A stretch of DNA of 64,000 nucleotides. It comes from Dechloromonas agitata is5. Lineage in GTDB: Bacteria > Pseudomonadota > Gammaproteobacteria > Burkholderiales > Rhodocyclaceae. The notes below the pieces were generated by a model, which saw only the letters and a list, made by a program, of their open reading frames with translations, searched no databases and had not been told where the DNA came from. Position 1 is the first letter of the stretch. Every line of letters starts with the position of its first letter. The stretch is taken from the NCBI RefSeq assembly GCF_000519045.1, contig NZ_KI912532.1, forward strand, positions 2,719,867 to 2,783,866, in the 5' to 3' direction. Below are positions 1-64,000 of this stretch, one piece after another. The translations under genes were made by a program, and so were the position numbers.

Positions 1-108
1 GTCGGTAACTGGTTGATTTGGATCGCAGCTTTGCTGACGCTGTGGTCGATGGGCTACTACTTGCGCATGGCCTGGCCGGAAATCGCGAAAAGGAGTGCAG
101 AAAAATAG
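1..108 (+). CDS. pgsA: CDP-diacylglycerol-glycerol-3-phosphate 3-phosphatidyltransferase, C-terminal end (partial)
   Basis: The frame is open from base 1 to TAG at 106-108 and encodes 35 residues. They form a hydrophobic helix (LIWIAALLTLWSMGYYL) followed by a basic tail. This fits the last membrane segment of PgsA, the inner-membrane enzyme that starts phosphatidylglycerol synthesis. In many proteobacteria pgsA lies directly upstream of a tRNA-Gly/Cys/Leu cluster, as here, and that context carries most of the weight. The visible part contains no catalytic motif, so the name is an inference. Confidence 0.65.
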   Translation, partial: VGNWLIWIAALLTLWSMGYYLRMAWPEIAKRSAEK

Positions 109-118
109 GCGTTGGATG

Positions 119-146
119 TTGACTTCCTCCTTGTATGGCCTATAAT
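119..146 (+). promoter_or_regulatory. Promoter of the tRNA-Gly/Cys/Gly/Leu cluster
   Basis: A TTGACT -35 box (119-124) and a perfect TATAAT -10 box (141-146) are separated by 16 bases. They sit 16 bases upstream of the first tRNA. Transcription should start near 153 and run through all the tRNAs. Confidence 0.75.
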
Positions 147-162
147 GCGCGCTCTGTTCGGC

Positions 163-238
163 GCGGGAATAGCTCAGTTGGTAGAGCGCAACCTTGCCAA
201 GGTTGAGGTCGCGAGTTCGAGACTCGTTTCCCGCTCCA
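163..238 (+). tRNA. tRNA-Gly (GCC)
   Basis: A 76-nt cloverleaf with acceptor GCGGGAA pairing to TTCCCGC, anticodon loop CTTGCCAA with GCC, T-arm GTTCGAGAC and encoded CCA. It is identical to the copy at 346-421. Confidence 0.95.
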
Positions 239-263
239 GTCGAACATGTAGTAGTGAAGGCGG

Positions 264-337
264 GGCGCGGTAGCAAAGCGGTTATGCACCGGATTGCAAA
301 TCCGTGTAGGTCGGTTCGACTCCGGCCCGCGCCTCCA
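264..337 (+). tRNA. tRNA-Cys (GCA)
   Basis: A 74-nt cloverleaf with acceptor GGCGCGG pairing to CCGCGCC, anticodon loop ATTGCAAA with GCA, T-arm GTTCGACTC and encoded CCA. Confidence 0.95.
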
Positions 338-345
338 AAAAATTT

Positions 346-421
346 GCGGGAATAGCTCAGTTGGTAGAGCGCAACCTTGCCAAGGTTGAGGTCGCGAGTT
401 CGAGACTCGTTTCCCGCTCCA
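346..421 (+). tRNA. tRNA-Gly (GCC), second identical copy
   Basis: All 76 nt match the gene at 163-238, including the encoded CCA. It is the third tRNA of the transcript and ends just before a hairpin terminator. Confidence 0.95.
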
Positions 422-429
422 AATTCAAA

Positions 430-457
430 GGGAAAGCGCAAGGCGCTTTCCCTTTTT
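430..457 (+). terminator. Rho-independent terminator after the second tRNA-Gly
   Basis: A ten-base stem GGGAAAGCGC (430-439) pairs with GCGCTTTCCC (443-452) and is followed by a T run. It lies between tRNA-Gly and the tRNA-Leu half, so tRNA-Leu may depend on read-through or on its own promoter. Confidence 0.75.
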
Positions 458-489
458 CATATCGGGGCGCCAGAATATAGGATGCATCC

Positions 490-530
490 GCCCGGGTGAT
501 GGAATTGGTAGACATACCGGACTTAAAATC
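490..530 (+). tRNA. tRNA-Leu (UAA), 5' half, split by integration
   Basis: These 41 nt contain the acceptor GCCCGGG, the D arm and the anticodon stem and loop up to CCGGACTTAAAATC. The sequence then turns into element DNA (ACTCAGGAGTG) that cannot form the rest of the anticodon stem, variable arm or T arm. Joining it to 11034-11077 gives a perfect 85-nt tRNA-Leu(UAA), with CCGGA pairing to TCCGG. The host gene is therefore physically divided by the 10.5-kb element and should not give a working tRNA. Confidence 0.9.
520..530 (+). repeat. attL core of the integrated element
   Basis: GACTTAAAATC here and at 11023-11033 are exact direct repeats at the host/element junctions. The core is the anticodon loop with flanking stem bases of tRNA-Leu(UAA), not the tRNA 3' end that most tRNA-targeting integrases use. 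The integrase gene starts 90 bases inside. Confidence 0.88.
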
Positions 531-570
531 ACTCAGGAGTGTAGAATTATCAACAGATTAGACACGTTGG

Positions 571-588
571 TGTGTAAATGTGTGTAAT
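571..588 (+). promoter_or_regulatory. Candidate integrase arm-type sites
   Basis: TGTGTAA occurs twice with a 10-base period (571 and 581), between attL and the integrase start. The same heptamer occurs at 10902-10908 near attR. Repeats near both ends are the expected arrangement for integrase arm-binding sites. The motif is short, so chance cannot be excluded. Confidence 0.4.
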
Positions 589-620
589 CCGTTCAGTTCT
601 TACTCTTGGAGGTTGTCCGG

Positions 621-1763
621 ATGGGTTCCATCACCAAGCAGGAGAAGGTAGATCGCAACGGTAAGAAGGTCGTTGTCTATCGCGCTTTCGTTCGCCGCAA
701 GGTAAATGGCAAGTCTGTCGGTTCGTCAAAGGTCTGCAAGTCTCGCCAGGAGGCTAAAGACTGGATAGCCGAGAACGAAAACCAAGATGCGCTTAAGGCG
801 CTTTCGTCCGGAAGTGGGCCGTTGTTCTCCGAGGTTGTCGAAACCTTCGTAAAGGCTCCCCCTGTTCGCGGTACGAAATACTGGCACCCATCACACCTAG
901 ATTTCTGGAATGAGCGCTTTAAAGGGCGCAAGATCAATTCCATTACCCGAGCCGACATCAATGCCGGGGTAGGCGCCCTACAGGTGCGCAACGTGGTTAG
1001 AGGATCATTTGACGGCAAGCGCACCACCGACAAGGTAATCACGCCAGCTACCGTTAATCGTTATCTGGCCAGCCTATCCAGCATTCTCAACTACGCGCTG
1101 AACCTTGAAATCATCGATGCCCACCCAATCAAGGGCGGGAAGGTTAAGAAGCTCAAGGAAAGTGGAGGACGGCGGCGCATCCTAAACGCCGACGAAGAAC
1201 AGCGTATATACGCCGCAGCAGATCAATCACGCTGGCCGATGATGCGCCTATTCCTGCGCATGTGTCTGACCACAGGGGCGCGAAAGTCCGAGGTTTTGAA
1301 GCTCAAGTGGGAGAGCGTCCATCTTGATGAATCAATCGCGGTAATTTCGAAGACGAAGAACGACGAGGCTAGGGCGCTTCCTTTGGTCTCTGACGTAAAG
1401 GCAGCTTTGGCCGCTGCGCAGAAGATCAAACCGATTTCCTCTGATTACGTCTTCTTTGATCCAAAGCACCCTAGCAAGCCCATGAACATCGGGGAAAGCT
1501 GGAAGCAGGTACGCATCCGCGCCGGACTCTATCAGGATCGAGAAGACCCGCTAGACCAAGTTGTTTTGCACTCTACCCGCCACACGGTTGCTACCAAGCT
1601 GCTCAAGAAGGGCGCAAACATCGCACAGACGGCGAATATCACCGGCCATAAAACATTGTCTATGCTTAAGCGATATACCCACCTCGCCGCACAGGATGCC
1701 GTTGATGTAGCTCAGAAGCTACTGGCCGAGGACGACGATAAACAGAGCAACACCGCCGCCTGA
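621..1763 (+). CDS. int: Tyrosine recombinase / phage integrase
   Basis: This 380-residue site-specific recombinase should catalyse integration and excision between the att cores. The N-terminal part contains the arm-binding and core-binding regions. The catalytic domain shows the first Arg in TTGARKSEVLKLKW, the HSTRHTVATKLLK box, GHK, and the nucleophile Tyr in MLKRYTHL near residue 345. I chose ATG at 621 because GGAGG lies 8 bases upstream; a longer reading from TTG at 606 would place the ribosome site inside the gene. It sits immediately inside attL, so integration in the tRNA anticodon loop is its likely job. Confidence 0.93.
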   Translation: MGSITKQEKVDRNGKKVVVYRAFVRRKVNGKSVGSSKVCKSRQEAKDWIAENENQDALKALSSGSGPLFSEVVETFVKAPPVRGTKYWHPSHLDFWNERFKGRKINSITRADINAGVGALQVRNVVRGSFDGKRTTDKVITPATVNRYLASLSSILNYALNLEIIDAHPIKGGKVKKLKESGGRRRILNADEEQRIYAAADQSRWPMMRLFLRMCLTTGARKSEVLKLKWESVHLDESIAVISKTKNDEARALPLVSDVKAALAAAQKIKPISSDYVFFDPKHPSKPMNIGESWKQVRIRAGLYQDREDPLDQVVLHSTRHTVATKLLKKGANIAQTANITGHKTLSMLKRYTHLAAQDAVDVAQKLLAEDDDKQSNTAA

Positions 1764-1843
1764 CGGACTCAGGCAAAACGGGCAAGCCAAGCGACTGCAA
1801 CGCAAGGCCAGCCCTAAACACAATCAACTGATAGGAGTTAATC

Positions 1844-2146
1844 ATGCCTAACGTCAATTTTACCGAAGAAGCATCTGCCAAGTTCGAACCGGCACTCACA
1901 GCGGAACAAGTTGAAAGCCTGGAGCAGTCAGCAAAAGACAGAGGCCAACAACGGCGCTTAGCCCTGCTCGCTTGTGCCACTTCATCCGACAAGCTCCGCG
2001 AACTGCGGGACAACGAGCCGGAAGCGTTCTTGCAAATGTTCGAAGCAGTAGAGGCATTCAAGCACCACACCCAAGGACTTGCCGAGATCGCAGAATCCGC
2101 GCTATGCCGCATGCTCCTGGCTGGCGATACCGAAGCCAAGCATTAA
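1844..2146 (+). CDS. Hypothetical element protein (100 aa)
   Basis: A small acidic, helix-rich protein (many Ala, Glu and Leu) with no family I recognise. TAGGAG lies upstream of the ATG. It is the first gene after the integrase, a position often held by small regulators, but no helix-turn-helix is evident. The same DNA can be read in other frames on both strands; this frame is preferred because it has a ribosome site and balanced codon use. Confidence 0.6.
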   Translation: MPNVNFTEEASAKFEPALTAEQVESLEQSAKDRGQQRRLALLACATSSDKLRELRDNEPEAFLQMFEAVEAFKHHTQGLAEIAESALCRMLLAGDTEAKH

Positions 2147-2156
2147 CCGGGTAAGC

Positions 2157-2212
2157 CCCCCCTAGCTCGACGGAGCGAAAAGCCGGAAACCTTCACCGGC
2201 CTGGGGGTGGCA
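2157..2212 (+). ncRNA. Possible structured RNA leader with two hairpins
   Basis: Between two genes lie the hairpins GCTC-GACG-GAGC (2165-2176) and GCCGG/CCGGC (2182-2186 with 2196-2200). They are enclosed by a C run (2156-2162) and a G run (2203-2207) that could close a junction. There is no T run, so it is not a normal terminator. It may be a small RNA or a leader for the next gene. Nothing identifies a known family. Confidence 0.3.
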
Positions 2213-2240
2213 CTTAACGAAGGAGCGAGGAAGGATCGCT

Positions 2241-3044
2241 ATGCAACCATGGGCACCAGAATATCTAGTAAGGATTTACGAAGATATCGTTTCGTTTGAA
2301 GAGGAAACAAAGAAGCGAAACCCATCTGCAATTGAAAAAAAACAACTTGCTGAATCTAAGCAGTTTTCATCATGGGATCAATATATTAGCTATATAGATC
2401 ACTACAAAAAAATCATTTATTCACTATGCAATGACGATAATGCTAGATCGGTTTGGGAGTGGATTGGAGAGATAGACATTGTTTATCCATGGAATTCTAT
2501 TAGCTTGGTGATTGAGGATTGGTATAGATCGCCGCGACAAACAAATAAAGAATTCAATGATGATCGAGACGAGATTGTTGATTTAGCCAAGAGGCTGTCT
2601 ATTAAGCTATCTAAACACTATGGAAACCCAGATATTCCAACAAACTTGTCTGCATTTATTCCTGACGAATACACAGAAAAAGCCCTAAAAACAACTCACC
2701 CTGAATTTATTAAAATAGCAGAAAAGAAAAAGCGGAACCCAAAAATGTATATTGGTCTTGGTCTCCCTCCGATTCATGTAATTCTAAATTCACTAGCGAA
2801 TCTTGTTAGCCAAGCAGAACCAAGAAAAGGACCGCGTAAGATACATAGCAAATCTGCATTAAGACAGAAATTACTTGGGCGTGTAGTTGGATCTCTATAT
2901 GGGAATGGTGCAAGACACTCCATGGAGAATCTGGTTAAATTTCTCTATCTCCTTACTGGAGATGAAACCATTACCGATGCAACAATTCGTGCTGACCTGA
3001 ATAGCTCTGACTACTGGGAATATTACCGACCGCAAGATTTCTAG
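2241..3044 (+). CDS. Hypothetical AT-rich cargo protein (267 aa)
   Basis: I do not recognise this protein. It is charged, rich in Lys, Ile and Asn, and has no signal peptide or membrane segment. A coiled-coil-like N-terminus (residues 10-60) leads to a basic region near residues 165-215 containing KKKRNPKMYIG and RKGPRKIHSKSALRQK, which could bind nucleic acid. The gene is clearly more AT-rich than its neighbours, which suggests separate, recent acquisition. In phages and satellites such lone AT-rich genes between integrase and replication modules are often accessory cargo, including anti-phage functions, but that role is only a guess here. Confidence 0.7.
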   Translation: MQPWAPEYLVRIYEDIVSFEEETKKRNPSAIEKKQLAESKQFSSWDQYISYIDHYKKIIYSLCNDDNARSVWEWIGEIDIVYPWNSISLVIEDWYRSPRQTNKEFNDDRDEIVDLAKRLSIKLSKHYGNPDIPTNLSAFIPDEYTEKALKTTHPEFIKIAEKKKRNPKMYIGLGLPPIHVILNSLANLVSQAEPRKGPRKIHSKSALRQKLLGRVVGSLYGNGARHSMENLVKFLYLLTGDETITDATIRADLNSSDYWEYYRPQDF

Positions 3045-3095
3045 CAAAAATCGTTCTTATCTTTCGGCGAACATATTTAGCGAAAAGTATCTTGA

Positions 3096-3122
3096 CTCCT
3101 ACCGCAACACACCACGTAGGAG
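3096..3122 (+). promoter_or_regulatory. Hairpin covering the ribosome site of the Xis-like gene
   Basis: CTCCTAC (3096-3102) is exactly complementary to GTAGGAG (3116-3122), with a 13-base loop. The second arm contains the GGAG Shine-Dalgarno sequence of the gene at 3129. If formed in mRNA it would hide the ribosome site and give translational control of the excisionase-like gene. Confidence 0.45.
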
Positions 3123-3128
3123 TACAAG

Positions 3129-3350
3129 ATGGAAAACAGCAACACAGAAGTAATCACCATCAACGACCTCAAAACCATTGAGGGACTTGTTGAGGTAAAT
3201 CCCCAGGTCTTAACCGTTCCGCTGTTGCGCTGGCAACTTCGCCACCGCTACGAGAACGGACTCGCTAACTGCTGCGTCAAAGCAGGGAAGCGCATCCTTA
3301 TCAGCCAGAGCCGTTACGAACAATGGCTTGCTGCTAATGCCGGTAAGTGA
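3129..3350 (+). CDS. Excisionase-like small DNA-binding protein
   Basis: At 73 residues, the protein has a C-terminal half (RWQLRHRYENGLANC then AGKRILISQSRYEQWL) that matches the layout of AlpA/Xis-type winged-helix proteins: a helix, a turn around NGL, a basic beta hairpin and a final helix. Such proteins direct integrase toward excision or activate satellite genes. A strong GTAGGAG precedes the ATG but can be sequestered in a hairpin. It begins the replication gene block. Confidence 0.6.
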   Translation: MENSNTEVITINDLKTIEGLVEVNPQVLTVPLLRWQLRHRYENGLANCCVKAGKRILISQSRYEQWLAANAGK

Positions 3351-3360
3351 GGTGGCCGCA

Positions 3361-3654
3361 ATGACCACCAAAGAAAAAGCCGCCAGCCCCTGCCAGGGCG
3401 AAGCGGCTCAACAAACATCTACCAAATCTAAGCGTACCACGAAGATTGATCGCGTAATAGCGGCGCTTCACCTACCGCACGGCTTGAACCGATTCGAGGC
3501 CGCCAGGCTTGGCGACACCTGCCTTAATAGCACCGTAGCCGTTATTCGCAGCATTTACGGCAGCAAGCTAATTAGCCAGTGGGAAACAGTACCTTGCCGC
3601 TTTACTGAGCGTGGAGTGCGTGTCCTGCGCTACTGGATCATCGAGGGCGCTTGA
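3361..3654 (+). CDS. Winged-helix (HTH) phage-type protein
   Basis: A 97-residue protein with a polar N-terminus followed by residues 38-90 resembling the helix-turn-helix family common in prophages: GLNRFEAARLGDTCLNSTVA, then a linker and a second basic strand. I chose ATG at 3361 rather than a longer upstream reading because GAGGTGG lies just before it. Its stop overlaps the next start (TGATG), so it is translationally coupled to the primase gene. It is likely a regulator or replication accessory. Confidence 0.6.
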   Translation: MTTKEKAASPCQGEAAQQTSTKSKRTTKIDRVIAALHLPHGLNRFEAARLGDTCLNSTVAVIRSIYGSKLISQWETVPCRFTERGVRVLRYWIIEGA

Positions 3655-4793
3655 TGACCCCTAATCTCAATCAAGCTCAGTCGTTCCTAACGGCACTTGA
3701 TGAAGATTCCGACGAGTTCTGTTTTCAGACCTTCGACGATGGGAAGCCGGGAAACAAGAAATTGACCCGGCGACTATTCGGTAGCCTGGAGCAGCACAAG
3801 GACACCTTGTCCAAACTGAATGAGCAAGGTGCCGGGATCTTCGTCACCGTGAATCAGACGAACGGAAAGGGGCGCACCAAGGCCGATATAACGCGCATAC
3901 GGGCGTTATTTGTCGATCTTGATGGCGCACCTCTTGAACCGCTGCAAAAAGCCGCTACGCCGCCGCATATCACCGTGGAAAGTAGTCCTGGTCGGTTTCA
4001 TGCCTATTGGCGTGTTGCCGACTGTGGCCTTGATCAATGCGAGCCTGCATTGAAGCAACTTATCACCAAGTACAAGGCCGATGCGAGTTGTTCTGATCGC
4101 TCCCGGGTTCTGCGCCTGCCTGGATTCATTCACCGCAAGTCTGAGCCGTACATGGTTCATGTAATCGACTCGACGCCGGGTGAGTATCACCTTCAGGATT
4201 TATTGCCTCCAGACCTACAGAAGAAACAGATGACACAGCAGTCATCTTCAGTCTCTTCTGTCTCTTCTGTAGGTAGTGCCTTTATCCCTGAAGCAATCGG
4301 CCAGAGAAACAAGCGGCTTTTCGAGTTGGCCCGCTATCTGAAAGGCACTCAGCCGGCCGCGACTAAGGCAGAGCTACGCGAAATCATCACCGACTGGCAT
4401 AGGCAGGCATTGCCCTACATCGGCACATCGGACTTTTCCGAATCCTGGGGTGACTTTCAAAGGGCATGGGAAAGCGTCCAATTTCCCTATGGCTCTGTGC
4501 TGAATCGAATACTTGGAGAAATCGACATGAATGACGACCTACCCGCGAGCCTTTCGCAATTGGGGTATGGAGAAAAAACAATTCTTCTCTGCCGTATCTG
4601 TCGGCAGCTTCAGAAAAACGCAGGCGACGATCCGTTCTTTATCTCAGCCAGGCAGGCCGGGGAATTGATCGGATTGCATTTCACCGACGCTAGCAAGGTG
4701 CTGTATGCCCTTTGTGCTGATGACGTATTGCAACTGGTTAAACGAGGCGCAGGCAATCAAGCCAGCCGTTACCGCTACATCTGGAAGGACTAA
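3654..4793 (+). CDS. RepB-type DNA primase / replication protein
   Basis: This 379-residue protein resembles the RepB primase family of plasmids and satellites. Key stretches are RALFVDLDGAP (acidic metal site), ITVESSPGRFHAYW, and SDRSRVLRLPGFIHRK (near residues 85-165), which together form the archaeo-eukaryotic-like primase core. The C-terminal part, after a serine-rich linker near residue 200, ends in a helical region that may be a winged helix. ATG at 3654 overlaps the upstream stop. It should prime replication of the excised element; no helicase is encoded nearby, so host factors are probably used. Confidence 0.7.
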   Translation: MTPNLNQAQSFLTALDEDSDEFCFQTFDDGKPGNKKLTRRLFGSLEQHKDTLSKLNEQGAGIFVTVNQTNGKGRTKADITRIRALFVDLDGAPLEPLQKAATPPHITVESSPGRFHAYWRVADCGLDQCEPALKQLITKYKADASCSDRSRVLRLPGFIHRKSEPYMVHVIDSTPGEYHLQDLLPPDLQKKQMTQQSSSVSSVSSVGSAFIPEAIGQRNKRLFELARYLKGTQPAATKAELREIITDWHRQALPYIGTSDFSESWGDFQRAWESVQFPYGSVLNRILGEIDMNDDLPASLSQLGYGEKTILLCRICRQLQKNAGDDPFFISARQAGELIGLHFTDASKVLYALCADDVLQLVKRGAGNQASRYRYIWKD

Positions 4794-4803
4794 GGAGACA
4801 CCA

Positions 4804-4977
4804 ATGAACGAATTCACCACCGAAAACACCCGCGAACAAATCGCCCACCTTTTGGCTGACGCACAGAAGGCCATTATTTCCCCGGCTCACTCGTTAGCTG
4901 ACGTTGAAATAAAAATTCACGCTGCGACTGCGCTGATTAATGAGGTGCTGAAGCATGAAGCCAACCACGGGGGGTAA
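4804..4977 (+). CDS. Small hypothetical protein (57 aa)
   Basis: AAGGAG lies 9 bases upstream of ATG 4804, 10 bases after the primase stop. The product is a short helical protein (QIAHLLADAQKAI, IHAATALINEVLKHE). Function is unknown. Its place in the operon suggests a replication or control accessory. The next gene starts two bases after its stop. Confidence 0.55.
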   Translation: MNEFTTENTREQIAHLLADAQKAIISPAHSLADVEIKIHAATALINEVLKHEANHGG

Positions 4978-4979
4978 TC

Positions 4980-5261
4980 ATGAAAACCACCACCCCTCGC
5001 GGCGAGCAGTTCATAGCCGAGTTAATCAAGGCAATGCCCGATGGTCGGGCCGAGTTAATGTTATTGGCCTGTCTGGACAAGTACGCTGGGACTACGATTT
5101 ATCTGCCGATGCAAAGCAGGAGCGAGAGACGGATTAAAGCCGCGTCAAACATGCTGGCGAATGGCATGGCCTACGATGAAATTACCCAGGCAATCGCTAA
5201 ACGGTTTGGCGTTTCAACTCGAACGGTAATCCCCCCGGCCAATAAAGGCGGTCAGAGGTAG
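4980..5261 (+). pseudogene. Mor-like/HTH regulator interrupted by an IS3-family insertion (5' part)
   Basis: The first 81 codons or so (4980-5224) are native and end in a helix-turn-helix-like AIAKRFGVSTRT. From 5225 the frame runs into the left IS end and adds a chance tail ([11 protein letters not shown]). Removing the IS and one copy of the 4-bp duplication GAAC restores the frame into TAQRDIEHARKMSANNGGDN and a TGA at 6477-6479, giving a 101-residue protein. Its size and HTH resemble small Mor-type activators of late phage genes, at low certainty. Loss may silence the element's late genes. Confidence 0.6.
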
Positions 5262-5288
5262 AATTTTCTCGTAAAGGGAGAGTTCTGC

Positions 5289-5552
5289 ATGAAGAAGTCG
5301 AAGTTTTCGGACAGCCAGATCATCGAGGCGTTGAAGCGGGTCGAGGGTGGGCTATCGGTGCCGGAGTTGTGCCGGGAGTTGGGAATCAGCTCGGCGACGT
5401 TCTACAAATGGCGGGCGAAATACGGCGGCCTGGACGTGTCCATGATGGCCCGGATGAAGGAGTTGGAAGCCGAGAATGCGCGGCTCAAAAAGATGTACGC
5501 CGAGGAGCGCCTGAAGGCGGATATTCTGAAGGAGTACCTGGGAAAAAAGTAG
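5289..5552 (+). CDS. IS3-family transposase OrfA
   Basis: At 87 residues it has an N-terminal helix-turn-helix ([20 protein letters not shown], then [14 protein letters not shown]) and a leucine-zipper-like C-terminus ([14 protein letters not shown]). It binds the IS ends. AAAGGGAG precedes ATG 5289. The frame ends at a TAG directly after the slippery run A-AAA-AAG (5543-5549), where a -1 shift makes the OrfAB fusion transposase. Confidence 0.9.
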
Positions 5553-5575
5553 GTCGGCCATCTCGCCGGCGTGAG

Positions 5576-6376
5576 ATGGCCAAGGAAGTGGTGGCCGGAA
5601 AGCGAATTTCGATCCGCTTGGCCTGCGACATTTTCCAGGTGAGCGAGACCTGCTATCGGTATTCGGCCAAGAAGAATGCCGAGAATGAGGAAATCGCCGA
5701 CTGGCTGATGCGGCTAACCGACAACCACCGCAACTGGGGATTTGGGCTGTGCTTCCTGTACCTGCGCAACGTGAAGGGCTTTGGTTGGAATCACAAGCGG
5801 GTGTATCGGATTTACCGGGAGTTGGAATTGAATCTGCGGATCAAGCCCAGGAAACGGCTGGTGCGGGAGAAACCGGAACCGCTGGCCGTGCCGACTGCCA
5901 TCAACCAGGTGTGGTCTATGGATTTCATGCATGACCAGCTCGAAGACGGGCGCTGTTTCCGGTTGTTCAATGTGATCGATGACTTCAACCGGGAAGCCCT
6001 GGGCATCGAGATCGATTTCTCGCTGCCGGCCGAGAGGGTGATCCGTGCCCTGGAGCAGATCATCGAATGGCGGGGGAAACCAGCCGCCATTCGATGTGAC
6101 AATGGCCCGGAGAACATCAGCGGCCTGGTGCAAAACTGGGCAGAAAAGCGGCAGATCAAGATGGATTACATCCAGCCGGGCAAGCCCCAGCAGAACGCCT
6201 ACGTCGAGCGCTTCAACCGGACAGTGCGCTACGAGTGGCTATCGCAATATTGCTGGGCAGACCTCGATGAAGTCCAGCTCTTCGCCACCCAGTGGATGTA
6301 CGACTACAATCACGACCGCCCAAACATGGCCTTGGGCGGCATCACGCCAAAACAGCGGCTGGCCATGGCCGCGTAG
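5576..6376 (+). CDS. IS3-family transposase OrfB (DDE integrase core)
   Basis: OrfB is read in the -1 frame relative to OrfA; the fusion runs on from 5543. ATG 5576 is the first internal start. The DDE catalytic residues are in [17 protein letters not shown] and [10 protein letters not shown], with the usual spacing of about 35 residues between the second Asp and the Glu. An N-terminal HTH_21-like region ([12 protein letters not shown]) is present. The reading frame is intact, so the IS may still be active. Confidence 0.9.
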
Positions 6377-6418
6377 CTCTACTTCTGATCGCCCCTAATT
6401 CTGGGGGGATTACCGAAC

Positions 6419-6479
6419 CGCACAGCGTGATATTGAACACGCTAGAAAAATGTCGGCAAATAATGGCGGTGATAACTGA
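6419..6479 (+). pseudogene. 3' remnant of the interrupted Mor-like gene
   Basis: These 61 bases continue the frame of the gene begun at 4980 once the IS and one GAAC copy are removed. They encode AQRDIEHARKMSANNGGDN and a stop at 6477-6479. As it stands the piece has no start and is silent. Confidence 0.55.
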
Positions 6480-6492
6480 TAAATTGTTGGTT

Positions 6493-6678
6493 ATGAAAAC
6501 TTTTCTATCAAACCTGATTGCCAGCAAGCAAAAATCCAAACATGAAGCGGATTATGAGCTTGTCCGTGCAAAACGCCGCTTTGAAAAACTCCTGCGCTCC
6601 GAGGGCATGAGTATTAAGGATGCCAAAAAACAGGTTGCGGAACAGTTTTCAAATAACCACACCCACGAAAGGATTTAA
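6493..6678 (+). CDS. Small hypothetical protein upstream of capsid gene (61 aa)
   Basis: A short, basic, helical protein (KHEADYELVRAKRRFEKLLR). It starts at ATG 6493, with no strong ribosome site, and ends 3 bases before the capsid gene. Its position suggests a head-gene accessory, but it lacks any recognised motif. An alternative in-frame ATG at 6463 would overlap the upstream remnant. Confidence 0.45.
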   Translation: MKTFLSNLIASKQKSKHEADYELVRAKRRFEKLLRSEGMSIKDAKKQVAEQFSNNHTHERI

Positions 6679-6681
6679 CAA

Positions 6682-7761
6682 ATGAGTACTTTAGAAACTA
6701 TCGAGCGCGCCCTTGTTCAATTTGAAAATGGTTTTGCTTCCAAGTTTGAAGAGGTTTCCACTAAAACCAAGGAACTAGCCGACGAACTTCTGCAAATCAA
6801 GCAGCGTGGCGTTATGCAACCCGACAACGATGGTCTGCAAACCAAGGGCGGTAATCTGTCTGGCCTGGTATCGAAGGCTTTCTCTGAGAATGCCGAACTG
6901 CTGGCGAAAGCCCCGAATGTTCGCCTTGAGATCAAAGCCGCTGGCGATGCGCTCACCACCTCCGATGCTCGCACCATTCAATCCGCTGGCGTCGGTATCC
7001 CGGTAGGCGCTCCGCTGGGTATCTTCAACGCTCTGCCGCGTCGTGTTATCGGCGCTACCTCTGCTGTTGAATATAGCCGCTTCCTGGCCCTTGAAGGTGC
7101 TGCTGCCAAGCAAGCATCCGAAGGCGCAGCGAAGGCCGCTGTTCGTCCTACCTTCAGCTTGATTGTTCAACCGGCGGCAACCATCGCAGGCTACAGCAAG
7201 ATTTCCAAGCAGGCGCTGACGGATAGCGCCGAACTGAAAACCGCCGTTGATTCCACTTTGGTGCGCAGTATCGGCACCGCGATGGATACCTATCTCTGCT
7301 CTGGCTCTTGGGGCGGCGCTAACGGCCTGCTGGCTCACGCTACCGCTTACACCAGCCTGGTGTACACCGCTCTGGCCGATGCCATTTCCGAAGGCGTGGC
7401 CACCATGCAACTGGCTGGCTTCAATCCGGATTCTGTTGCGCTGAACCCGGCCGATTGGCTGGCGCTGACTACCGCACGCGGTACGGCTAACGATCACTAC
7501 CTGAGCGGCAATTACCTCGGCGCTCTGCCGATGGCGCTGCGTGGCTTGAACGTGGTGCTGTCGCCGTCTGTTACCGCTGGCAAGGCTCTGCTGCTGGATA
7601 CCGCCCACATTGAACTGTTGATCGTTGATCAGATGACGATCGAGGTTGGCACCGATAGCGATGACTTCACCAAGAACATTCGCACCATCCTGGGCGAAGT
7701 GCGATTCATCCCTACGTTCCGTGCGGTGGGTGCTGCTCGCCTGATCACGCCGAAAGCCTAA
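6682..7761 (+). CDS. HK97-type major capsid protein
   Basis: This 359-residue protein has the plan of the HK97 gp5 family. Residues 1-75 form a coiled-coil, scaffold-like N-terminus (LVQFENGFASKFEEVSTKTK). A linker of about 20 residues leads to the capsid fold, with the E-loop/P-domain region (LPRRVIGATSAVEYSRF) and a late A-domain segment ending GEVRFIPTFRAVGAARLI. No separate head protease is encoded nearby, although the N-terminal delta-like domain normally needs one, so a helper phage may supply it. AAAGGA lies before ATG 6682. Confidence 0.85.
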   Translation: MSTLETIERALVQFENGFASKFEEVSTKTKELADELLQIKQRGVMQPDNDGLQTKGGNLSGLVSKAFSENAELLAKAPNVRLEIKAAGDALTTSDARTIQSAGVGIPVGAPLGIFNALPRRVIGATSAVEYSRFLALEGAAAKQASEGAAKAAVRPTFSLIVQPAATIAGYSKISKQALTDSAELKTAVDSTLVRSIGTAMDTYLCSGSWGGANGLLAHATAYTSLVYTALADAISEGVATMQLAGFNPDSVALNPADWLALTTARGTANDHYLSGNYLGALPMALRGLNVVLSPSVTAGKALLLDTAHIELLIVDQMTIEVGTDSDDFTKNIRTILGEVRFIPTFRAVGAARLITPKA

Positions 7762-7772
7762 CGACTGAGCAT

Positions 7773-7796
7773 AAGGGCTGGCTCCGGCTGGCCCTT
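7773..7796 (+). terminator. Hairpin after the capsid gene (weak terminator or attenuator)
   Basis: AAGGGC (7773-7778) pairs with GCCCTT (7791-7796) just after the capsid stop. No T run follows, so it may attenuate rather than stop transcription, which would help keep capsid expression above that of the next genes. Confidence 0.3.
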
Positions 7797-7816
7797 CAAC
7801 CTCTAGAGGACACCCC

Positions 7817-7924
7817 ATGAACCTTATCGACAAAATCGCCATTGCTCACGACTTCCAGCAACTGCGCCTGGCCCTGATTCTCAATGAAGTTCGCCAAGTA
7901 CGCCGCGCCGTCGCCGCCCTGTAA
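7817..7924 (+). CDS. Very small hypothetical protein (35 aa)
   Basis: AGAGGACACCCC precedes ATG 7817. The frame encodes a 35-residue helical, hydrophobic-faced peptide (KIAIAHDFQQLRLALILNE). It ends at TAATG, where the next gene starts by overlap. The coupling supports translation. Function is unknown. Confidence 0.45.
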   Translation: MNLIDKIAIAHDFQQLRLALILNEVRQVRRAVAAL

Positions 7925-8118
7925 TGGCTGCTCAGGACTTCATTAACGAACGACGCCGCAAGAACATCCTGCGCTACTGCCAGGACAAAGGTTTATCTGT
8001 CATGCCGTATGGCAAGAACGCATGGTGGATTACCGGGTATGGCGTCAGCGTGATTACCTGTGACCTGGCTGATGTTCATATCAAAGAGCTTGAACCAAAG
8101 CCGGTTACTGACCGATAG
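7924..8118 (+). CDS. Small hypothetical protein (64 aa)
   Basis: Starts in the TAATG overlap with the previous stop. The product, with an N-terminal basic helix (INERRRKNILRYCQDKG) and a beta-rich end (AWWITGYGVSVITCDLAD), looks like a small folded domain. I recognise no family. Its location between capsid and terminase genes is typical for small element-specific proteins. Confidence 0.5.
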   Translation: MAAQDFINERRRKNILRYCQDKGLSVMPYGKNAWWITGYGVSVITCDLADVHIKELEPKPVTDR

Positions 8119-8322
8119 CTCCTCGACCTTCCGGGAGGTTATCCCGGACGCGGATAAGCCGGTGAGTACCGCGCTCACAGCAACCCCGGCAGTGCGGCGC
8201 CATGAATGCAGAACGGTGGCCGCACACCCCCCGGAGGCCCCAGCAAAGTCAAAAAGGCTAAAAACAGGACACCGACCGGTTAATGCGCTTGTGAGTTACC
8301 CGTATTTTTCTAGGAGCACGAA
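8119..8322 (+). other. 204-bp gap before the terminase small subunit gene
   Basis: No convincing gene. A perfect hairpin TCCGGGA/TCCCGGA occupies 8130-8148, and a second (GTGAG/CTCAC) lies near 8163-8179. A weak frame from GTG 8162 runs to just past 8322 but has no ribosome site. Packaging (cos or pac) sites often lie beside terS, so this is the best place in the element for one. That is inference only. Confidence 0.3.
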
Positions 8323-8739
8323 ATGGGACTAAGAGGCCCGAAATCTACTGTAGAGCGGCTCTGTGTCGTCAATCTGGAACAACCGCGCCCCAAAGCACCG
8401 AAAGGACTGCCGAAACATGCTGTATCGCTGTGGGATGACATTGTTGGCGCATATCCAGCCGATCACTTTTCAGCCGGCGATCTGCCACTGCTTGATAACT
8501 TTGTTCGTTGCGTTCTGATTCTGGAACAAACCAACAAGGCTTTAGCCGAGGAAGGCATTTTCACTGCTGACGGCTCAAAACCGCACCCGGCGATTGCCAT
8601 TCGGGATTTGCAACTCAAGGCCATGGCGACACTGGCAACAAAGCTGCGCCTTCCCGTATCGAGCCGCATTCGTGCCGATAGTGCTGGAACCCGCCCAGGC
8701 AAGAACACGCCGAAACCGTGGGAAATGTATGCCGATTGA
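8323..8739 (+). CDS. Phage terminase small subunit, P27 family
   Basis: At 138 residues, it begins MGLRGPKST and has the family pattern PKGLPKHAVSLWDDIV, then LPLLDNFVRCVLILEQTNKALAE. The C-terminal basic tail (SSRIRADSAGTRPGKN) is typical of P27-type TerS. TerS binds the packaging site and directs the large terminase. No large subunit follows, as in satellites that redirect a helper phage's packaging motor. TAGGAG lies 7 bases before ATG. Confidence 0.8.
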   Translation: MGLRGPKSTVERLCVVNLEQPRPKAPKGLPKHAVSLWDDIVGAYPADHFSAGDLPLLDNFVRCVLILEQTNKALAEEGIFTADGSKPHPAIAIRDLQLKAMATLATKLRLPVSSRIRADSAGTRPGKNTPKPWEMYAD

Positions 8740-8741
8740 GT

Positions 8742-9065
8742 ATGAACCAGAATTCTCCGGACAAACCCCAGATGACGACGACGAAGAACTGCCCTATGTG
8801 CCGTCTGAAACTGGGCAGGCCGGACGGGATGATTGCCAACAAGGACGACGCAGGCGTGTATTTCGTCTTTGCGATTTGCACCAACTGCTCGATTAAGTAT
8901 CAACGTTGGTCGCCAGCGATCAGGAAGCAGCAGCTACGCGCCGCCATCGGCCTATTGGCCATGAATCCGAGCCGCTACAACGTCAAGACCTTCGACTCGA
9001 AAGCTGCCGCCTGGATCTACACCGAACTAGAGATTCAAGCATTAAAGGATGCCAAACATGATTAA
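8742..9065 (+). CDS. Hypothetical zinc-ribbon-like protein (107 aa)
   Basis: Two CxxC pairs (NCPMCRLKLG near residue 17 and ICTNCSIKY near residue 46) suggest a zinc ribbon. The remainder is helical and basic (AIRKQQLRAAIGLLAMNPSR). Start ATG 8742 follows the terminase stop by two bases; ATG 8775 is an alternative. Role unknown; a DNA- or RNA-binding accessory is plausible. Confidence 0.55.
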   Translation: MNQNSPDKPQMTTTKNCPMCRLKLGRPDGMIANKDDAGVYFVFAICTNCSIKYQRWSPAIRKQQLRAAIGLLAMNPSRYNVKTFDSKAAAWIYTELEIQALKDAKHD

Positions 9066-9195
9066 TCAGGAATTGCTCGCACAGGCCATTGCAGAGGCTT
9101 ATCAGCTCGCCAAGCAGGAAAGCCAAGCCCACCCATCAAACGCACAAGAAAACGCACAGGAAGGGCCGGAAATGCCCTCTGGTGACGAACAATGA
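9058..9195 (+). CDS. Very small hypothetical protein (45 aa)
   Basis: Starts 8 bases inside the previous gene and ends with ATGA overlap into the next (9192-9195). It is an Ala/Gln-rich helix (ELLAQAIAEAYQLAKQE) with a polar tail. The overlaps on both sides argue for a translated, coupled gene. No function can be assigned. Confidence 0.45.
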   Translation: MINQELLAQAIAEAYQLAKQESQAHPSNAQENAQEGPEMPSGDEQ

Positions 9196-9608
9196 GCTTT
9201 ACCGCGCATTGTCTGACCGTCCATAACCCGTTTAATCCGATGCGGGGCCGCGAGTTTCAGGTATTGGATGAGCCTGTAGCAATCCGCGCCCTGGTGCCGC
9301 AAACCAATAAGCCTGTCGTTGTCGTTCGCAATGGCGGATACGTTTTGCGCGCCAGTTGGGACGAGGAAGTTAAAGATGGCGACACGCTGGCAGTCGTGTT
9401 TCTTCCGCAGGGTGGCGGCGATGGTGGCTCAGATGTAACAAAAGTCATCATGATGATCGTCGTTGCCGTGGTTGCGTACTACACCGGCGTTTATGTCGGT
9501 GGCCAGGAAGGTCTGGCAATGGGTGCCGGATATGGCTATGCCGCCCAGGCTGCTGTCGGGATCGTTGGATCGCCTTCAATCAATATTCACTTGGAGTCTA
9601 CGCAATGA
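9192..9608 (+). CDS. Tail-tip-assembly-like protein with membrane segment
   Basis: At 138 residues, the N-terminal 75 or so end in EEVKDGDTLAVVFLPQGGGD. This resembles the DGD-V-PP-GG ending of beta-grasp domains found in lambda gpI-like tail-assembly proteins and in the N-termini of tail-tip proteins. A hydrophobic stretch follows (KVIMMIVVAVVAYYTGVYVG, residues 81-100), then a Gly/Ala-rich tail. It looks like the N-terminal piece of a tail-tip protein kept alone. It is ATGA-coupled on both sides. Confidence 0.45.
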   Translation: MSFTAHCLTVHNPFNPMRGREFQVLDEPVAIRALVPQTNKPVVVVRNGGYVLRASWDEEVKDGDTLAVVFLPQGGGDGGSDVTKVIMMIVVAVVAYYTGVYVGGQEGLAMGAGYGYAAQAAVGIVGSPSINIHLESTQ

Positions 9609-10195
9609 GCCTGATTAACGCTCTCAACATGGGCGACCACGCCTTGATTAGTGCCGACTCTGAAGCCGTGTTTCCCGATGGCTCTCGCGGCCAAGTTAGC
9701 AAGCTGCTAACCATTCCCCACCTCAATGCGGTTATCGCCTGTCGTGGCTCGCTGGCATTCCTGCAAAAGGCCCATGCCGAGTTTTGCACCATGTCGAACT
9801 TCGATCAGATGGCAGAGCGTGCCGAACTGGTTATGAGTTACGCACTGGCGCAGCAGGGAAGCACCGAGCATCTGGACAAGTACGCGCACGGGGCTGAAAT
9901 GGTGCTTGCCGGGTACTCACAGAAGGCCGGGAGAGTCGTTATTCACCTGATCCGCTGCGAGGGTATCGGCCATGACACAGAAGCGCACCTAGACATTGCA
10001 AATGCCATCCTGCCCGGTGACTTGGGGATTAGCCTGGAAGGCATTACAGCTAGCCGGGAAGGCTTGATCGAGCTAACCAGCCGCCAAGTCAAAGCCATTC
10101 GTGAGCATGCGCCAGATGCTGCTGCCGGTGGCAATCTGATCGTTGCCGAGGTTAGGCCACGAAGTATTGCAGTAGAGAGTGTTGGAGCTATCTAG
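9605..10195 (+). CDS. Hypothetical element protein (196 aa)
   Basis: The start overlaps the upstream stop (ATGA). The pattern ALISADSEAVF, then SKLLTIPHLNAVIACRGSL, resembles the first strands of Ntn-hydrolase or proteasome-like folds seen in some phage proteins, but I see no N-terminal Thr, Ser or Cys nucleophile. A functional call is not possible. It is the last gene of the plus-strand block, followed by a good terminator at 10206-10231. Confidence 0.55.
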   Translation: MSLINALNMGDHALISADSEAVFPDGSRGQVSKLLTIPHLNAVIACRGSLAFLQKAHAEFCTMSNFDQMAERAELVMSYALAQQGSTEHLDKYAHGAEMVLAGYSQKAGRVVIHLIRCEGIGHDTEAHLDIANAILPGDLGISLEGITASREGLIELTSRQVKAIREHAPDAAAGGNLIVAEVRPRSIAVESVGAI

Positions 10196-10205
10196 TAGCG
10201 AACCG

Positions 10206-10231
10206 AACCCACCAAGCAGGTGGGTTTTTAT
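10206..10231 (+). terminator. Terminator of the element's plus-strand operon
   Basis: AACCCACC pairs with GGTGGGTT around a short loop and is followed by TTTTATT. It closes the capsid/terminase transcript and faces the minus-strand genes. Confidence 0.75.
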
Positions 10232-10449
10232 TGATCCCTTGGCCTGGCTAGGCAAGCAGTAGAGGTTGCCGCTAGTGCTTCCTCCTGAGAGTCATAAACG
10301 ACCTGCTCGCGTCTGGATGACTCTACCGGCACAGCGTCGGGATGCTCAATTCTGATCTGCGATTCTGAGCAGTGGTACCGGGTAATAAATGACTTCTGCC
10401 TGATCTCGCAGAAGTAGCGCCAGCGATACCAAATCTCGACGTGTGCCAT
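10228..10449 (-). CDS. Small SOS-controlled protein of the element (73 aa)
   Basis: A polar protein with an aromatic N-terminus (MAHVEIWYRWRYFCEIRQ) and RYHCSESQIRIEHPDAVPVE. It lacks a signal or membrane segment. A textbook-form LexA site (CTGT-N8-ACAG) lies 18 bases upstream. A DNA-damage-induced gene at this place could trigger excision or counter the host, as small SOS-controlled antirepressors do in other elements; this is inference. No family is recognised. Confidence 0.55.
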   Translation of the reverse strand: MAHVEIWYRWRYFCEIRQKSFITRYHCSESQIRIEHPDAVPVESSRREQVVYDSQEEALAATSTACLARPRDQ

Positions 10450-10466
10450 ACAATAAGCCCCAAATA

Positions 10467-10482
10467 CTGTTTATGCGTACAG
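10467..10482 (-). promoter_or_regulatory. LexA (SOS) box in the element
   Basis: CTGTTTATGCGTACAG fits CTGT-N8-ACAG exactly, the same form as the box in front of lexA at 58511-58526. It lies directly upstream of the minus-strand gene that starts at 10449. Confidence 0.65.
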
Positions 10483-10530
10483 TACATGAGGCAATGATAC
10501 AAAACTACTGTATGAAGCAGAGCAGGGGAG

Positions 10531-10827
10531 TGGTGCCCGGGACGGGAATCGAACCCGTACGCCTTTCGGCGAGGGATTTTCTTCACACTACGGCTTTCGC
10601 CGCCAGCATTAGCTGTTCGTGCGCTGGACTATGCCTTCACCGTGGCGCAATGCGCTGTAGGTGCCCCCCGTCTAGTCTCTACACCTTCCTATTGCTAGGC
10701 TTGGCTCGGCGTTGCCTCGGCGATGTGCCAGGGGTTTCTCCGAATTTGAGGGGATTCACGCGGGCGCTTTCGCTTCCCGGTGCTCAATCTATAAGTCCCT
10801 TGTGTCTACCAATTTCACCACCCGGGC
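10531..10827 (-). tRNA. tRNA-Leu (UAA) carried by the element, interrupted by a group I intron
   Basis: The 5' exon is 10793-10827 (35 nt, from GCCCGGGTGG to GACTT) and the 3' exon is 10531-10580 (50 nt, from AAAATCCCTC to CCA). Spliced, they form an 85-nt cloverleaf with anticodon stem AGGGA/TCCCT, loop CTTAAAA (anticodon UAA), variable arm TCGCCGAAAGGCGT, T arm GGGTTCGATTCCC and encoded CCA. It is the same isoacceptor as the host gene that the element splits, but differs in the D arm and anticodon stem. A promoter candidate lies upstream. Confidence 0.92.
10581..10792 (-). ncRNA. Group I intron (IC3-like) in the anticodon loop of tRNA-Leu(UAA)
   Basis: This 212-nt intron follows the exon base T34 and ends in G before AAAATCC. 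The last exon bases CTT can pair with the guide sequence TTGAG at intron bases 6-10, leaving a U-G wobble at the 5' splice site, the hallmark of group I introns. Core blocks match those of the Azoarcus tRNA-Ile intron: TCAAATTCGG, GGCAACGCCGAGCCAAGC, AAGGTGTAGAGACTAGACGG and GGTGAAGGCATAGTCCA. In these, GACTA pairs with TAGTC as P7. It contains no homing endonuclease. The position between U34 and A35 is the one used by cyanobacterial and plastid tRNA-Leu(UAA) introns. Confidence 0.93.
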
Positions 10828-10852
10828 AAGGGGGGAACTCGACAAGCCGCGC

Positions 10853-10880
10853 ATTCTATCGTCTAGATGTGCGTTTGGAA
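10853..10880 (-). promoter_or_regulatory. Candidate promoter of the intron-bearing tRNA-Leu
   Basis: Reading the minus strand, TTCCAA (10880-10875) and TAGAAT (10858-10853) are 16 bases apart and lie 25 bases before the tRNA. The fit to consensus is moderate. Confidence 0.45.
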
Positions 10881-11022
10881 CATGGTTTAGTGCGTAATTC
10901 GTGTGTAACATAGCGCACTTTCCGGCGTTATTGACCACAATGCAGCACTTTTTTAGACGCAGATAATCTTATTAATCAATGTGTTATCTGGTGTCGTGTT
11001 GTGCTTGTTTGTGAATAGTGTT

Positions 11023-11033
11023 GACTTAAAATC
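11023..11033 (+). repeat. attR core of the integrated element
   Basis: GACTTAAAATC, identical to 520-530. The flanking left sequence (GAATAGTGTT) is element DNA and the right flank (CGGAGCCGAAAGG) is host tRNA. Confidence 0.88.
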
Positions 11034-11077
11034 CGGAGCCGAAAGGCGTACGGGTTCGACCCCCGTCCCGGGCACCA
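11023..11077 (+). tRNA. tRNA-Leu (UAA), 3' half, split by integration
   Basis: It contains the anticodon loop, the 3' side of the anticodon stem TCCGG, the variable arm, the T arm GGGTTCGACCCCC, acceptor CCCGGGC and encoded CCA. It lacks any D arm or 5' acceptor strand. It complements the half at 490-530. No tRNA can form from this half alone. Confidence 0.9.
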
Positions 11078-11111
11078 CCCAATCCTTGTTCAGACCTGTC
11101 TCGGGCAGCAC

Positions 11112-11558
11112 ATGATAATTTTCGACCTAAGCTGCAGCAACAATCACCAATTTGAAGGTTGGTTTCGCAGTGCCGAAGATTTCCAGCGGCAACTTGAGTC
11201 ACACCTTGTGATGTGTCCTCAGTGCGATTGTCATAGCATTCGTCGTATTCCATCTGCAGTCGCCATAGCAAAAAACGCTCAACAGGTTTCAGCGCCGAAC
11301 ACTAACGTGGATAGTACGGCCCTGATGCCGGTAGGTGCCCAAGCCATGGCCTTGTATCGACAATTGGTACAGACAATCATGGCCAACAGCGAAGATGTGG
11401 GGCGGTCATTTGCAGACGAAGCGAGAAAAATTCACTACAACGAAGCACCTGAACGCGCCATACGTGGCCATGCGACAGTGGACGAGTGCGATGAATTGAG
11501 AGATGAAGGGATTGCGATACTGCGTTTGCCAGAGTTGGATGAGGGGGAGTTGAATTGA
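11112..11558 (+). CDS. DUF1178 family protein
   Basis: At 148 residues, it begins MIIFDLSCSNNHQFEGWFRS and has CPQCDCHSIRRIPSAV, the CxxC pair and SIxR-P pattern of DUF1178. The ending EGIAILRLPELDEGELN is also typical of the family. Function is unknown; the cysteines suggest metal binding. In related genomes this gene often lies directly after tRNA-Leu, which supports the view that the 10.5-kb element was inserted between them. Confidence 0.85.
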   Translation: MIIFDLSCSNNHQFEGWFRSAEDFQRQLESHLVMCPQCDCHSIRRIPSAVAIAKNAQQVSAPNTNVDSTALMPVGAQAMALYRQLVQTIMANSEDVGRSFADEARKIHYNEAPERAIRGHATVDECDELRDEGIAILRLPELDEGELN

Positions 11559-11808
11559 CTCATTTCCGTTGAGTTTCAAAAAAATGTAGCCAATGCGCCT
11601 ACATAAATTCACCATTTTTGGGTTGTTTGGTATCAATTTGTTGAAACAAAATATTTCATAAAAATATAGCTCCTATGGATATTTTCAACATCTTGGCGTC
11701 TATATGGAATAAATTTGCCTGACGCGATGTCTTTTCCAATAAATACATCTATGCTGACGAGAGGCACCTTCTGAATTCTTAGGAGGGCTGGTAGTGGAGG
11801 AGTCAGCG
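11559..11808 (+). other. AT-rich gene-free stretch (250 bp)
   Basis: No reading frame here has a ribosome site with credible composition. The base composition is clearly more AT-rich than in nearby host genes, as expected for a foreign remnant. It leads into a truncated gene and an IS element. Confidence 0.5.
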
Positions 11809-11921
11809 ATGTCCAACTACCCATTTCCCCTCGCGAGACAGATTAAAGGCTTGTCAGGTACAGCCCACGAGGACTTGAGCACCTGGCCGACAGTTTACGA
11901 ACCGGCACTTGCGGAGCGTCC
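11809..11921 (+). pseudogene. 5' fragment of a small gene interrupted by an IS
   Basis: TGGAGGAG precedes ATG 11809. The frame reads MSNYPFPLARQIKGLSGTAH onward, to AERP at the IS boundary. Joined to 13125-13215 across the IS it stays in frame and ends after about 67 residues (ending ELNCRYKGQN). No target duplication is seen, so some bases may be missing. Family unknown. Confidence 0.45.
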
Positions 11922-11988
11922 GACGTCCCCCCGGAATTGAGTAGCGGCTGACTTTAGAGTCCAATCTTTCACGATAAGGAGATTGGAC

Positions 11989-12252
11989 ATGAAGAAGCGA
12001 TTCACCGAAGAACAGATCATTGGTTTCCTGCGGGAAGCGGAGGCAGGGATGCCGGTTGCGGAACTGTGCCGCAAACACGCCTTCTCAGAAGCGAGTTACT
12101 ACCTCTGGCGCAGCAAGTTCGGCGGCATGAGTGTGTCGGACGCCAAGCGGCTCAAGGAGCTCGAAACGGAAAACACGCGCTTGAAGAAGCTGCTGGCCGA
12201 AACGATGCTGGAAAATGAGATCGCCAAGGAAGCCCTGAGAAAAAAGTGGTGA
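11989..12252 (+). CDS. IS3-family transposase OrfA (copy B)
   Basis: At 87 residues, it has a helix-turn-helix (MPVAELCRKHAFSEASYYLW) and a zipper-like end (LKELETENTRLKKLLAE). I chose ATG 11989, preceded by AAGGAG; a TTG two codons earlier is an alternative. It ends with AGAAAAAAGTGGTGA, an A-AAA-AAG slippery run for the -1 shift into OrfB. Confidence 0.88.
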   Translation: MKKRFTEEQIIGFLREAEAGMPVAELCRKHAFSEASYYLWRSKFGGMSVSDAKRLKELETENTRLKKLLAETMLENEIAKEALRKKW

Positions 12253-13109
12253 GCGCACCATCACGGCGTGATCTGGTGCGCTATCTGATCGACAAGGGGC
12301 TCAGCGAGCGAAGGTCATTGCGGTTTATCGGGATGAGTCCGAGCTCATTCCGTTACCGGCCGGTGACGGATCGCAATGCGGCTTTGAAGGAGCGGATCGT
12401 CACACTCGCCCAACGCCATCGGCGCTACGGAGCCGGGATGATCTATTTGAAACTGCGGCAGGCCGGCATGGTGGTGAATCACAAGCGGGTGGATCGGCTC
12501 TACGCCGAGGCCGGTCTGCAAGTGAGAAGGCGAAAGCGTAAGAAGATCCCTGTATCGGATCGCCACCCGCTAGAGCGTCCTTCTGCAGCCAATCAGGTCT
12601 GGTCAATGGATTTCGTGTTTGACCGGACGGCGGAAGGACGAGTCATCAAAAGCCTGACCGTTGTAGATGATGCAACGCACGAGGCGGTTGCGATTGTCCC
12701 GGAGCGTGCGATCGGTGGCATGCAACTCACCAGAGTGCTCGATCAGTTAGCCAAAACACGGGGATTGCCCAAGGCGATCCGGACGGACAACGGCAAGGAG
12801 TTCTGTAGTCGTGCCATGCTGACCTGGGCGCATGCCCGTAGCGTTCAACTCTTCCTCATTGAACCCGGCAAGCCCAATCAGAACGCCTATATCGAATCGT
12901 TCAATGGGCGTTTCCGGGATGAATGCCTGAACGAACACTGGTTCACCAGCCTACGCCATGCTCAGATTGTTATTGAAGGCTGGCGCCGTGAATACAACGA
13001 GGAGCGACCGAAAAAATCCCTGGGCGGTTTGACGCCTGCGGCTTATGCCAAATCACTCACCCAAAAATCGGGTAAATTACCCACGGACTCTAAAGCACTC
13101 TGCTACTGA
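12246..13109 (+). CDS. IS3-family transposase OrfB (copy B)
   Basis: At 287 residues with a GTG start overlapping the OrfA end, in the -1 frame. The DDE residues lie in VWSMDFVFD, IRTDNGKEF and [17 protein letters not shown]. Frame intact. The sequence differs clearly from copies A and C, so the three ISs are distinct types that arrived separately. Confidence 0.9.
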   Translation: MVSAPSRRDLVRYLIDKGLSERRSLRFIGMSPSSFRYRPVTDRNAALKERIVTLAQRHRRYGAGMIYLKLRQAGMVVNHKRVDRLYAEAGLQVRRRKRKKIPVSDRHPLERPSAANQVWSMDFVFDRTAEGRVIKSLTVVDDATHEAVAIVPERAIGGMQLTRVLDQLAKTRGLPKAIRTDNGKEFCSRAMLTWAHARSVQLFLIEPGKPNQNAYIESFNGRFRDECLNEHWFTSLRHAQIVIEGWRREYNEERPKKSLGGLTPAAYAKSLTQKSGKLPTDSKALCY

Positions 13110-13124
13110 AAACGGGGGGACGTC

Positions 13125-13215
13125 GGCCAAAGCAGAGATTGGTGAGTTCCAGAAGATAGTCAAGCAAATGGAAGCCGCTATTGAACTGAATTGCAGATAC
13201 AAGGGACAGAATTGA
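13125..13215 (+). pseudogene. 3' fragment of the IS-interrupted small gene
   Basis: An open frame without a start reads AKAEIGEFQKIVKQMEAA onward and ends IELNCRYKGQN with TGA at 13213-13215. It continues the frame of 11809-11921 if the IS boundaries are set two bases inside the repeats. No family recognised. Confidence 0.4.
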
Positions 13216-13521
13216 CCGTGATCGTGCTCGCTAAGTGAACGGGGTATGTTTGTCGCCAACTGTTTTTTGAAGGTGTTAGAAAATCAGTATGCTGGGTTAG
13301 TTTGTAGTCACAGGGGGCTAAATTGTGACCATGAATCTTCGAATCTGAGGGACAGAATTGTGTCACCCGAGTCAGCTACCATTTGTTGCAACAAATGGTA
13401 ATGGTTTTCTGAAAATGGACGATTTCAGGCTTCGCGCTGCCGAGGTTGTATAATAATTTTACATAATACAAATTATGCGCCTTCCAGATAACTAAAACTT
13501 TCCAAAAACTTGCGTTTTTTC
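13216..13521 (+). other. 306-bp stretch without a gene
   Basis: No supported gene. It holds the 12-base string GGGACAGAATTG (13350 region), also present at 13203 just before this stretch, and a perfect 24-bp palindrome at 13377-13400. The rest is AT-rich and ends at the left end of the next IS. Confidence 0.5.
13377..13400. repeat. Perfect 24-bp palindrome
   Basis: The 12-base arm TACCATTTGTTG is followed at once by its exact reverse complement. It has no loop and no T run, so it is more like an operator or recombination site than a terminator. It lies between two ISs. Confidence 0.6.
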
Positions 13522-13583
13522 TGAGGTGCCCCCCGTAATCAGTGCCACCGGCAATTTAGTAAAGTCCGTTTTCGAGAAGGAGA

Positions 13584-13853
13584 ATGGACTTGAAGAAGCG
13601 GTTTTCAGAAGAGCAGATCATCGGTTTTTTGCAGCAGGCGGAAGCCGGCGTGGCGATCAAGGAACTGTGCCGGCAACACGGCTTCAGTGACGCCTCGTTC
13701 TACAACTGGCGGGCGAAATTCGGCGGCATGTCAGTTCCGGATGCGAAGCGCCTGAAGGAACTGGAAGCCGAGAACGCCAAGCTCAAACGCCTACTGGCCG
13801 AATCGATCCTTGATGCCGAAGCTCTCAAAGCGGCCTTGGGCCGAAAGCGCTGA
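13584..13853 (+). CDS. IS3-family transposase OrfA (copy C)
   Basis: At 89 residues, with a helix-turn-helix ([20 protein letters not shown]) and a C-terminal zipper ([17 protein letters not shown]). GAGAAGGAG precedes ATG 13584. It is related to, but clearly different from, the OrfA of copy B. Confidence 0.88.
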
Positions 13854-13879
13854 GCCCCCAGCAAAAGCGTGAGTCAGTC

Positions 13880-14710
13880 ATGGTGATGCGGAAAGCGACA
13901 GCAATTTCCCAACGCCGTGCCTGCCAGCTGGTGGGTTTGTCACGCACGGTCCTGCATTACGTATCGAAGGCGCAGCCGGAGAACGAGCAGTTGCAAGCCA
14001 GGCTGGTCGAACTGGCCGGCGAGCGCCGCCGGCTCGGCTATCGCCGCTTGCATGCGCTGGTTCGGCGAGAGGGCGTTCGAGCCAATCACAAACGGATTTA
14101 TCGGCTCTACAGTGATGCCGGTCTGTCAGTTCGGCGCCGCAAAAAGCGACATGGTGTGGCTGTTGAGCGGCAGGCACTGGAACGCCCTACCGAGCCCAAC
14201 CAAGTTTGGTCGATGGATTTTGTCAGTGACGCGCTGGCCAATGGCCGCCGGATCAAGGTGCTGACCATCGTCGATGATTTCAGCAAGGAGGCCATCGATC
14301 TCGCGGTCGACTTCGGCATTTCAGGCCATTACGTTACGCGTGTTCTTGATCAGGCGGCTCGCTTCCGGGGCTACCCCAAGGCCATTCGAACTGACCAGGG
14401 ACCAGAATTTACCGGCAAAGCGCTCGACCAGTGGGCCTGCCAGCATGGCGTTCAGCTCAAACTGATCCAGGCCGGGAAACCCACGCAGAACGCGTTCATC
14501 GAGAGCTTCAACGGACGCTTCCGAGATGAGTGCCTGAATGACTATTGGTTTACGAGCTTGCCACAGGCTCGTATCCTGATCGCCGCCTGGCGCCGGGACT
14601 ACAACCAGCATCGGCCGCACAGCGCATTGAATTATCAAACCCCGGCAGAGTTCGCGGCCGAGCATCGGGCAACCACCTCTGCCCAGCCAGCCGCCGAAGA
14701 ATGTCTTTAA
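13880..14710 (+). CDS. IS3-family transposase OrfB (copy C)
   Basis: At 276 residues, the DDE residues are in [18 protein letters not shown] and [17 protein letters not shown]. The frame is -1 relative to OrfA and stays open back into the OrfA end, so a frameshift fusion is possible, though no A-run slippery site is evident. ATG 13880 is the first internal start. Confidence 0.88.
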
Positions 14711-14799
14711 CGGTACAACCCAAGGACTTTTACTAAAACGCCCTTGGCACTAAAACCGGGGGCACCTCAGTGCCGACTGCGCCCGAGCGGCCAGACCCA

Positions 14800-14830
14800 G
14801 GTGAGGCGGTAGCGGGCGAAACCACCGTCG
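14800..14830 (-). repeat. 31-bp duplicate of vgrG sequence
   Basis: These 31 bases are identical to 20511-20541 inside the vgrG gene and in the same orientation. Nothing else of vgrG is recognisable around it. It is a recombination scar or the last trace of a second vgrG copy removed by IS activity. Confidence 0.6.
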
Positions 14831-14878
14831 AGGCGGCAAGTCGATAATCTAAAGTTTTTCCCAGAATCCCTTGGTTAG

Positions 14879-16552
14879 TCAATCATTCCCCTTGAATACC
14901 GTTCTGAATTTCAGAATACCAATGCTGTTCATCTGATATTCATCCATTCCCATATCAATGAAGCCAGCCATGGAGTCATGGATATAGCGATCAAAGAACG
15001 TTTCCATCTCCGGCGTTACTGATCTGGCATCAAGTTGCTTTGCGACACGAATAGCATGCTTATCCGCGGCACTGAGCGGCAACCCTGCGGCCTTGAGCAT
15101 TTTTTCATGCAATTCCGCTGATTTGACTGGATCAAAATCAGAGGACAACGCGATCTGATCACGATCGGAGCGCGGTTTGCCCGGATCAAACGCGGGCGTC
15201 AACGAACTGAGACGCTTAATGAAACAGTTTTGTGTAGATCGTAGGTAACCCTGATCCTTGGCTGAAGCGGTGGTATACGGTGAGCGCTGGAAAAAGGCGT
15301 TACGGTGCTTGAAGCGATAGCTGAAGTAATACGCCATATGCTTCCGTCCCAAGTCTTCGACCGGGCCCGATCCGATTTTGGCCGCCTTGATATAGGCATT
15401 GAAATCGGCGATGGCCGCTGCAGAAGGCGTGAGATCCTTCTTGAAACGTTCCTCCAACTGATGCTCCCACTCCTTCAAGGGCACCCCGGCATTGATTGCC
15501 TCCTCATACATCCTCTTTCCGGGGATGATGGACATGAAGGCATCCGGCACCGGCGAAACCCCCAGCGCTTTGGGTGCGTAACCACCGCCAACATCGGAGT
15601 GAGCGCCGGGATACATCACCTCCATGGCATTCGCTGGGTAGTCGGATTTGACGCGCACTGAGTCGAGCGGAAAACAGGCACGGACTTCGTGCCCGGCCAC
15701 AAAATGCACGCAACGCTCCACCGCCGGATTGATTTCCAGCGTATTGTCCGCCCAGCCTTGGTGACCGGCGAGGGTTCCTGAGTCGGATAGGTTCGCTAAG
15801 CCCACTGAGGCCACCGTATCAAAGATGCCGAGAAACTGTAACCGAATGGGAATGCCGGCAAACGTCCAGCCACCGCCCTCCTGTTTGCAGACCTCAAACA
15901 ACCAGTTCACAAAAACCCGTGCCTCCGCCGCGCCGCGCGAAAAGCCGAACACCGAGACATTGATCTGTTCAACAGCCGGCTTGCGATCTTTCAACGCTGC
16001 CGCAAGCTTATCCTGCCATGTTCGAAGCGCCATACGTCGCTGCGCCTCTGGCGAGCCGAAACCTGCCAAGGTGTTGGCGATGTTTGCTGCTGCGTCATCC
16101 AATATCAGGGGGGCGCCCGTGACATAGATATGCGGCGAGTTCAGCAGTTGGAGTAGCCCCCAAATGATGCGGTTCTCACCCCGCTCGCCGCCGATGGCAC
16201 CCCGGTTTTTCTTGAAAAGGTAAGTATTGTCATCACCAATTTTGGGGAATTTGGTACCGACACCCGGAATGTAGTGCCGCAAATAGCCTTTTTCCCGCTC
16301 ATCGCGAAAGGTGTGAAACAACCGCACAACATTGCTGTGCTTGCGCTCCTCGACTGGTGGCTCCTCATAGTCCGCAACCAGATTGTTGCCGGTGCCATCG
16401 AAAAACAGGCCAACAAAGACCTGCCCGGAACAGGTTGGCTTATTGTCTTTGGGTACCGTGCAGGCAGTCGCCTTGGCACGTTGCATGGCCTCCCGCGCAG
16501 AAAGCTTGCGCTGGCCGGATTCGGGAAATGGTGGAGGCGAAATCGTTGTCAT
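14879..16552 (-). CDS. T6SS phospholipase effector, DUF2235 (Tle1-like)
   Basis: This 557-residue alpha/beta hydrolase has the DUF2235 signature: VFVGLFFDGTGNN (residues 45-60), nucleophile elbow VFGFSRGAAEAR (GxSxG) and PGAHSDVGGGY holding the catalytic Asp. DUF2235 proteins of the Tle1 family are antibacterial lipases delivered by VgrG. It has no Sec signal, as expected for T6SS cargo. It is the last gene of the vgrG-DUF4123-lipoprotein-lipase cassette and starts 3 bases after the lipoprotein stop. Confidence 0.85.
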   Translation of the reverse strand: MTTISPPPFPESGQRKLSAREAMQRAKATACTVPKDNKPTCSGQVFVGLFFDGTGNNLVADYEEPPVEERKHSNVVRLFHTFRDEREKGYLRHYIPGVGTKFPKIGDDNTYLFKKNRGAIGGERGENRIIWGLLQLLNSPHIYVTGAPLILDDAAANIANTLAGFGSPEAQRRMALRTWQDKLAAALKDRKPAVEQINVSVFGFSRGAAEARVFVNWLFEVCKQEGGGWTFAGIPIRLQFLGIFDTVASVGLANLSDSGTLAGHQGWADNTLEINPAVERCVHFVAGHEVRACFPLDSVRVKSDYPANAMEVMYPGAHSDVGGGYAPKALGVSPVPDAFMSIIPGKRMYEEAINAGVPLKEWEHQLEERFKKDLTPSAAAIADFNAYIKAAKIGSGPVEDLGRKHMAYYFSYRFKHRNAFFQRSPYTTASAKDQGYLRSTQNCFIKRLSSLTPAFDPGKPRSDRDQIALSSDFDPVKSAELHEKMLKAAGLPLSAADKHAIRVAKQLDARSVTPEMETFFDRYIHDSMAGFIDMGMDEYQMNSIGILKFRTVFKGND

Positions 16553-16555
16553 GAA

Positions 16556-17059
16556 TTAGCCCTCTCTCTTAAATCCTGAGGGATGGGGGAGTGGATGCTG
16601 CGGACTTCCGGCGTCATATATATTCATCAGTACCTTTACCTCGTCACCCGGAAAGATGTGAATAAAGAACGTTCCCATCTCACCCTTGTACTTTGGCACT
16701 TCTACCGTCCGTTCTTTCCATGGCGATTCCTTCGTTGCTGGCACGCCATCAATCACTTTTCGCGTGCCGTCTCGGTTGAATATCGGAATATCGTCTTCTT
16801 GCCATTTAATCGTCGCCATCAATCCCGGACGCCAACGTTTGGGCAAAATGACACAGCACATGCTGCCACCTCCTCCGTGGGCAGAGGCATCCAAAATGCC
16901 ACCTTCGCCGTTGATGATGATGGAAACAATGCTCTTATCCGTGTGGTTGTATGCCGCATAGCTCACCGCGACGGTTTCATCTCCGGAACAGGCCCCCAGC
17001 ACGACCCCTATCAAGCATACCAATAACCAGCCCTTCGTCGATTGAAGCTGTTTGCTCAT
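16556..17059 (-). CDS. Lipoprotein, DUF3304-like; candidate immunity protein for the DUF2235 lipase
   Basis: I chose the start that gives a lipoprotein signal: MSKQLQ, a hydrophobic stretch LLVCLIGVVLGAC and a Cys at about residue 24. A longer reading would hide the signal. The mature part has GGGGSMCCVILPKRWRPG and ends in a proline/histidine tail, resembling DUF3304 proteins found beside T6SS lipases. A periplasmic lipoprotein is the expected form of immunity protein against a phospholipase that acts in the periplasm. It overlaps the DUF4123 gene by four bases (ATGA). Confidence 0.65.
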   Translation of the reverse strand: MSKQLQSTKGWLLVCLIGVVLGACSGDETVAVSYAAYNHTDKSIVSIIINGEGGILDASAHGGGGSMCCVILPKRWRPGLMATIKWQEDDIPIFNRDGTRKVIDGVPATKESPWKERTVEVPKYKGEMGTFFIHIFPGDEVKVLMNIYDAGSPQHPLPHPSGFKREG

Positions 17060-17940
17060 GAAAATCCTTTGTTTTCCATAAATTCTGCCAATGCATCTTC
17101 GATGCCTTTTTCGCCCCAAGTTTTCTCTGATAGCCAAGTCGAAGTCTCAGGGGCGGTTAGTAGTCGGCCATCCGTAAATAACGCCGCTACACCTAATGCG
17201 TATTGATCGGTTGTCCCGAATACACATTGCCCTGAACAAAGCCTCAGTGTTTGGTCGAGTATCTCGTAGTTGGCATAGCCGTCACGAACTGCAAGCAGAT
17301 CCGGAAAATTGCCCGCCATGTAATCTGCCATGGCATCGACTTCCCCGGCGCGGAGTAACTCCGCCAAGCAGTCGTTGTCGATTTGCAGCGTTTCTTCGTT
17401 GTGCTCTGGCAATGCCGGCAATGCCAAATCCAGTAACTGACCATCGCGCCCAATAGTCCACCATGCTGTTGCGTCAGCAGCCAGACGCTTCCATATCTTT
17501 TCCTGACCGGCGAGCGTTGGAAGCACCCGCGTATCGGCAAAACGCAGCAGGTAGCGCTCTTTCTCTTCAGTTTCGACTTCGAGCAACCTCTGCCAGCCTT
17601 TGCTCAGATCGCTTACCCGTAATTTCGAACGGATGAAACTGAGCATCGGGCGGCCTTGGCAATGATGCAAAATGCGTGACAATTGACGCTTCAATTGATC
17701 AGTATCATCGGTCGACAACGCATACAGGGCAGGGGAAACGCCGGATAGCGCGGCTAACTGGCCTTGCTGATACAAGGCCAATCCTTCGCAGCCAGGGATG
17801 CGAAGCGTTTTTCCCTCGTGATCGAAAGCTGTGTCGACCAAGGCATACCAGTAGTGCCCCTCGGCGGCATTCACCACTCGTCCGAACAAATCAGCTAGCA
17901 ATGCCGGGAAATCGTACGATCTGACTGCGTAGTAAGCCAT
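17056..17940 (-). CDS. DUF4123 effector-loading adaptor (Tap/TEC-like)
   Basis: At 294 residues, the N-terminal part reads YWYALVDTAFDHEGKTL, then LSTDDTDQLKRQLSRILHHC, typical of DUF4123 chaperones that load an effector onto VgrG. The C-terminal part (near residues 190-290) contains an Asp/Glu-rich helical segment. It starts 8 bases after the vgrG stop. Located between vgrG and the effector, it most likely binds the DUF2235 lipase. Confidence 0.8.
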   Translation of the reverse strand: MAYYAVRSYDFPALLADLFGRVVNAAEGHYWYALVDTAFDHEGKTLRIPGCEGLALYQQGQLAALSGVSPALYALSTDDTDQLKRQLSRILHHCQGRPMLSFIRSKLRVSDLSKGWQRLLEVETEEKERYLLRFADTRVLPTLAGQEKIWKRLAADATAWWTIGRDGQLLDLALPALPEHNEETLQIDNDCLAELLRAGEVDAMADYMAGNFPDLLAVRDGYANYEILDQTLRLCSGQCVFGTTDQYALGVAALFTDGRLLTAPETSTWLSEKTWGEKGIEDALAEFMENKGFS

Positions 17941-17948
17941 GGGGATTA

Positions 17949-20804
17949 TTAGACCTTGGCCAATGCAGAACCGCTATTCATGGCCTTCAATAGGCACGCC
18001 ACACACACATTCTGTGGAAACACCGGCAACGCATAGTCGCCCTGCTCTGGTCCCATAAAACTCTTCTTGCTCGCATGCACCGTAATCGTTCCCGGGCACT
18101 GCACGGTAATGCCGCCGTCGATAGTAATGCTGGCGCCACCGGCTACCGCGAGGTGAATCTTCTTGGCGGCGGCGAAGTCGATGTATTGGGTGGCTGAGAC
18201 AAGCTTCACGTCTTTCTTCGCCAAGAACTTCATTTCGTCACTTTGCGCTTGCAGGTCGATGTCGTCCTTGGCGGCGATGAGCTTGATGCCGGTGTTGCCG
18301 TCACCCGGGGCGATGGCGCCAGCCAGCAGGCCGATGGCCTGGCCGGTGTGGATTCTGGCCTTTCCGGCAACGGCGAGGTTGGTGTCTTCGCCACTGGCCA
18401 GGGTCAGGGCTTCGCCGTTGGCGAACTGCAGGCTCTGGCCGGCGATGCTACCGATGCCGGCCTTACCGCTTTGGAGGATGGCCGGATCGGTGAGGTGCGG
18501 GAGTTTGTCGGTGGTACCCGTGTTCTTTTGTTGGGCGTCGCTTTGGGCGGTGCCCTGGTCTTTCGGATCGACCATGCCCCGGCTGAGGGTGTGCAGGGCT
18601 TTGAGTGGAGCGGCCTGTTCGTCGATTTTGCTTTGGTTGTTGCCTTGCGTGCCGAGGCTGCTGGCGAGTTGGACGGTCTGGTGGGTGGCGGCGGCCTGGT
18701 TGAGGGTTTGGGCGAGGGTATCGGCTTGTTTGAGCAGGGCGATGGCGGGGGCCATGTCGCCGGCGGGTTGTTCCGGGGTGCCGGCCCATGTCGTGATGAC
18801 CATGCCTTGCCCGGCACGCAGGGCGCCCCAGGCGTCGGTGCGGAGTTCGATGCCGGTGCCGCGGAAGGAACCGCGGTAGTTGTCGGCCTGGTGGATGAGG
18901 TGGCCGAGGTTGAGCTGGCTGCTGTGCTGGGTGGTGGCGAGTTGGATGCGTTGTTGCTGGTCGGTGTCGTCGAGGGCGAGCTGGTTGTAGCCCTGCCCTC
19001 CGAATTCCTTACTCTTGAAGCCGGTCAGCGCGGCGTGGTGGCGATGGCCGCCGGCGGCGCTGCCGTGCCAGGCGGGGCTGTTGCCGCCGGTGGTGTTGCC
19101 CTGGCCGCTGGGGCGGTGGTCGGTGGCGGGATCGAAGAGCGCATCGCCGGCTTCGGCCTGGCCCTGGCCGCCCGGGGTCGCAGTCACACCGCCCTCCCCT
19201 TGCCCGTTGTAGAGGGCGCCAAGGAGGACGGGGCGGTCGATGTCGCCGCCCATGAAGTCGATGAGGACTTCCTGTCCGATACGGGGGAGCCATTGCCAGC
19301 CCATCCCGGCGCCGGTTTGCCGGCTGAGAACACGGACCCAGCAGGAGTCTCTATCGTCCGGCGCTTCGGCTTGTTGCCAGTGGAAGCGGATCTTGACCCG
19401 GCCGAGGGCGTCGCACCAGAGCTCGTCGGCCCCATTCGGGCGAGTTTCACCGGAAGGGCCGACGACGAGGGCGCTCATCGGCCCGGGCGCGGTGGGCCGG
19501 GGATTGAGGCGGGCGCCCGAACGGTCTTCGAGTTGGGGACGCCAAGGGGTGTTGGCGGTGTGGGCGTCGAAACGGTTGCCGTAGCCGTGGGACTGGGCAA
19601 GCTGGAGGAGTTCGGCAGGGAGTGACGCGGGAGCGGCGAGCGGATTGACCGGATCGTCGGTGGCCAGGCCATCCCCCTCCGTACGCAGATTGCCCTGCCC
19701 CAACCTTTGCGCAACGGCGGCAATCGTTTCGCTGTTGAGATTGTTGATGCCAAGGTGCAGGATGTCGGTGGCGGTGTACCGATGTTCAGCGGAGGGATTG
19801 GCCGGATCGACCGGTAAACCGACGAGGTCGAAGCAGGTGCCGGGGCGCAGGCTGCGCACGGTGCTCCGGCCAAGCCAGCCACTTTGCCGCGCTTCGCGGG
19901 CTTCCATGGCGAGCCGCCCGTAGCGCTCCGCTTCGGCAGCGTTGGCCCAGGCGTAGACACCGGGATCGTCGTAACTTTCGAGAAGCGGCGCATTCGCCCC
20001 CCCCATGCGCTTGGCGCCGGGAATGTTGAGGTTGATGCTTTGTTTGGCTTTGTAGTCGTAGCTGACGGCACTCAGCAGGTTGCTAGTCAGGCGCCGGTGT
20101 TGGCCGAAGGCGAGGATGCTGTCCTGGTCCTCCTGCGAGTCGGCCCGGTGATAGCGGATGCCCAGCCCGCCGTTGGGGGATTGCGACAGAGTGTCCTCGG
20201 GGAAGCGCTGGCTGTCGGCGAAGAGTCGCAGGCGGTGGCCAGCCGGGGCATCCTTGTCGTCTTCGACACACCAGCCGATGCCTTCTTCGGCCAGCAGCCG
20301 GGAGACGAAGGTGTAGTCGCTTTCACCGTATTGCACGCAGTAGCTGCGTGGCCGGGCATCGGCGAGAAAGCCGGCAACTTCTTCGCTCCATTGCCAGGCG
20401 GAAATGTCGGCGTAGTCGGCAAAAACGGCTTCGACGATCTGCATGACGGTCTTTTCCTGAAAGACACGGTTATGCCGGCCGCGCTCGAGGAGCCAGATCC
20501 AGGGAACGACGGTGAGGCGGTAGCGGGCGAAACCACCGTCGGTACCGAGCTTTTGGGCGGCGCGAACAAGCCCCGTGCGGCTGGCCTTGCTGCCGTCCGA
20601 GAGGCGGCTGTCCAGCCGCACGGCGCGCCCGAGGAATTGCTTGAGTTCAAGATGGGCATCAGTCGAAAGGAGATCAATGCACAGCTCGAACCCGGACGAT
20701 AACGCCTCCCTCCCCCACCAGGCTTCAACAGGTATTTCCGGCCCGGCGCCGTCGCGCCAGGCCATTTCAAATAGGCGGGTGTCCGAAAGAAAGACAGGCA
20801 GCAT
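17949..20804 (-). CDS. tssI: T6SS spike protein VgrG / TssI with DUF2345 extension
   Basis: At 951 residues, residues 1-400 form the gp27-like base (SDTRLFEMAWRDG, YGESDYTFVSRLLAEEGI), followed by the gp5 OB-fold (DALGRVKIRFHWQQ, SCWVRVLSRQTGAGMGWQWL, PRIGQEVLIDFMGGD). A DUF2345 and beta-helix extension follows, with a repeat of about KIHLAVAGGASITIDGG near the C-terminus. The length suggests an evolved or cargo-carrying VgrG. ATG 20804 is preferred over TTG 20840, which lacks a ribosome site. Confidence 0.92.
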   Translation of the reverse strand: MLPVFLSDTRLFEMAWRDGAGPEIPVEAWWGREALSSGFELCIDLLSTDAHLELKQFLGRAVRLDSRLSDGSKASRTGLVRAAQKLGTDGGFARYRLTVVPWIWLLERGRHNRVFQEKTVMQIVEAVFADYADISAWQWSEEVAGFLADARPRSYCVQYGESDYTFVSRLLAEEGIGWCVEDDKDAPAGHRLRLFADSQRFPEDTLSQSPNGGLGIRYHRADSQEDQDSILAFGQHRRLTSNLLSAVSYDYKAKQSINLNIPGAKRMGGANAPLLESYDDPGVYAWANAAEAERYGRLAMEAREARQSGWLGRSTVRSLRPGTCFDLVGLPVDPANPSAEHRYTATDILHLGINNLNSETIAAVAQRLGQGNLRTEGDGLATDDPVNPLAAPASLPAELLQLAQSHGYGNRFDAHTANTPWRPQLEDRSGARLNPRPTAPGPMSALVVGPSGETRPNGADELWCDALGRVKIRFHWQQAEAPDDRDSCWVRVLSRQTGAGMGWQWLPRIGQEVLIDFMGGDIDRPVLLGALYNGQGEGGVTATPGGQGQAEAGDALFDPATDHRPSGQGNTTGGNSPAWHGSAAGGHRHHAALTGFKSKEFGGQGYNQLALDDTDQQQRIQLATTQHSSQLNLGHLIHQADNYRGSFRGTGIELRTDAWGALRAGQGMVITTWAGTPEQPAGDMAPAIALLKQADTLAQTLNQAAATHQTVQLASSLGTQGNNQSKIDEQAAPLKALHTLSRGMVDPKDQGTAQSDAQQKNTGTTDKLPHLTDPAILQSGKAGIGSIAGQSLQFANGEALTLASGEDTNLAVAGKARIHTGQAIGLLAGAIAPGDGNTGIKLIAAKDDIDLQAQSDEMKFLAKKDVKLVSATQYIDFAAAKKIHLAVAGGASITIDGGITVQCPGTITVHASKKSFMGPEQGDYALPVFPQNVCVACLLKAMNSGSALAKV

Positions 20805-20985
20805 GGTCTGTGAGTAGCCTCTAGCGTTCGCAACGGGCAAGTCCCGTTCGTTGCAAATTCAAATGGCATGTAATTCTACGTGACGAATGCCATACTAAAA
20901 AGCCTTTTTATGGAAATGGAATCATCACTTTGGCCCGTTCAGAATCATCGGGGTGCAAGAGCATGGGGTTGAAGTTATACGACAA

Positions 20986-21010
20986 ATGAATATGCGTATA
21001 AAATATTCAT
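20986..21010 (+). promoter_or_regulatory. Inverted repeat upstream of tssA
   Basis: ATGAATAT (20986-20993) and ATATTCAT (21003-21010) are exact complements around GCGTATAAA. They overlap a TATAAA-like -10 and lie about 20 bases before tssA. This could be an operator in the AT-rich region between divergent vgrG and tssA. Confidence 0.4.
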
Positions 21011-21031
21011 TTTCCACACAGGAAATGCATT

Positions 21032-22117
21032 ATGGATATCGCATCCTTGACCCTTCCCCTCCCCCCGCCGCTTGGACCCTGCGGTGAAGATCTGATTTTT
21101 TCGCCAGAATTTGATGCCATTCAGGAGGCGCGCCGCTTCGATGACCCATCGATTTCGCAGGGAGAATGGGTGGTCGAGATCAAGGAAGCCGACTGGCCCG
21201 GCGTTGCGCGCCTTTGCCTGGGCATTCTGGCCAATAAATCCAAGGATCTGCGTGTTGCCTGCTGGCTGATCGAAGCGCGTTGCAAGATCGATGGCCTGGC
21301 TGGTCTGGCTGAGGCTTACACGCTGCTTGCTGCGCTATGTGAAAGCTTTTGGAATGACATCCATCCTCAGCCAGAGGATGGCGACCTCGAACAACGCGTC
21401 GGCGTTCTCGACTGGCTGGCCAACCAGACACCTCGGCTGCTGCGCGATATCGCCCTCACCGATTCGACAAGAGGCAAGTTTTCCTTGATCGACCTGGAGG
21501 CGGCGCGTGCTGTCGCCAGACAAATTGAACGCAACCCCGGCCAAGCAGAAGAAATCACCCGGCAGGCTGGCGTTTCACTGGAGCAATTCGAGGCCGCCGT
21601 CAGCGATACCACCCGAGCATACTTCGCCGATGGGCTATACCAGGCCGAACAAACCAGGAATGCCATCAAGGCAGTGCAAATCCTGCTGGATTCCCGTATG
21701 GGGAAGCTTTCACCGGCATTCGGGCAGGCGTTCGATGTGCTGGAAGACATTGCCCGTTTCTTTCAACGCCATGCCGGAAGCGACACAGGGGCGATAGCCG
21801 TTGGGGCACCGACGGAGCCTGCCAGCCCCAACCCTCAGCACCGCGAGCGCATCGAGCCAAGCTTCGGGGAATGCCCGGCAACCATTTCCGGGCCCATCGG
21901 CTCACGGGAAGAGGCCATTCGCCAATTGCAGGAAATTGCCGGTTTCTTCCGGCGCACCGAACCGCACAGCCCGGTTGCCTACCTGGCTGAAAAAGCTGCC
22001 CGTTGGGGCAGCATGTCCTTGCACGAATGGTTGCGCACAGTGGTCAAGGACGACAGCGCGCTGTTGCGGATGGAGGAGTTGCTCGGCGTCGAACCAGGTA
22101 GCGAAACGCCCCGCTGA
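21032..22117 (+). CDS. tssA: T6SS protein TssA
   Basis: At 361 residues, the ImpA_N domain near residues 1-120 shows LPPPLGPCGEDLIFSPEFDA, then EIKEADWPGVARLCLGIL and AALCESFWNDIHP, the diagnostic pattern of TssA, which primes assembly of the baseplate and sheath. The C-terminus (SREEAIRQLQEIAGFFRRTE) is the VasJ/TssA type. It is alone on the plus strand, divergent from vgrG and convergent with the tssM operon. GGAAATGC is a weak ribosome site. Confidence 0.88.
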   Translation: MDIASLTLPLPPPLGPCGEDLIFSPEFDAIQEARRFDDPSISQGEWVVEIKEADWPGVARLCLGILANKSKDLRVACWLIEARCKIDGLAGLAEAYTLLAALCESFWNDIHPQPEDGDLEQRVGVLDWLANQTPRLLRDIALTDSTRGKFSLIDLEAARAVARQIERNPGQAEEITRQAGVSLEQFEAAVSDTTRAYFADGLYQAEQTRNAIKAVQILLDSRMGKLSPAFGQAFDVLEDIARFFQRHAGSDTGAIAVGAPTEPASPNPQHRERIEPSFGECPATISGPIGSREEAIRQLQEIAGFFRRTEPHSPVAYLAEKAARWGSMSLHEWLRTVVKDDSALLRMEELLGVEPGSETPR

Positions 22118-22149
22118 TCTGCCGGCCGCCTCGCTGGCGGCCACCTATT

Positions 22150-22950
22150 TCACTGGCCGGCCAGACGGAACTCGATACGTCGGTTCTTCGCGCGGCCTTC
22201 CACGGTGTCGTTGGGCGCCACTGGCTGATCCGGCCCAGCGCCTACGGCGCTCAGTGAATCGGCCGGAACGCCCTTCTCGGCGAGGTACTGCCGTACCGTA
22301 TCGGCTCGCGCCAGGCTGAGCATGACGTTGCCCTGGCGGTTACCCAGATTGTCGGTATGGCCGATCAACTGAATTTTCGGATTGCCGATTTGCCGGATCA
22401 CCGCCGCCATTTCATCGAGGATGGTCCGGCCGGCCGGGGTCAGCGTTGCCGAGCCGCTTTCGAACTCCACCACACGGTTCGACAAGGTCTTGTCAAGCAG
22501 GCTTTGTGCCTCGCCACCGGCCGCCACCAAGCCGTTGTCGATGGAATAGGTCGGGTTGAGCGAGGTTGCCAGGGTGCTGACCACCTGCTGGCGGAGCGCC
22601 TCGTTGCCAACCTGGCCCTTGATGGCGATCTGCGTACCATTCACCTGCAGCTGCCCCTTATGCACCTGCTTGAGGTTGGGCGTCAGGATCTTGGCCATGT
22701 TTTCCGACCAGTTCGGTGGTGGCACAACGCCCCCCACCTCCAGGCGATCGACCACGTTCTGCGCGCCGTAGAGTTCGCGCAAGCGAGTCAGGATGGCAGC
22801 CCGAGCCGCTTCATCGGGCACGGTTCCGCTGGCCACCACCTTTCCTGGCTCCTCGGCTGGTTTCGCAGGAACATGGGCAGTCTCGGCGAAGACGGCAGTC
22901 TGGCAGGCCAGACAGGAAACTAATACAAAGAGGGAGAATTTCATGTTCAT
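22150..22950 (-). CDS. OmpA/peptidoglycan-binding periplasmic protein of the T6SS operon
   Basis: At 266 residues, a signal peptide (KFSLFVLVSCLACQTAVFAE) leads into BON-like repeats and an OmpA_C domain (residues 155-266) with IQLIGHTDNLGN, LSLARADTVRQYLAEKG and AKNRRIEFRL. Such proteins anchor the T6SS membrane complex to peptidoglycan, a role otherwise filled by a domain of TssL or by TagL. Its start overlaps the TagF stop (ATGA), so it belongs to the operon. Confidence 0.8.
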   Translation of the reverse strand: MNMKFSLFVLVSCLACQTAVFAETAHVPAKPAEEPGKVVASGTVPDEAARAAILTRLRELYGAQNVVDRLEVGGVVPPPNWSENMAKILTPNLKQVHKGQLQVNGTQIAIKGQVGNEALRQQVVSTLATSLNPTYSIDNGLVAAGGEAQSLLDKTLSNRVVEFESGSATLTPAGRTILDEMAAVIRQIGNPKIQLIGHTDNLGNRQGNVMLSLARADTVRQYLAEKGVPADSLSAVGAGPDQPVAPNDTVEGRAKNRRIEFRLAGQ

Positions 22951-23930
22951 TCGCCTAAAAATACTTCACGGAACGTGCTGATCGCCTGTTCCAGGGAGAT
23001 ATGCGGCTGGGCCAAGTACGACGACAACTTCGCTACACCGTAGTCATCGATCAGCGCCGATTGATCCTCGACCCATTCCGGGTCGATCAGGGGAATGAGC
23101 CGATCAGCTGCGCTGTCCGGCGACAAGGTTGCGACCAGCGTTGCCGGTGAGGAGCCGTTGAAGCCGATGATCAGGCGGGGTTGCTGGTCACGTCGCTCGA
23201 CGATCAGTTGCAGTTCGACCAGCGTCCGGCGCAGGAAGGCGGTCAGCAGATAGAGCCAGAATGCGGCGACCAGATTGCGATTCCGTTCATCGGCCGGCAA
23301 CGGCAGCACGATCTCCTTGTCGATAGCGATGTGCCCCTGACCCAGTGCCGGGCGCATCAGCAAACCGATAGCCAGAATGATGCGCCTGACGGCGTCGGTG
23401 CTGTGAGCACCGATCAGCGATGCCAGCGAATCGAGACTGCTGCGCCGCACGAAATTGCCCAGGGGATCACTACCCATTGCGGCCTCGAAATCGGCTGCGC
23501 AATCCACGGTATCCAGATCCGCCATGATTTCCGCCACTTCGGCCCCGCTGGTGCCGGATTCGGCAATGCCGGCCAGCACACCGAAGCAATGCGCCAATCC
23601 GGCAGGGGCGCAACGGAACATCAGCGCATCGTCGCGCTCGATGGTAGCGGCAACGATCAAAGGGAAGCGGCGTCCCGATGAATCCAGGCTGGGCCGCAAG
23701 TGGCCGGCGACCGACAGGCGGCTGCGTGCCCCGACGAAGACGAAATCGACGCTACAAGCGGTGTCGTAGGCCATCTTCCAGCGCGGGTCTTCCGACAGGC
23801 GTTCCATGCCTTGCGACACCCAGCGGTCAAGCACACCGATCAGCTGGTGCTGGCTATTTCCCTTGATGAAGTCGCCGCGCGACGGAATCTTGCCAAAACA
23901 AGTCGCCGGAGATGAGATGAGCTTGCTCAT
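22947..23930 (-). CDS. tagF: T6SS-associated protein TagF
   Basis: At 327 residues, the N-terminus CFGKIPSRGDFIKGNSQHQL and PSLDSSGRRFPLIVAATI are signatures of the TagF/ImpM (DUF2094) family. TagF represses T6SS firing post-translationally in other bacteria. The first codons overlap the TssM stop, and the end overlaps the OmpA-like gene. Confidence 0.87.
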   Translation of the reverse strand: MSKLISSPATCFGKIPSRGDFIKGNSQHQLIGVLDRWVSQGMERLSEDPRWKMAYDTACSVDFVFVGARSRLSVAGHLRPSLDSSGRRFPLIVAATIERDDALMFRCAPAGLAHCFGVLAGIAESGTSGAEVAEIMADLDTVDCAADFEAAMGSDPLGNFVRRSSLDSLASLIGAHSTDAVRRIILAIGLLMRPALGQGHIAIDKEIVLPLPADERNRNLVAAFWLYLLTAFLRRTLVELQLIVERRDQQPRLIIGFNGSSPATLVATLSPDSAADRLIPLIDPEWVEDQSALIDDYGVAKLSSYLAQPHISLEQAISTFREVFLGE

Positions 23931-26900
23931 GCGCCCTTCCCTCCCTGGCTGGCCGAAGCCGTCTCGGAAGCGGTGGCCGGACTGGCTTCAGCCCCCTGCT
24001 CTGGTGCCCTGCCGGCCTTGCCGGAGGCCACCGCACGCGGCAGGACAATGCCGGCCAGACCACGCTGTCCCTCGCTGCCAGTGCTCGCCTGAACATCTGG
24101 GCTGCTAACAATCTTTAGATCGATGCCGACTTCGACTCCATCGGTCAACCAGGTCAAATGAAAGGCTCCGTCGGGCAGGCGGGTACGCTTCGCTGCGTTG
24201 ATCATCTTTTCCAGGCCAAAACGTCCGGGAACATTGACCACCTCGACGACCTTGCCCTCGAAAGTGGTGGCGACAATTTTGGCGCCCGGCGCTCCGGATG
24301 GATTTGGCCAGACGAAATTGGCCCATTGCGCGACGCCGTTGCGGTAATTCAATTTCTGACCATCGATTTCGATCACGTAGCCGGTAGTGCCCGGCGAAGC
24401 CTGGGGGCGTAACATGAAGGCGGTTTGTGCCTCACTGCCACTCCCCGCGTTGCCGCCCGCCGCACCGGCCGCACCACCTTCGAGCGGCGAAACCCAGCGG
24501 GCAAAATCATTCATGAATTCTGCCTGCAATGTAATACCCAGATCGCCCCAGGTGCGCGGCGTGATGGTGTTGCCACGCCGGACGACCAGCGGCCCCATCG
24601 CACTTTCGACATACTTGGAAATGGCGCCTTCCGGGCCAAACATCTGGCCGATTTCGGTCGGCGATGCCTCGATATTCGACTTGGCGGCAAAGGGGTACTT
24701 GATTGCCAGCTTGCGGTTGAACGGCTCATAAACCTGGGCTTCCCAGGTCTTGTTCAGCTCCTCCGAAGCCGGTCGGATGATTGACGCATAGGACTGCAGC
24801 AGGGGCCTGACCAGAAGCGGGCGCAGCACAGCGCGCTGGTTATCCGGCAGGCCGGTCAGCATTTGCTCGTCGACGAAGCGCAAGGTTTCGGCCAGTTCGG
24901 AGCCATTGCCGTCGATCGTCTCACGCATCAGCTTGAGCGAGCCTGGCCCGGGATCGCCGTGGTTCTTCAACTGGTTCAAGCGGGTACGCACCTTCGACAG
25001 TTGTTTGAGATAGGTATCGACCAGCGGATCGGCCTTGTCGCGCGGCATGACCAGGCGGCCAAAACCGGCGAATTCCTTGCCGATCGGCCCCATCGGGATT
25101 TCGTGCTGTTTGCCGGAAACATTGACATCGACTTGCACCCGGCTCGGCGCCATCTGCAGCACCGAGCGCTTGAACCACTCGATGAAGCCCTTTTGCACCC
25201 GTTCCAGGCCGAGATTGGCCATCGCCGGGTTGTCCCAGGCTGTCTGGTCGAATACCACCTTGATCACGGTGCCAATCGGCGACATTTGCGGATCGCCCAA
25301 GCGATCCATCGCGGCAACGGCTTCGGGGAAGGTTTCGAAGGAAGCGACGCTGACCCCCTGCACGAATTGCCGCCACTCCTCCGCGTAATCACGCTTGTAC
25401 ATGGCAACCAGGGATTTCTGGATCTGTTCCGGGCTGCCTTCAAGCGTCAGATCATCCTTGGTCGAGGTCTGCAGCACCCAGTCAGTGTTGCTCTGCTCGT
25501 TGGTGGCTGCGTCCTTGATGGCATTCTGCACGTAATCCCGCCAGGCCTCGACAGTAAAGGCACCCGACACGACATGGCTCCCGGCCACCAGCGCCGCATT
25601 GTCCTGCCCGACGATGGTGGCTACGCTCACAGGCGTAAAGCGGGTCGAGGCACGGGCCTTGATTTCGGCATAGACCCGCTCAGCCGCAGGCATGCCGCGC
25701 ACCACCTGGCGCAGTTTGTCGCGCACATCGTCGACCAGCACCAAGTTATTGGCGATCAGCGGCCAGGCCGGGTCATTGGCGTGTTCGAGGTGGAAGGTCA
25801 GGATACGGCCAGCCGAGCGGATCATCTGCTCCCGGCTCATGGTGCCGCGATTGGCTTCCAGCCAGCCGCGCCAGAAGCGGGTGACTTGGTCGGACAGATG
25901 TCCGACATCGACATGCTCGCGGCTGGACAGCATCAGATAGGTCTTCAGTGCGTTGTAACTGTCCTCAACATCAGCCGGCGAGGCATCCTTGTACTGTCTG
26001 CTGCCACTCGCCTTGGCCGTCGTGGCCGCTTGCGGCTTGAGCCGGTCGCCGTGCGCATTGACCTCATTCAAGAAGGCTTCGAGATTTTCCTTGACCGGTT
26101 GCAGCATCAGATTGCTGACACCAGCGAAATATTCGTGGCGCAGGCGCTCGGCCATCCGTTCTCCCTGATAGAGGCCAAGGCCGATGGACAACGGATGTTC
26201 GTGGTTGAACTGTTCGAGCTGGGCCAGCCGGTCCTGAATGATTTCCAGGGCTTCGAGACGCGACTGCAGGTCGATCCTGCCCTCCTGAATCCGGACAGCC
26301 TTGACCAGATCCTGTTCGACATTGGCCAGCAGGCTACGGTTGTTCACATAGGACCAATTCCAGCCGCCGAGAGCCAGACCAAGGCAGCACAGCGCACCGA
26401 GCACCGCAAACTGGCGCAGGCGTGCCTTGGCCCGGGTGGTGTGCTGACGAACCAGGTTGCGGTCCGGGAAGATCACCTTGGAGAACAGCTCCTTCAGGAA
26501 ATAGCCATGGCTGAGCGCCGCACGGACCTGACCAGAGCTACCGCCCTGCAACGAGAACTTGCGCAGGATGCGGTCATTCGTCACCGGCTGGATATCATTG
26601 CCCTGGATTGCCGAGGTGATGTAGAAGCCGCGGAAAACCGGCTTGAACTGGAAGGGGTTGTCCTCGAACAGGGTCGCAATGAACGCCTTGAGGGCCGGCT
26701 TGATCGACGCGAACTCGGAGGGGAAGGTCAGCAACCCGGGCGGCGTGTTCTCGCCCTGCTGGCGCGACATCTGGGCCACACTCATGGCGCGGAGGCCTTC
26801 ATACAACTCGTCGAAATGCTTGTCGAACAGCGCTATCAGTTCATTGCCGCTAGCCTGTGCGTAGGGTATGGTCGCCCCCCACACGCGGTCCCGCTCATTC

Positions 26901-27724
26901 CAGTCGAGATCGACAAAAAATTCGTGGAAACCGGGGATCAGGTCTGCCTTGGTGAAGAGCACATAAACCGGTGCGAATACCTCGAGCTTTTCGGTCAATT
27001 CCTGCACCCGCTGGCGCAGGCTCTTCGCCAGGTTGATGGCAAAACTGGGCGAATTGCCCATCAATTCCCCGATGCTGACCGTCACGATGATGCCGTTGAT
27101 CGGCGCCCGTGGCCGGTTCTTTTTGAGCAGACCGAGAAATCCCAGCCATTCCTCACGGTCTTCCTCATGCACCGAGTAACGCCCGGCCGTGTCGAGCAGA
27201 ATGCCCTCGGTGGTGAAGAACCAGTCGCAATTTCGCGTCCCGCCAATTCCCTTGATGACGGCATCACCCCCGTCGTCGAACGGAAACTTGAGGCCGGAGT
27301 TGACCACAGCCGTGCTCTTGCCGGCTGCCGGATTGCCAATCGTCATGTACCAGGGGAGTTCATAGAGCGCTTCCGCCCCCGACATCTGACCAAGTTTGGA
27401 GGTTTTGATCGTTTTCACGGCTTCCAGCATGCGTTGTCGAAGCGCCTGGATTTCAGCCGCGGCCGCCCCGCTCACTCGCTTGCTCGCCTTGTCGGCCTGC
27501 TGTTCAAGCATTGAGCCGATGGCTTCGCTCGCCTGCCGCGACTTTTTCCGGCGATAAAGCCATACGCCCCCCCAGACGGCGAGGATGACCGCGCTGGCAA
27601 TTACCGCCCAGAGCATGGCGACCTTGAGTGTCTTCGCTCCCAGGAAGAAAAATGTGGATATGGCTGCGATGCCGATGAAGGAAAGGAAGCGGGAGTCAGT
27701 CAGGAAGTTGCGAAGTTGGTACAT
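23927..27724 (-). CDS. tssM: T6SS inner-membrane core protein TssM (IcmF)
   Basis: At 1265 residues, I chose ATG 27724 (MYQLRNFLTDSRFLSFIG) because the longer reading is a shadow of the upstream gene. Two N-terminal membrane helices (residues 12-60) are followed by a GTPase-like domain with Walker A GNPAAGKSTAVVN, then a third helix (LRQFAVLGALCCLGLALGGW) and a long periplasmic part ending in IcmF/DUF1215-type repeats. TssM forms the trans-envelope channel with TssL and TssJ, which are not encoded in this window. Confidence 0.92.
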   Translation of the reverse strand: MYQLRNFLTDSRFLSFIGIAAISTFFFLGAKTLKVAMLWAVIASAVILAVWGGVWLYRRKKSRQASEAIGSMLEQQADKASKRVSGAAAAEIQALRQRMLEAVKTIKTSKLGQMSGAEALYELPWYMTIGNPAAGKSTAVVNSGLKFPFDDGGDAVIKGIGGTRNCDWFFTTEGILLDTAGRYSVHEEDREEWLGFLGLLKKNRPRAPINGIIVTVSIGELMGNSPSFAINLAKSLRQRVQELTEKLEVFAPVYVLFTKADLIPGFHEFFVDLDWNERDRVWGATIPYAQASGNELIALFDKHFDELYEGLRAMSVAQMSRQQGENTPPGLLTFPSEFASIKPALKAFIATLFEDNPFQFKPVFRGFYITSAIQGNDIQPVTNDRILRKFSLQGGSSGQVRAALSHGYFLKELFSKVIFPDRNLVRQHTTRAKARLRQFAVLGALCCLGLALGGWNWSYVNNRSLLANVEQDLVKAVRIQEGRIDLQSRLEALEIIQDRLAQLEQFNHEHPLSIGLGLYQGERMAERLRHEYFAGVSNLMLQPVKENLEAFLNEVNAHGDRLKPQAATTAKASGSRQYKDASPADVEDSYNALKTYLMLSSREHVDVGHLSDQVTRFWRGWLEANRGTMSREQMIRSAGRILTFHLEHANDPAWPLIANNLVLVDDVRDKLRQVVRGMPAAERVYAEIKARASTRFTPVSVATIVGQDNAALVAGSHVVSGAFTVEAWRDYVQNAIKDAATNEQSNTDWVLQTSTKDDLTLEGSPEQIQKSLVAMYKRDYAEEWRQFVQGVSVASFETFPEAVAAMDRLGDPQMSPIGTVIKVVFDQTAWDNPAMANLGLERVQKGFIEWFKRSVLQMAPSRVQVDVNVSGKQHEIPMGPIGKEFAGFGRLVMPRDKADPLVDTYLKQLSKVRTRLNQLKNHGDPGPGSLKLMRETIDGNGSELAETLRFVDEQMLTGLPDNQRAVLRPLLVRPLLQSYASIIRPASEELNKTWEAQVYEPFNRKLAIKYPFAAKSNIEASPTEIGQMFGPEGAISKYVESAMGPLVVRRGNTITPRTWGDLGITLQAEFMNDFARWVSPLEGGAAGAAGGNAGSGSEAQTAFMLRPQASPGTTGYVIEIDGQKLNYRNGVAQWANFVWPNPSGAPGAKIVATTFEGKVVEVVNVPGRFGLEKMINAAKRTRLPDGAFHLTWLTDGVEVGIDLKIVSSPDVQASTGSEGQRGLAGIVLPRAVASGKAGRAPEQGAEASPATASETASASQGGKGA

Positions 27725-27740
27725 CGTGATTGGACTTTGC

Positions 27741-29162
27741 TCAAGTGCTGCTGGATTGGGTGTCGGGGTTGGGGGCAAAAGGCAGGACGAGAAGTGCGCC
27801 CCGCTCGAGCGGGTGCTGGTTGCTGATGCACAGGACGGGTGCCTCACTGGCCAGGACCTTGCCCCGGGCGCAGGCCAGCGCTGCCAGGCTGCCGATGGGC
27901 GATAGCGTGCCAACCAGTGTGCCGAGTGCCAGGCAGTCCTGGATCGGGTCGAGATGCTCGCCATGCGGGCCAAGCCCTTCCAGCGCCTCGGTCAGATGAC
28001 GGGGGCGATGATCGGTGTCGAGCAGGACCGCTTTGATTGCGGCCGGCTCAACCCCCGTCAGGTCAAGCAAACCGGTGACCAACTGCTCGATAAGCTTGCC
28101 GCCAATTCGCCCGCCCGCGTCGACCGGCTTGTCACGCCGTGCGGCGTTGAGGCGGGTGACACACACACCATCGACCAGATCCAGTAGCGCGATCAACTCC
28201 TGTCTGGCAAGAATGAGCGCAACCGCACCTTCGCCCGGGATCTGTCGCTGTTGCTGGTGTGCCGAAAAGAGGCGGTTCTCCGACTCCCAGCGGGCCACCG
28301 TCTGCTCGTCGACCGCCGAGGATGCACCAAGCAGAAGGCGTATTTCGGAAGGGGGGGCATCACGATTGGCTCGCAAGATAAGCTCATCGAGCGCCAGCAG
28401 GGCATCGAGTTCGTGTGTGGCCGACCGCAGGGTGATCGTCAAGCTTTCCTCCGGCAGCCTGGTGGCTAGGCAACCTTGCAACCATGTCTTCAGCGGGGCG
28501 AGATCAAGTTCCATCCAGGCGGCAGGCACGAGCCAGTCGACACGCAGGCTGGCTTTTTCTTCCATCTGTTCGAGCAGATCACGCAACCGTTCGATACTCG
28601 CCTCCAGAACTCGCTCCGCCAGGGCCAAGGCGCGCATCACCTCCCCCCGCTCAACAAAGGCGCGTGGGGCGGCAGATTCTTCGATCAAGGTGTCGATCAG
28701 CGTGTCGACATCGAGGTCGGGTACCTCTGCCACAAAGACGGGATAGCCACTGTCGTTGGTCAGGCGCGTGCTCGGTTCCGGGCGTTTGCCATCGGCCAAC
28801 GCCGCCAGCGTATCGTCGACCGTATCGCCACCAGCCGTCACGATGAACGCATCGATCAAACCAAGCGTAAAAGCCCGCTCGGCCGCCGCTGTTTTGGCTG
28901 TGGCCAGAGCCAGCGGATCCTCATCGCGCAGGCCGGATTCTGGCCTCGGCAATGCTTCCGGCGGTTTCTTCAAATGGTCGATGAAGCCACGCAGCAGCAG
29001 GAATCCGCCAACCAGTGCCAGCGGCAATGCCACCAGGTACAAGCCCAGATCCAGTTGGCTCGGCGCATGGTCGTTCGACTGCCACCAGCCGAGAACCAGG
29101 CCCCAAACCAGCCCAAAGGTGAGCAGGCAGCCGCCGAGCAGCTTCAATCCGTTTGGCCACAT
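27741..29162 (-). CDS. Unrecognised inner-membrane protein of the T6SS operon (473 aa)
   Basis: Two membrane helices lie near the N-terminus (KLLGGCLLTFGLVWGLVLGW and LYLVALPLALVGGFLLLRGF). They are followed by about 400 soluble, acidic, Leu/Ala/Asp-rich residues without a motif I recognise. It sits 14 bases from PAAR and 16 bases from tssM, so it is translated with the membrane core. It is too long for TssL and has the helices at the wrong end. A TssM partner or accessory is a reasonable inference. Confidence 0.75.
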   Translation of the reverse strand: MWPNGLKLLGGCLLTFGLVWGLVLGWWQSNDHAPSQLDLGLYLVALPLALVGGFLLLRGFIDHLKKPPEALPRPESGLRDEDPLALATAKTAAAERAFTLGLIDAFIVTAGGDTVDDTLAALADGKRPEPSTRLTNDSGYPVFVAEVPDLDVDTLIDTLIEESAAPRAFVERGEVMRALALAERVLEASIERLRDLLEQMEEKASLRVDWLVPAAWMELDLAPLKTWLQGCLATRLPEESLTITLRSATHELDALLALDELILRANRDAPPSEIRLLLGASSAVDEQTVARWESENRLFSAHQQQRQIPGEGAVALILARQELIALLDLVDGVCVTRLNAARRDKPVDAGGRIGGKLIEQLVTGLLDLTGVEPAAIKAVLLDTDHRPRHLTEALEGLGPHGEHLDPIQDCLALGTLVGTLSPIGSLAALACARGKVLASEAPVLCISNQHPLERGALLVLPFAPNPDTQSSST

Positions 29163-29176
29163 TTCGTCTCTAACAC

Positions 29177-29443
29177 CTAGTCCGTGGTCAGCGACTGGCT
29201 GGCGATCAAGGTTGCACCACAGGCTGTCTTGTCACCATGACGGGCTGCCGGGCGACCGTCGATCAACATGCTCGGATCACCCGTCACGATGGTCGTCACC
29301 CGCCCATGTCCTTGCTTCGGGCAGGTCACCTTGTCACCGACACGGGCTACACCCTTGCCGTTGCAGTCGCTGGTCTCCGAGGCCGAGATGACCACCCCGC
29401 CATGATCAGTCTTGTCGCCCAGCAAAATAAACGGTCTGCTCAT
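29177..29443 (-). CDS. PAAR-domain spike-tip protein
   Basis: At 88 residues, starting at ATG 29443 (MSRPFILLGDKTDHGGVVIS). The PAAR pattern is clear: GDKTDHGG, GKGVARVGDKVTCPKQGHG, MLIDGRPAARHGDKTACGA. PAAR proteins cap the VgrG trimer with a metal-binding cone. No C-terminal toxin domain is fused. The start overlaps the stop of the M15 peptidase gene. Confidence 0.9.
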   Translation of the reverse strand: MSRPFILLGDKTDHGGVVISASETSDCNGKGVARVGDKVTCPKQGHGRVTTIVTGDPSMLIDGRPAARHGDKTACGATLIASQSLTTD

Positions 29444-30303
29444 CCACGACTCCCTGTGCTTTGTATTCCCCGGCCCAGTACGCCGGCGCGGCGCAACTCG
29501 ACGTGACCGTAGTCCTGCATTTTCCAGTTGCCCCCCCAAGTTAGCCCGACCTGTGCGGCGATCTCGCCATAGAGCTGGTAGCCCCGCATGGCCCAGGGGT
29601 CGCGCTCGGAGATGACTACCTTGCCATCCCGGAAAAAGGCTGAGTCCGCTGCCAGTCCGTGCTGGTGATAGCTCATGTTTGCCGCCGCCTGGGTGACGTG
29701 CGCGCCCAGTTCAAACAGGCTGGCCTGCCTCTCCGGGCTGCGATATCCCTCGATCAACACCATCTCGTAGCCATGCCGTTCCTTCATCAGCCGGAAGACA
29801 ACCAGCAGGCGCTGCATGAATTCGGGATCAAGCAGCTGCCAGTTGCGACTGGCTTGAGCAGCATCCGGTCGAACCATTTCGACCTCACGCGTCGTGAATG
29901 CTTCTGGCGGCAACGGCAAAGGTGGCGCCAGTTGCTCGCCTTCCAGCAGGATGGCGATCTGCCGGTCAGCAACACTCAACTCATCCGCAAAATCAAAGAC
30001 CGCCGGTTTTTTGATGAGCAGCGCGAGCGACGCCGGTGTAACGAGTACGAGGAATGCGCCAAACACGAGGGCGGGATTGCTTGAAATAAATAGTTTCCCC
30101 TCACCAGCCGATTGTTTGAGTGAAAGATTCAGGCGTCGTGAACTCGCGAAAAACCAGCAGCCGGCGCGCAAGAACGGCCACTTTCCAGCGTTCAGGAAAG
30201 CAGCCAGGGCGGCGAAAAGTCGATCGCGACAGGCAGGAAAAACAAGCACCGCCACACCGGTCACAACAATCAGAAAATAAGCCAACACTACAGCCGGAAC
30301 CAC
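29440..30303 (-). CDS. Membrane-anchored M15 (VanY/D,D- or L,D-) peptidase, TagX-like
   Basis: At 287 residues, one N-terminal helix (VVLAYFLIVVTGVAVLVF) and a second near residue 80 come before the peptidase domain (residues 160-275). Its zinc motifs are SYHQHGLAADSAFF (SxHxxGxAxD) and YGHVEL. Acinetobacter TagX is an M15-type peptidoglycan hydrolase that opens the cell wall for T6SS insertion, and the same role fits this first gene of the operon. Confidence 0.75.
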   Translation of the reverse strand: MVPAVVLAYFLIVVTGVAVLVFPACRDRLFAALAAFLNAGKWPFLRAGCWFFASSRRLNLSLKQSAGEGKLFISSNPALVFGAFLVLVTPASLALLIKKPAVFDFADELSVADRQIAILLEGEQLAPPLPLPPEAFTTREVEMVRPDAAQASRNWQLLDPEFMQRLLVVFRLMKERHGYEMVLIEGYRSPERQASLFELGAHVTQAAANMSYHQHGLAADSAFFRDGKVVISERDPWAMRGYQLYGEIAAQVGLTWGGNWKMQDYGHVELRRAGVLGRGIQSTGSRG

Positions 30304-30502
30304 GCATCAATCTCACGGTACAGGCCTGAATCCGCCAGCCGAATAGCCACGAATGCAGGCGTCATTAGTCATCCGTCCTATTTTAATGCAAATGGATTTT
30401 TTTATGAACTTATCGTAGTCTTGCGGCGATTCTCGCTGAAATCCAATATCGATCAGCGATCAGCATCAATGCATAGCCCGATAGAACATCAGAAAGACCG
30501 CA

Positions 30503-31057
30503 ATGAGCATCTTGCAAGATCTGGATCCGCAGTACGCAAAACTTCACAAACAACCCTTGATGACTCCCAAGGCCACGACATGGATGGGGGTACTCTTGCT
30601 TGTTTTGGGATCGGTCTACTGGTTCGCAACTGACCGTCCGGTCAGGAAAGAAGCCGCCGAAGTGGTGCCGTCGCTACGATCGACGGCACCTGGCAAAAAT
30701 TCGGGGACGGATGGCGTAGATGCCAAAAAGGAGATTCCCGTCGCCGGGAGTGAACTGCCCGCCCCCCCACTCGCCAACAACAGCGCGACAATCAATGCTT
30801 CTGTCCCGGCGCCGCGCCTTGCATCTGAGGTTGTTCAGGAAAATGCCCGCACCAGTCTGGCCGATGCGGAATATCGCCGGCAAAAACCGGCAGCTGCCAC
30901 ATCCGACAAAGCGCTCAAGCAGGTTGTGCAGAAAAATGAACGCCGCAACGGAAGCAACCGGTCGCCCAACCGGAATGGGAATGAAAAAAAACAGCCCGGC
31001 AGCAACAAGCCAATGCAGGAGCGTGATGTAGATATCATCACGGCGATTGTCCGTTGA
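30503..31057 (+). CDS. Single-pass membrane protein of unknown function (184 aa)
   Basis: A cytoplasmic N-terminus of about 25 residues (MSILQDLDPQYAKLHKQPLM), a helix (TTWMGVLLLVLGSVYWFA) and a long, polar, Lys/Asn/Ala-rich periplasmic tail of low complexity. It is divergent from the T6SS operon and may be regulated from the same 199-bp region. No known domain. The tail suggests a spacer or a peptidoglycan-facing part. Confidence 0.65.
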   Translation: MSILQDLDPQYAKLHKQPLMTPKATTWMGVLLLVLGSVYWFATDRPVRKEAAEVVPSLRSTAPGKNSGTDGVDAKKEIPVAGSELPAPPLANNSATINASVPAPRLASEVVQENARTSLADAEYRRQKPAAATSDKALKQVVQKNERRNGSNRSPNRNGNEKKQPGSNKPMQERDVDIITAIVR

Positions 31058-31115
31058 CGCGGCAGTCCACTTGCCCATTGGCCGGTTGCAGGGCCACCGG
31101 CCATTCAATTGCCGA

Positions 31116-31775
31116 TCAACGGACCTCGATGGTCACACTGCGTCCGGAATGGCCGCCAGCCTGACGCAAAAGAGCAGCGATATCGGTATTGCCGTTCTTC
31201 AACGCGATATCCAGCGCGGTCTCCCCAGTATCCAGCTTGAGGTTGGGATCAGCCTTTCTGGAAAGAAGAAGTTTAACGACATCGGCATGACCGCCGCGCG
31301 CCGCTGCGATCAGTGCCGTCGTGCCGTTCTCGCTCGGCGAATTGACATCCGCTCCCGCCTCGACGAGGCGCTTTGCAATCTCCAGATGTCCGCTGAATGC
31401 CGCATAAGACAAGGGGGTCCAGCCGCTCATGTTGACCGTTGCTCCCGCCTTGATCAGCAGTTCGACAACCGGCAGGTGGCCGCGAAAGGCGGCCAGGCGC
31501 AGTGCGGTATCGCCGGCCGAGTTGCGTGCATTGAGCTTGGCACGCTGACTGATCAGGAAGCTGACCAGTTCGGCATGCCCATCCCGCGCCGCCAGCATCA
31601 TCAGGGTGTTGCCGTCGATATCGGTGGTGTCGACCGAAGCGCCCTTACGCACCAGTTCGGAAATCGCAGCCGTGTCACCCATCTTCGCGCTGCTGATCAG
31701 ATCATCGTAGGTGGCAGCACCGACAACAGTCGAGAAGGCGAGAACCAGCAGCGTACCCAGCAGTTTTTTCTTCAT
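31116..31775 (-). CDS. Exported ankyrin-repeat protein
   Basis: At 219 residues, a signal peptide (KKKLLGTLLVLAFSTVVGA) is followed by five or six ankyrin repeats, with patterns such as GNTLMMLAARDGHAELVSFL and GWTPLSYAAFSGHLEIAKRL. It should act in the periplasm, probably as a protein-binding scaffold. It starts in the ATGA overlap with tatD. It may be linked to the outer side of the tatD operon by chance. Confidence 0.8.
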   Translation of the reverse strand: MKKKLLGTLLVLAFSTVVGAATYDDLISSAKMGDTAAISELVRKGASVDTTDIDGNTLMMLAARDGHAELVSFLISQRAKLNARNSAGDTALRLAAFRGHLPVVELLIKAGATVNMSGWTPLSYAAFSGHLEIAKRLVEAGADVNSPSENGTTALIAAARGGHADVVKLLLSRKADPNLKLDTGETALDIALKNGNTDIAALLRQAGGHSGRSVTIEVR

Positions 31776-32554
31776 GATGAACAGCGAATGTTGGAAATTT
31801 TGAACAGACGGCTGAAATTCTCGGTAGTCGCCCAGGCAACCTCCTCGAAACTCAACAAACGCAGGCGAGCGATCTCTTCGGCGACATAGCGCACGTAAGC
31901 CGGTTCGTTCGGCTTGCCGCGATAAGGCACCGGAGCCAGGTATGGCGCATCAGTTTCGACCAGCATCCGGTCAAGCGGGCATTTTTGCGCCACCTCCTTG
32001 ACGATGGTGGCGTTCTTAAAGGTAACGATGCCGGAAAACGACAGATAGAAGCCGAGATCGAGCGCCTGGCGCGCGATCTCCCAGTTTTCTGTGAAGCAGT
32101 GCATCACGCCGCCGACGGTATCGGCGCCCTCCTCCTTCAGGAGGCGCAGCGTATCGATAGCCGATTCGCGCGTATGGACGACCAGCGGCTTGCCACTGGC
32201 CCGGGCAGCACGGATGTGCGTACGGAAACGCTCGCGCTGCCATTCCGGCTTGTCCTTCTGCCAGTAGTAGTCGAGACCGGTTTCACCGATGGCAATGACC
32301 TTGGGGTGGCTGGCCAGGGCGACCAGTCTTTCCTCGGTCGGCTCCTCGATATCCGTATATTCCGGATGCACTCCCACCGTCGCATAGAGGTTTTCCTGTG
32401 CCTCGGCCAAGGCGAGGACACGCGGATAGTCTTCGAGATTGACACCAATGCAGACAGCCAGGTCGACCTGGTTTTCCCGCATGCGCTGCAAAACCTCCGG
32501 CAAACGGCCGGCGAGATCGGGAAAATCGAGGTGGCAGTGGGAATCGACCAGCAT
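31772..32554 (-). CDS. tatD: TatD-family DNase / metal-dependent hydrolase
   Basis: At 260 residues with TIM-barrel metal motifs: LVDSHCHLDF at the start, AIGETGLDYYW, VHTRES, GVMHCFTENW and ETDAPYLAPVPYRGKPN. TatD/YcfH proteins are 3'-5' exonucleases. It starts 8 bases after the PilZ stop in the mltG-tmk-holB-pilZ order shared with many proteobacteria. Confidence 0.92.
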   Translation of the reverse strand: MLVDSHCHLDFPDLAGRLPEVLQRMRENQVDLAVCIGVNLEDYPRVLALAEAQENLYATVGVHPEYTDIEEPTEERLVALASHPKVIAIGETGLDYYWQKDKPEWQRERFRTHIRAARASGKPLVVHTRESAIDTLRLLKEEGADTVGGVMHCFTENWEIARQALDLGFYLSFSGIVTFKNATIVKEVAQKCPLDRMLVETDAPYLAPVPYRGKPNEPAYVRYVAEEIARLRLLSFEEVAWATTENFSRLFKISNIRCSS

Positions 32555-32562
32555 GCCGCCGA

Positions 32563-32925
32563 TCAGAGAGTGTGCGTGGGGCGGGCCGACTGCATCACGC
32601 CGCCGAGCAGGCCTTCGATCTTGCGGCGCGCTTCCTGGCCGCTTTCATCATTGTTGAAATGCACGCCGATGCCTTGTGCCCGGCCATTCTGCGCACCCGC
32701 CGGCGTCACCCAGACGACCGTCCCGGCAATCGGCAGCTTCGCCGGGTCTTCCATCAGGGAAAGCAGCATGAAAACCTCGTCGCCAATCTTGTAGCCACGC
32801 GTCGTCGGGATGAAGATGCCGCCGGATTTCAGGTGCGGCATGAAGGCCGCGTAGAGAGCCGACTTGGAATTGATGTTCAGCGAGAGAACGCTCGGGCGCT
32901 GGGGAGCGGGTTTTGCTTCACTCAT
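32563..32925 (-). CDS. pilZ: PilZ-domain protein (type IV pilus assembly family)
   Basis: At 120 residues, with LSLNINSKSALYAAFMPHLKS, GGIFIPTTRGYKIGDEVFML and TVVWVTPAGAQNGRAQGIGV, characteristic of the short PilZ that lies after holB. This form lacks the RxxxR c-di-GMP motif and acts in type IV pilus function. Six bases separate it from the holB stop. Confidence 0.85.
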   Translation of the reverse strand: MSEAKPAPQRPSVLSLNINSKSALYAAFMPHLKSGGIFIPTTRGYKIGDEVFMLLSLMEDPAKLPIAGTVVWVTPAGAQNGRAQGIGVHFNNDESGQEARRKIEGLLGGVMQSARPTHTL

Positions 32926-32931
32926 CGTTGA

Positions 32932-33951
32932 TCAATTGGCGAACAGGGCTCGATAGTCCAGAAACAGGCCTTCCAGGAAAAGCCGGGCATTGAGGGGTTG
33001 CTCCGCCTCCTGGCGGCGGTTGATCGCTACACGGTACGACTGTATCAGGCGTGCAGGCGGAATCATATCAGCCAGCCCTGAAATTGTGGCTTGCTGCTGC
33101 AGAAAATAACGTGCGGGCAAACCATTCCGGGACAGGGTCAAGTCGACCAGCCACTTCTGTAGCGCTTCGACAACCTGTTTCAACTGCAGCTTGCCCTTGC
33201 TGTCTTTCACCGCCTTTTCGAGTTCCGCTGCCGTCGCGAGCGGGTCTGTCGTGCGGCCGGCCGCCAGTCTCCTGGCCAGCAAGTCGAGCCAGGCGCTTTG
33301 GCCGGATTCTGCCAATCCCAAGGCCAGACCTGGGGCACCGCCGGCCAGGGCGAGCCAGCGCTCGGCCTGCTCAAGCCCCTCATCAGCCAAAATGCGCGCC
33401 GCCAGCTTGCTCGGAGGCACCGGGACCGGCACCACCTGGCAGCGACTGCGAATAGTCGGCAGTAAGCGCATTGGCTCGCTCGAAACCATTAAAAACAAGG
33501 TACCTGGCGCCGGTTCTTCAAGTGTCTTAAGAAGCGAATTCGCCGTGCTCCGGTTCATTGCCTCCGTCGGATTGACGAGCACGATGCGCAAGCCACCCCG
33601 ATGGGTGCCGACGTTGAAGAACTCGTCGAGGCTGCGTACCTGGTCGATGGTGATTTGCTGGCTCGGCTTCCTCTTGCCCTCGTCGATCTCGGCCTCATCG
33701 CCCAACGCATCCGGTTGCAACAGGCGGAAATCTGGGTGGTTGCCCTGCTCGAACCAGTTGCAGGCCAGACAGGATCCGCATGCCAAGCCATCCGGTCGGG
33801 GCGATTCGCACAGCAGGCTGGCTGCAAAACGCCGAGCCAGGTCGAACTTGCCCAGTCCTTTTTGCCCAACCAGCAACAAGGCATGCGGCAAGCGCTGGCG
33901 GCGCTCCTGAAGCGACAGCCAGATTCGTGAATGAAGCTCAATTACGTTCAT
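32932..33951 (-). CDS. holB: DNA polymerase III delta' subunit
   Basis: At 339 residues, the start is ATG 33951 in ATGA overlap with tmk. It has [20 protein letters not shown] (a Walker A variant), the four-cysteine zinc module [18 protein letters not shown] and [20 protein letters not shown]. It is part of the clamp loader and lacks a canonical P-loop, as is usual for delta'. Confidence 0.9.
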
Positions 33952-34562
33952 GAACAAATACTTGAGACTGTTTGTTCAAGTTGTTTACGAATATTGTCGA
34001 TGGATTGATTGGCGTCGATGACACGGAACCTTGCCGGGCTGGCATGCGCCCGCTCCAGGTAGGCCAGGCGCACCCGCTCGTGAAAATCGACCCGCTCCTG
34101 CTCGAAGCGGTCAAGGCTGCGGTTGGCCAAAACAATGCGCTCGCGTGCCACGTCAAGCGGCAGGTCGAAAAGCAGGGTCAGGTCGGGCTGCAGGTGGGCG
34201 TGCACCCAATGTTCAAGCGTGAGGAATTTGGCGCGATCGAGGCCGCGCCCCCCGCCCTGGTAGGCGTAAGTCGCGTCGCTGAAGCGGTCGCAGACCACCC
34301 ATTCGCCCCGCGCCAAGGCTGGTTCGATCAACCGGGCGAGATGTTCCCGGCGCGCCGCGAACATCAGCAAGGTTTCTGTTTCCAGATGCATCGGTTCGTT
34401 GAGCAGCAATTCGCGCAGCTTTTCGCCCAATTCTGTCCCCCCGGGTTCCCGGGTGACATGGACGACGCGGCCGCTCTGGCGCAATGTTTCAGCCAGCCAT
34501 TCGACATGACTGCTCTTGCCGGCACCGTCGATACCCTCGAAAGTGATGAATTTTCCTTTCAC
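33948..34562 (-). CDS. tmk: Thymidylate kinase
   Basis: At 204 residues, with P-loop [34 protein letters not shown] and [14 protein letters not shown]. It phosphorylates dTMP for DNA synthesis. The start is in ATGA overlap with mltG. Confidence 0.95.
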
Positions 34563-35554
34563 TTCCCACCTCTCTGAAATTTATTGACTGCCTGATTGTG
34601 TTCGTCGAGCGTCCGCGAAAAAACGCTGCTGCCATCGCCCCGCGCCACAAAATAGAGTACATCGCTCGCCGCCGGGTTCAAGGCAGCCCGCAAGGAGGCC
34701 TGGCCGGGCATGGCGATCGGCGTTGGCGGGAGACCGGGGCGCGTGTAGGTATTGTACGGGGTGTCGGTTTGCAGATCCCGTTTGCGCAGGTTGCCATCGA
34801 AGCTTTCCCCCAGGCCGTAGATCACGGTTGGATCGGTCTGCAACAACATGCCCTTGCGCAGACGATTGACAAAAACCGCGGCAACCAACTCCCGGTCGGC
34901 TTCACGTCCGGTTTCCTTTTCGATGATGGAAGCCATGATCAACGCCTCTCCCGGCGATTTATAAGGCAAACCTCCGGAACGTTGTGCCCATTCCGCCTCA
35001 AGCTTGCGCTGCATGGCCCGATTGGCCCGGGCGAGCAGATCCAGATCGCTGGATTGCTTGTCGAAGAGATAGGTGTCGGGATACAGCAGGCCTTCCAGGC
35101 TTGGTGCTGTCAAGCCGAGACGTTCGATGATCTGCGCCTCGCTGAGGCCCTGTGTGTCGTGCCGCAGGTCGGGATGCCGGTCGAGACGGGCGCGCCACTG
35201 GCGGAAGGTCCAGCCCTCGACCAAAGTCAGATCGCCCTGCGTCACTTTGCCCTTGAGCAACTTGTCGAGCAATTGATGCGGCGTGGTGCCTTCCTTTACG
35301 GCATAGCTGCCGGCCTTGATGGCGGTATCGGCACGATGGGCACGGGCCAGCCAACCGAGCAGTGTCGGATTGATCTCAATACCCGCTTCACGCATCTGCG
35401 TGATGGCCGAGCGCAAGCTGCTGCCAGCGGCAATACGGAAATCGAGCGGCGAACTGCGCAGGGTGATCGGCTGCTCCGCCCACCACAACAGTCCACCAGC
35501 CGAAACGGCCATGGACAGAAGGCAAGCCAGAAATAGTTTGATGGGTAGGCGCAC
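34559..35554 (-). CDS. mltG: Endolytic murein transglycosylase MltG
   Basis: At 331 residues from GTG 35554 ([20 protein letters not shown], a signal anchor). A longer GTG start at 35602 is possible. The YceG domain shows [15 protein letters not shown], then [21 protein letters not shown] (catalytic Glu), DPTVIYGLG and [18 protein letters not shown]. It ends glycan strand growth in peptidoglycan and heads the minus operon. Confidence 0.9.
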
Positions 35555-35646
35555 GGGAACTCGTTGGCAGTTTGCCAGGTCTTGCCCGTGAAGAACGAGC
35601 ACGTTATAACGGGCGATATAATATCCGAAACCACTCTGGAGCCTCC

Positions 35647-36663
35647 ATGAACCCCCACTGGCGCAGCTTTCTGGAATCCGCCGAAGCTCTTTTCGACGGC
35701 GATTCGACTGAACTACTCAGCTTTGGCGATGCACCCGGCGAACTGCTGGCTGCCAGGCAGCAAACGATTGTCGTACCGCTCACCCATCTGGCGCTGATCG
35801 AGGCCAGCGGCGAAGACGCCAAGTCCTTCCTGCACAATCAATTAACCAGCGACGTCAATCACCTCGGCAAAGGCCTGGCACAACATGCCGGCTGGTGCAC
35901 GGCAAAAGGCCGGATGCAGGCCAGTTTCCTGACCTGGCGCCAGGACGAACGCTATCTGCTGGCCCTTTCAGCCGATCTGCAGGAAGCCTCCCTGAAGCGG
36001 CTGCAGATGTTCGTTCTGCGCGCCAAGGTCAAGCTGGCGGCCCTGACCGATACCACTCTGATGCTTGGCGTTTCCGGCCCGCAGGCGGAAGAGTCCCTGG
36101 CCGACGCAGGATTGCCCTGCCCATCCACCCCACTGACCATGGCGATGCAGGACGAAACGACCGTCATCCGCCTCGATGATTCACGCCTGCTGATCGTCGC
36201 CCCGGAGTCGGCGATGGCCGGGCTGTGGCAGAAGCTGACCGTCAAGGCACGGCCGGCCGGCCTTCCTGCCTGGCGCTGGCTCGACATCCAGGCTGCCTTC
36301 CCGCTGGTCACGCTGGCCACCAAGGAAGAGTTCGTTCCGCAAATGGCCGATTTTGAAAAGATCGGCGGCGTCAGTTTCCACAAGGGCTGCTACCCGGGTC
36401 AGGAGGTTGTCGCGCGTACGCAATACCTCGGCAAGGTCAAGCGCCACCTCTTCCGGCTGACCAGTACCCAGGCACTCAAGCCCGGCGATGTCCTGCACTC
36501 GCCGGACAACCCGGACCAGTCCTGCGGCATGGTGATGACCGCCGCGCCCTCGCCGGCCGGTGGCTACGAGGCACTGGCCGTGGTGCAGTCCAATTACTCG
36601 GAAAACGTCCGCCTCGGCTCGCTCGACGGTCCGGTCGTCAAGGCAGTCGCCGTCAATCCCTGA
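35647..36663 (+). CDS. ygfZ: Folate-binding tRNA-modifying protein YgfZ
   Basis: At 338 residues, it has a GcvT-like fold with the YgfZ hallmark GVSFHKGCYPGQEVVARTQY (conserved Cys) and FLHNQLTSDVNHLGKGLAQH near residue 60. It supports Fe-S enzymes, including MiaB-type tRNA modification. ATG 35647 is preceded by GGAGCC. It is divergent from mltG. Confidence 0.92.
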   Translation: MNPHWRSFLESAEALFDGDSTELLSFGDAPGELLAARQQTIVVPLTHLALIEASGEDAKSFLHNQLTSDVNHLGKGLAQHAGWCTAKGRMQASFLTWRQDERYLLALSADLQEASLKRLQMFVLRAKVKLAALTDTTLMLGVSGPQAEESLADAGLPCPSTPLTMAMQDETTVIRLDDSRLLIVAPESAMAGLWQKLTVKARPAGLPAWRWLDIQAAFPLVTLATKEEFVPQMADFEKIGGVSFHKGCYPGQEVVARTQYLGKVKRHLFRLTSTQALKPGDVLHSPDNPDQSCGMVMTAAPSPAGGYEALAVVQSNYSENVRLGSLDGPVVKAVAVNP

Positions 36664-37392
36664 GCCGGGCGGCATGTGCCTGATCGTCGTCGGCTGGCGG
36701 GTTCATCCCGACTACCCGCTGGTCGTCGCCGCCAACCGCGACGAGTTCTATGCCCGCCCGAGCACGCCCATCGGGCGCTGGCCGCAGGCGCCGCAAGTCA
36801 TCGGTGGGCGTGACCTCGAAGCGGGCGGCACGTGGCTGGGTATCGCTGAAGGCGGTCGCTTTGCTGCCGTCACCAATGTCCGCGAACCAGGTATGGCGAA
36901 AGGAACCCTGTCGCGCGGCGAACTGACACGGAATTTCCTGGTTACGGATCTGCCGCCCAAGCACTACGCTGACACCATCGCCTACGCAGATTACTCGGGT
37001 TTCAACCTGCTGCTGGCCGACGGCGACACGCTGGTCTATTGCTCGAATCGCGACGGCGAGCCGCGCGCGTTGGCCCCCGGGGTCTACGGCTTATCCAACC
37101 ACCTGCTCGACAGTCCGTGGCCGAAGTTGCTGGCGGCCCGCCAGGCTTTCTCCAAAGCCTTGCCAGGTTTGCCGGATACGGACGCGTTTTTCCGGATATT
37201 GGCCGACGAGCAGATCGTTGCCGACGAAAACCTGCCCAACACCGGCGTGCCGCTGGCCTGGGAACGCCTGCTGTCAGCCGTTTTCGTCAAGTCGGAAACC
37301 TATGGCACACGGGCATCCACGCTGACCTGGCTGCACCGCGACGGTGGCGTTACCATCCGGGAAAGGTGCTTTGGTCCCTATGGCCAGCCGCT

Positions 37393-39433
<2,041 letters not shown>

Positions 39434-39472
39434 ACCGTAAGCATACCAGCCGGCTGATGACCACGCGCCCGA

Positions 39473-41107
39473 TTACTCCCACTCGATCGTCGCCGGCGGT
39501 TTGCCGGAAACGTCATATACGACACGGTTCAGGCCGCGCACTTCGTTGATGATGCGGTTCGACACACGGCCAAGCAACTCGTACGGCAGGTGTGCCCAGT
39601 GGGCAGTCATGAAATCGCTGGTCACTACGGCGCGCAGGGCGACGACATTTTCGTAGGTCCGGCCATCACCCATCACGCCGACGCTCTTGACCGGCAGGAA
39701 GACGGCGAAGGCCTGGCTGGTCAGGTCGTACCAGCTCTTGCCAATATCCTTTTCGCTACACAGGCCGGCAGCCGCATCGCGCTCGGTGGCATGCGTCGCG
39801 CGCAGTTCATCGATGAAGATGGCATCGGCACGCTGCAGCAGACTGGCCGACTCGCGCTTGACCTCACCGAGGATGCGCACCCCGAGGCCGGGACCGGGGA
39901 AGGGATGGCGATAGACCATCTCGCGTGGCAGACCGAGGGCGACACCGAGTTCGCGGACCTCGTCCTTGAACAGTTCGCGCAGCGGTTCAAGCAGCTTCAG
40001 GTGCATGTCTTCCGGCAGGCCGCCGACATTGTGGTGGCTCTTGATGGTATGGGCGCCCTTCTTGTTCTTGCCGGCCGATTCGATCACATCCGGATAGATG
40101 GTGCCCTGGGCCAGCCACTTGGCAGACGTCAGTTTCTTCGATTCGGCCTGGAAGACTTCGACGAACTCCTTGCCGATGATCTTACGCTTCTGCTCGGGAT
40201 CGGAGACACCCGCCAGCTTGCCCATGAACTGATCGACGGCATCGACGCGGATGACCTTGACGCCAAGGTTGCGGGCGAACATGTCCATGACCATGTCACC
40301 CTCGTTCAGACGCAGCAGGCCGTGATCGACGAAGACGCAGCTCAACTGATCGCCGATCGCCTTGTGGATCAGCGCTGCAGCAACGCTGGAATCGACGCCC
40401 CCTGAAAGGCCGAGGATGACTTCCTCATCGCCCACCTGACGCTGGATGGCATCGACCGCTTCGGCGATGTAGTCGCCCATCACCCAGTCGGTACCGCAGC
40501 CGCAGATGCCATGCACGAAACGCTCGAGAATGGCCCGCCCCTGCATGGTGTGCGTCACTTCCGGGTGGAACTGCACGGCGTAGAACTTGCGGCTTTCGTC
40601 GGCCATCGCGGCGATCGGGCACGAGGCGGTCGAGGCCATCTTGATGAAGCCCGATGGCAGTTCCATAACCGAATCGCCGTGGCTCATCCAGACCTTCAGC
40701 ATGCCGTGGCCTTCCGGACTGTAGAAGTCGGCGATGTCATTCAGCAGCGCAGTATGGCCGTGGGCGCGGACTTCCGAATAACCGAATTCGCGCGCCTTGC
40801 CGGCGGCCTCGGCGGTCATCACCTTGCCGCCCAGTTGCTGGGCCATGGTCTGCATGCCGTAGCAGATGCCGAGCACCGGAATCCCGAGCTCGAAAACGAC
40901 ATCCGGCGCGCGCGGCGTATCGCCTTCGGTCACGGAACTCGGTCCGCCGGACAGGATGATACCCTTGGCGCCATAGTTGCGAATGAAATCTTCCGATACA
41001 TCGTAGGGATGGATTTCGCAGAAGACCTTGGCTTCGCGGACGCGGCGGGCAATCAGTTGGGTGACCTGGGAACCGAAGTCGAGGATGAGGATTTTCTGGT
41101 GGCTCAT
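39473..41107 (-). CDS. guaA: GMP synthase (glutamine-hydrolysing)
   Basis: At 544 residues, the class I amidotransferase domain has [15 protein letters not shown] (nucleophile Cys) and [10 protein letters not shown]. The ATP pyrophosphatase domain has [17 protein letters not shown], and the C-terminal dimer domain ends KPPATIEWE. It makes GMP from XMP, the step after guaB. It is 75 bases downstream of guaB. Confidence 0.97.
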
Positions 41108-41138
41108 GGAAACAATCCGGAAAACGGTGGGCTTGAAT

Positions 41139-41163
41139 GAAAAAGGCGGCTCACCGAGCCGCC
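41139..41163 (-). terminator. Hairpin between guaB and guaA
   Basis: On the minus strand GGCGGCTC pairs with GAGCCGCC around GGT and is followed by TTTTTC. It should end part of guaB transcription, letting guaA be expressed at a different level. Confidence 0.7.
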
Positions 41164-41182
41164 CTGTGCCGAATCCGACCGA

Positions 41183-43209
<2,027 letters not shown>

Positions 43210-43227
43210 GCCAACCGGCTTGGCGGT

Positions 43228-43554
43228 TCAGCCTTCCGAGGCGTCGGCATCACCGGCGCCTTTTTTCATGACCTTCCCTTCCGCCGCACGCTGCTTGCGG
43301 ACTTCCTTCGGGTCGGCGATCAGCGGCCGGTAGATCTCGATCCTGTCCCTGTCGCGCAGAACGGCATCGAGCTTGGACAACTTGTTCCAGATACCGAACT
43401 TGTTTTTCTTGGTGTCGATTTCCGGGTACTTGGCCAACAGACCCGAGGACTCCAGGCCTTGTTGCAGCGTGGCCCCTTCCGGCAAGCGGACACGAACCAC
43501 TTCCTGCTTGTCGCGCATGGCGTAGCAGACTTCGATATTCAACGTTTCAGCCAT
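43228..43554 (-). CDS. rnfH: RnfH family protein
   Basis: At 108 residues with a beta-grasp fold: ETLNIEVCYAMRDKQEVVRV, KFGIWNKLSKLDAVLRDRDR and IEIYRPLIADPKEVRKQRA. The start overlaps the end of the RatA-like gene by 8 bases, the usual ratA-rnfH pair. Lys/Ala tail. Confidence 0.9.
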   Translation of the reverse strand: MAETLNIEVCYAMRDKQEVVRVRLPEGATLQQGLESSGLLAKYPEIDTKKNKFGIWNKLSKLDAVLRDRDRIEIYRPLIADPKEVRKQRAAEGKVMKKGAGDADASEG

Positions 43555-43990
43555 GGGCGACTCCGTAAACGTGGTTAGCCCGACGCACGAAGGCATCGAC
43601 GAAGGTGTTGGCAATGTGGCTGAAGACCGGGCCAATGACCTTTTCGAACAACTTGCTGGAAAATTCGTAATGCAGCCGGAATTCGATCTTGCAGGCATTC
43701 TCGGCGAGAGCCTTGAAATGCCAAGTCCCTTCCAGTCGGCGGAATGGACCGTCAACCAGGCGGATATTCATCGAATTCGGGAAAACCTTGTCGTTTTCGG
43801 TGGTAAATGACGATTTCACCGCGTGGTAATTGATGTGCAAAGTTCCCACCGTCTTCATCGCATCGCGAAATTTGACTTCGGTGTGGCTGCACCACGGCAG
43901 AAAGGCCGGGTAGTCCTCGCAACGATCCACCAGCTCGAACATGCGTTCGGCCGATTGTTCGATCAATACTGTCTTTTCAACCAGAGCCAT
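43547..43990 (-). CDS. ratA: RatA / COQ10-like START-domain protein
   Basis: At 147 residues from ATG 43990 (MALVEKTVLIEQSAERMFEL). The pattern VDRCEDYPAFLPWCSHTEV, then FRRLEGTWHFKAL and ANTFVDAFVRRANHVYG is the Coq10-like polyketide cyclase family. It is named RatA for a reported ribosome-association role, and relatives bind ubiquinone. It is divergent from smpB, as in many genomes. Confidence 0.9.
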   Translation of the reverse strand: MALVEKTVLIEQSAERMFELVDRCEDYPAFLPWCSHTEVKFRDAMKTVGTLHINYHAVKSSFTTENDKVFPNSMNIRLVDGPFRRLEGTWHFKALAENACKIEFRLHYEFSSKLFEKVIGPVFSHIANTFVDAFVRRANHVYGVAHG

Positions 43991-44049
43991 GCAGCGGCAG
44001 TGCATCCTGAATCCTGTAGAATCGCAATTTTAATGGATCGCCAGGCAGC

Positions 44050-44499
44050 ATGAGCATTACGGTCAATAAAAAAGCCTTTCACGACTACTTCGTCGAGGAC
44101 AAGTACGAGGCTGGAATCGTCCTTGAAGGCTGGGAGGTGAAGGCCATTCGTGCCGGCCGGATGAACATCAAGGAATCCTACGTCATCATCAAGGGGGGCG
44201 AGTTGTTCCTGATCGGCATGCACATCACCCCCTTGACCACCGCCTCGACCCATAACCGGCATGATCCGACACGCACCCGCAAGTTGCTGCTGCACGCCCA
44301 TGAAATCAGCAAGCTGATCGGCAAGGTCGAACGCGCCGGCTACGCGCTGGTGCCCCTCGACCTGCATTTCCTGCGTGGCCGCATCAAGCTGGAGATTGGT
44401 CTGGCCAAGGGCAAGAAGCAGCACGACAAGCGCGCCGCCACGATGGAAAAGGACACGAAGCGCGAGGCGCAGCGGGCCATGAAGGAACACCAGCGATAA
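44050..44499 (+). CDS. smpB: SsrA-binding protein SmpB
   Basis: At 149 residues, with [39 protein letters not shown] and a basic C-terminal tail that enters the ribosome decoding site. It works with tmRNA in trans-translation. tmRNA itself is not in the window. Confidence 0.96.
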
Positions 44500-44554
44500 C
44501 CGTTTGCCGCAATCGGCGCATAATGTATTTCGTCGGAGTTCATGAGGTTCGGCC

Positions 44555-45193
44555 ATGAATAACACTATTCGCATCATTCTCGCCGACGACCAGTTGCTGA
44601 TTCGGGCGGGTATCCATGCCCTGCTGGATTCCTTGCCGGAGTGTGAACTCGTCGCCGAATGCAGCGATGGTCATCAGGCGATCGCCGCCGTCCTGCAACA
44701 TAAGCCGGATGTCATCCTGCTCGACATCGCGATGCCGGGCCCGACGGGGATCGAAGTCGCTCGGGCCATTCGCCTGGTAGATCAGGAAACCCGCATCCTG
44801 ATGCTGTCGAGCATCGATCGCCGGGAAACCATCGAAGAAGCCATGCAGGCTGGGGCCGATGGCTATTTGCTCAAAGACTTCGTGCTGGCCGAACTGCTCG
44901 CGGCACTGGCTGCCGTCCGCAACGGCCAGCGCTATCTCTCACCACGTATCGAGCAGTTGCGTCTTGAGCCGACAGCGAGCGGCAATCCTGCCAGCAAGAC
45001 GCTGCTCACCGCCCGCCAACTGGAAGTCTTGCGCATGGTGGCCTCAGGGAAAACAACCAAGGAAATCGCCCGCTTGCTATGCATCAGCCCGAAAACCGTC
45101 GAGTTTCATCGCGGCCGGCTAATGGAACGGATCGGTGCGCACGACGTCACCGGATTGACCCGTTTTGCGCTTCAGAACGGGGTGCTCTGCTAG
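44555..45193 (+). CDS. NarL/FixJ-type response regulator
   Basis: At 212 residues, the receiver domain has IILADDQLLIRAGIHALL, phospho-acceptor Asp in VILLDIAMPGPTGIE and the conserved Lys in GYLLKDFV. The LuxR HTH is LTARQLEVLRMVASGKTTKE, then LCISPKTVEFHRGRLMERIG. No sensor kinase is adjacent. It converges on an HPt protein that may feed it phosphate. Confidence 0.92.
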   Translation: MNNTIRIILADDQLLIRAGIHALLDSLPECELVAECSDGHQAIAAVLQHKPDVILLDIAMPGPTGIEVARAIRLVDQETRILMLSSIDRRETIEEAMQAGADGYLLKDFVLAELLAALAAVRNGQRYLSPRIEQLRLEPTASGNPASKTLLTARQLEVLRMVASGKTTKEIARLLCISPKTVEFHRGRLMERIGAHDVTGLTRFALQNGVLC

Positions 45194-45199
45194 GACAGC

Positions 45200-45622
45200 C
45201 TACGGGCTTCGCAGATGGTCTTGGCCGGCCTTGCCGGCGAGGAAATTGCGCATCTCCGACGCCATGCAATGCAGGCAATTGGCGAGCGTGTCGGCCATGG
45301 TCCGCCAGTCCTCACGGCCGTCGAGAGGGTTCCCGTTCTCAAGGTGCCGGCGCAGCGAATCCTCGAAACCTCGCGCCAGATCGACACAGCGCTGCCCTGA
45401 AAAGAGTACGCAACCACTGCGGATGTCGTGGAGGGCATTGCGCAAGGCAACCGGGTCACCGGCATCCAGCGCCGCATACATGCGCTGGCAGAGAAGCGGG
45501 TAATTCTCCAGGAACATGGCAACCAGACGCATGGCGGTCGCCTCGTTGCGACCGAGCGTGACCATCAGGTAGTCAAGGTTGCAAAAGCTCTCGCTCTGCT
45601 GATGACGACCTTCGTTTGACAT
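45200..45622 (-). CDS. Histidine phosphotransfer (HPt) protein
   Basis: At 140 residues of helical protein with the HPt motif ALRNALHDIRSGCVLFSGQR, where His is the likely phospho-acceptor. It is tail-to-tail with the response regulator (6-base gap), suggesting a phosphorelay with a kinase elsewhere. Confidence 0.8.
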   Translation of the reverse strand: MSNEGRHQQSESFCNLDYLMVTLGRNEATAMRLVAMFLENYPLLCQRMYAALDAGDPVALRNALHDIRSGCVLFSGQRCVDLARGFEDSLRRHLENGNPLDGREDWRTMADTLANCLHCMASEMRNFLAGKAGQDHLRSP

Positions 45623-45744
45623 AAGCTTCCCTGGACTTCTTGGTATTGTTTGGTCATAGCTTATAGGGAAGGTTAGTGTCGGATGAACTGGGCTTTACCC
45701 TAGGCCTGCTTGGGCTTTATCGGGAATTCGCCGGTGCTGAAAAG

Positions 45745-45775
45745 CAAAAACCCGCAAGCTGGGCTTACGGGTTTT
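45745..45775 (-). terminator. Terminator after tRNA-Asp
   Basis: On the minus strand AAAACCCG pairs with CGGGTTTT around a 14-base loop and a T run follows. It lies 10 bases after the tRNA. Confidence 0.7.
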
Positions 45776-45785
45776 GAGCAGTGAC

Positions 45786-45862
45786 TGGCGGAGTGGACGG
45801 GACTCGAACCCGCGACCCCCGGCGTGACAGGCCGGTATTCTAACCGACTGAACTACCACTCC
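45786..45862 (-). tRNA. tRNA-Asp (GTC)
   Basis: A 77-nt cloverleaf with acceptor GGAGTGG pairing to CCACTCC, anticodon loop CTGTCAC with GTC, T arm GGGTTCGAGTCCC and encoded CCA. Confidence 0.95.
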
Positions 45863-45976
45863 GCGTCGGGCTCCCCGCCGGCTGGCGGAAAGCGGAGCGA
45901 ATAATAGCACGGGCCAGCGCGTTCGCGTGCAGGATAGCGACTACAATTCCCTATTTTCAGCGGCACAGATGAAAAC

Positions 45977-47590
45977 ATGACCGATACCGGCTCCCTCAAC
46001 CTTGACTGGGCACACGCCCTGATCGCCGGTTTTGTCGCTGCCGGTACGCGCGAGGCAATCATTTCGCCCGGTTCGCGCTCGACACCGCTCGCCCTTGCCA
46101 TGCTGCGCCAGCCCGGTCTGCGCTGCCACATCGCCGTCGATGAGCGCAGTGCCGCCTTCTTCGCGCTCGGCATTGCCAAAGTGCAACGGCAACCAGCACT
46201 GCTCCTCGCCACCTCTGGCACGGCCCCGGCCAACTGGCTGCCAGCCGTCATCGAGGCCAGCCAGTCCGGCGTTCCGCTGATCGCCTTGTCGGCTGACCGG
46301 CCGCCGGAACTGCATGCCTGTGGCGCCAACCAGACGGTCCCCCAGATCGGCATGTTCGCCCCGTGGGTTCGTGCCGGGCATGCGCTGGGCGCGCCGCATG
46401 CCGGTTTCGACCCCGGCTACCTGCACCGCCTGGCAACCCAGGCGGTCGAACAGGCCATTTGGCCTTACCCCGGCCCGGTGCATATCAACCAGCCTTTTCG
46501 CGAACCGCTGCTGCCGGCCGATCCGCAGATCACCAACGACGAACCGGGGCCGGTCACGCACCACTTCCCGAAATTGGCCCTCGATACCGGGCTAATGTCC
46601 GAGCTGGCCGAACGCATTGCCGGTCGCCCCGGCGTCATCATCTGCGGCGAGACGCCCGCCGATCCGGGGCTGGCGCCGGCCGTTACCGCCCTCGCCCGCC
46701 GGCTGGCCTGCCCGATCCTGGCCGAACCCATGTCCGGGCTGCGCTTCGGCCGGCATGACCGGTCGCACCTCTGTGTCCGCTACAACCGCTGGCTGGCAGA
46801 TGCTGGCGAGCGGCAGATCGCCCGGCCGGAATGGATCATCCGCATCGGGGCCTTCCCGGTCACCCGCCACCTGCAGAATTTCGCTTCGGCCACCACGGCG
46901 ACTCATGTCGTGTTCGACCCGTGGCCGCGCTGGATCGACCCACCGCACCGCATCACCCATCTCGTCCGCGGCGAACCGGCCGATCTCTGCGCTGCACTGG
47001 CTGAACAGGCGCCATCCCCGGCGCCGGCCGGCTGGTTGGAAGCCTTTATGACCGAGGAGCGCCGTACTGCGGCCAGTGCCGAAGCGAGCCACATCACGGC
47101 GGTGCTCGACGAAATCCCTGACGGTGGCGCCCTCTTCGTGGGGAACTCGCTCGCCATCCGACAACTCGATTCATTCTCCGGCGTCTCCGACAAGACCTTG
47201 CACTGTCACGCTAACCGTGGCGCCAGCGGCATCGACGGCAATATTTCAACGGCGGCCGGCATTGCGGCGGCCCATGGCCGAACGGTCGCCCTGCTCGGTG
47301 ATCTGACCTGCCAGCATGATCTGGGCGGGCTGGCCCTGGCGCGTGGCCGCGATCTCGTGATCGTCACGGTCAATAATAACGGCGGCGGTATTTTCGACCA
47401 CTTGCCGCAACGTACCTTGCCCGAATTCGAGCAGGGCTGGCGCACGCCGCAGGCGGTGGATTTTGGCCACGCTGCCCGGGCTTTCGGCATCGACTATGCA
47501 CAGGTCGACGTTCACGACGCGCTGCGCCTGGCACTCCATAACGCGCTGCAAGCCGGCGGCCCGCACCTGATCGAACTACGGCAGCACTAG
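45977..47590 (+). CDS. menD: 2-succinyl-5-enolpyruvyl-6-hydroxy-3-cyclohexene-1-carboxylate synthase
   Basis: This 537-residue ThDP enzyme of menaquinone synthesis has [35 protein letters not shown] and [16 protein letters not shown] in the N-terminal domain. The C-terminal cofactor site is [19 protein letters not shown], then [12 protein letters not shown] and [14 protein letters not shown]. No other men genes are in the window. It points to menaquinone use under low oxygen. Confidence 0.93.
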
Positions 47591-47630
47591 ACGGCATCGC
47601 CCAGCGGGCAAGCAGGTAAAATCCGGCCCC

Positions 47631-48476
47631 ATGACGACCCACACCATTCCCGACCCTAGCCATGCCTCGCCGCTGGGCAAGGCGACGTCCTACCAGAGCC
47701 ACTACGCGCCGGAACTGCTCTACCCGATTCCGCGCCAGTTGAAGCGCCGCGAAATCGGCATCGATGATGCCGCCCTGCCCTTCGTTGGCGAAGACCTGTG
47801 GAACGCCTACGAGCTCTCCTGGCTGACCCCCAAGGGCAAGCCAATGGTCGCCGTCGGCACCTTTCGCGTGCCAGTCGACAGCCCGAACCTGATCGAGTCG
47901 AAATCCTTCAAGCTCTACCTCAACTCCTTCAACCAGACCCGCTTTGACTCGGTCGAGGCCGTGGCGGAGATCATGACCCGCGACCTCTCGGCCACCGCCG
48001 GGCGCCCGGTCATCGTTGCGCTGCAACCGCTTTCCACCGCACCGACGGCAAGCCTGGGCACACCTGCGGGTACGCTGATCGATGAGCTCGACATCGCCTG
48101 CGACCGCTACCAGCCGGCCCCCGAACTGCTCGCCACCCGGCCCGGCGAGGCAGTCGAGGAAACCCTGTATTCCCACCTGCTCAAGTCCAACTGCCTGGTC
48201 ACCGGCCAGCCGGACTGGGCCATGGTCGTCGTGCGCTATCGGGGCCAGCCCATCGACCGCGCCGGGCTGCTGCGTTATATCGTCTCCTTCCGCGAGCACA
48301 ACGAATTCCACGAGCAGTGCGTCGAGCGCATCTTCAGCGACATCCAGCGCCACTGCCACCCCGATGCGCTGGCTGTTTACGCCCGCTATACCCGGCGCGG
48401 CGGCCTCGACATCAACCCCTTCCGCAGCAGCGGCGAGTTCGGTGCGCCGGATAACACCCGCGAAATCCGGCAATAA
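47631..48476 (+). CDS. queF: NADPH-dependent 7-cyano-7-deazaguanine reductase (long form)
   Basis: At 281 residues, the E. coli-type tandem T-fold has [17 protein letters not shown], and the catalytic Cys lies in [15 protein letters not shown]. It makes preQ1 for queuosine in tRNA. Ends [13 protein letters not shown]. Confidence 0.95.
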
Positions 48477-48490
48477 GTTCCCCAAGACAC

Positions 48491-51073
48491 ATGGCAAAAG
48501 AAGCAAAAAACGAACAGCCCAAGCACACGCCCATGATGGTTCAGTACTTGGCGCTCAAGGCCAAGCACCCGAACACCCTGCTGTTTTACCGGATGGGCGA
48601 TTTCTACGAGCTTTTCTACGAAGACGCCGAAAAAGCCGCGCGTCTGCTCGACATTACGCTGACCACGCGTGGCCAGTCGGCCGGGGTGCCGATCAAGATG
48701 TGTGGCGTGCCCTTTCATTCGCTGGAACCCTACCTTGCCCGGCTGGTCAAACTCGGCGAATCAGCCGTCATCTGCGAACAGATCGGCGACCCGGCAACCA
48801 GCAAGGGGCCGGTCGAGCGGGCCGTGGCGCGCATCGTCACGCCGGGCACGCTGACCGATGCGGCGCTGATCGACGACAAGCAGGACATCTGGCTGCTCGC
48901 CGTTGCGACACAGCGCAACACGGCCGGCATCGCCCGCCTGAACCTGTCGAGCGGCGAATTCATCCTGATCGAAGTGCCGGCCGAGCAGATTCCCGCCACG
49001 CTGGAGCGCGTTCGCCCGGCGGAAATCCTCTACCCGGAGAGCTGGACGCCCAATTTCAACCTCGATGTAGCCCGCACCCGCCAGCCGGACTGGTATTTCG
49101 ACTACGACTCGGCGCGCCGCCTGCTCTGCGACCAATTCGAAGTGGCCTCGCTGGCCGGCTTCGGCGCCGAGGGCCTGAAGCCCGCCATTGCCGCAGCCGG
49201 TGCGCTGCTGCAGTACGCCCAGGCAACGCAATCCGGCAAGTTGCCGCACCTGCGTGGCCTGACGGTAGAACTGGAAGGCGCCTACCTGGGACTGGACCTC
49301 GCCACCCGGCGCAACCTCGAACTCACCGAAACCTTGCGCGGCCAGCCGTCGCCGACCTTGTTCTCGCTGCTCGACAACTGCGTGACCAGCATGGGTTCCC
49401 GCCTGTTGCGCCACACGCTGCACCACCCGCTGCGCGAGCGCGACATTCCCGCCCTGCGCCATGGCGCCGTCGAAGGCCTGCTCGACGACTATGGCCGCCT
49501 GGCCGGTGAGGTGCGCAAGGCCTTGCGCGGCATCGCCGACATCGAGCGCATCGCCGGCCGCATCGCGCTGCGCAATGCGCGGCCGCGCGACCTGGCGAGC
49601 CTGCGCGAATCGCTCGCCCGCCTGCCGGCGTTGCGTGCACCGCTGATGGCGCAACCTGCCCCGCTGCTCACCCAGCTATTTGCCGAACTGGAGACGCCGG
49701 AAGCCGCGCTGGCCCTGCTGGTCCGCGCCATTGCCGCCGAACCAGGCGCCCAGGTGCGCGATGGAGGGGTTATCGCACCGGGCTACGATCCTGATCTCGA
49801 CGAACTGCGCTCGCTGAACGACAACTGCGGCGCCTTCCTGATCGACATGGAAGCCCGCGAACGCGAGCGCACCGGCATTGCCAGCCTCAAGGTCGAGTAC
49901 AACAAGGTGCATGGCTTCTATATCGAAGTCACGCACGCCAACGTCGACAAGATTCCCGACGATTACCGTCGTCGGCAAACCTTGAAGAATGCCGAGCGCT
50001 ACATCACGCCGGAGCTCAAGGCCTTCGAGGACAAGGCGCTGTCGGCACAGGAACGCTCGCTGGCCCGGGAGAAGCTGCTTTATGAGCAGATCCTCGACGC
50101 CCTGCTGCCCGTGGTGCCGACCTTGCAGACCATCGCCCGCGCCGTCGCCCAGCTCGACCTGCTGGCCGGCTTTGCCGAATCGGCCCTCAAGCGCAACTGG
50201 TGCAAGCCGCAATTCGCCGCTGAAACGCAGCTGAACATCGTCAACGGCCGCCACCCGGTAGTCGAGAACGAGCTGGCGCAGAGTGCCGAAACCTTCATCG
50301 CCAATGACTGCCTGCTGGCCGACAACCGCCGACTGTTGTTGATCACCGGCCCGAACATGGGCGGTAAATCAACCTACATGCGCCAGGTGGCGCTGATCGC
50401 CCTGCTCGCCCACCTCGGCAGCTACGTGCCGGCCGAATCCTGCGTACTCGGCCCGCTCGACCGCATCTTTACCCGCATCGGCGCTTCCGACGACCTCGCT
50501 TCCGGCCGTTCGACCTTCATGGTCGAAATGACCGAAGCAGCGGCCATCCTGCACCATGCAACGAATCAAAGCCTGGTCCTGATGGACGAAATCGGCCGCG
50601 GCACCTCGACTTTCGACGGCATGGCGCTCGCCTTCGCCATCCTGCGCCATCTGGTCGAAAAGAACCGTAGCCTGACCCTGTTTGCCACGCACTACTTCGA
50701 GCTGACCCGCCTGTCGCACGAGTATTCGGAACTGGCCAACGTGCACCTCGGTGCGGTCGAGCATAACGACCGCATTGTCTTCATGCACGCCGTCGAAGAA
50801 GGGCCAGCCAACCAGAGTTACGGTATCCAGGTCGCCGCGCTGGCCGGCATTCCGACCGCCGTGGTGCGAGCGGCCCGCAAGCAGTTGCGCGAATTCGAGC
50901 AGCGCGCCGCCGTCGATCCACTGCAGCCGGACCTCTTCGCCCAGGGTGAGCCGGAACCGGCCGCCGCCGAGCCGCATCCAGTGGTCGACCGCCTGGCGGC
51001 GATCGACCCGGACAGCCTGACACCACGCGAGGCGCTCGATGCCCTGTATGCGCTGAAAGGGCTGCTCGGGTGA
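48491..51073 (+). CDS. mutS: DNA mismatch repair protein MutS
   Basis: At 860 residues, the mismatch-binding motif [20 protein letters not shown] (Phe and Glu) is near residue 35. The ATPase has [20 protein letters not shown], then [14 protein letters not shown] and [16 protein letters not shown]. The C-terminus matches the full-length family. Its stop overlaps the next gene's start (GTGA). Confidence 0.97.
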
Positions 51074-52026
51074 GTGTCCGGCGCCCATCGCGAAGCAGCC
51101 GCGTCGCCCGCCTGCTCGGCGGGCTACTCCTGGCTGCAGCCCTGCAGGGTGCAACGGCCGAAACCTGGCGTTTTGCACTGATCGGCGACACGCCCTATTC
51201 GGACAACGAACGGGCCGAGCTACCGAAAATGCTGTCGGCTATCGCCGACCGGCATGTCGCGTTCATTGCCCATGTCGGCGATTTCAAATCGGGCTCCAGC
51301 CGATGCGACGATGCGCTGTTCGAGGATCGCTACAAGTTGTTCCAGAACAGTCGCGTCCCCTTCATTCTCATGCCGGGCGACAACGAGTGGAGTGACTGCG
51401 ATCGGCTGAGCAACGGGGCTTATGACCCGCTCGAACGTCTGGCCAAGCTGCGCCGCCTGTTCTGGGAGGACGCCTTCTCACTCGGCAAGACACAGCTGCC
51501 GCTCGAACGCCAGGCCGGAAACTACCCGGAGCATGCGCGCTTCCGCCTCGGCCCGGTGCTGTTCGTCACGCTGAACCTGCCGGGTGGCAACAACAACTGG
51601 GGACTGACCGGCGAACCCCGCCCAGAGTTCGTTGCCCGCAACCCGGTCGTCCTCGCCTGGTTGCGCGACAGCTTCGAGATGGCGAGGCGCGAGAAACTGG
51701 CGGGGATTGTCCTGCTTTTCCAGGCCAACCCGGGCTTCACACATTTTGCCCAAGGCCTGGCGCATCGCGGCTATCGCGAATTCCTGACCATCCTGCAGGA
51801 AGAAACCGAGCGCTTCCCCGGCCAGGTCGTGGCCGTCCATGGCGATACGCACATCAGCCGCATCGACCAGCCGTTGCGCGACCATCATGGACGCACCAAC
51901 TTCCGCTTCACCCGAGTTGAAACCCATGGTTATCCCCTGATGGGCTGGACGCTGGGCATCATCGACACCGAGCGCCCCACGCTGTTCCGCTTCGAAACCT
52001 ACCCCTGGCCAGACCGGAACCCGTAA
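51070..52026 (+). CDS. Exported metallophosphoesterase-like protein
   Basis: At 318 residues, a GTG start overlaps the mutS stop. A basic signal peptide ([20 protein letters not shown]) leads into [42 protein letters not shown] and [14 protein letters not shown], the metal-site order of calcineurin-type phosphoesterases (GD, GD, GDNE, HGDTH). It is probably periplasmic. Substrate unknown. The coupling to mutS is unexpected. Confidence 0.75.
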
Positions 52027-52052
52027 AAAAACCTGCCGAAGCAGGTTTTTTC
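52025..52052 (+). terminator. Bidirectional terminator between convergent genes
   Basis: AAAAAACCTGC pairs with GCAGGTTTTTT around CGAA, giving T runs on both strands. It serves the phosphoesterase gene and the convergent PPIase gene. Confidence 0.8.
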
Positions 52053-52075
52053 ATGCGTGGCTGAAGCGAACGCGA

Positions 52076-52576
52076 TCAGTGGCAGGTTTCGCCATCTTCG
52101 TCCGGATGATGGACATGGCCATGCTCGACTTCTTCCGCACTGGCCGGACGAACCGCCGTCACCGTGCAGGTGAAGACCAGCGCCATGCCGGCCAGCGGAT
52201 GATTGCCATCGAGCACCACCTTGTCGTCGGCAATGTCGGTGACGCGGTAGATCACGAAATCATCCTCGCCGCCGTCTTCCGGACCGCCTTCGAACTGCAT
52301 GCCGACCTGCAGTTCCTTCGGGAAATCCTTGCGCGGTTCGATCTGGACCATGCCGGCATCGTATTCACCGAACGCCTCATCCGGCTGCAGCTTGACCTGC
52401 ACCGACTCGCCGATCTTCTTGCCCTGCAGGGCTTCCTCGATCTTCGGGAAGATGTCGTCGTAGCCGCCATGCAGGTAAACCAGCGGCTCGCGGCCTTCGT
52501 CCACCACCTCGCCATCGGGATCGGTAACGTGGTAATCGAGTGTGATAACGGTGTTCTTGGCGACCTGCATGTTCAT
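52076..52576 (-). CDS. slyD: FKBP-type peptidyl-prolyl isomerase, SlyD-like
   Basis: At 166 residues, with VITLDYHVTDPDGEVVDEG, EPLVYLHGGYDDIFPKIEEA and the insert-in-flap region, ending in a short His-rich tail (EHGHVHHPDEDGETCH) that could bind nickel. Shorter metal tail than E. coli SlyD. Alternative starts MNM and MQV differ by two codons. Confidence 0.88.
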   Translation of the reverse strand: MNMQVAKNTVITLDYHVTDPDGEVVDEGREPLVYLHGGYDDIFPKIEEALQGKKIGESVQVKLQPDEAFGEYDAGMVQIEPRKDFPKELQVGMQFEGGPEDGGEDDFVIYRVTDIADDKVVLDGNHPLAGMALVFTCTVTAVRPASAEEVEHGHVHHPDEDGETCH

Positions 52577-52682
52577 GGTGCTGTATTCCTAATCTGGGGA
52601 TGGAGAAGCAGATCGGGGCCATCCGGCTCTGCCTGGTGGCCGGATTCTACCACTACGCGAAAAACCCTCCGGCCCTTCGCGC

Positions 52683-55600
52683 TCAGTGGAAATCCCGGCT
52701 CACCGTCTCCAGTCGGCCCAGCCAGGCGGACAGGTCGACCAGGCGCTTCGCGACCAGATGGACGACCTGCCCTTCGACCTGTAGCTGCCCGAAAACACCG
52801 AGCAGGCTGGCGCCCAGCAGTTCGCGGCGCTGTCTTTCGACGAGCTGAGGATGGACGACAACATTGGTCAGGCCGGTTTCATCTTCCAGCGTGACGAAGA
52901 CGATGCCGGTGGCGGTGCCCGGCCGCTGGCGGCCGACGACGATGCCGGCGGCGCGGACCAGCGCCCGGTGGCCGGCCTGGGCAAGTTCCCCGGCCGGTAC
53001 GAAGCGGCGCTGCTGCAACTGCGCCCGGAGCAGTGCTAGAGGGTGGCGGCGGAGCGTGAAACCGAGGTTGCGATAATCGGCGACGAGATTTTCGCCTTCG
53101 CCGGGGGCCGGCAAGTCGAGCACCGGCTCGCTCGGCGCGATGCCATCGAACAGATCGCCCTGGACAACAGCCGCCGTTGCCGCCCAAGACGCCTGCCGAC
53201 GATGGCCGGCCAGGCTGGCCAGCGCGTCGGCGGCGGCCAGACGGTCAAGATCGCGCCGGTTCAAGCCGGCCCGCGCCGCCAGATCAGCCACGTTGGCGAA
53301 GGGCCCGGCAGCTTGGCGTGCCAGAACCATCCGTTCGGCGGCCACCGGCGAAAAGCCGCTGATTTCGCGCAGGCCGAGGCGAACGGCGCCGCGGGTATCG
53401 ACCTGGCTATCCCAGGTGCTGGCATTGGCATCGACCGGTAGCACGTTGACACCGTGGCGCTGGGCATCCTGGATCAGCATGGAGGGCGAATAGAAGCCCA
53501 TCGGCTGGCTGTTCAGCAGAGCGCACAGGAAGATGGCGGGATGGTGACGCTTGACCCAGGCCGAGGCATAGACAAGCAGTGCAAAGCTGGCGGCATGCGA
53601 CTCGGGGAAGCCGTATTCGCCGAAGCCCTGAATCTGCTGGACGATACGCTCGGCAAACTCGGCGGGCAGGCCGTTGGTGGCCATGCCGGCACGCAGCTTG
53701 TCCTGGTATTTCTGCAGGTTGCCCTTGCGCCGCCAAGCGGCCATCGCCCGACGGAGTTGATCCGCCTCGCCCGGGGTGAAGTCGGCGGCGACGATGGCCA
53801 GTTGCATGACCTGCTCCTGGAAGATGGGCACGCCATAGGTGCGGGCCAGCACGGCATCGACGGCCGGCGAAATCTGCTCGATGCGCTCCCTGCCCTGCCG
53901 CCGCTTTAGGTAGGGATGCACCATGTCACCCTGGATCGGCCCGGGCCGGACGAGCGCCACTTCGACCACGAGATCGTAGTAACGCCGGGGCCGCAGGCGG
54001 GGCAGCATGGACATCTGGGCGCGCGACTCGACCTGGAAGACGCCCATGCTGTCCGCCCGGCACAGCATGGCGTAAGTGGCCGGGTCTTCCGATGGGATAT
54101 CCCGCAAGCGCCATTCCCGGCCGCTGCGCCCGCTCAGCATCGCCAGCATGCGGCGCAGCGCCGAGAGCATGCCGAGGGCCAGCACGTCGACCTTCATCAG
54201 GCCGACGGCGTCGAGGTCATCCTTGTCCCACTGGATGACCGTGCGCTCCGGCATGGCGGTGTTCTCGACCGGCACCAGCCGGGCCAGCGGCCCGCGCGAC
54301 ATGACGAAACCGCCAACATGCTGGGTCAGGTGGCGCGGAAAGCCGCGCAGTTGCTCGGCCAGCCACAACCATTTCGCCACGCGCGGTGAATCGGGGTCGA
54401 GGCCCTGCTCGGCAAACCGGGCCGGCAGTTGCTCCCGCTTGTCCCACCAGGCCAGCGAGGCGGTCAGCGCATCGATGCGAGCGGCGTCGAAACCCAGCGC
54501 CCGCCCGGCGTCGCGCAGGGCACCCTTGGTTCGGTAAGTAATCAGCGCCGCGGCCAGGGCCGTGCGTTCGCGGCCATATTTGCGGTAGATATAGGCGATG
54601 ATCTCGTCGCGCCGCTCGTGCTCGAAATCGACGTCGATATCCGGCGGCTCGCCGCGCTCCTTGGAGATGAAGCGCTCGAACAGCATGGCGGCGCGGGCCG
54701 GATCAACTTCGGTGATGCCCAGCGCGAAACAGACCGTGGAATTGGCCGCCGAGCCGCGCCCTTGGCACAGCACACCGATTTCGCGGGCATGGCAGACGAT
54801 GTCGTAGACCGTCAGGAAATAGGCTTCGTATTTCAGGTCGGCAATCAGGGCCAATTCGTGTTCGACACGTTGCCGGACATCGTCGGGAACGCCTTGCGGG
54901 TAGCGCTCGACCAGGCCGCGTTCGGTTTCTTGGCGCAGCCAGGAGGTTGGCGTGTGCTCGGCCGGTACGATCTCTTCCGGGTATTCGTAGCGCAGTTCGT
55001 CGAGCGAAAAGGTACATTGCTCGGCGATACGCAGCGTTTCAGCCAGCAACTCCGCTGGATAGAGCCGGGAGAGGCGCAGTCGGCTGCGCAAATGGCGCTC
55101 GGCATTGGGAAAAAGCACGTAGCCTGCCTCGAAAACCGTGGTTTTCAGGCGCAAGGCCGTCAGCACATCCTGTACCGGACGACGGGCCCTGACGTGCATA
55201 TGCACGTCGCCACTTGCCACCAGCGGCAGGCCGCAAGCCTGGCCGAGCGCCTGCAAATCGGCCAGCCGGGCACCGTCATCCGGCCCGGCATGCAGTTCGA
55301 CGGCAATCCATAAACGCCCGGCAAAGCGCTCGGCCAGCCAGTGTCCCTGCTCGATTGAAGCCTGCTCGTCCGGCACCCAGAGCACCAGGCAATCGGGCAC
55401 GGCGCCACTCGGCGAAACGGCATTCAGGTCATGTCGGTGCAGCGTGTAGCTGCCCTTGTCCGCCCGACGGCGGGCCAACGTGATTAGCGCCGAAAGATTG
55501 CCGTAGCCCTCCCGGTTGCGGGCCAGGAAAACCAGTTTCAGGCCATCGACCGTTGTCATCTCGCTGCCGACCAGCAGCTTGAGTCCGGCGGCCTTGGCCG

Positions 55601-55766
55601 CCTGGTGCGCTCGTACGATGCCGGCCAGCGAGCATTCATCGGTCAGGGCCAGGGCGGCATAGCCCTGCTCCCGGGCCTGTTCGATCAGTTCATCCGGGTG
55701 CGAGGCGCCGCGCAGGAAGCTGAAATTGGACAGGCAATGCAGCTCGGCATAAGCAGGCAAGGACAT
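52683..55766 (-). CDS. dnaE2: Error-prone DNA polymerase DnaE2 (ImuC)
   Basis: At 1027 residues, a PHP domain opens with YAELHCLSNFSFLRGASHPD. The polymerase site shows VLCQGRGSAANSTVCFALGI, PPDIDVDFEHERRDEII (catalytic aspartates) and YGVPIFQEQVMQLAI. It lacks the clamp-binding and tau-binding ends of DnaE1, as ImuC proteins do. Last gene of the SOS mutasome operon. Confidence 0.94.
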   Translation of the reverse strand: MSLPAYAELHCLSNFSFLRGASHPDELIEQAREQGYAALALTDECSLAGIVRAHQAAKAAGLKLLVGSEMTTVDGLKLVFLARNREGYGNLSALITLARRRADKGSYTLHRHDLNAVSPSGAVPDCLVLWVPDEQASIEQGHWLAERFAGRLWIAVELHAGPDDGARLADLQALGQACGLPLVASGDVHMHVRARRPVQDVLTALRLKTTVFEAGYVLFPNAERHLRSRLRLSRLYPAELLAETLRIAEQCTFSLDELRYEYPEEIVPAEHTPTSWLRQETERGLVERYPQGVPDDVRQRVEHELALIADLKYEAYFLTVYDIVCHAREIGVLCQGRGSAANSTVCFALGITEVDPARAAMLFERFISKERGEPPDIDVDFEHERRDEIIAYIYRKYGRERTALAAALITYRTKGALRDAGRALGFDAARIDALTASLAWWDKREQLPARFAEQGLDPDSPRVAKWLWLAEQLRGFPRHLTQHVGGFVMSRGPLARLVPVENTAMPERTVIQWDKDDLDAVGLMKVDVLALGMLSALRRMLAMLSGRSGREWRLRDIPSEDPATYAMLCRADSMGVFQVESRAQMSMLPRLRPRRYYDLVVEVALVRPGPIQGDMVHPYLKRRQGRERIEQISPAVDAVLARTYGVPIFQEQVMQLAIVAADFTPGEADQLRRAMAAWRRKGNLQKYQDKLRAGMATNGLPAEFAERIVQQIQGFGEYGFPESHAASFALLVYASAWVKRHHPAIFLCALLNSQPMGFYSPSMLIQDAQRHGVNVLPVDANASTWDSQVDTRGAVRLGLREISGFSPVAAERMVLARQAAGPFANVADLAARAGLNRRDLDRLAAADALASLAGHRRQASWAATAAVVQGDLFDGIAPSEPVLDLPAPGEGENLVADYRNLGFTLRRHPLALLRAQLQQRRFVPAGELAQAGHRALVRAAGIVVGRQRPGTATGIVFVTLEDETGLTNVVVHPQLVERQRRELLGASLLGVFGQLQVEGQVVHLVAKRLVDLSAWLGRLETVSRDFH

Positions 55767-55781
55767 GATGACGCCCCGCGT

Positions 55782-57224
55782 TCAGGCAAACAGGCCGTGC
55801 AGGAACCAGCCCCCGGCATCACGAAAAATCCACGCCCACTGCCCTTGCGGGTTGCGCGCCACGAAATAGTCACGCCGCACATCGCCGGCAGCACCTTGCT
55901 CCCCCTCATCCCACCAGCCGCTTTCCAGGCGCTCGGGGCGGGAGAGCAGGCGGAGCGGGCCGTGCCAATACGGCCGGCCAGCTTGCTCGGACAAGGCTTG
56001 CGGGGCCGGCAACAACCACAGCGGGCGCACATGGCTGGCAGGCGATGCCGGCCTGGTCGGCGTTTTGGTACCGGCAGAGGCAACATCTTGGGCACTGCTG
56101 GCGCATTCCGGACGATGATCGGCCACCGGCAGCAGCACCTGGACAGCCTCTGTACCGAGGCGGGCCCGCAGGCGCTCCAGGCAAGCCAGCGTACCTTCGC
56201 CTTCCGGTGCCTGGTCAAACAGGTGGGCACTGTGACCCTGGCTTTCCGTCACCTCATCCGCTAGCAGCCCGACGGCCTCGACCGGCGCCCGCAAGACCAG
56301 CCGACCGAGATGTTCGCGCAGGAGACGCAGGAAACGCCCCTCCTCGCTGGCCGGCTCGGCAAAGCCCAGACTCAGGTCGCTGGCCTCGCCATCATCGTGC
56401 GTCAGACGCAAGGTGCAGCGCCGGACGCGCAATTGCCGGGCGCTCAACCAGCCGGCCAGCGTGGCGAACAGGCGCTGTCCGGCGAACAGCAAGGCTTCGG
56501 CCTGTTCGACGCGGGATGGCAGTTCCAGGTTCAGGGCAAAACGTTCCGGAAAGACGAAGGCTAGCTGCGGATCGGGAATCTCGCCCCAGGCCCGCGCCAG
56601 GTCGTCCACCGGCTCATTGCCGAGGCGGCGGCGTAGGCCGGCGGCGGGCATCGCACGCAAAGCGCCGAGTTGCCGCACGCCGAAGGATTCCAACCGACCA
56701 TTCACCTCGACGGCCCAAGCGGGCGCCGAGCAGGGCAAAGCGGACAAGGCGGCATGCAGCGAAGTGAGATCGGCGCACAGCGCCCCGCTCCCTTGCCGGG
56801 CCAGCCAACGCGCGGCCAGTGCTGTCGGCGCCACCGCCCAGCCGGGGGTATAGGCCTGCTCGGCACAGCCAGCGGCAACCGCCGAAACGATGGCCTGGAT
56901 GCCGCCAAACAGGCGCAGGCAGCCACCGATTTCGAGCAGCAGTTCGTTGGGCGGTGCCAGGCTGACCGTTGGGGTGAAGCGGCCGGCCCAGCAGGCCAGG
57001 CTCTCCAGTGCCTGCTGCTCGCGGGCCGTATCGCGCTCAAAGGTTGCCAGCCCGGGCAACAGGCCCAGCGCTGTCGACAACTTCTGGCCGGGGACGATGC
57101 CGGCCGCCATGGCCTCGGCATCGGCCACCCACACCCGGCCACGAACAACGACTGCGCTAGGCGACTGGCGTAGCGGCAAGGCCTCGATCGGCAACCAGGG
57201 AAAGTGTAGGGCCAGCCACAACAC
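55782..57224 (-). CDS. imuB: ImuB, Y-family-like mutasome subunit
   Basis: At 480 residues from GTG 57224 ([18 protein letters not shown]), which has a GGGAGAG ribosome site. It has a Y-family layout (ADAEAMAAGIVPGQKLSTAL) but lacks the catalytic acidic pair, as expected for ImuB, which acts as an adaptor to the clamp. It overlaps imuA by 68 bases. Confidence 0.9.
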   Translation of the reverse strand: MLWLALHFPWLPIEALPLRQSPSAVVVRGRVWVADAEAMAAGIVPGQKLSTALGLLPGLATFERDTAREQQALESLACWAGRFTPTVSLAPPNELLLEIGGCLRLFGGIQAIVSAVAAGCAEQAYTPGWAVAPTALAARWLARQGSGALCADLTSLHAALSALPCSAPAWAVEVNGRLESFGVRQLGALRAMPAAGLRRRLGNEPVDDLARAWGEIPDPQLAFVFPERFALNLELPSRVEQAEALLFAGQRLFATLAGWLSARQLRVRRCTLRLTHDDGEASDLSLGFAEPASEEGRFLRLLREHLGRLVLRAPVEAVGLLADEVTESQGHSAHLFDQAPEGEGTLACLERLRARLGTEAVQVLLPVADHRPECASSAQDVASAGTKTPTRPASPASHVRPLWLLPAPQALSEQAGRPYWHGPLRLLSRPERLESGWWDEGEQGAAGDVRRDYFVARNPQGQWAWIFRDAGGWFLHGLFA

Positions 57225-57882
57225 GGTTTTCTCTCCCGGGGCGGGGAATGGATGCGAAGAACGGCAAATGCACCGTTCGGGATGGTGGCCGACCGCGTCG
57301 CTTGAGAACGCGAACCGAGAGCCTGCTGTCATCGGCACTCAGCGCCAGCCGCAAGGGGGCCGGTGACGGAGCATCGGCCACCTGGGCCGGTCGCCACAGG
57401 CAGGCCAGCGTCGGGCGCCCTTCGGCGGCCACCTGCAAACGGCGCAGGGCTTTGGCACTGACGCCCTCGCCCGGCCAGGCCAAGACGCCGGAAAAACCAC
57501 CGCAGGCGAGCAATTGCTCGGTGCTCCAGGCCACGTCCTGCCCGGCACGAACGATGACCAGGCGTTCCAGCGCCACACCGGCTGCAATCCAGGCTGGTGC
57601 ATGCGGCACCCAAGGGGGGGCCACCAGGGCCAGCCAGCCACCCTCACCCGACAAACGCCCGAGCGCCGGCAACAACAGGCTCATTTCGCCGATGCTGCTC
57701 CGGTCGACCAGCAACTCGGTCAGGCAGCCGCACGGCCACCCGCCACCGGGCAATTCGGCATCCAGTTCGGTATGGCCGCTGGAGATGGCAGCCTCCGGCA
57801 GGGAGGCCAGCGTATCGCCGCGCCAGACATCGCCTCTGGCCAGCACATCCGCCAAAGCGACCGGCAACGGCAAGGCGCTCAT
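57157..57882 (-). CDS. imuA: ImuA, RecA-like mutasome protein
   Basis: At 241 residues, with [20 protein letters not shown] and [20 protein letters not shown], a RecA/SulA-like fold with a degenerate P-loop. It works with ImuB and DnaE2 in translesion synthesis. The ATG overlaps the lexA stop (ATGA). Confidence 0.9.
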
Positions 57883-58484
57883 GACAGCTTGGAACCGGCT
57901 CCGCGTATCAGCCCGACGGCAACGCCCTCGATGGCGAACTCGACCTCACCGGGCCGGACGATGATCGGCTCGAAATCGGGGTTCTCGGCGATCAGCTCGA
58001 TATGCCCCGCCTTGCGCTGCAGGCGCTTGACGGTGACATCGTCATCGAGCCGGGCGACGATGATTTCGCCATCACGCGCTTGATTGGTCTTGTGCACGGC
58101 GAGCAGGTCACCGTCGTAAATGCCGACGTCGATCATCGACAAGCCGCGCACCTTGAGCAGGAAATCGGCGCGCGGATGGAACATGCCGGCATCGAAGGCA
58201 TAGCGCGCCTGGATGTTTTCGACGGCCAGGATGGGCGAACCGGCAGCGACGCTGCCGATCAGCGGCAGGCCGAGTTGCTCGACGAGGCGAATGCCGCGGG
58301 CCGAACCGGGCTCCAAGTTGATGGCGCCCTTTTTGGCGAGCGCCTTGAGATGATCTTCGGCCGCATTGGGCGAGGCAAAACCGAAGGCGCTGGCGATTTC
58401 CGCCCGGGTGGGCGGTGCGCCGAGCACTTCGACGGTGTTTTTGATGAAATCGAGAATTTCCTGCTGACGGGGCGTGAGTTTCAT
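57879..58484 (-). CDS. lexA: LexA repressor
   Basis: At 201 residues, the winged-helix domain includes [18 protein letters not shown]. The cleavage site is Ala-Gly in [11 protein letters not shown]; catalytic Ser and Lys are in [14 protein letters not shown] and [16 protein letters not shown]. It represses its own operon through the box at 58511. Confidence 0.97.
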
Positions 58485-58510
58485 GGCCTGACTCCGCTAA
58501 AAACCATTGA

Positions 58511-58526
58511 CTGTATTTTTGTACAG
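58511..58526 (-). promoter_or_regulatory. LexA (SOS) box of the lexA-imuA-imuB-dnaE2 operon
   Basis: CTGTATTTTTGTACAG, a near-perfect CTGT-N8-ACAG palindrome, 26 bases upstream of the lexA ATG. Confidence 0.92.
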
Positions 58527-58589
58527 TAATCGTTTTTTGGCAAGGGCCAAATCGGCTAAACTTCGCCTCCCCTCCTTGGATAGCACCAC

Positions 58590-58895
58590 ATGAAACTGCA
58601 GCACCTCGCCATCGGCGACCGTTTCGAATACAACGGCAAGGTTTTCGTCAAAACCGGCCCGCTGACCGCCTCCTCCGACGAGGGGGGCCAGCAGATCATC
58701 CCCCGCTATGCCGTGCTCAAACCGATCAACCCGCCGCCCCGCGAGGAAAAGCCCGGCCTGCGCCGCAGGCTGGATGAAAAAACGGTACGCGCCGCTTTCG
58801 ACGATTTTTACCAGGTGTGCAGCACGCTGGTCGACGACAGCGCCCTGCCCGCCCTGGTCGAGGCGCGTGACCGCTTCCTCGACCGCATCAAGTAA
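58590..58895 (+). CDS. Hypothetical protein (101 aa)
   Basis: A conserved-looking N-terminus (LQHLAIGDRFEYNGKVFVKT) resembling small SH3-like folds, a proline turn, then a helical end (VRAAFDDFYQVCSTLVDDSA). No family recognised. It is divergent from lexA and convergent with the MFS gene, abutting it without a gap. Confidence 0.7.
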   Translation: MKLQHLAIGDRFEYNGKVFVKTGPLTASSDEGGQQIIPRYAVLKPINPPPREEKPGLRRRLDEKTVRAAFDDFYQVCSTLVDDSALPALVEARDRFLDRIK

Positions 58896-60113
58896 TCAGG
58901 CAGCCGCCGGCGCAGCCCGAACCACCGGCGCCTCGCGGATCGGCAGATTGACGAGCGCAGCGGCCGCTGCCAGCGCCATGTCGGCGTACCACATCCAGCT
59001 GAAATCGCCGAACTGGGTAATCGCCAATCCGCCGAGCCAGGCGCCGAGGAAGCCGCCGATCTGGTGCGACAGCAGGGTCAGGCCGAACAAGGTCGCCAGG
59101 TAGCGGATGCCGAACAGCTTGCCGACGATGGCCGCGGTCGGCGGCACGGTCGCCAGCCAGGTAAAGCCGAGGCCGGCAGCAAAGACGTAATACGTCCATT
59201 CGGTGCGCGGCATCATCAGGTACCAGGCGACCAGCAGCGCCCGCGAACCGTACATCACGGCCAGCACGTACTTGCTGCGGTATTTGGCGACGCAGGAACC
59301 GGCATACAGGCTGCCGAAGATGTTGGTCAGGCCGATGATCGCCAGCGACCAGCTGGCCACCGAGGGCGGCAGGCCGCACAGGTTGACCTCGCCCGGCAGG
59401 TGCGTGACCAGAAAGGCGATGTGAAAGCCGCAGGTGAAGAAGCCGGCGTGCAGCAACAGGTAGCTGCGATCCTGCATCGCGGTACCGATCGCCTTGAGCA
59501 CCCCGCCTTCGTCGTTATCCTGGATGTGCGTGGCATGCGTCGATTGCGTCAGTTTGCCGATCAGCGGCAGCGCCAGCAGCGCCGTCGCCGCCATCGCCCA
59601 CATCGAACCGACCCAGCCCAGGCTCTGGATCAGCTTCTGCAAGATCGGCGCAAACACGAACTGGCCGAATGAACCGCCGGCATTGATCAACCCCGAGGCC
59701 GCACCGCGCGCCTCGGCCGGCATGCGCTGCGCCGCTGCCCCGAGCAGCACCGAAAAACTGCTGGCGCCCGAGCCCATGGCGCAGAACAGGCCAAGCGATA
59801 CGGCCAGGCCGAAGCCGGTACCCATGTAGGGAGTCAGCGCGCAGCCGGCAGCCAGCAGCACGATGCCGGCAATCAGCACGATACGCGGCCCGTGGCGGTC
59901 GGCGACGGCGCCGGCCAGCGGCTGGATGGCACCCCAGGTGAACTGGCCGATGGCCAGCGCGAAGCTGATGGTGGCGATGCCGAGCCCCGTCGTGTCGTTG
60001 AGCGGCGCGACGAACAGGCCCTGCGACTGGCGGATGCCCATCGAGATCATCATGATCCCGGCCGCGGCCAGGGCGGTCATCAGGATGTCGGGGCGATTCA
60101 ATGCGCGGAACAT
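58896..60113 (-). CDS. MFS transporter
   Basis: At 405 residues with 12 hydrophobic helices. The loop 2-3 motif is GAVADRHGPRIVLIAG, and it continues with GSGASSFSVLLGAAAQR and GLINAGGSFGQFVFAP. The pattern resembles small-molecule/oxalate-formate-type antiporters; substrate unknown. Divergent LysR regulator at 60212 probably controls it. Confidence 0.88.
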   Translation of the reverse strand: MFRALNRPDILMTALAAAGIMMISMGIRQSQGLFVAPLNDTTGLGIATISFALAIGQFTWGAIQPLAGAVADRHGPRIVLIAGIVLLAAGCALTPYMGTGFGLAVSLGLFCAMGSGASSFSVLLGAAAQRMPAEARGAASGLINAGGSFGQFVFAPILQKLIQSLGWVGSMWAMAATALLALPLIGKLTQSTHATHIQDNDEGGVLKAIGTAMQDRSYLLLHAGFFTCGFHIAFLVTHLPGEVNLCGLPPSVASWSLAIIGLTNIFGSLYAGSCVAKYRSKYVLAVMYGSRALLVAWYLMMPRTEWTYYVFAAGLGFTWLATVPPTAAIVGKLFGIRYLATLFGLTLLSHQIGGFLGAWLGGLAITQFGDFSWMWYADMALAAAAALVNLPIREAPVVRAAPAAA

Positions 60114-60211
60114 GGTGTTATGCCTTTAGAGAATTCGGCTGCACTATAGTCGCCAAATAACGTACGAAAAAGCCCATAATTCGCACCATCTCGTCAACGG
60201 ATAATTGACAA

Positions 60212-61117
60212 ATGCACTGGCTCAATTCCTGGGAAAGCTTCGTCAAGGTCGTCGAAACCGGCAGCATGGCCGAGGCGGCGCGCCGGCTGGATTGTACGCG
60301 GGCCCAGATCAGCAAGCAGATTGCCGATCTCGAACGGCAATTCGGCGCCCGCCTGTTCGAACGCTCGACGCGCAAGCTGGCGCTGACGCCGTCCGGCGAA
60401 GTTTTCCACCAGCACGCCCTGCGTGCCCTCGACGCCGTGGCCAGCACCGAAATCGCCGTGCGCAACCTGGGCGATACGCCCAGCGGCCTGCTCCGCATCA
60501 GCGCCTCCCTGACCTTCGGCCGCCTGTACATCGCCCCGCTACTACCACGGCTCACCGCGCAATATCCGGAACTGGAATGCGAACTGATCCTGACCGACCA
60601 ACTGGTCGATCTGGTCGACGACAACATCGACCTCGCCCTGCGCCACACCAAGGCGCCCCCCGATGAGGCCGTCGCCAGGCGACTGGTCACGTTGAACCGC
60701 GTGCTCTGTGCCACGCCGGCCTACCTCGCGGCGCACGGTACGCCGACACAGCCCAACGACCTGGCCAGGCACCCCTGCTTCGGTTACCTGCAGGCAGCGT
60801 CAAGCAACACGCTGGACCTCCTCGGCCAAGACGGGGAGCAGATCAGCGTGCCACTCGCCAGCCGCTTCCGCTTCAACAGCCTGGACTGCATCCTGGACGC
60901 TGTCCTCGCCGGCCACGGCCTGGCCATCCTGCCCACTTATCTGGCCGGTCCGGAAATCCAGCGCGGCCGACTGCAGACGGTCCTCGACGACTACGAACCG
61001 CTGACCGGTTTCGGCCGCCAGCTCTACGCCTGCTATACGCCGAGCCGTGTCCGGCTGCCCAAGGTCCGTGTTTTCCTCGACGAACTGGAGCGCCTCTTCA
61101 ATCCGCAACCGCCCTAG
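60212..61117 (+). CDS. LysR-family transcriptional regulator
   Basis: At 301 residues, the N-terminal HTH is MAEAARRLDCTRAQISKQIA, then LERQFGARLFERSTRKLALT. The effector domain is of the CrgA/AaeR-like type (ELECELILTDQLVDLVDDNI). It faces the MFS transporter across 98 bases. Confidence 0.92.
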   Translation: MHWLNSWESFVKVVETGSMAEAARRLDCTRAQISKQIADLERQFGARLFERSTRKLALTPSGEVFHQHALRALDAVASTEIAVRNLGDTPSGLLRISASLTFGRLYIAPLLPRLTAQYPELECELILTDQLVDLVDDNIDLALRHTKAPPDEAVARRLVTLNRVLCATPAYLAAHGTPTQPNDLARHPCFGYLQAASSNTLDLLGQDGEQISVPLASRFRFNSLDCILDAVLAGHGLAILPTYLAGPEIQRGRLQTVLDDYEPLTGFGRQLYACYTPSRVRLPKVRVFLDELERLFNPQPP

Positions 61118-61124
61118 GAGCGCT

Positions 61125-62477
61125 TCAGGTCGGCAGCGCGAAGCCCTTGAGCTTGCGGTACATGTCCACCGCGTAGGAATCGGTCATCCCGGCGACGAAA
61201 TCGGCTACCTGCAACAGGCGGACATAAGGATCGGGGTCCGGCTCGCCGGCATGACCGAGGAATTGCGCCGGTAACAATTTCATCAGCATCCGCTCGCGGG
61301 TGGTGAAGCGGACGCCCTCCACCCCGGCCTTCGCCTCGACAGCCTGGGTGAACAAGCCGAGCAAGGCACCCAGCACCTCGAAGCCGGCCGTCTCGATCTC
61401 CAGCGCCGGACGCGCCGTGTAGATCGTTTCCTTGGCCACCTGCAATACCGCCTGCAAGGGTATGCCGACCGGCGACTGTTCCAGCAATTCGTCGTCGAAC
61501 GCCCCGCTCAGGATGGCCTCCTCGTTTTCCAGAAAAACGGCTGCCGCGCCCTCCAGCAACCGGCCGATCGCCTTGGCCCGCAGGTACTCCAGGCGCTCCT
61601 TGGGGTCATGCAGGCGAGCCAGGCGGCCACCGCTGACGGTATTGCCGGCCAGATCACCGAGCAGGCATTCGGCATCCCGGTACGGCACGAAACCGAGCCG
61701 TGCCGCATCTTCCAGATCGACGATGAGGTAGCAGGTGTCATCCGCCACCTCGACCAGGAAGGCCAGCGGGTGACGCCGCCAGGCCGTGCCGGGCAAGCGC
61801 TCGACCAGGCCGGTGGCGCGGGCGACGCGGGCGAAGTTCTCGGCATCCTGCTGGAAGAAGCCGAATTTCTTGCCGCTCTTGCCGCCGAGTTCGTCATCGA
61901 CATGCGATGGGCGCGGGTATTTGGTGAAGGTTGCCAGTACCGCGCTGGTCAGTTGCAGACCGCCAGGGTTGGCCGGGCTTTGCAGGCGGCTGACGATACG
62001 GAAGCCCTGCGCATTGCCCTCGTAACGCTCGAAATCGGCCCGCTGTGCCGGGGTGAAAGCATGGCGCTCGAGCAGGCCGGAATTGCGGAACCACTCGCGG
62101 ATGGCATCCTCGCCGGCATGGCCGAAGGGCGGATTGCCGATGTCGTGCGCCAGGCAGGCGGCGGCGACGATGGCGCCGAAATCGCCCGATTCGACATCCT
62201 TCAGCCCATGCCGGGCGATGATCTCGCGGCCGACGACAGCCCCCAGCGAACGGCCGACGCAGCTCGCCTCCAGGCTGTGCGTCAGGCGGGTACGCACGTA
62301 GTCGCTCTTGGAAAGCGGGAAAACCTGCGTCTTGTCCTTCATGCGGCGGAAAGCCGAGGTGAAGACGATGCGGTCGTAGTCCTGCTGGAATGCCGTCCGT
62401 TCGGCCGAGTCCGGTGCCTTGCCGGCGCCCAGCCGTTCGTTGGAAAGCAGTTTCTCCCAGATTTTGCGTTTGCCCAT
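61125..62477 (-). CDS. dgt: Deoxyguanosinetriphosphate triphosphohydrolase-like protein
   Basis: At 450 residues, the HD metal motif is in CLAHDIGNPPFGHAGEDAIR and the HTHSLE-like motif in TRLTHSLEASCVGRSLG. FQQDYDRIVFTSAFRRMKDK is family specific. It hydrolyses dNTPs, with roles in nucleotide balance and in defence against phages in some bacteria. Confidence 0.93.
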   Translation of the reverse strand: MGKRKIWEKLLSNERLGAGKAPDSAERTAFQQDYDRIVFTSAFRRMKDKTQVFPLSKSDYVRTRLTHSLEASCVGRSLGAVVGREIIARHGLKDVESGDFGAIVAAACLAHDIGNPPFGHAGEDAIREWFRNSGLLERHAFTPAQRADFERYEGNAQGFRIVSRLQSPANPGGLQLTSAVLATFTKYPRPSHVDDELGGKSGKKFGFFQQDAENFARVARATGLVERLPGTAWRRHPLAFLVEVADDTCYLIVDLEDAARLGFVPYRDAECLLGDLAGNTVSGGRLARLHDPKERLEYLRAKAIGRLLEGAAAVFLENEEAILSGAFDDELLEQSPVGIPLQAVLQVAKETIYTARPALEIETAGFEVLGALLGLFTQAVEAKAGVEGVRFTTRERMLMKLLPAQFLGHAGEPDPDPYVRLLQVADFVAGMTDSYAVDMYRKLKGFALPT

Positions 62478-62512
62478 GCGCTTCGGTTTCGTGGATGCGA
62501 TGGGCCGCGAGT

Positions 62513-62923
62513 TTACTCTGCTTCGAGGGCGGCCCGGATATGATCCGGCACCGGCACCGACTTGCCGTTCTGCGTATTCATCCAGACCACCTTGGCGGCG
62601 CCTTCGGCATATACCTTGTCGTCACCCTCGATACGCATCTCGACATAGGTCTGGAAACTGGAACGACCGATGGCACCAACATACGTCCGCACCTCGACCA
62701 TGCCCGGATAGGTCATCGGCACCAGGAAAGTGCAACTGGCATTGATGATCACCGGCCCGTCGCCACCCGGCCGGACGGCGACCTGCATGTCCTCGATCCA
62801 TTCGACGCGGGCCTGCTCCATATAGCGGAAATAAACGGTATTGTTGACGTGGCCATAGGCGTCCATGTCGCCCCAGCGAATCGGCATCTTGGTGACATGG
62901 ATAAGTTTTCTGCGATGTTCCAT
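62513..62923 (-). CDS. 4HBT-family acyl-CoA thioesterase (YbgC-like)
   Basis: At 136 residues with the hot-dog signature RWGDMDAYGHVNNTVYFRYM, where Asp is catalytic, and EQARVEWIEDM. Likely cytoplasmic; substrate uncertain. It is 35 bases from the dgt start and probably co-transcribed. Confidence 0.85.
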   Translation of the reverse strand: MEHRRKLIHVTKMPIRWGDMDAYGHVNNTVYFRYMEQARVEWIEDMQVAVRPGGDGPVIINASCTFLVPMTYPGMVEVRTYVGAIGRSSFQTYVEMRIEGDDKVYAEGAAKVVWMNTQNGKSVPVPDHIRAALEAE

Positions 62924-63010
62924 AAACGATCGTTTGAAAAGATATTGATTAAACAGTGACCATACTGTACCGTATTGAAAATAAGCTCACAATAAATTCA
63001 AGGAGACATC

Positions 63011-64000
63011 ATGGAACGCGAAGCCATGGAATTCGACGTCGTCATCGTTGGCGGCGGCCCGGCCGGTCTGGCCTCGGCGATTCGACTCAAGCAGCTGGCC
63101 AGTGAAAAAGGTACGGACATCTCTGTCTGCCTGATCGAGAAAGGTGCCGAAATCGGTGCCCACATCCTGTCCGGCGCCGTCATGGATCCCCGCGCCCTGA
63201 CCGAACTCCTGCCCAACTGGCAGGAAGATGGTGCCCCGCTCAACGCCCCGGTTTCCGAAGACCGTTTCTTCATCCTTTCCGAAACCGGCGCCACCCGGGT
63301 GCCGAACAGCCTGCTCCCCGGCTGTTTCCACAACGAAGGCAACTACGTCATCTCGCTCGGCAACGTCTGCCGCTGGCTCGGCGAACAGGCCGAGGCTCTG
63401 GGTGTCGAAATCTACCCCGGCTTTGCCGGCTCCGAAGTGCTCTACGACGAGAACGGCGCCGTCAAGGGCGTTGCCACCGGCGACATGGGGCGTCTGCGCG
63501 ATGGCTCGGAAGGCCCCAATTTCCAGCTCGGCATGGAACTGCACGGCAAATACACCCTCTTCGCCGAAGGCTGCCGCGGACACCTCGGCAAGCAGCTGAT
63601 CGAAAAATTTTCCCTCGACAAGGATGCCGACCCGCAAACCTACGGCATCGGCCTCAAGGAACTCTGGGAAATCCAGCCCGACATGCACCAGCTTGGCCTG
63701 GTCATCCATAGCGGCGGTTGGCCGATGCAGCCGGACACCTACGGTGGCGGCTTCCTCTACCACCTGGAAAACAACCAGATCGCCATCGGCTTCGTCGTCG
63801 GGCTCGGCTACGAAAACCCGCACCTGTCACCCTACGAGGAATTCCAGCGTTTCAAGACGCATCCGGAAATCCGCAAATTCCTTGAGGGTGGCAAGCGCAT
63901 CGCCTACGGTGCCCGCGCCCTGGTTGCCGGAGGCCTGCAATCATTACCCAAGCTGACCGTCCCTGGAGCCGTGCTGATCGGCGACGATGCCGGTTTCCTG
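63011..64000 (+). CDS. Electron transfer flavoprotein-ubiquinone oxidoreductase (partial, continues past the window)
   Basis: AAGGAG lies 6 bases before ATG 63011. The 330 residues visible include the FAD Rossmann motif [20 protein letters not shown], then [30 protein letters not shown] and [20 protein letters not shown]. The frame runs off the window edge at [13 protein letters not shown]. It passes electrons from ETF to quinone. The 4Fe-4S end is beyond the window. Confidence 0.93.

Follow-up and report, generated by a model that had tools for sequence, protein, structure and literature searches.

How can a mobile element break the only tRNA-Leu(UAA) gene found in its host, supply another from its own DNA, and keep that second copy from serving as an integration site? 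The question is raised by a 10.5-kb element at positions 520–11033 of the window, by which we mean the whole 64,000-nucleotide stretch of Dechloromonas agitata is5 DNA that was analysed. The genome is a single contig of 3,627,226 bases (3.63 Mb) with an estimated completeness of 100%. We propose, with a probability of about two in three, that the locus represents tRNA-dependent integration in which the replacement gene carried by the element is disguised in the DNA, here by a group I intron. The element splits a host tRNA-Leu(UAA) gene that starts at 490, is preceded by genes for tRNA-Gly, tRNA-Cys and tRNA-Gly, and is broken at 530. The features of the locus, in window coordinates, are the following.

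490–530, plus strand: 5′ half of the host tRNA-Leu(UAA), ending in the attL core (sequence; a full tRNA when joined to the 3′ half)
520–530, plus strand: attL core GACTTAAAATC, the anticodon loop CTTAAAA plus two stem pairs (sequence)
570–586, plus strand: putative arm-type site pair, GTGTGTA at 570–576 and 580–586 (pattern; presumed binding)
621–1763, plus strand: tyrosine integrase (Pfam PF00589, E = 2.3e-27; PHROG 1, E = 1.2e-54)
2155–2223, plus strand: int-alpA RNA (RF02996, 63.2 bits)
3129–3350, plus strand: small ORF at the alpA position (tblastn matches in 13 of 28 stretches searched)
3651–4793, plus strand: RepB-type primase (PF16793, E = 3.3e-16)
5289–6376, plus strand: insertion in the element with two overlapping ORFs (ORF list), presumably IS3-like
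6682–7761, plus strand: phage major capsid protein (PF05065, E = 5.2e-18; PHROG 10), which we take to be HK97-type
8125–8194: Proteo-phage-1 RNA (RF03044, 45.5 bits), between the capsid and small terminase genes
8323–8739, plus strand: terminase small subunit (PHROG 83, E = 4.6e-12; Pfam PF05119 under the cut-off)
9192–9608, plus strand: short ORF resembling part of tail fibre J (PHROG 31, E = 2.3e-8)
10531–10580, minus strand: 3′ exon of the replacement tRNA-Leu(UAA), beginning AAAATCCC, with CCA (ARAGORN)
10581–10792, minus strand: group I intron, 212 nt (Rfam, ARAGORN, alignment)
10793–10827, minus strand: 5′ exon of the replacement tRNA-Leu(UAA), ending GGGACTT (ARAGORN)
10890–10907, plus strand: putative arm-type site pair, GTGCGTA at 10890–10896 and GTGTGTA at 10901–10907 (pattern; presumed binding)
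11023–11033, plus strand: attR core GACTTAAAATC (sequence)
11034–11077, plus strand: remainder of the host tRNA-Leu(UAA) 3′ half, to CCA (sequence; whole half 11023–11077)

As the initial annotation had stated, the host gene is cut at the anticodon loop between two copies of an 11-bp repeat; these two are the only exact copies of GACTTAAAATC in the whole genome, where a reversed control pattern has none. Its further observation that element DNA completes neither half was borne out by the sequence: the host tRNA is destroyed because element and target share only these 11 bp. The integrase, int-alpA RNA, primase, capsid and small terminase suggest a phage satellite or remnant. The small ORF at 3129–3350, for which Pfam and PHROG searches gave no match, is probably to be named AlpA. 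PADLOC, run on 10 proteins in all, matched two cargo proteins of relatives and none of the three window proteins scanned. Two more transposase ORF pairs, presumably IS3-like as well, lie outside the element, past the host DUF1178 gene (window 11983–14710).

With introns allowed, ARAGORN places a tRNA-Leu(taa) at c[10531,10827] and gives its intron, 212 nt long, as ‘gactt-Intron-aaaat’. This agrees with the earlier description of a complete, opposite-strand tRNA-Leu(UAA) whose only interruption falls between GACTT and AAAATC; without the intron option the program misses the gene. The intron sits between U34 and A35, within the 11-bp attachment core. The Rfam model Intron_gpI (RF00028) scored 36.1 bits (E = 1.5e-7) for positions 10613–10803 of the minus strand, short of the curated threshold of 50 bits, and this was its only match in the genome at E ≤ 1. 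A single-sequence fold of the intron-bearing gene gave a non-significant z of −1.49. We aligned 16 intron-bearing tRNA-Leu(UAA) genes; in 41 of the 76 predicted pairs, both bases are changed in one sequence or more. All 16 genes have a U.G pair at the 5′ splice site, and in all of them GAAAATCC spans the 3′ splice junction and provides the terminal G. The proposed group I assignment thus holds: the core helices covary, and both splice-site features are present.

The genome has 57 tRNA matches; the ten that reach at least 81 bases were read individually and comprise tRNA-Leu with anticodons CAA, UAG, CAG (twice) and GAG, four tRNA-Ser and one tRNA-Tyr. Neither this reading nor the core pattern search found a second tRNA-Leu(UAA) in the single-contig genome, a copy that would have argued against replacement. 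Outside the element, the window contains 31 ORFs of at least 200 aa; UUA makes up 25 of their 13,345 codons and is present in 14 of them. Since UUA codons are rare but present and the other leucine tRNAs have the anticodons CAA, UAG, CAG and GAG, the element gene is probably needed, and it is probably transcribed and spliced.

To place the locus among related elements, DNA searches covered 199 genomes, and integrase searches covered 395 family genomes, 399 order genomes, genome contigs and viral contigs. A scan of genome contigs with a single integrase sequence yielded no confirmed relative; an integrase alignment search of genome contigs returned 40 loci, of which 14 at 49–59% identity were used (L112–L125; three repeat G163, G056 and G024, and 11 are new), two distant ones (L126, L136) served as outgroups and the other 24 were set aside. 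The tRNA scan also covered the set-aside loci L131, L133, L134 and L138. The 22 resulting candidates comprise 21 integrases, namely that of the window and 20 relatives (46–65% identical where identity is given), plus G074, represented by its tRNA end only. We counted 17 elements. Left out were L120, L121 and L122 (contig ends), L152 from IMG/VR (no core found) and G601, in which no tRNA half was found upstream of the integrase and an uninterrupted tRNA-Leu(UAA) lies on another contig. Both ends were read for 15 of the 17; attL is missing for G074 and C. basilensis. The intron-bearing tRNA-Leu loci of G081, G004, G097, G140, G011, G103, G128, G147, G175 and G127 were not counted as elements, as they lack a paired attachment site or related integrase.

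Each of the 17 elements carries a complete replacement tRNA-Leu(UAA) on the opposite strand, 155–275 bp inside attR, so the claim that the element replaces the tRNA it destroys extends to the whole set; as a reading of these sequences, replacement is strongly supported. The empty site, an intact tRNA-Leu(UAA) beside tRNA-Gly, tRNA-Cys and tRNA-Gly, was seen in L107, L110 and L111. Cargo varies among members: a search of 28 stretches at E ≤ 1e-5 gave no match to the window primase, capsid or terminase. Two loci have unusual arrangements. Magnetospirillum has two host tRNA-Leu 5′ halves and two 3′ halves (L192:640–690 and 2045–2095; G838:C45:133106 and 135789), perhaps because a second element is inserted within or next to the first at one site. 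In G097, an intron-bearing tRNA-Leu is preceded on its own strand, at a distance of about 160 bp, by a 5′ half ending in GACTTAAAATC (L082:4048–4567); no related integrase was found in this stretch, which is perhaps a decayed element.

The attachment sites themselves indicate where recombination would occur. In five elements (G056, G163, G291, G295 and L123) attL reads GACTTAAAAAC but attR reads GACTTAAAATC, which places strand exchange within GACTTAAAA; the 7-bp anticodon loop CTTAAAA would be a natural overlap segment. Of the 17 elements, 14 were examined for GTGCGTA-like sites, and 12 of these have a pair, spaced by about 10 bp, on each side of the core, at +47 to +60 and 122–145 bp before the attR core; the exceptions are L198, with one integrase-side site, and L118, with none of that pattern. 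In sequence, the arrangement looks like a lambda-type attP. We therefore envisage, on sequence grounds, that the tyrosine integrase would recombine attP and the anticodon arm of the one tRNA-Leu(UAA) gene of the host, with the loop probably acting as the strand-exchange segment and the stem arms as core-type binding sites, while the element would supply its own tRNA-Leu(UAA), presumably expressed from just inside attR. Left unmasked, the replacement would offer an additional attB, inverted and about 200 bp from the element's own core. Since the replacement gene would itself be an attachment site, it would have to be disguised in the DNA and correct in the RNA. The intron would put 212 bp between the half-sites, and predicted splicing should remove it. 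Such a mask should protect the last tRNA-Leu(UAA) of the lysogen against being inverted or split by the integrase, and should stop later elements with the same target from killing the replacement gene.

If disguise matters, it should be visible in relatives with and without the intron. The core is indeed broken in 14 of the 17 replacement genes. Five carry the intron and otherwise keep the core (the window, G056, G163, G074 and a Rhodoferax MAG). Nine are intronless: three have the swapped pair C30:G40 (G101, Pseudorhodoferax and Bradyrhizobium), five have G30.U40 (Ralstonia pickettii, Dechloromonas, two Cupriavidus and Magnetospirillum) and one, viral contig L198, has G31:C39. The Dechloromonas copy, in which the D loop is also shortened, may be decayed. 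The remaining three, G291, G295 and L123, belong to one integrase clade and keep an intact, uninterrupted 11-bp core; their replacements differ from the host at stem pair 28:42, which is variable among family hosts. The expectation that each related element would have an intron at U34/A35 was thus not borne out.

For comparison, we examined uninterrupted 3′ halves among the order matches listed (200 genomes), where 150 rows were reduced to 139 by a script filter (10) and by eye (1). TC is present at 39/40 in 135 of these 139, and four are changed (5 of 140 without the removal by eye, in a sample that includes attR halves of element hosts). Changed cores are found in 9 of 12 intronless replacements versus 4 of 139 listed genes (Fisher P = 1.7e-9, with kinship ignored). 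The initial annotation had viewed the intron as the mask; the frequency of altered cores in intronless relatives supports a more general disguise of the replacement core, while the intron as a requirement is wrong, 12 of the 17 elements being without it. In the 16 aligned intron-bearing genes, GACTT/AAAATC is always kept in the exons, so the intron stands in for a stem change. Compensated or wobble changes in the relatives would likewise hide the core while leaving the tRNA paired. Judged from these comparisons, masking of the replacement's core appears well supported.

The stem changes could also be read in other ways. If the replacement differed so that a tRNA-cutting host defence would miss it, altered stems would be expected, and phage tRNAs have been reported to escape anticodon nucleases through anticodon-loop mutations (a title cited in PMC11476347). 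Here, all 17 replacement genes retain the anticodon loop CTTAAAA, the altered place coincides with the attachment core, and an intron that is spliced out is absent from the mature RNA and cannot hide it; we regard nuclease evasion as highly improbable. Scarcely more probable is that the replacement diverged to avoid homologous recombination or gene conversion with the host halves, with core changes as a by-product. Most replacement tRNAs do differ from the host tRNA at many positions, but the 5′ half of the G295 replacement equals that of its host save position 28, and uninterrupted genes, though highly variable at other positions, seldom change at 39/40, a comparison uncorrected for overall divergence. 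Even less credible is a role for splicing as a switch, in which the ribozyme would delay or condition tRNA supply and restrict lysogeny to suitable cells, because most elements of this integrase family manage without an intron.

Against the disguise reading, altered or intron-bearing tRNA-Leu(UAA) genes also exist where no element was seen. G601, with its uninterrupted tRNA-Leu(UAA) and no tRNA half found before the integrase, counts against it too. Altered cores of this kind were seen in G582, G170, G187 and G625 (L218, L219, L220 and L221), where they read CACTTAAAATG, GACTTAAAATT (twice) and GGCTTAAAACC. Two of these genes directly precede a DUF1178 gene, as does the host gene of the window, so that some hosts may be immune or may retain a gene left by an element.

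On the integrase tree, in which several deeper forks lack resolution, the five mask states require at least eight changes and the intron state at least three. Sister branches pair the window intron with the G101 swap (support 89/90), the G056/G163 intron with the Magnetospirillum wobble (100/100), and the Bradyrhizobium swap with the Ralstonia wobble (100/99). The replacement gene has therefore been swapped often, and outside one clade the replacement gene now present has a broken core. Between the window and G056, the integrases are 53% identical and the tRNA genes with their introns 89%. Identity to the window intron is 84–95% in the other four elements and in G081, and 76% or less in the remaining tRNA-Leu introns; the intron tree has little resolution. 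Because the exons of the Rhodoferax element differ, the intron has probably moved between tRNA genes.

Alternatively, the intron might be a passenger, captured by the element as part of an intron-bearing gene and without a role in integration. U34/A35 of tRNA-Leu(UAA) is a well-known group I intron site in cyanobacteria and plastids. Intron-bearing tRNA-Leu(UAA) occurs in 14 of the 199 genomes searched, that of the window included, and introns at the same position were seen in genes without an element; in G011, for example, such a gene neighbours tRNA-Gly-Cys-Gly in a stretch that lacks a related integrase. Introns of similar size (207–232 nt) were also called in tRNA-Thr(UGU), tRNA-Arg(CCU), tRNA-Ser(UGA) and tRNA-Met/Ile(CAU) of relatives (L090, L091, L092, L094, L095 and L096). 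Capture of this kind leaves unexplained why most intronless replacements have a changed core, and why the element introns resemble one another and stand apart from the others although the integrases have diverged; we consider it possible but unlikely. Intron-bearing genes appear to work in cells, as suggested by a search of 26 genomes in which no uninterrupted 3′ half was found in eight (G011, G081, G097, G103, G147, G140, G128 and G127), each of which has an intron-bearing gene; the set includes incomplete genomes, and the search pattern was non-exhaustive.

Replacement genes with core changes of more than one kind are also seen in actinobacteriophages. Blastn aligned the window gene to Gordonia phage Daredevil over 158 bases (75%, E = 1e-13), and ARAGORN predicts there an unannotated tRNA-Lys(ttt) beside the integrase, with a 238-nt intron between GACTT and TTAAT (L204:5880–6191, NC_048021.1). 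An uninterrupted GGACTTTTAATCC lies 168 bp from this gene on the integrase side. Rfam alone gives the intron 15.4 bits (E = 0.43), so its group I-like assignment depends on the blast match. The accessible text of Guerrero-Bustamante and Hatfull (mBio 2024, PMC10865867) states that Daredevil integrates at tRNA-Lys-TTT, that its plaques are clear and that, of the pair Mollymur and Daredevil, only Mollymur encodes its own tRNA. Clear plaques do not fit a working intron-bearing tRNA; either the host gets no functional tRNA from the intron-bearing gene, or the plaques are clear for another reason.

Ten actinophages were fetched, and six have a readable replacement. Only Mollymur and Daredevil are named in the accessible text of PMC10865867; the others were included on the basis of integrase and tRNA. 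Four of the six are changed, Cheetobro at 31:39 (G:C), CicholasNage at 31:39 (C:G), Mollymur at 30:40 (C:G) and Daredevil by its intron, and two, Faith1 and Nicholas, keep GACTTTTAATC. SirPhilip and Amgine have a host-like 3′ half at attP, from which the Mycobacterium host core was deduced; that of Gordonia Ile2 was deduced from the Mollymur attP. In the stretches fetched, tRNA-Lys(UUU) was not found for Bromden, and neither a tRNA nor a CTTTTAA core for Smoothie. With their intact cores, Faith1 and Nicholas, like G291, G295 and L123, speak against a strict masking rule.

Separate matches were found in plasmids and other phages. In PLSDB, 1247 of 72,556 plasmids match the window gene over at least 80% of the query. 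Resistance plasmids L001 and L002 carry a tRNA-Leu-like gene between IS26 transposase and AAA-ATPase genes, followed by aac(3)-II; the L001 copy (L001:9995–10292) is unannotated, intron-bearing and about 68% like that of the window. In marine phages L205 (4960–5180, MH598807.1) and L206 (near 5001, KT997847.1), a group I intron-like stretch between two capsid-annotated ORFs suggests, from the sequence, an intron-interrupted capsid gene. In a 595-kb phage (L208:4700–5300, LR756511.1), a group I intron-like end lies directly 5′ of what appears by eye to be the 3′ part of a tRNA, with a possible endonuclease ORF upstream.

Taken more broadly, we lean towards the view that elements destroying an essential tRNA must carry a replacement unreadable to their own integrase, and that masking evolved repeatedly, in Proteobacteria satellites and Actinobacteria phages, by anticodon-stem changes or by a self-splicing ribozyme that conceals the site in the DNA and disappears from the RNA. 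If true, the bacterial group I tRNA intron would gain a selectable use, and the long-standing archaeal suggestion of tRNA introns as guards against integration would become testable with one integrase and natural substrates. A rule, that the replacement should be disguised, would be added to tRNA-dependent lysogeny and would bear on the reported Daredevil exception. A caution would also follow, that replacement tRNAs of mobile elements escape intron-blind tRNA finders.

By gene content alone, the present elements resemble phage-inducible chromosomal islands and P4-like satellites, with sizes of 9–18 kb, an int and alpA-like module, a primase and, in some, capsid or terminase genes. Group I introns are likewise known in tRNA-Leu(UAA) of cyanobacteria and plastids and in other bacterial tRNAs. 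The introns described here share with those of cyanobacteria and plastids the tRNA-Leu(UAA) gene, the U34/A35 position and the U.G at the 5′ splice site; unlike them, they are borne by an integrating element whose target site the intron interrupts.

That archaeal tRNA introns protect against integration was, as the initial annotation noted, proposed earlier (Randau and Soll 2008, as cited in the accessible parts of PMC3293823 and PMC4090602). The accessible part of PMC3293823 adds that an intron borne by an element could shield that element from further invasion, and that direct evidence for intron protection was absent before that paper. As in the archaeal proposal, an intron in a tRNA attachment site would hide it from integrases while splicing restores the RNA; archaeal introns, as presented in these sources, are mainly in host genes, whereas here a group I intron lies in the replacement gene of the element and intronless relatives are changed otherwise.

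The logic of replacement is already known from the tRNA-dependent lysogeny of actinobacteriophages, as set out in the accessible text of PMC10865867. The window element shares its hallmarks: a short core in a tRNA gene that is not rebuilt, a carried tRNA-Leu(taa) and no other host copy found. It differs in that Proteobacteria satellite-like elements and tRNA-Leu(UAA) are involved, the replacement lies beside attR and the core is masked. Masking is not discussed in the accessible text of PMC10865867, where ‘intron’ appears once, in a reference title. In Sinorhizobium meliloti, too, prophage tRNAs replace inactivated tRNA genes (PMC11476347; mentioned in PMC12429752, both as far as their accessible parts go). 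Like the window element, that alphaproteobacterial prophage supplies a tRNA of the same isoacceptor, one closer to those of other bacteria; the accessible part of PMC11476347 mentions neither intron nor masking. In the open-licence PMC literature searched, including the accessible parts of PMC11915505, PMC12429752, PMC3984707 and PMC11476347, we found no report of a replacement tRNA being masked, whether by an intron or by a stem change. Relative to the literature searched, replacement itself and archaeal intron protection are known, and what appears new is the combination of a replacement tRNA with several parallel masks.
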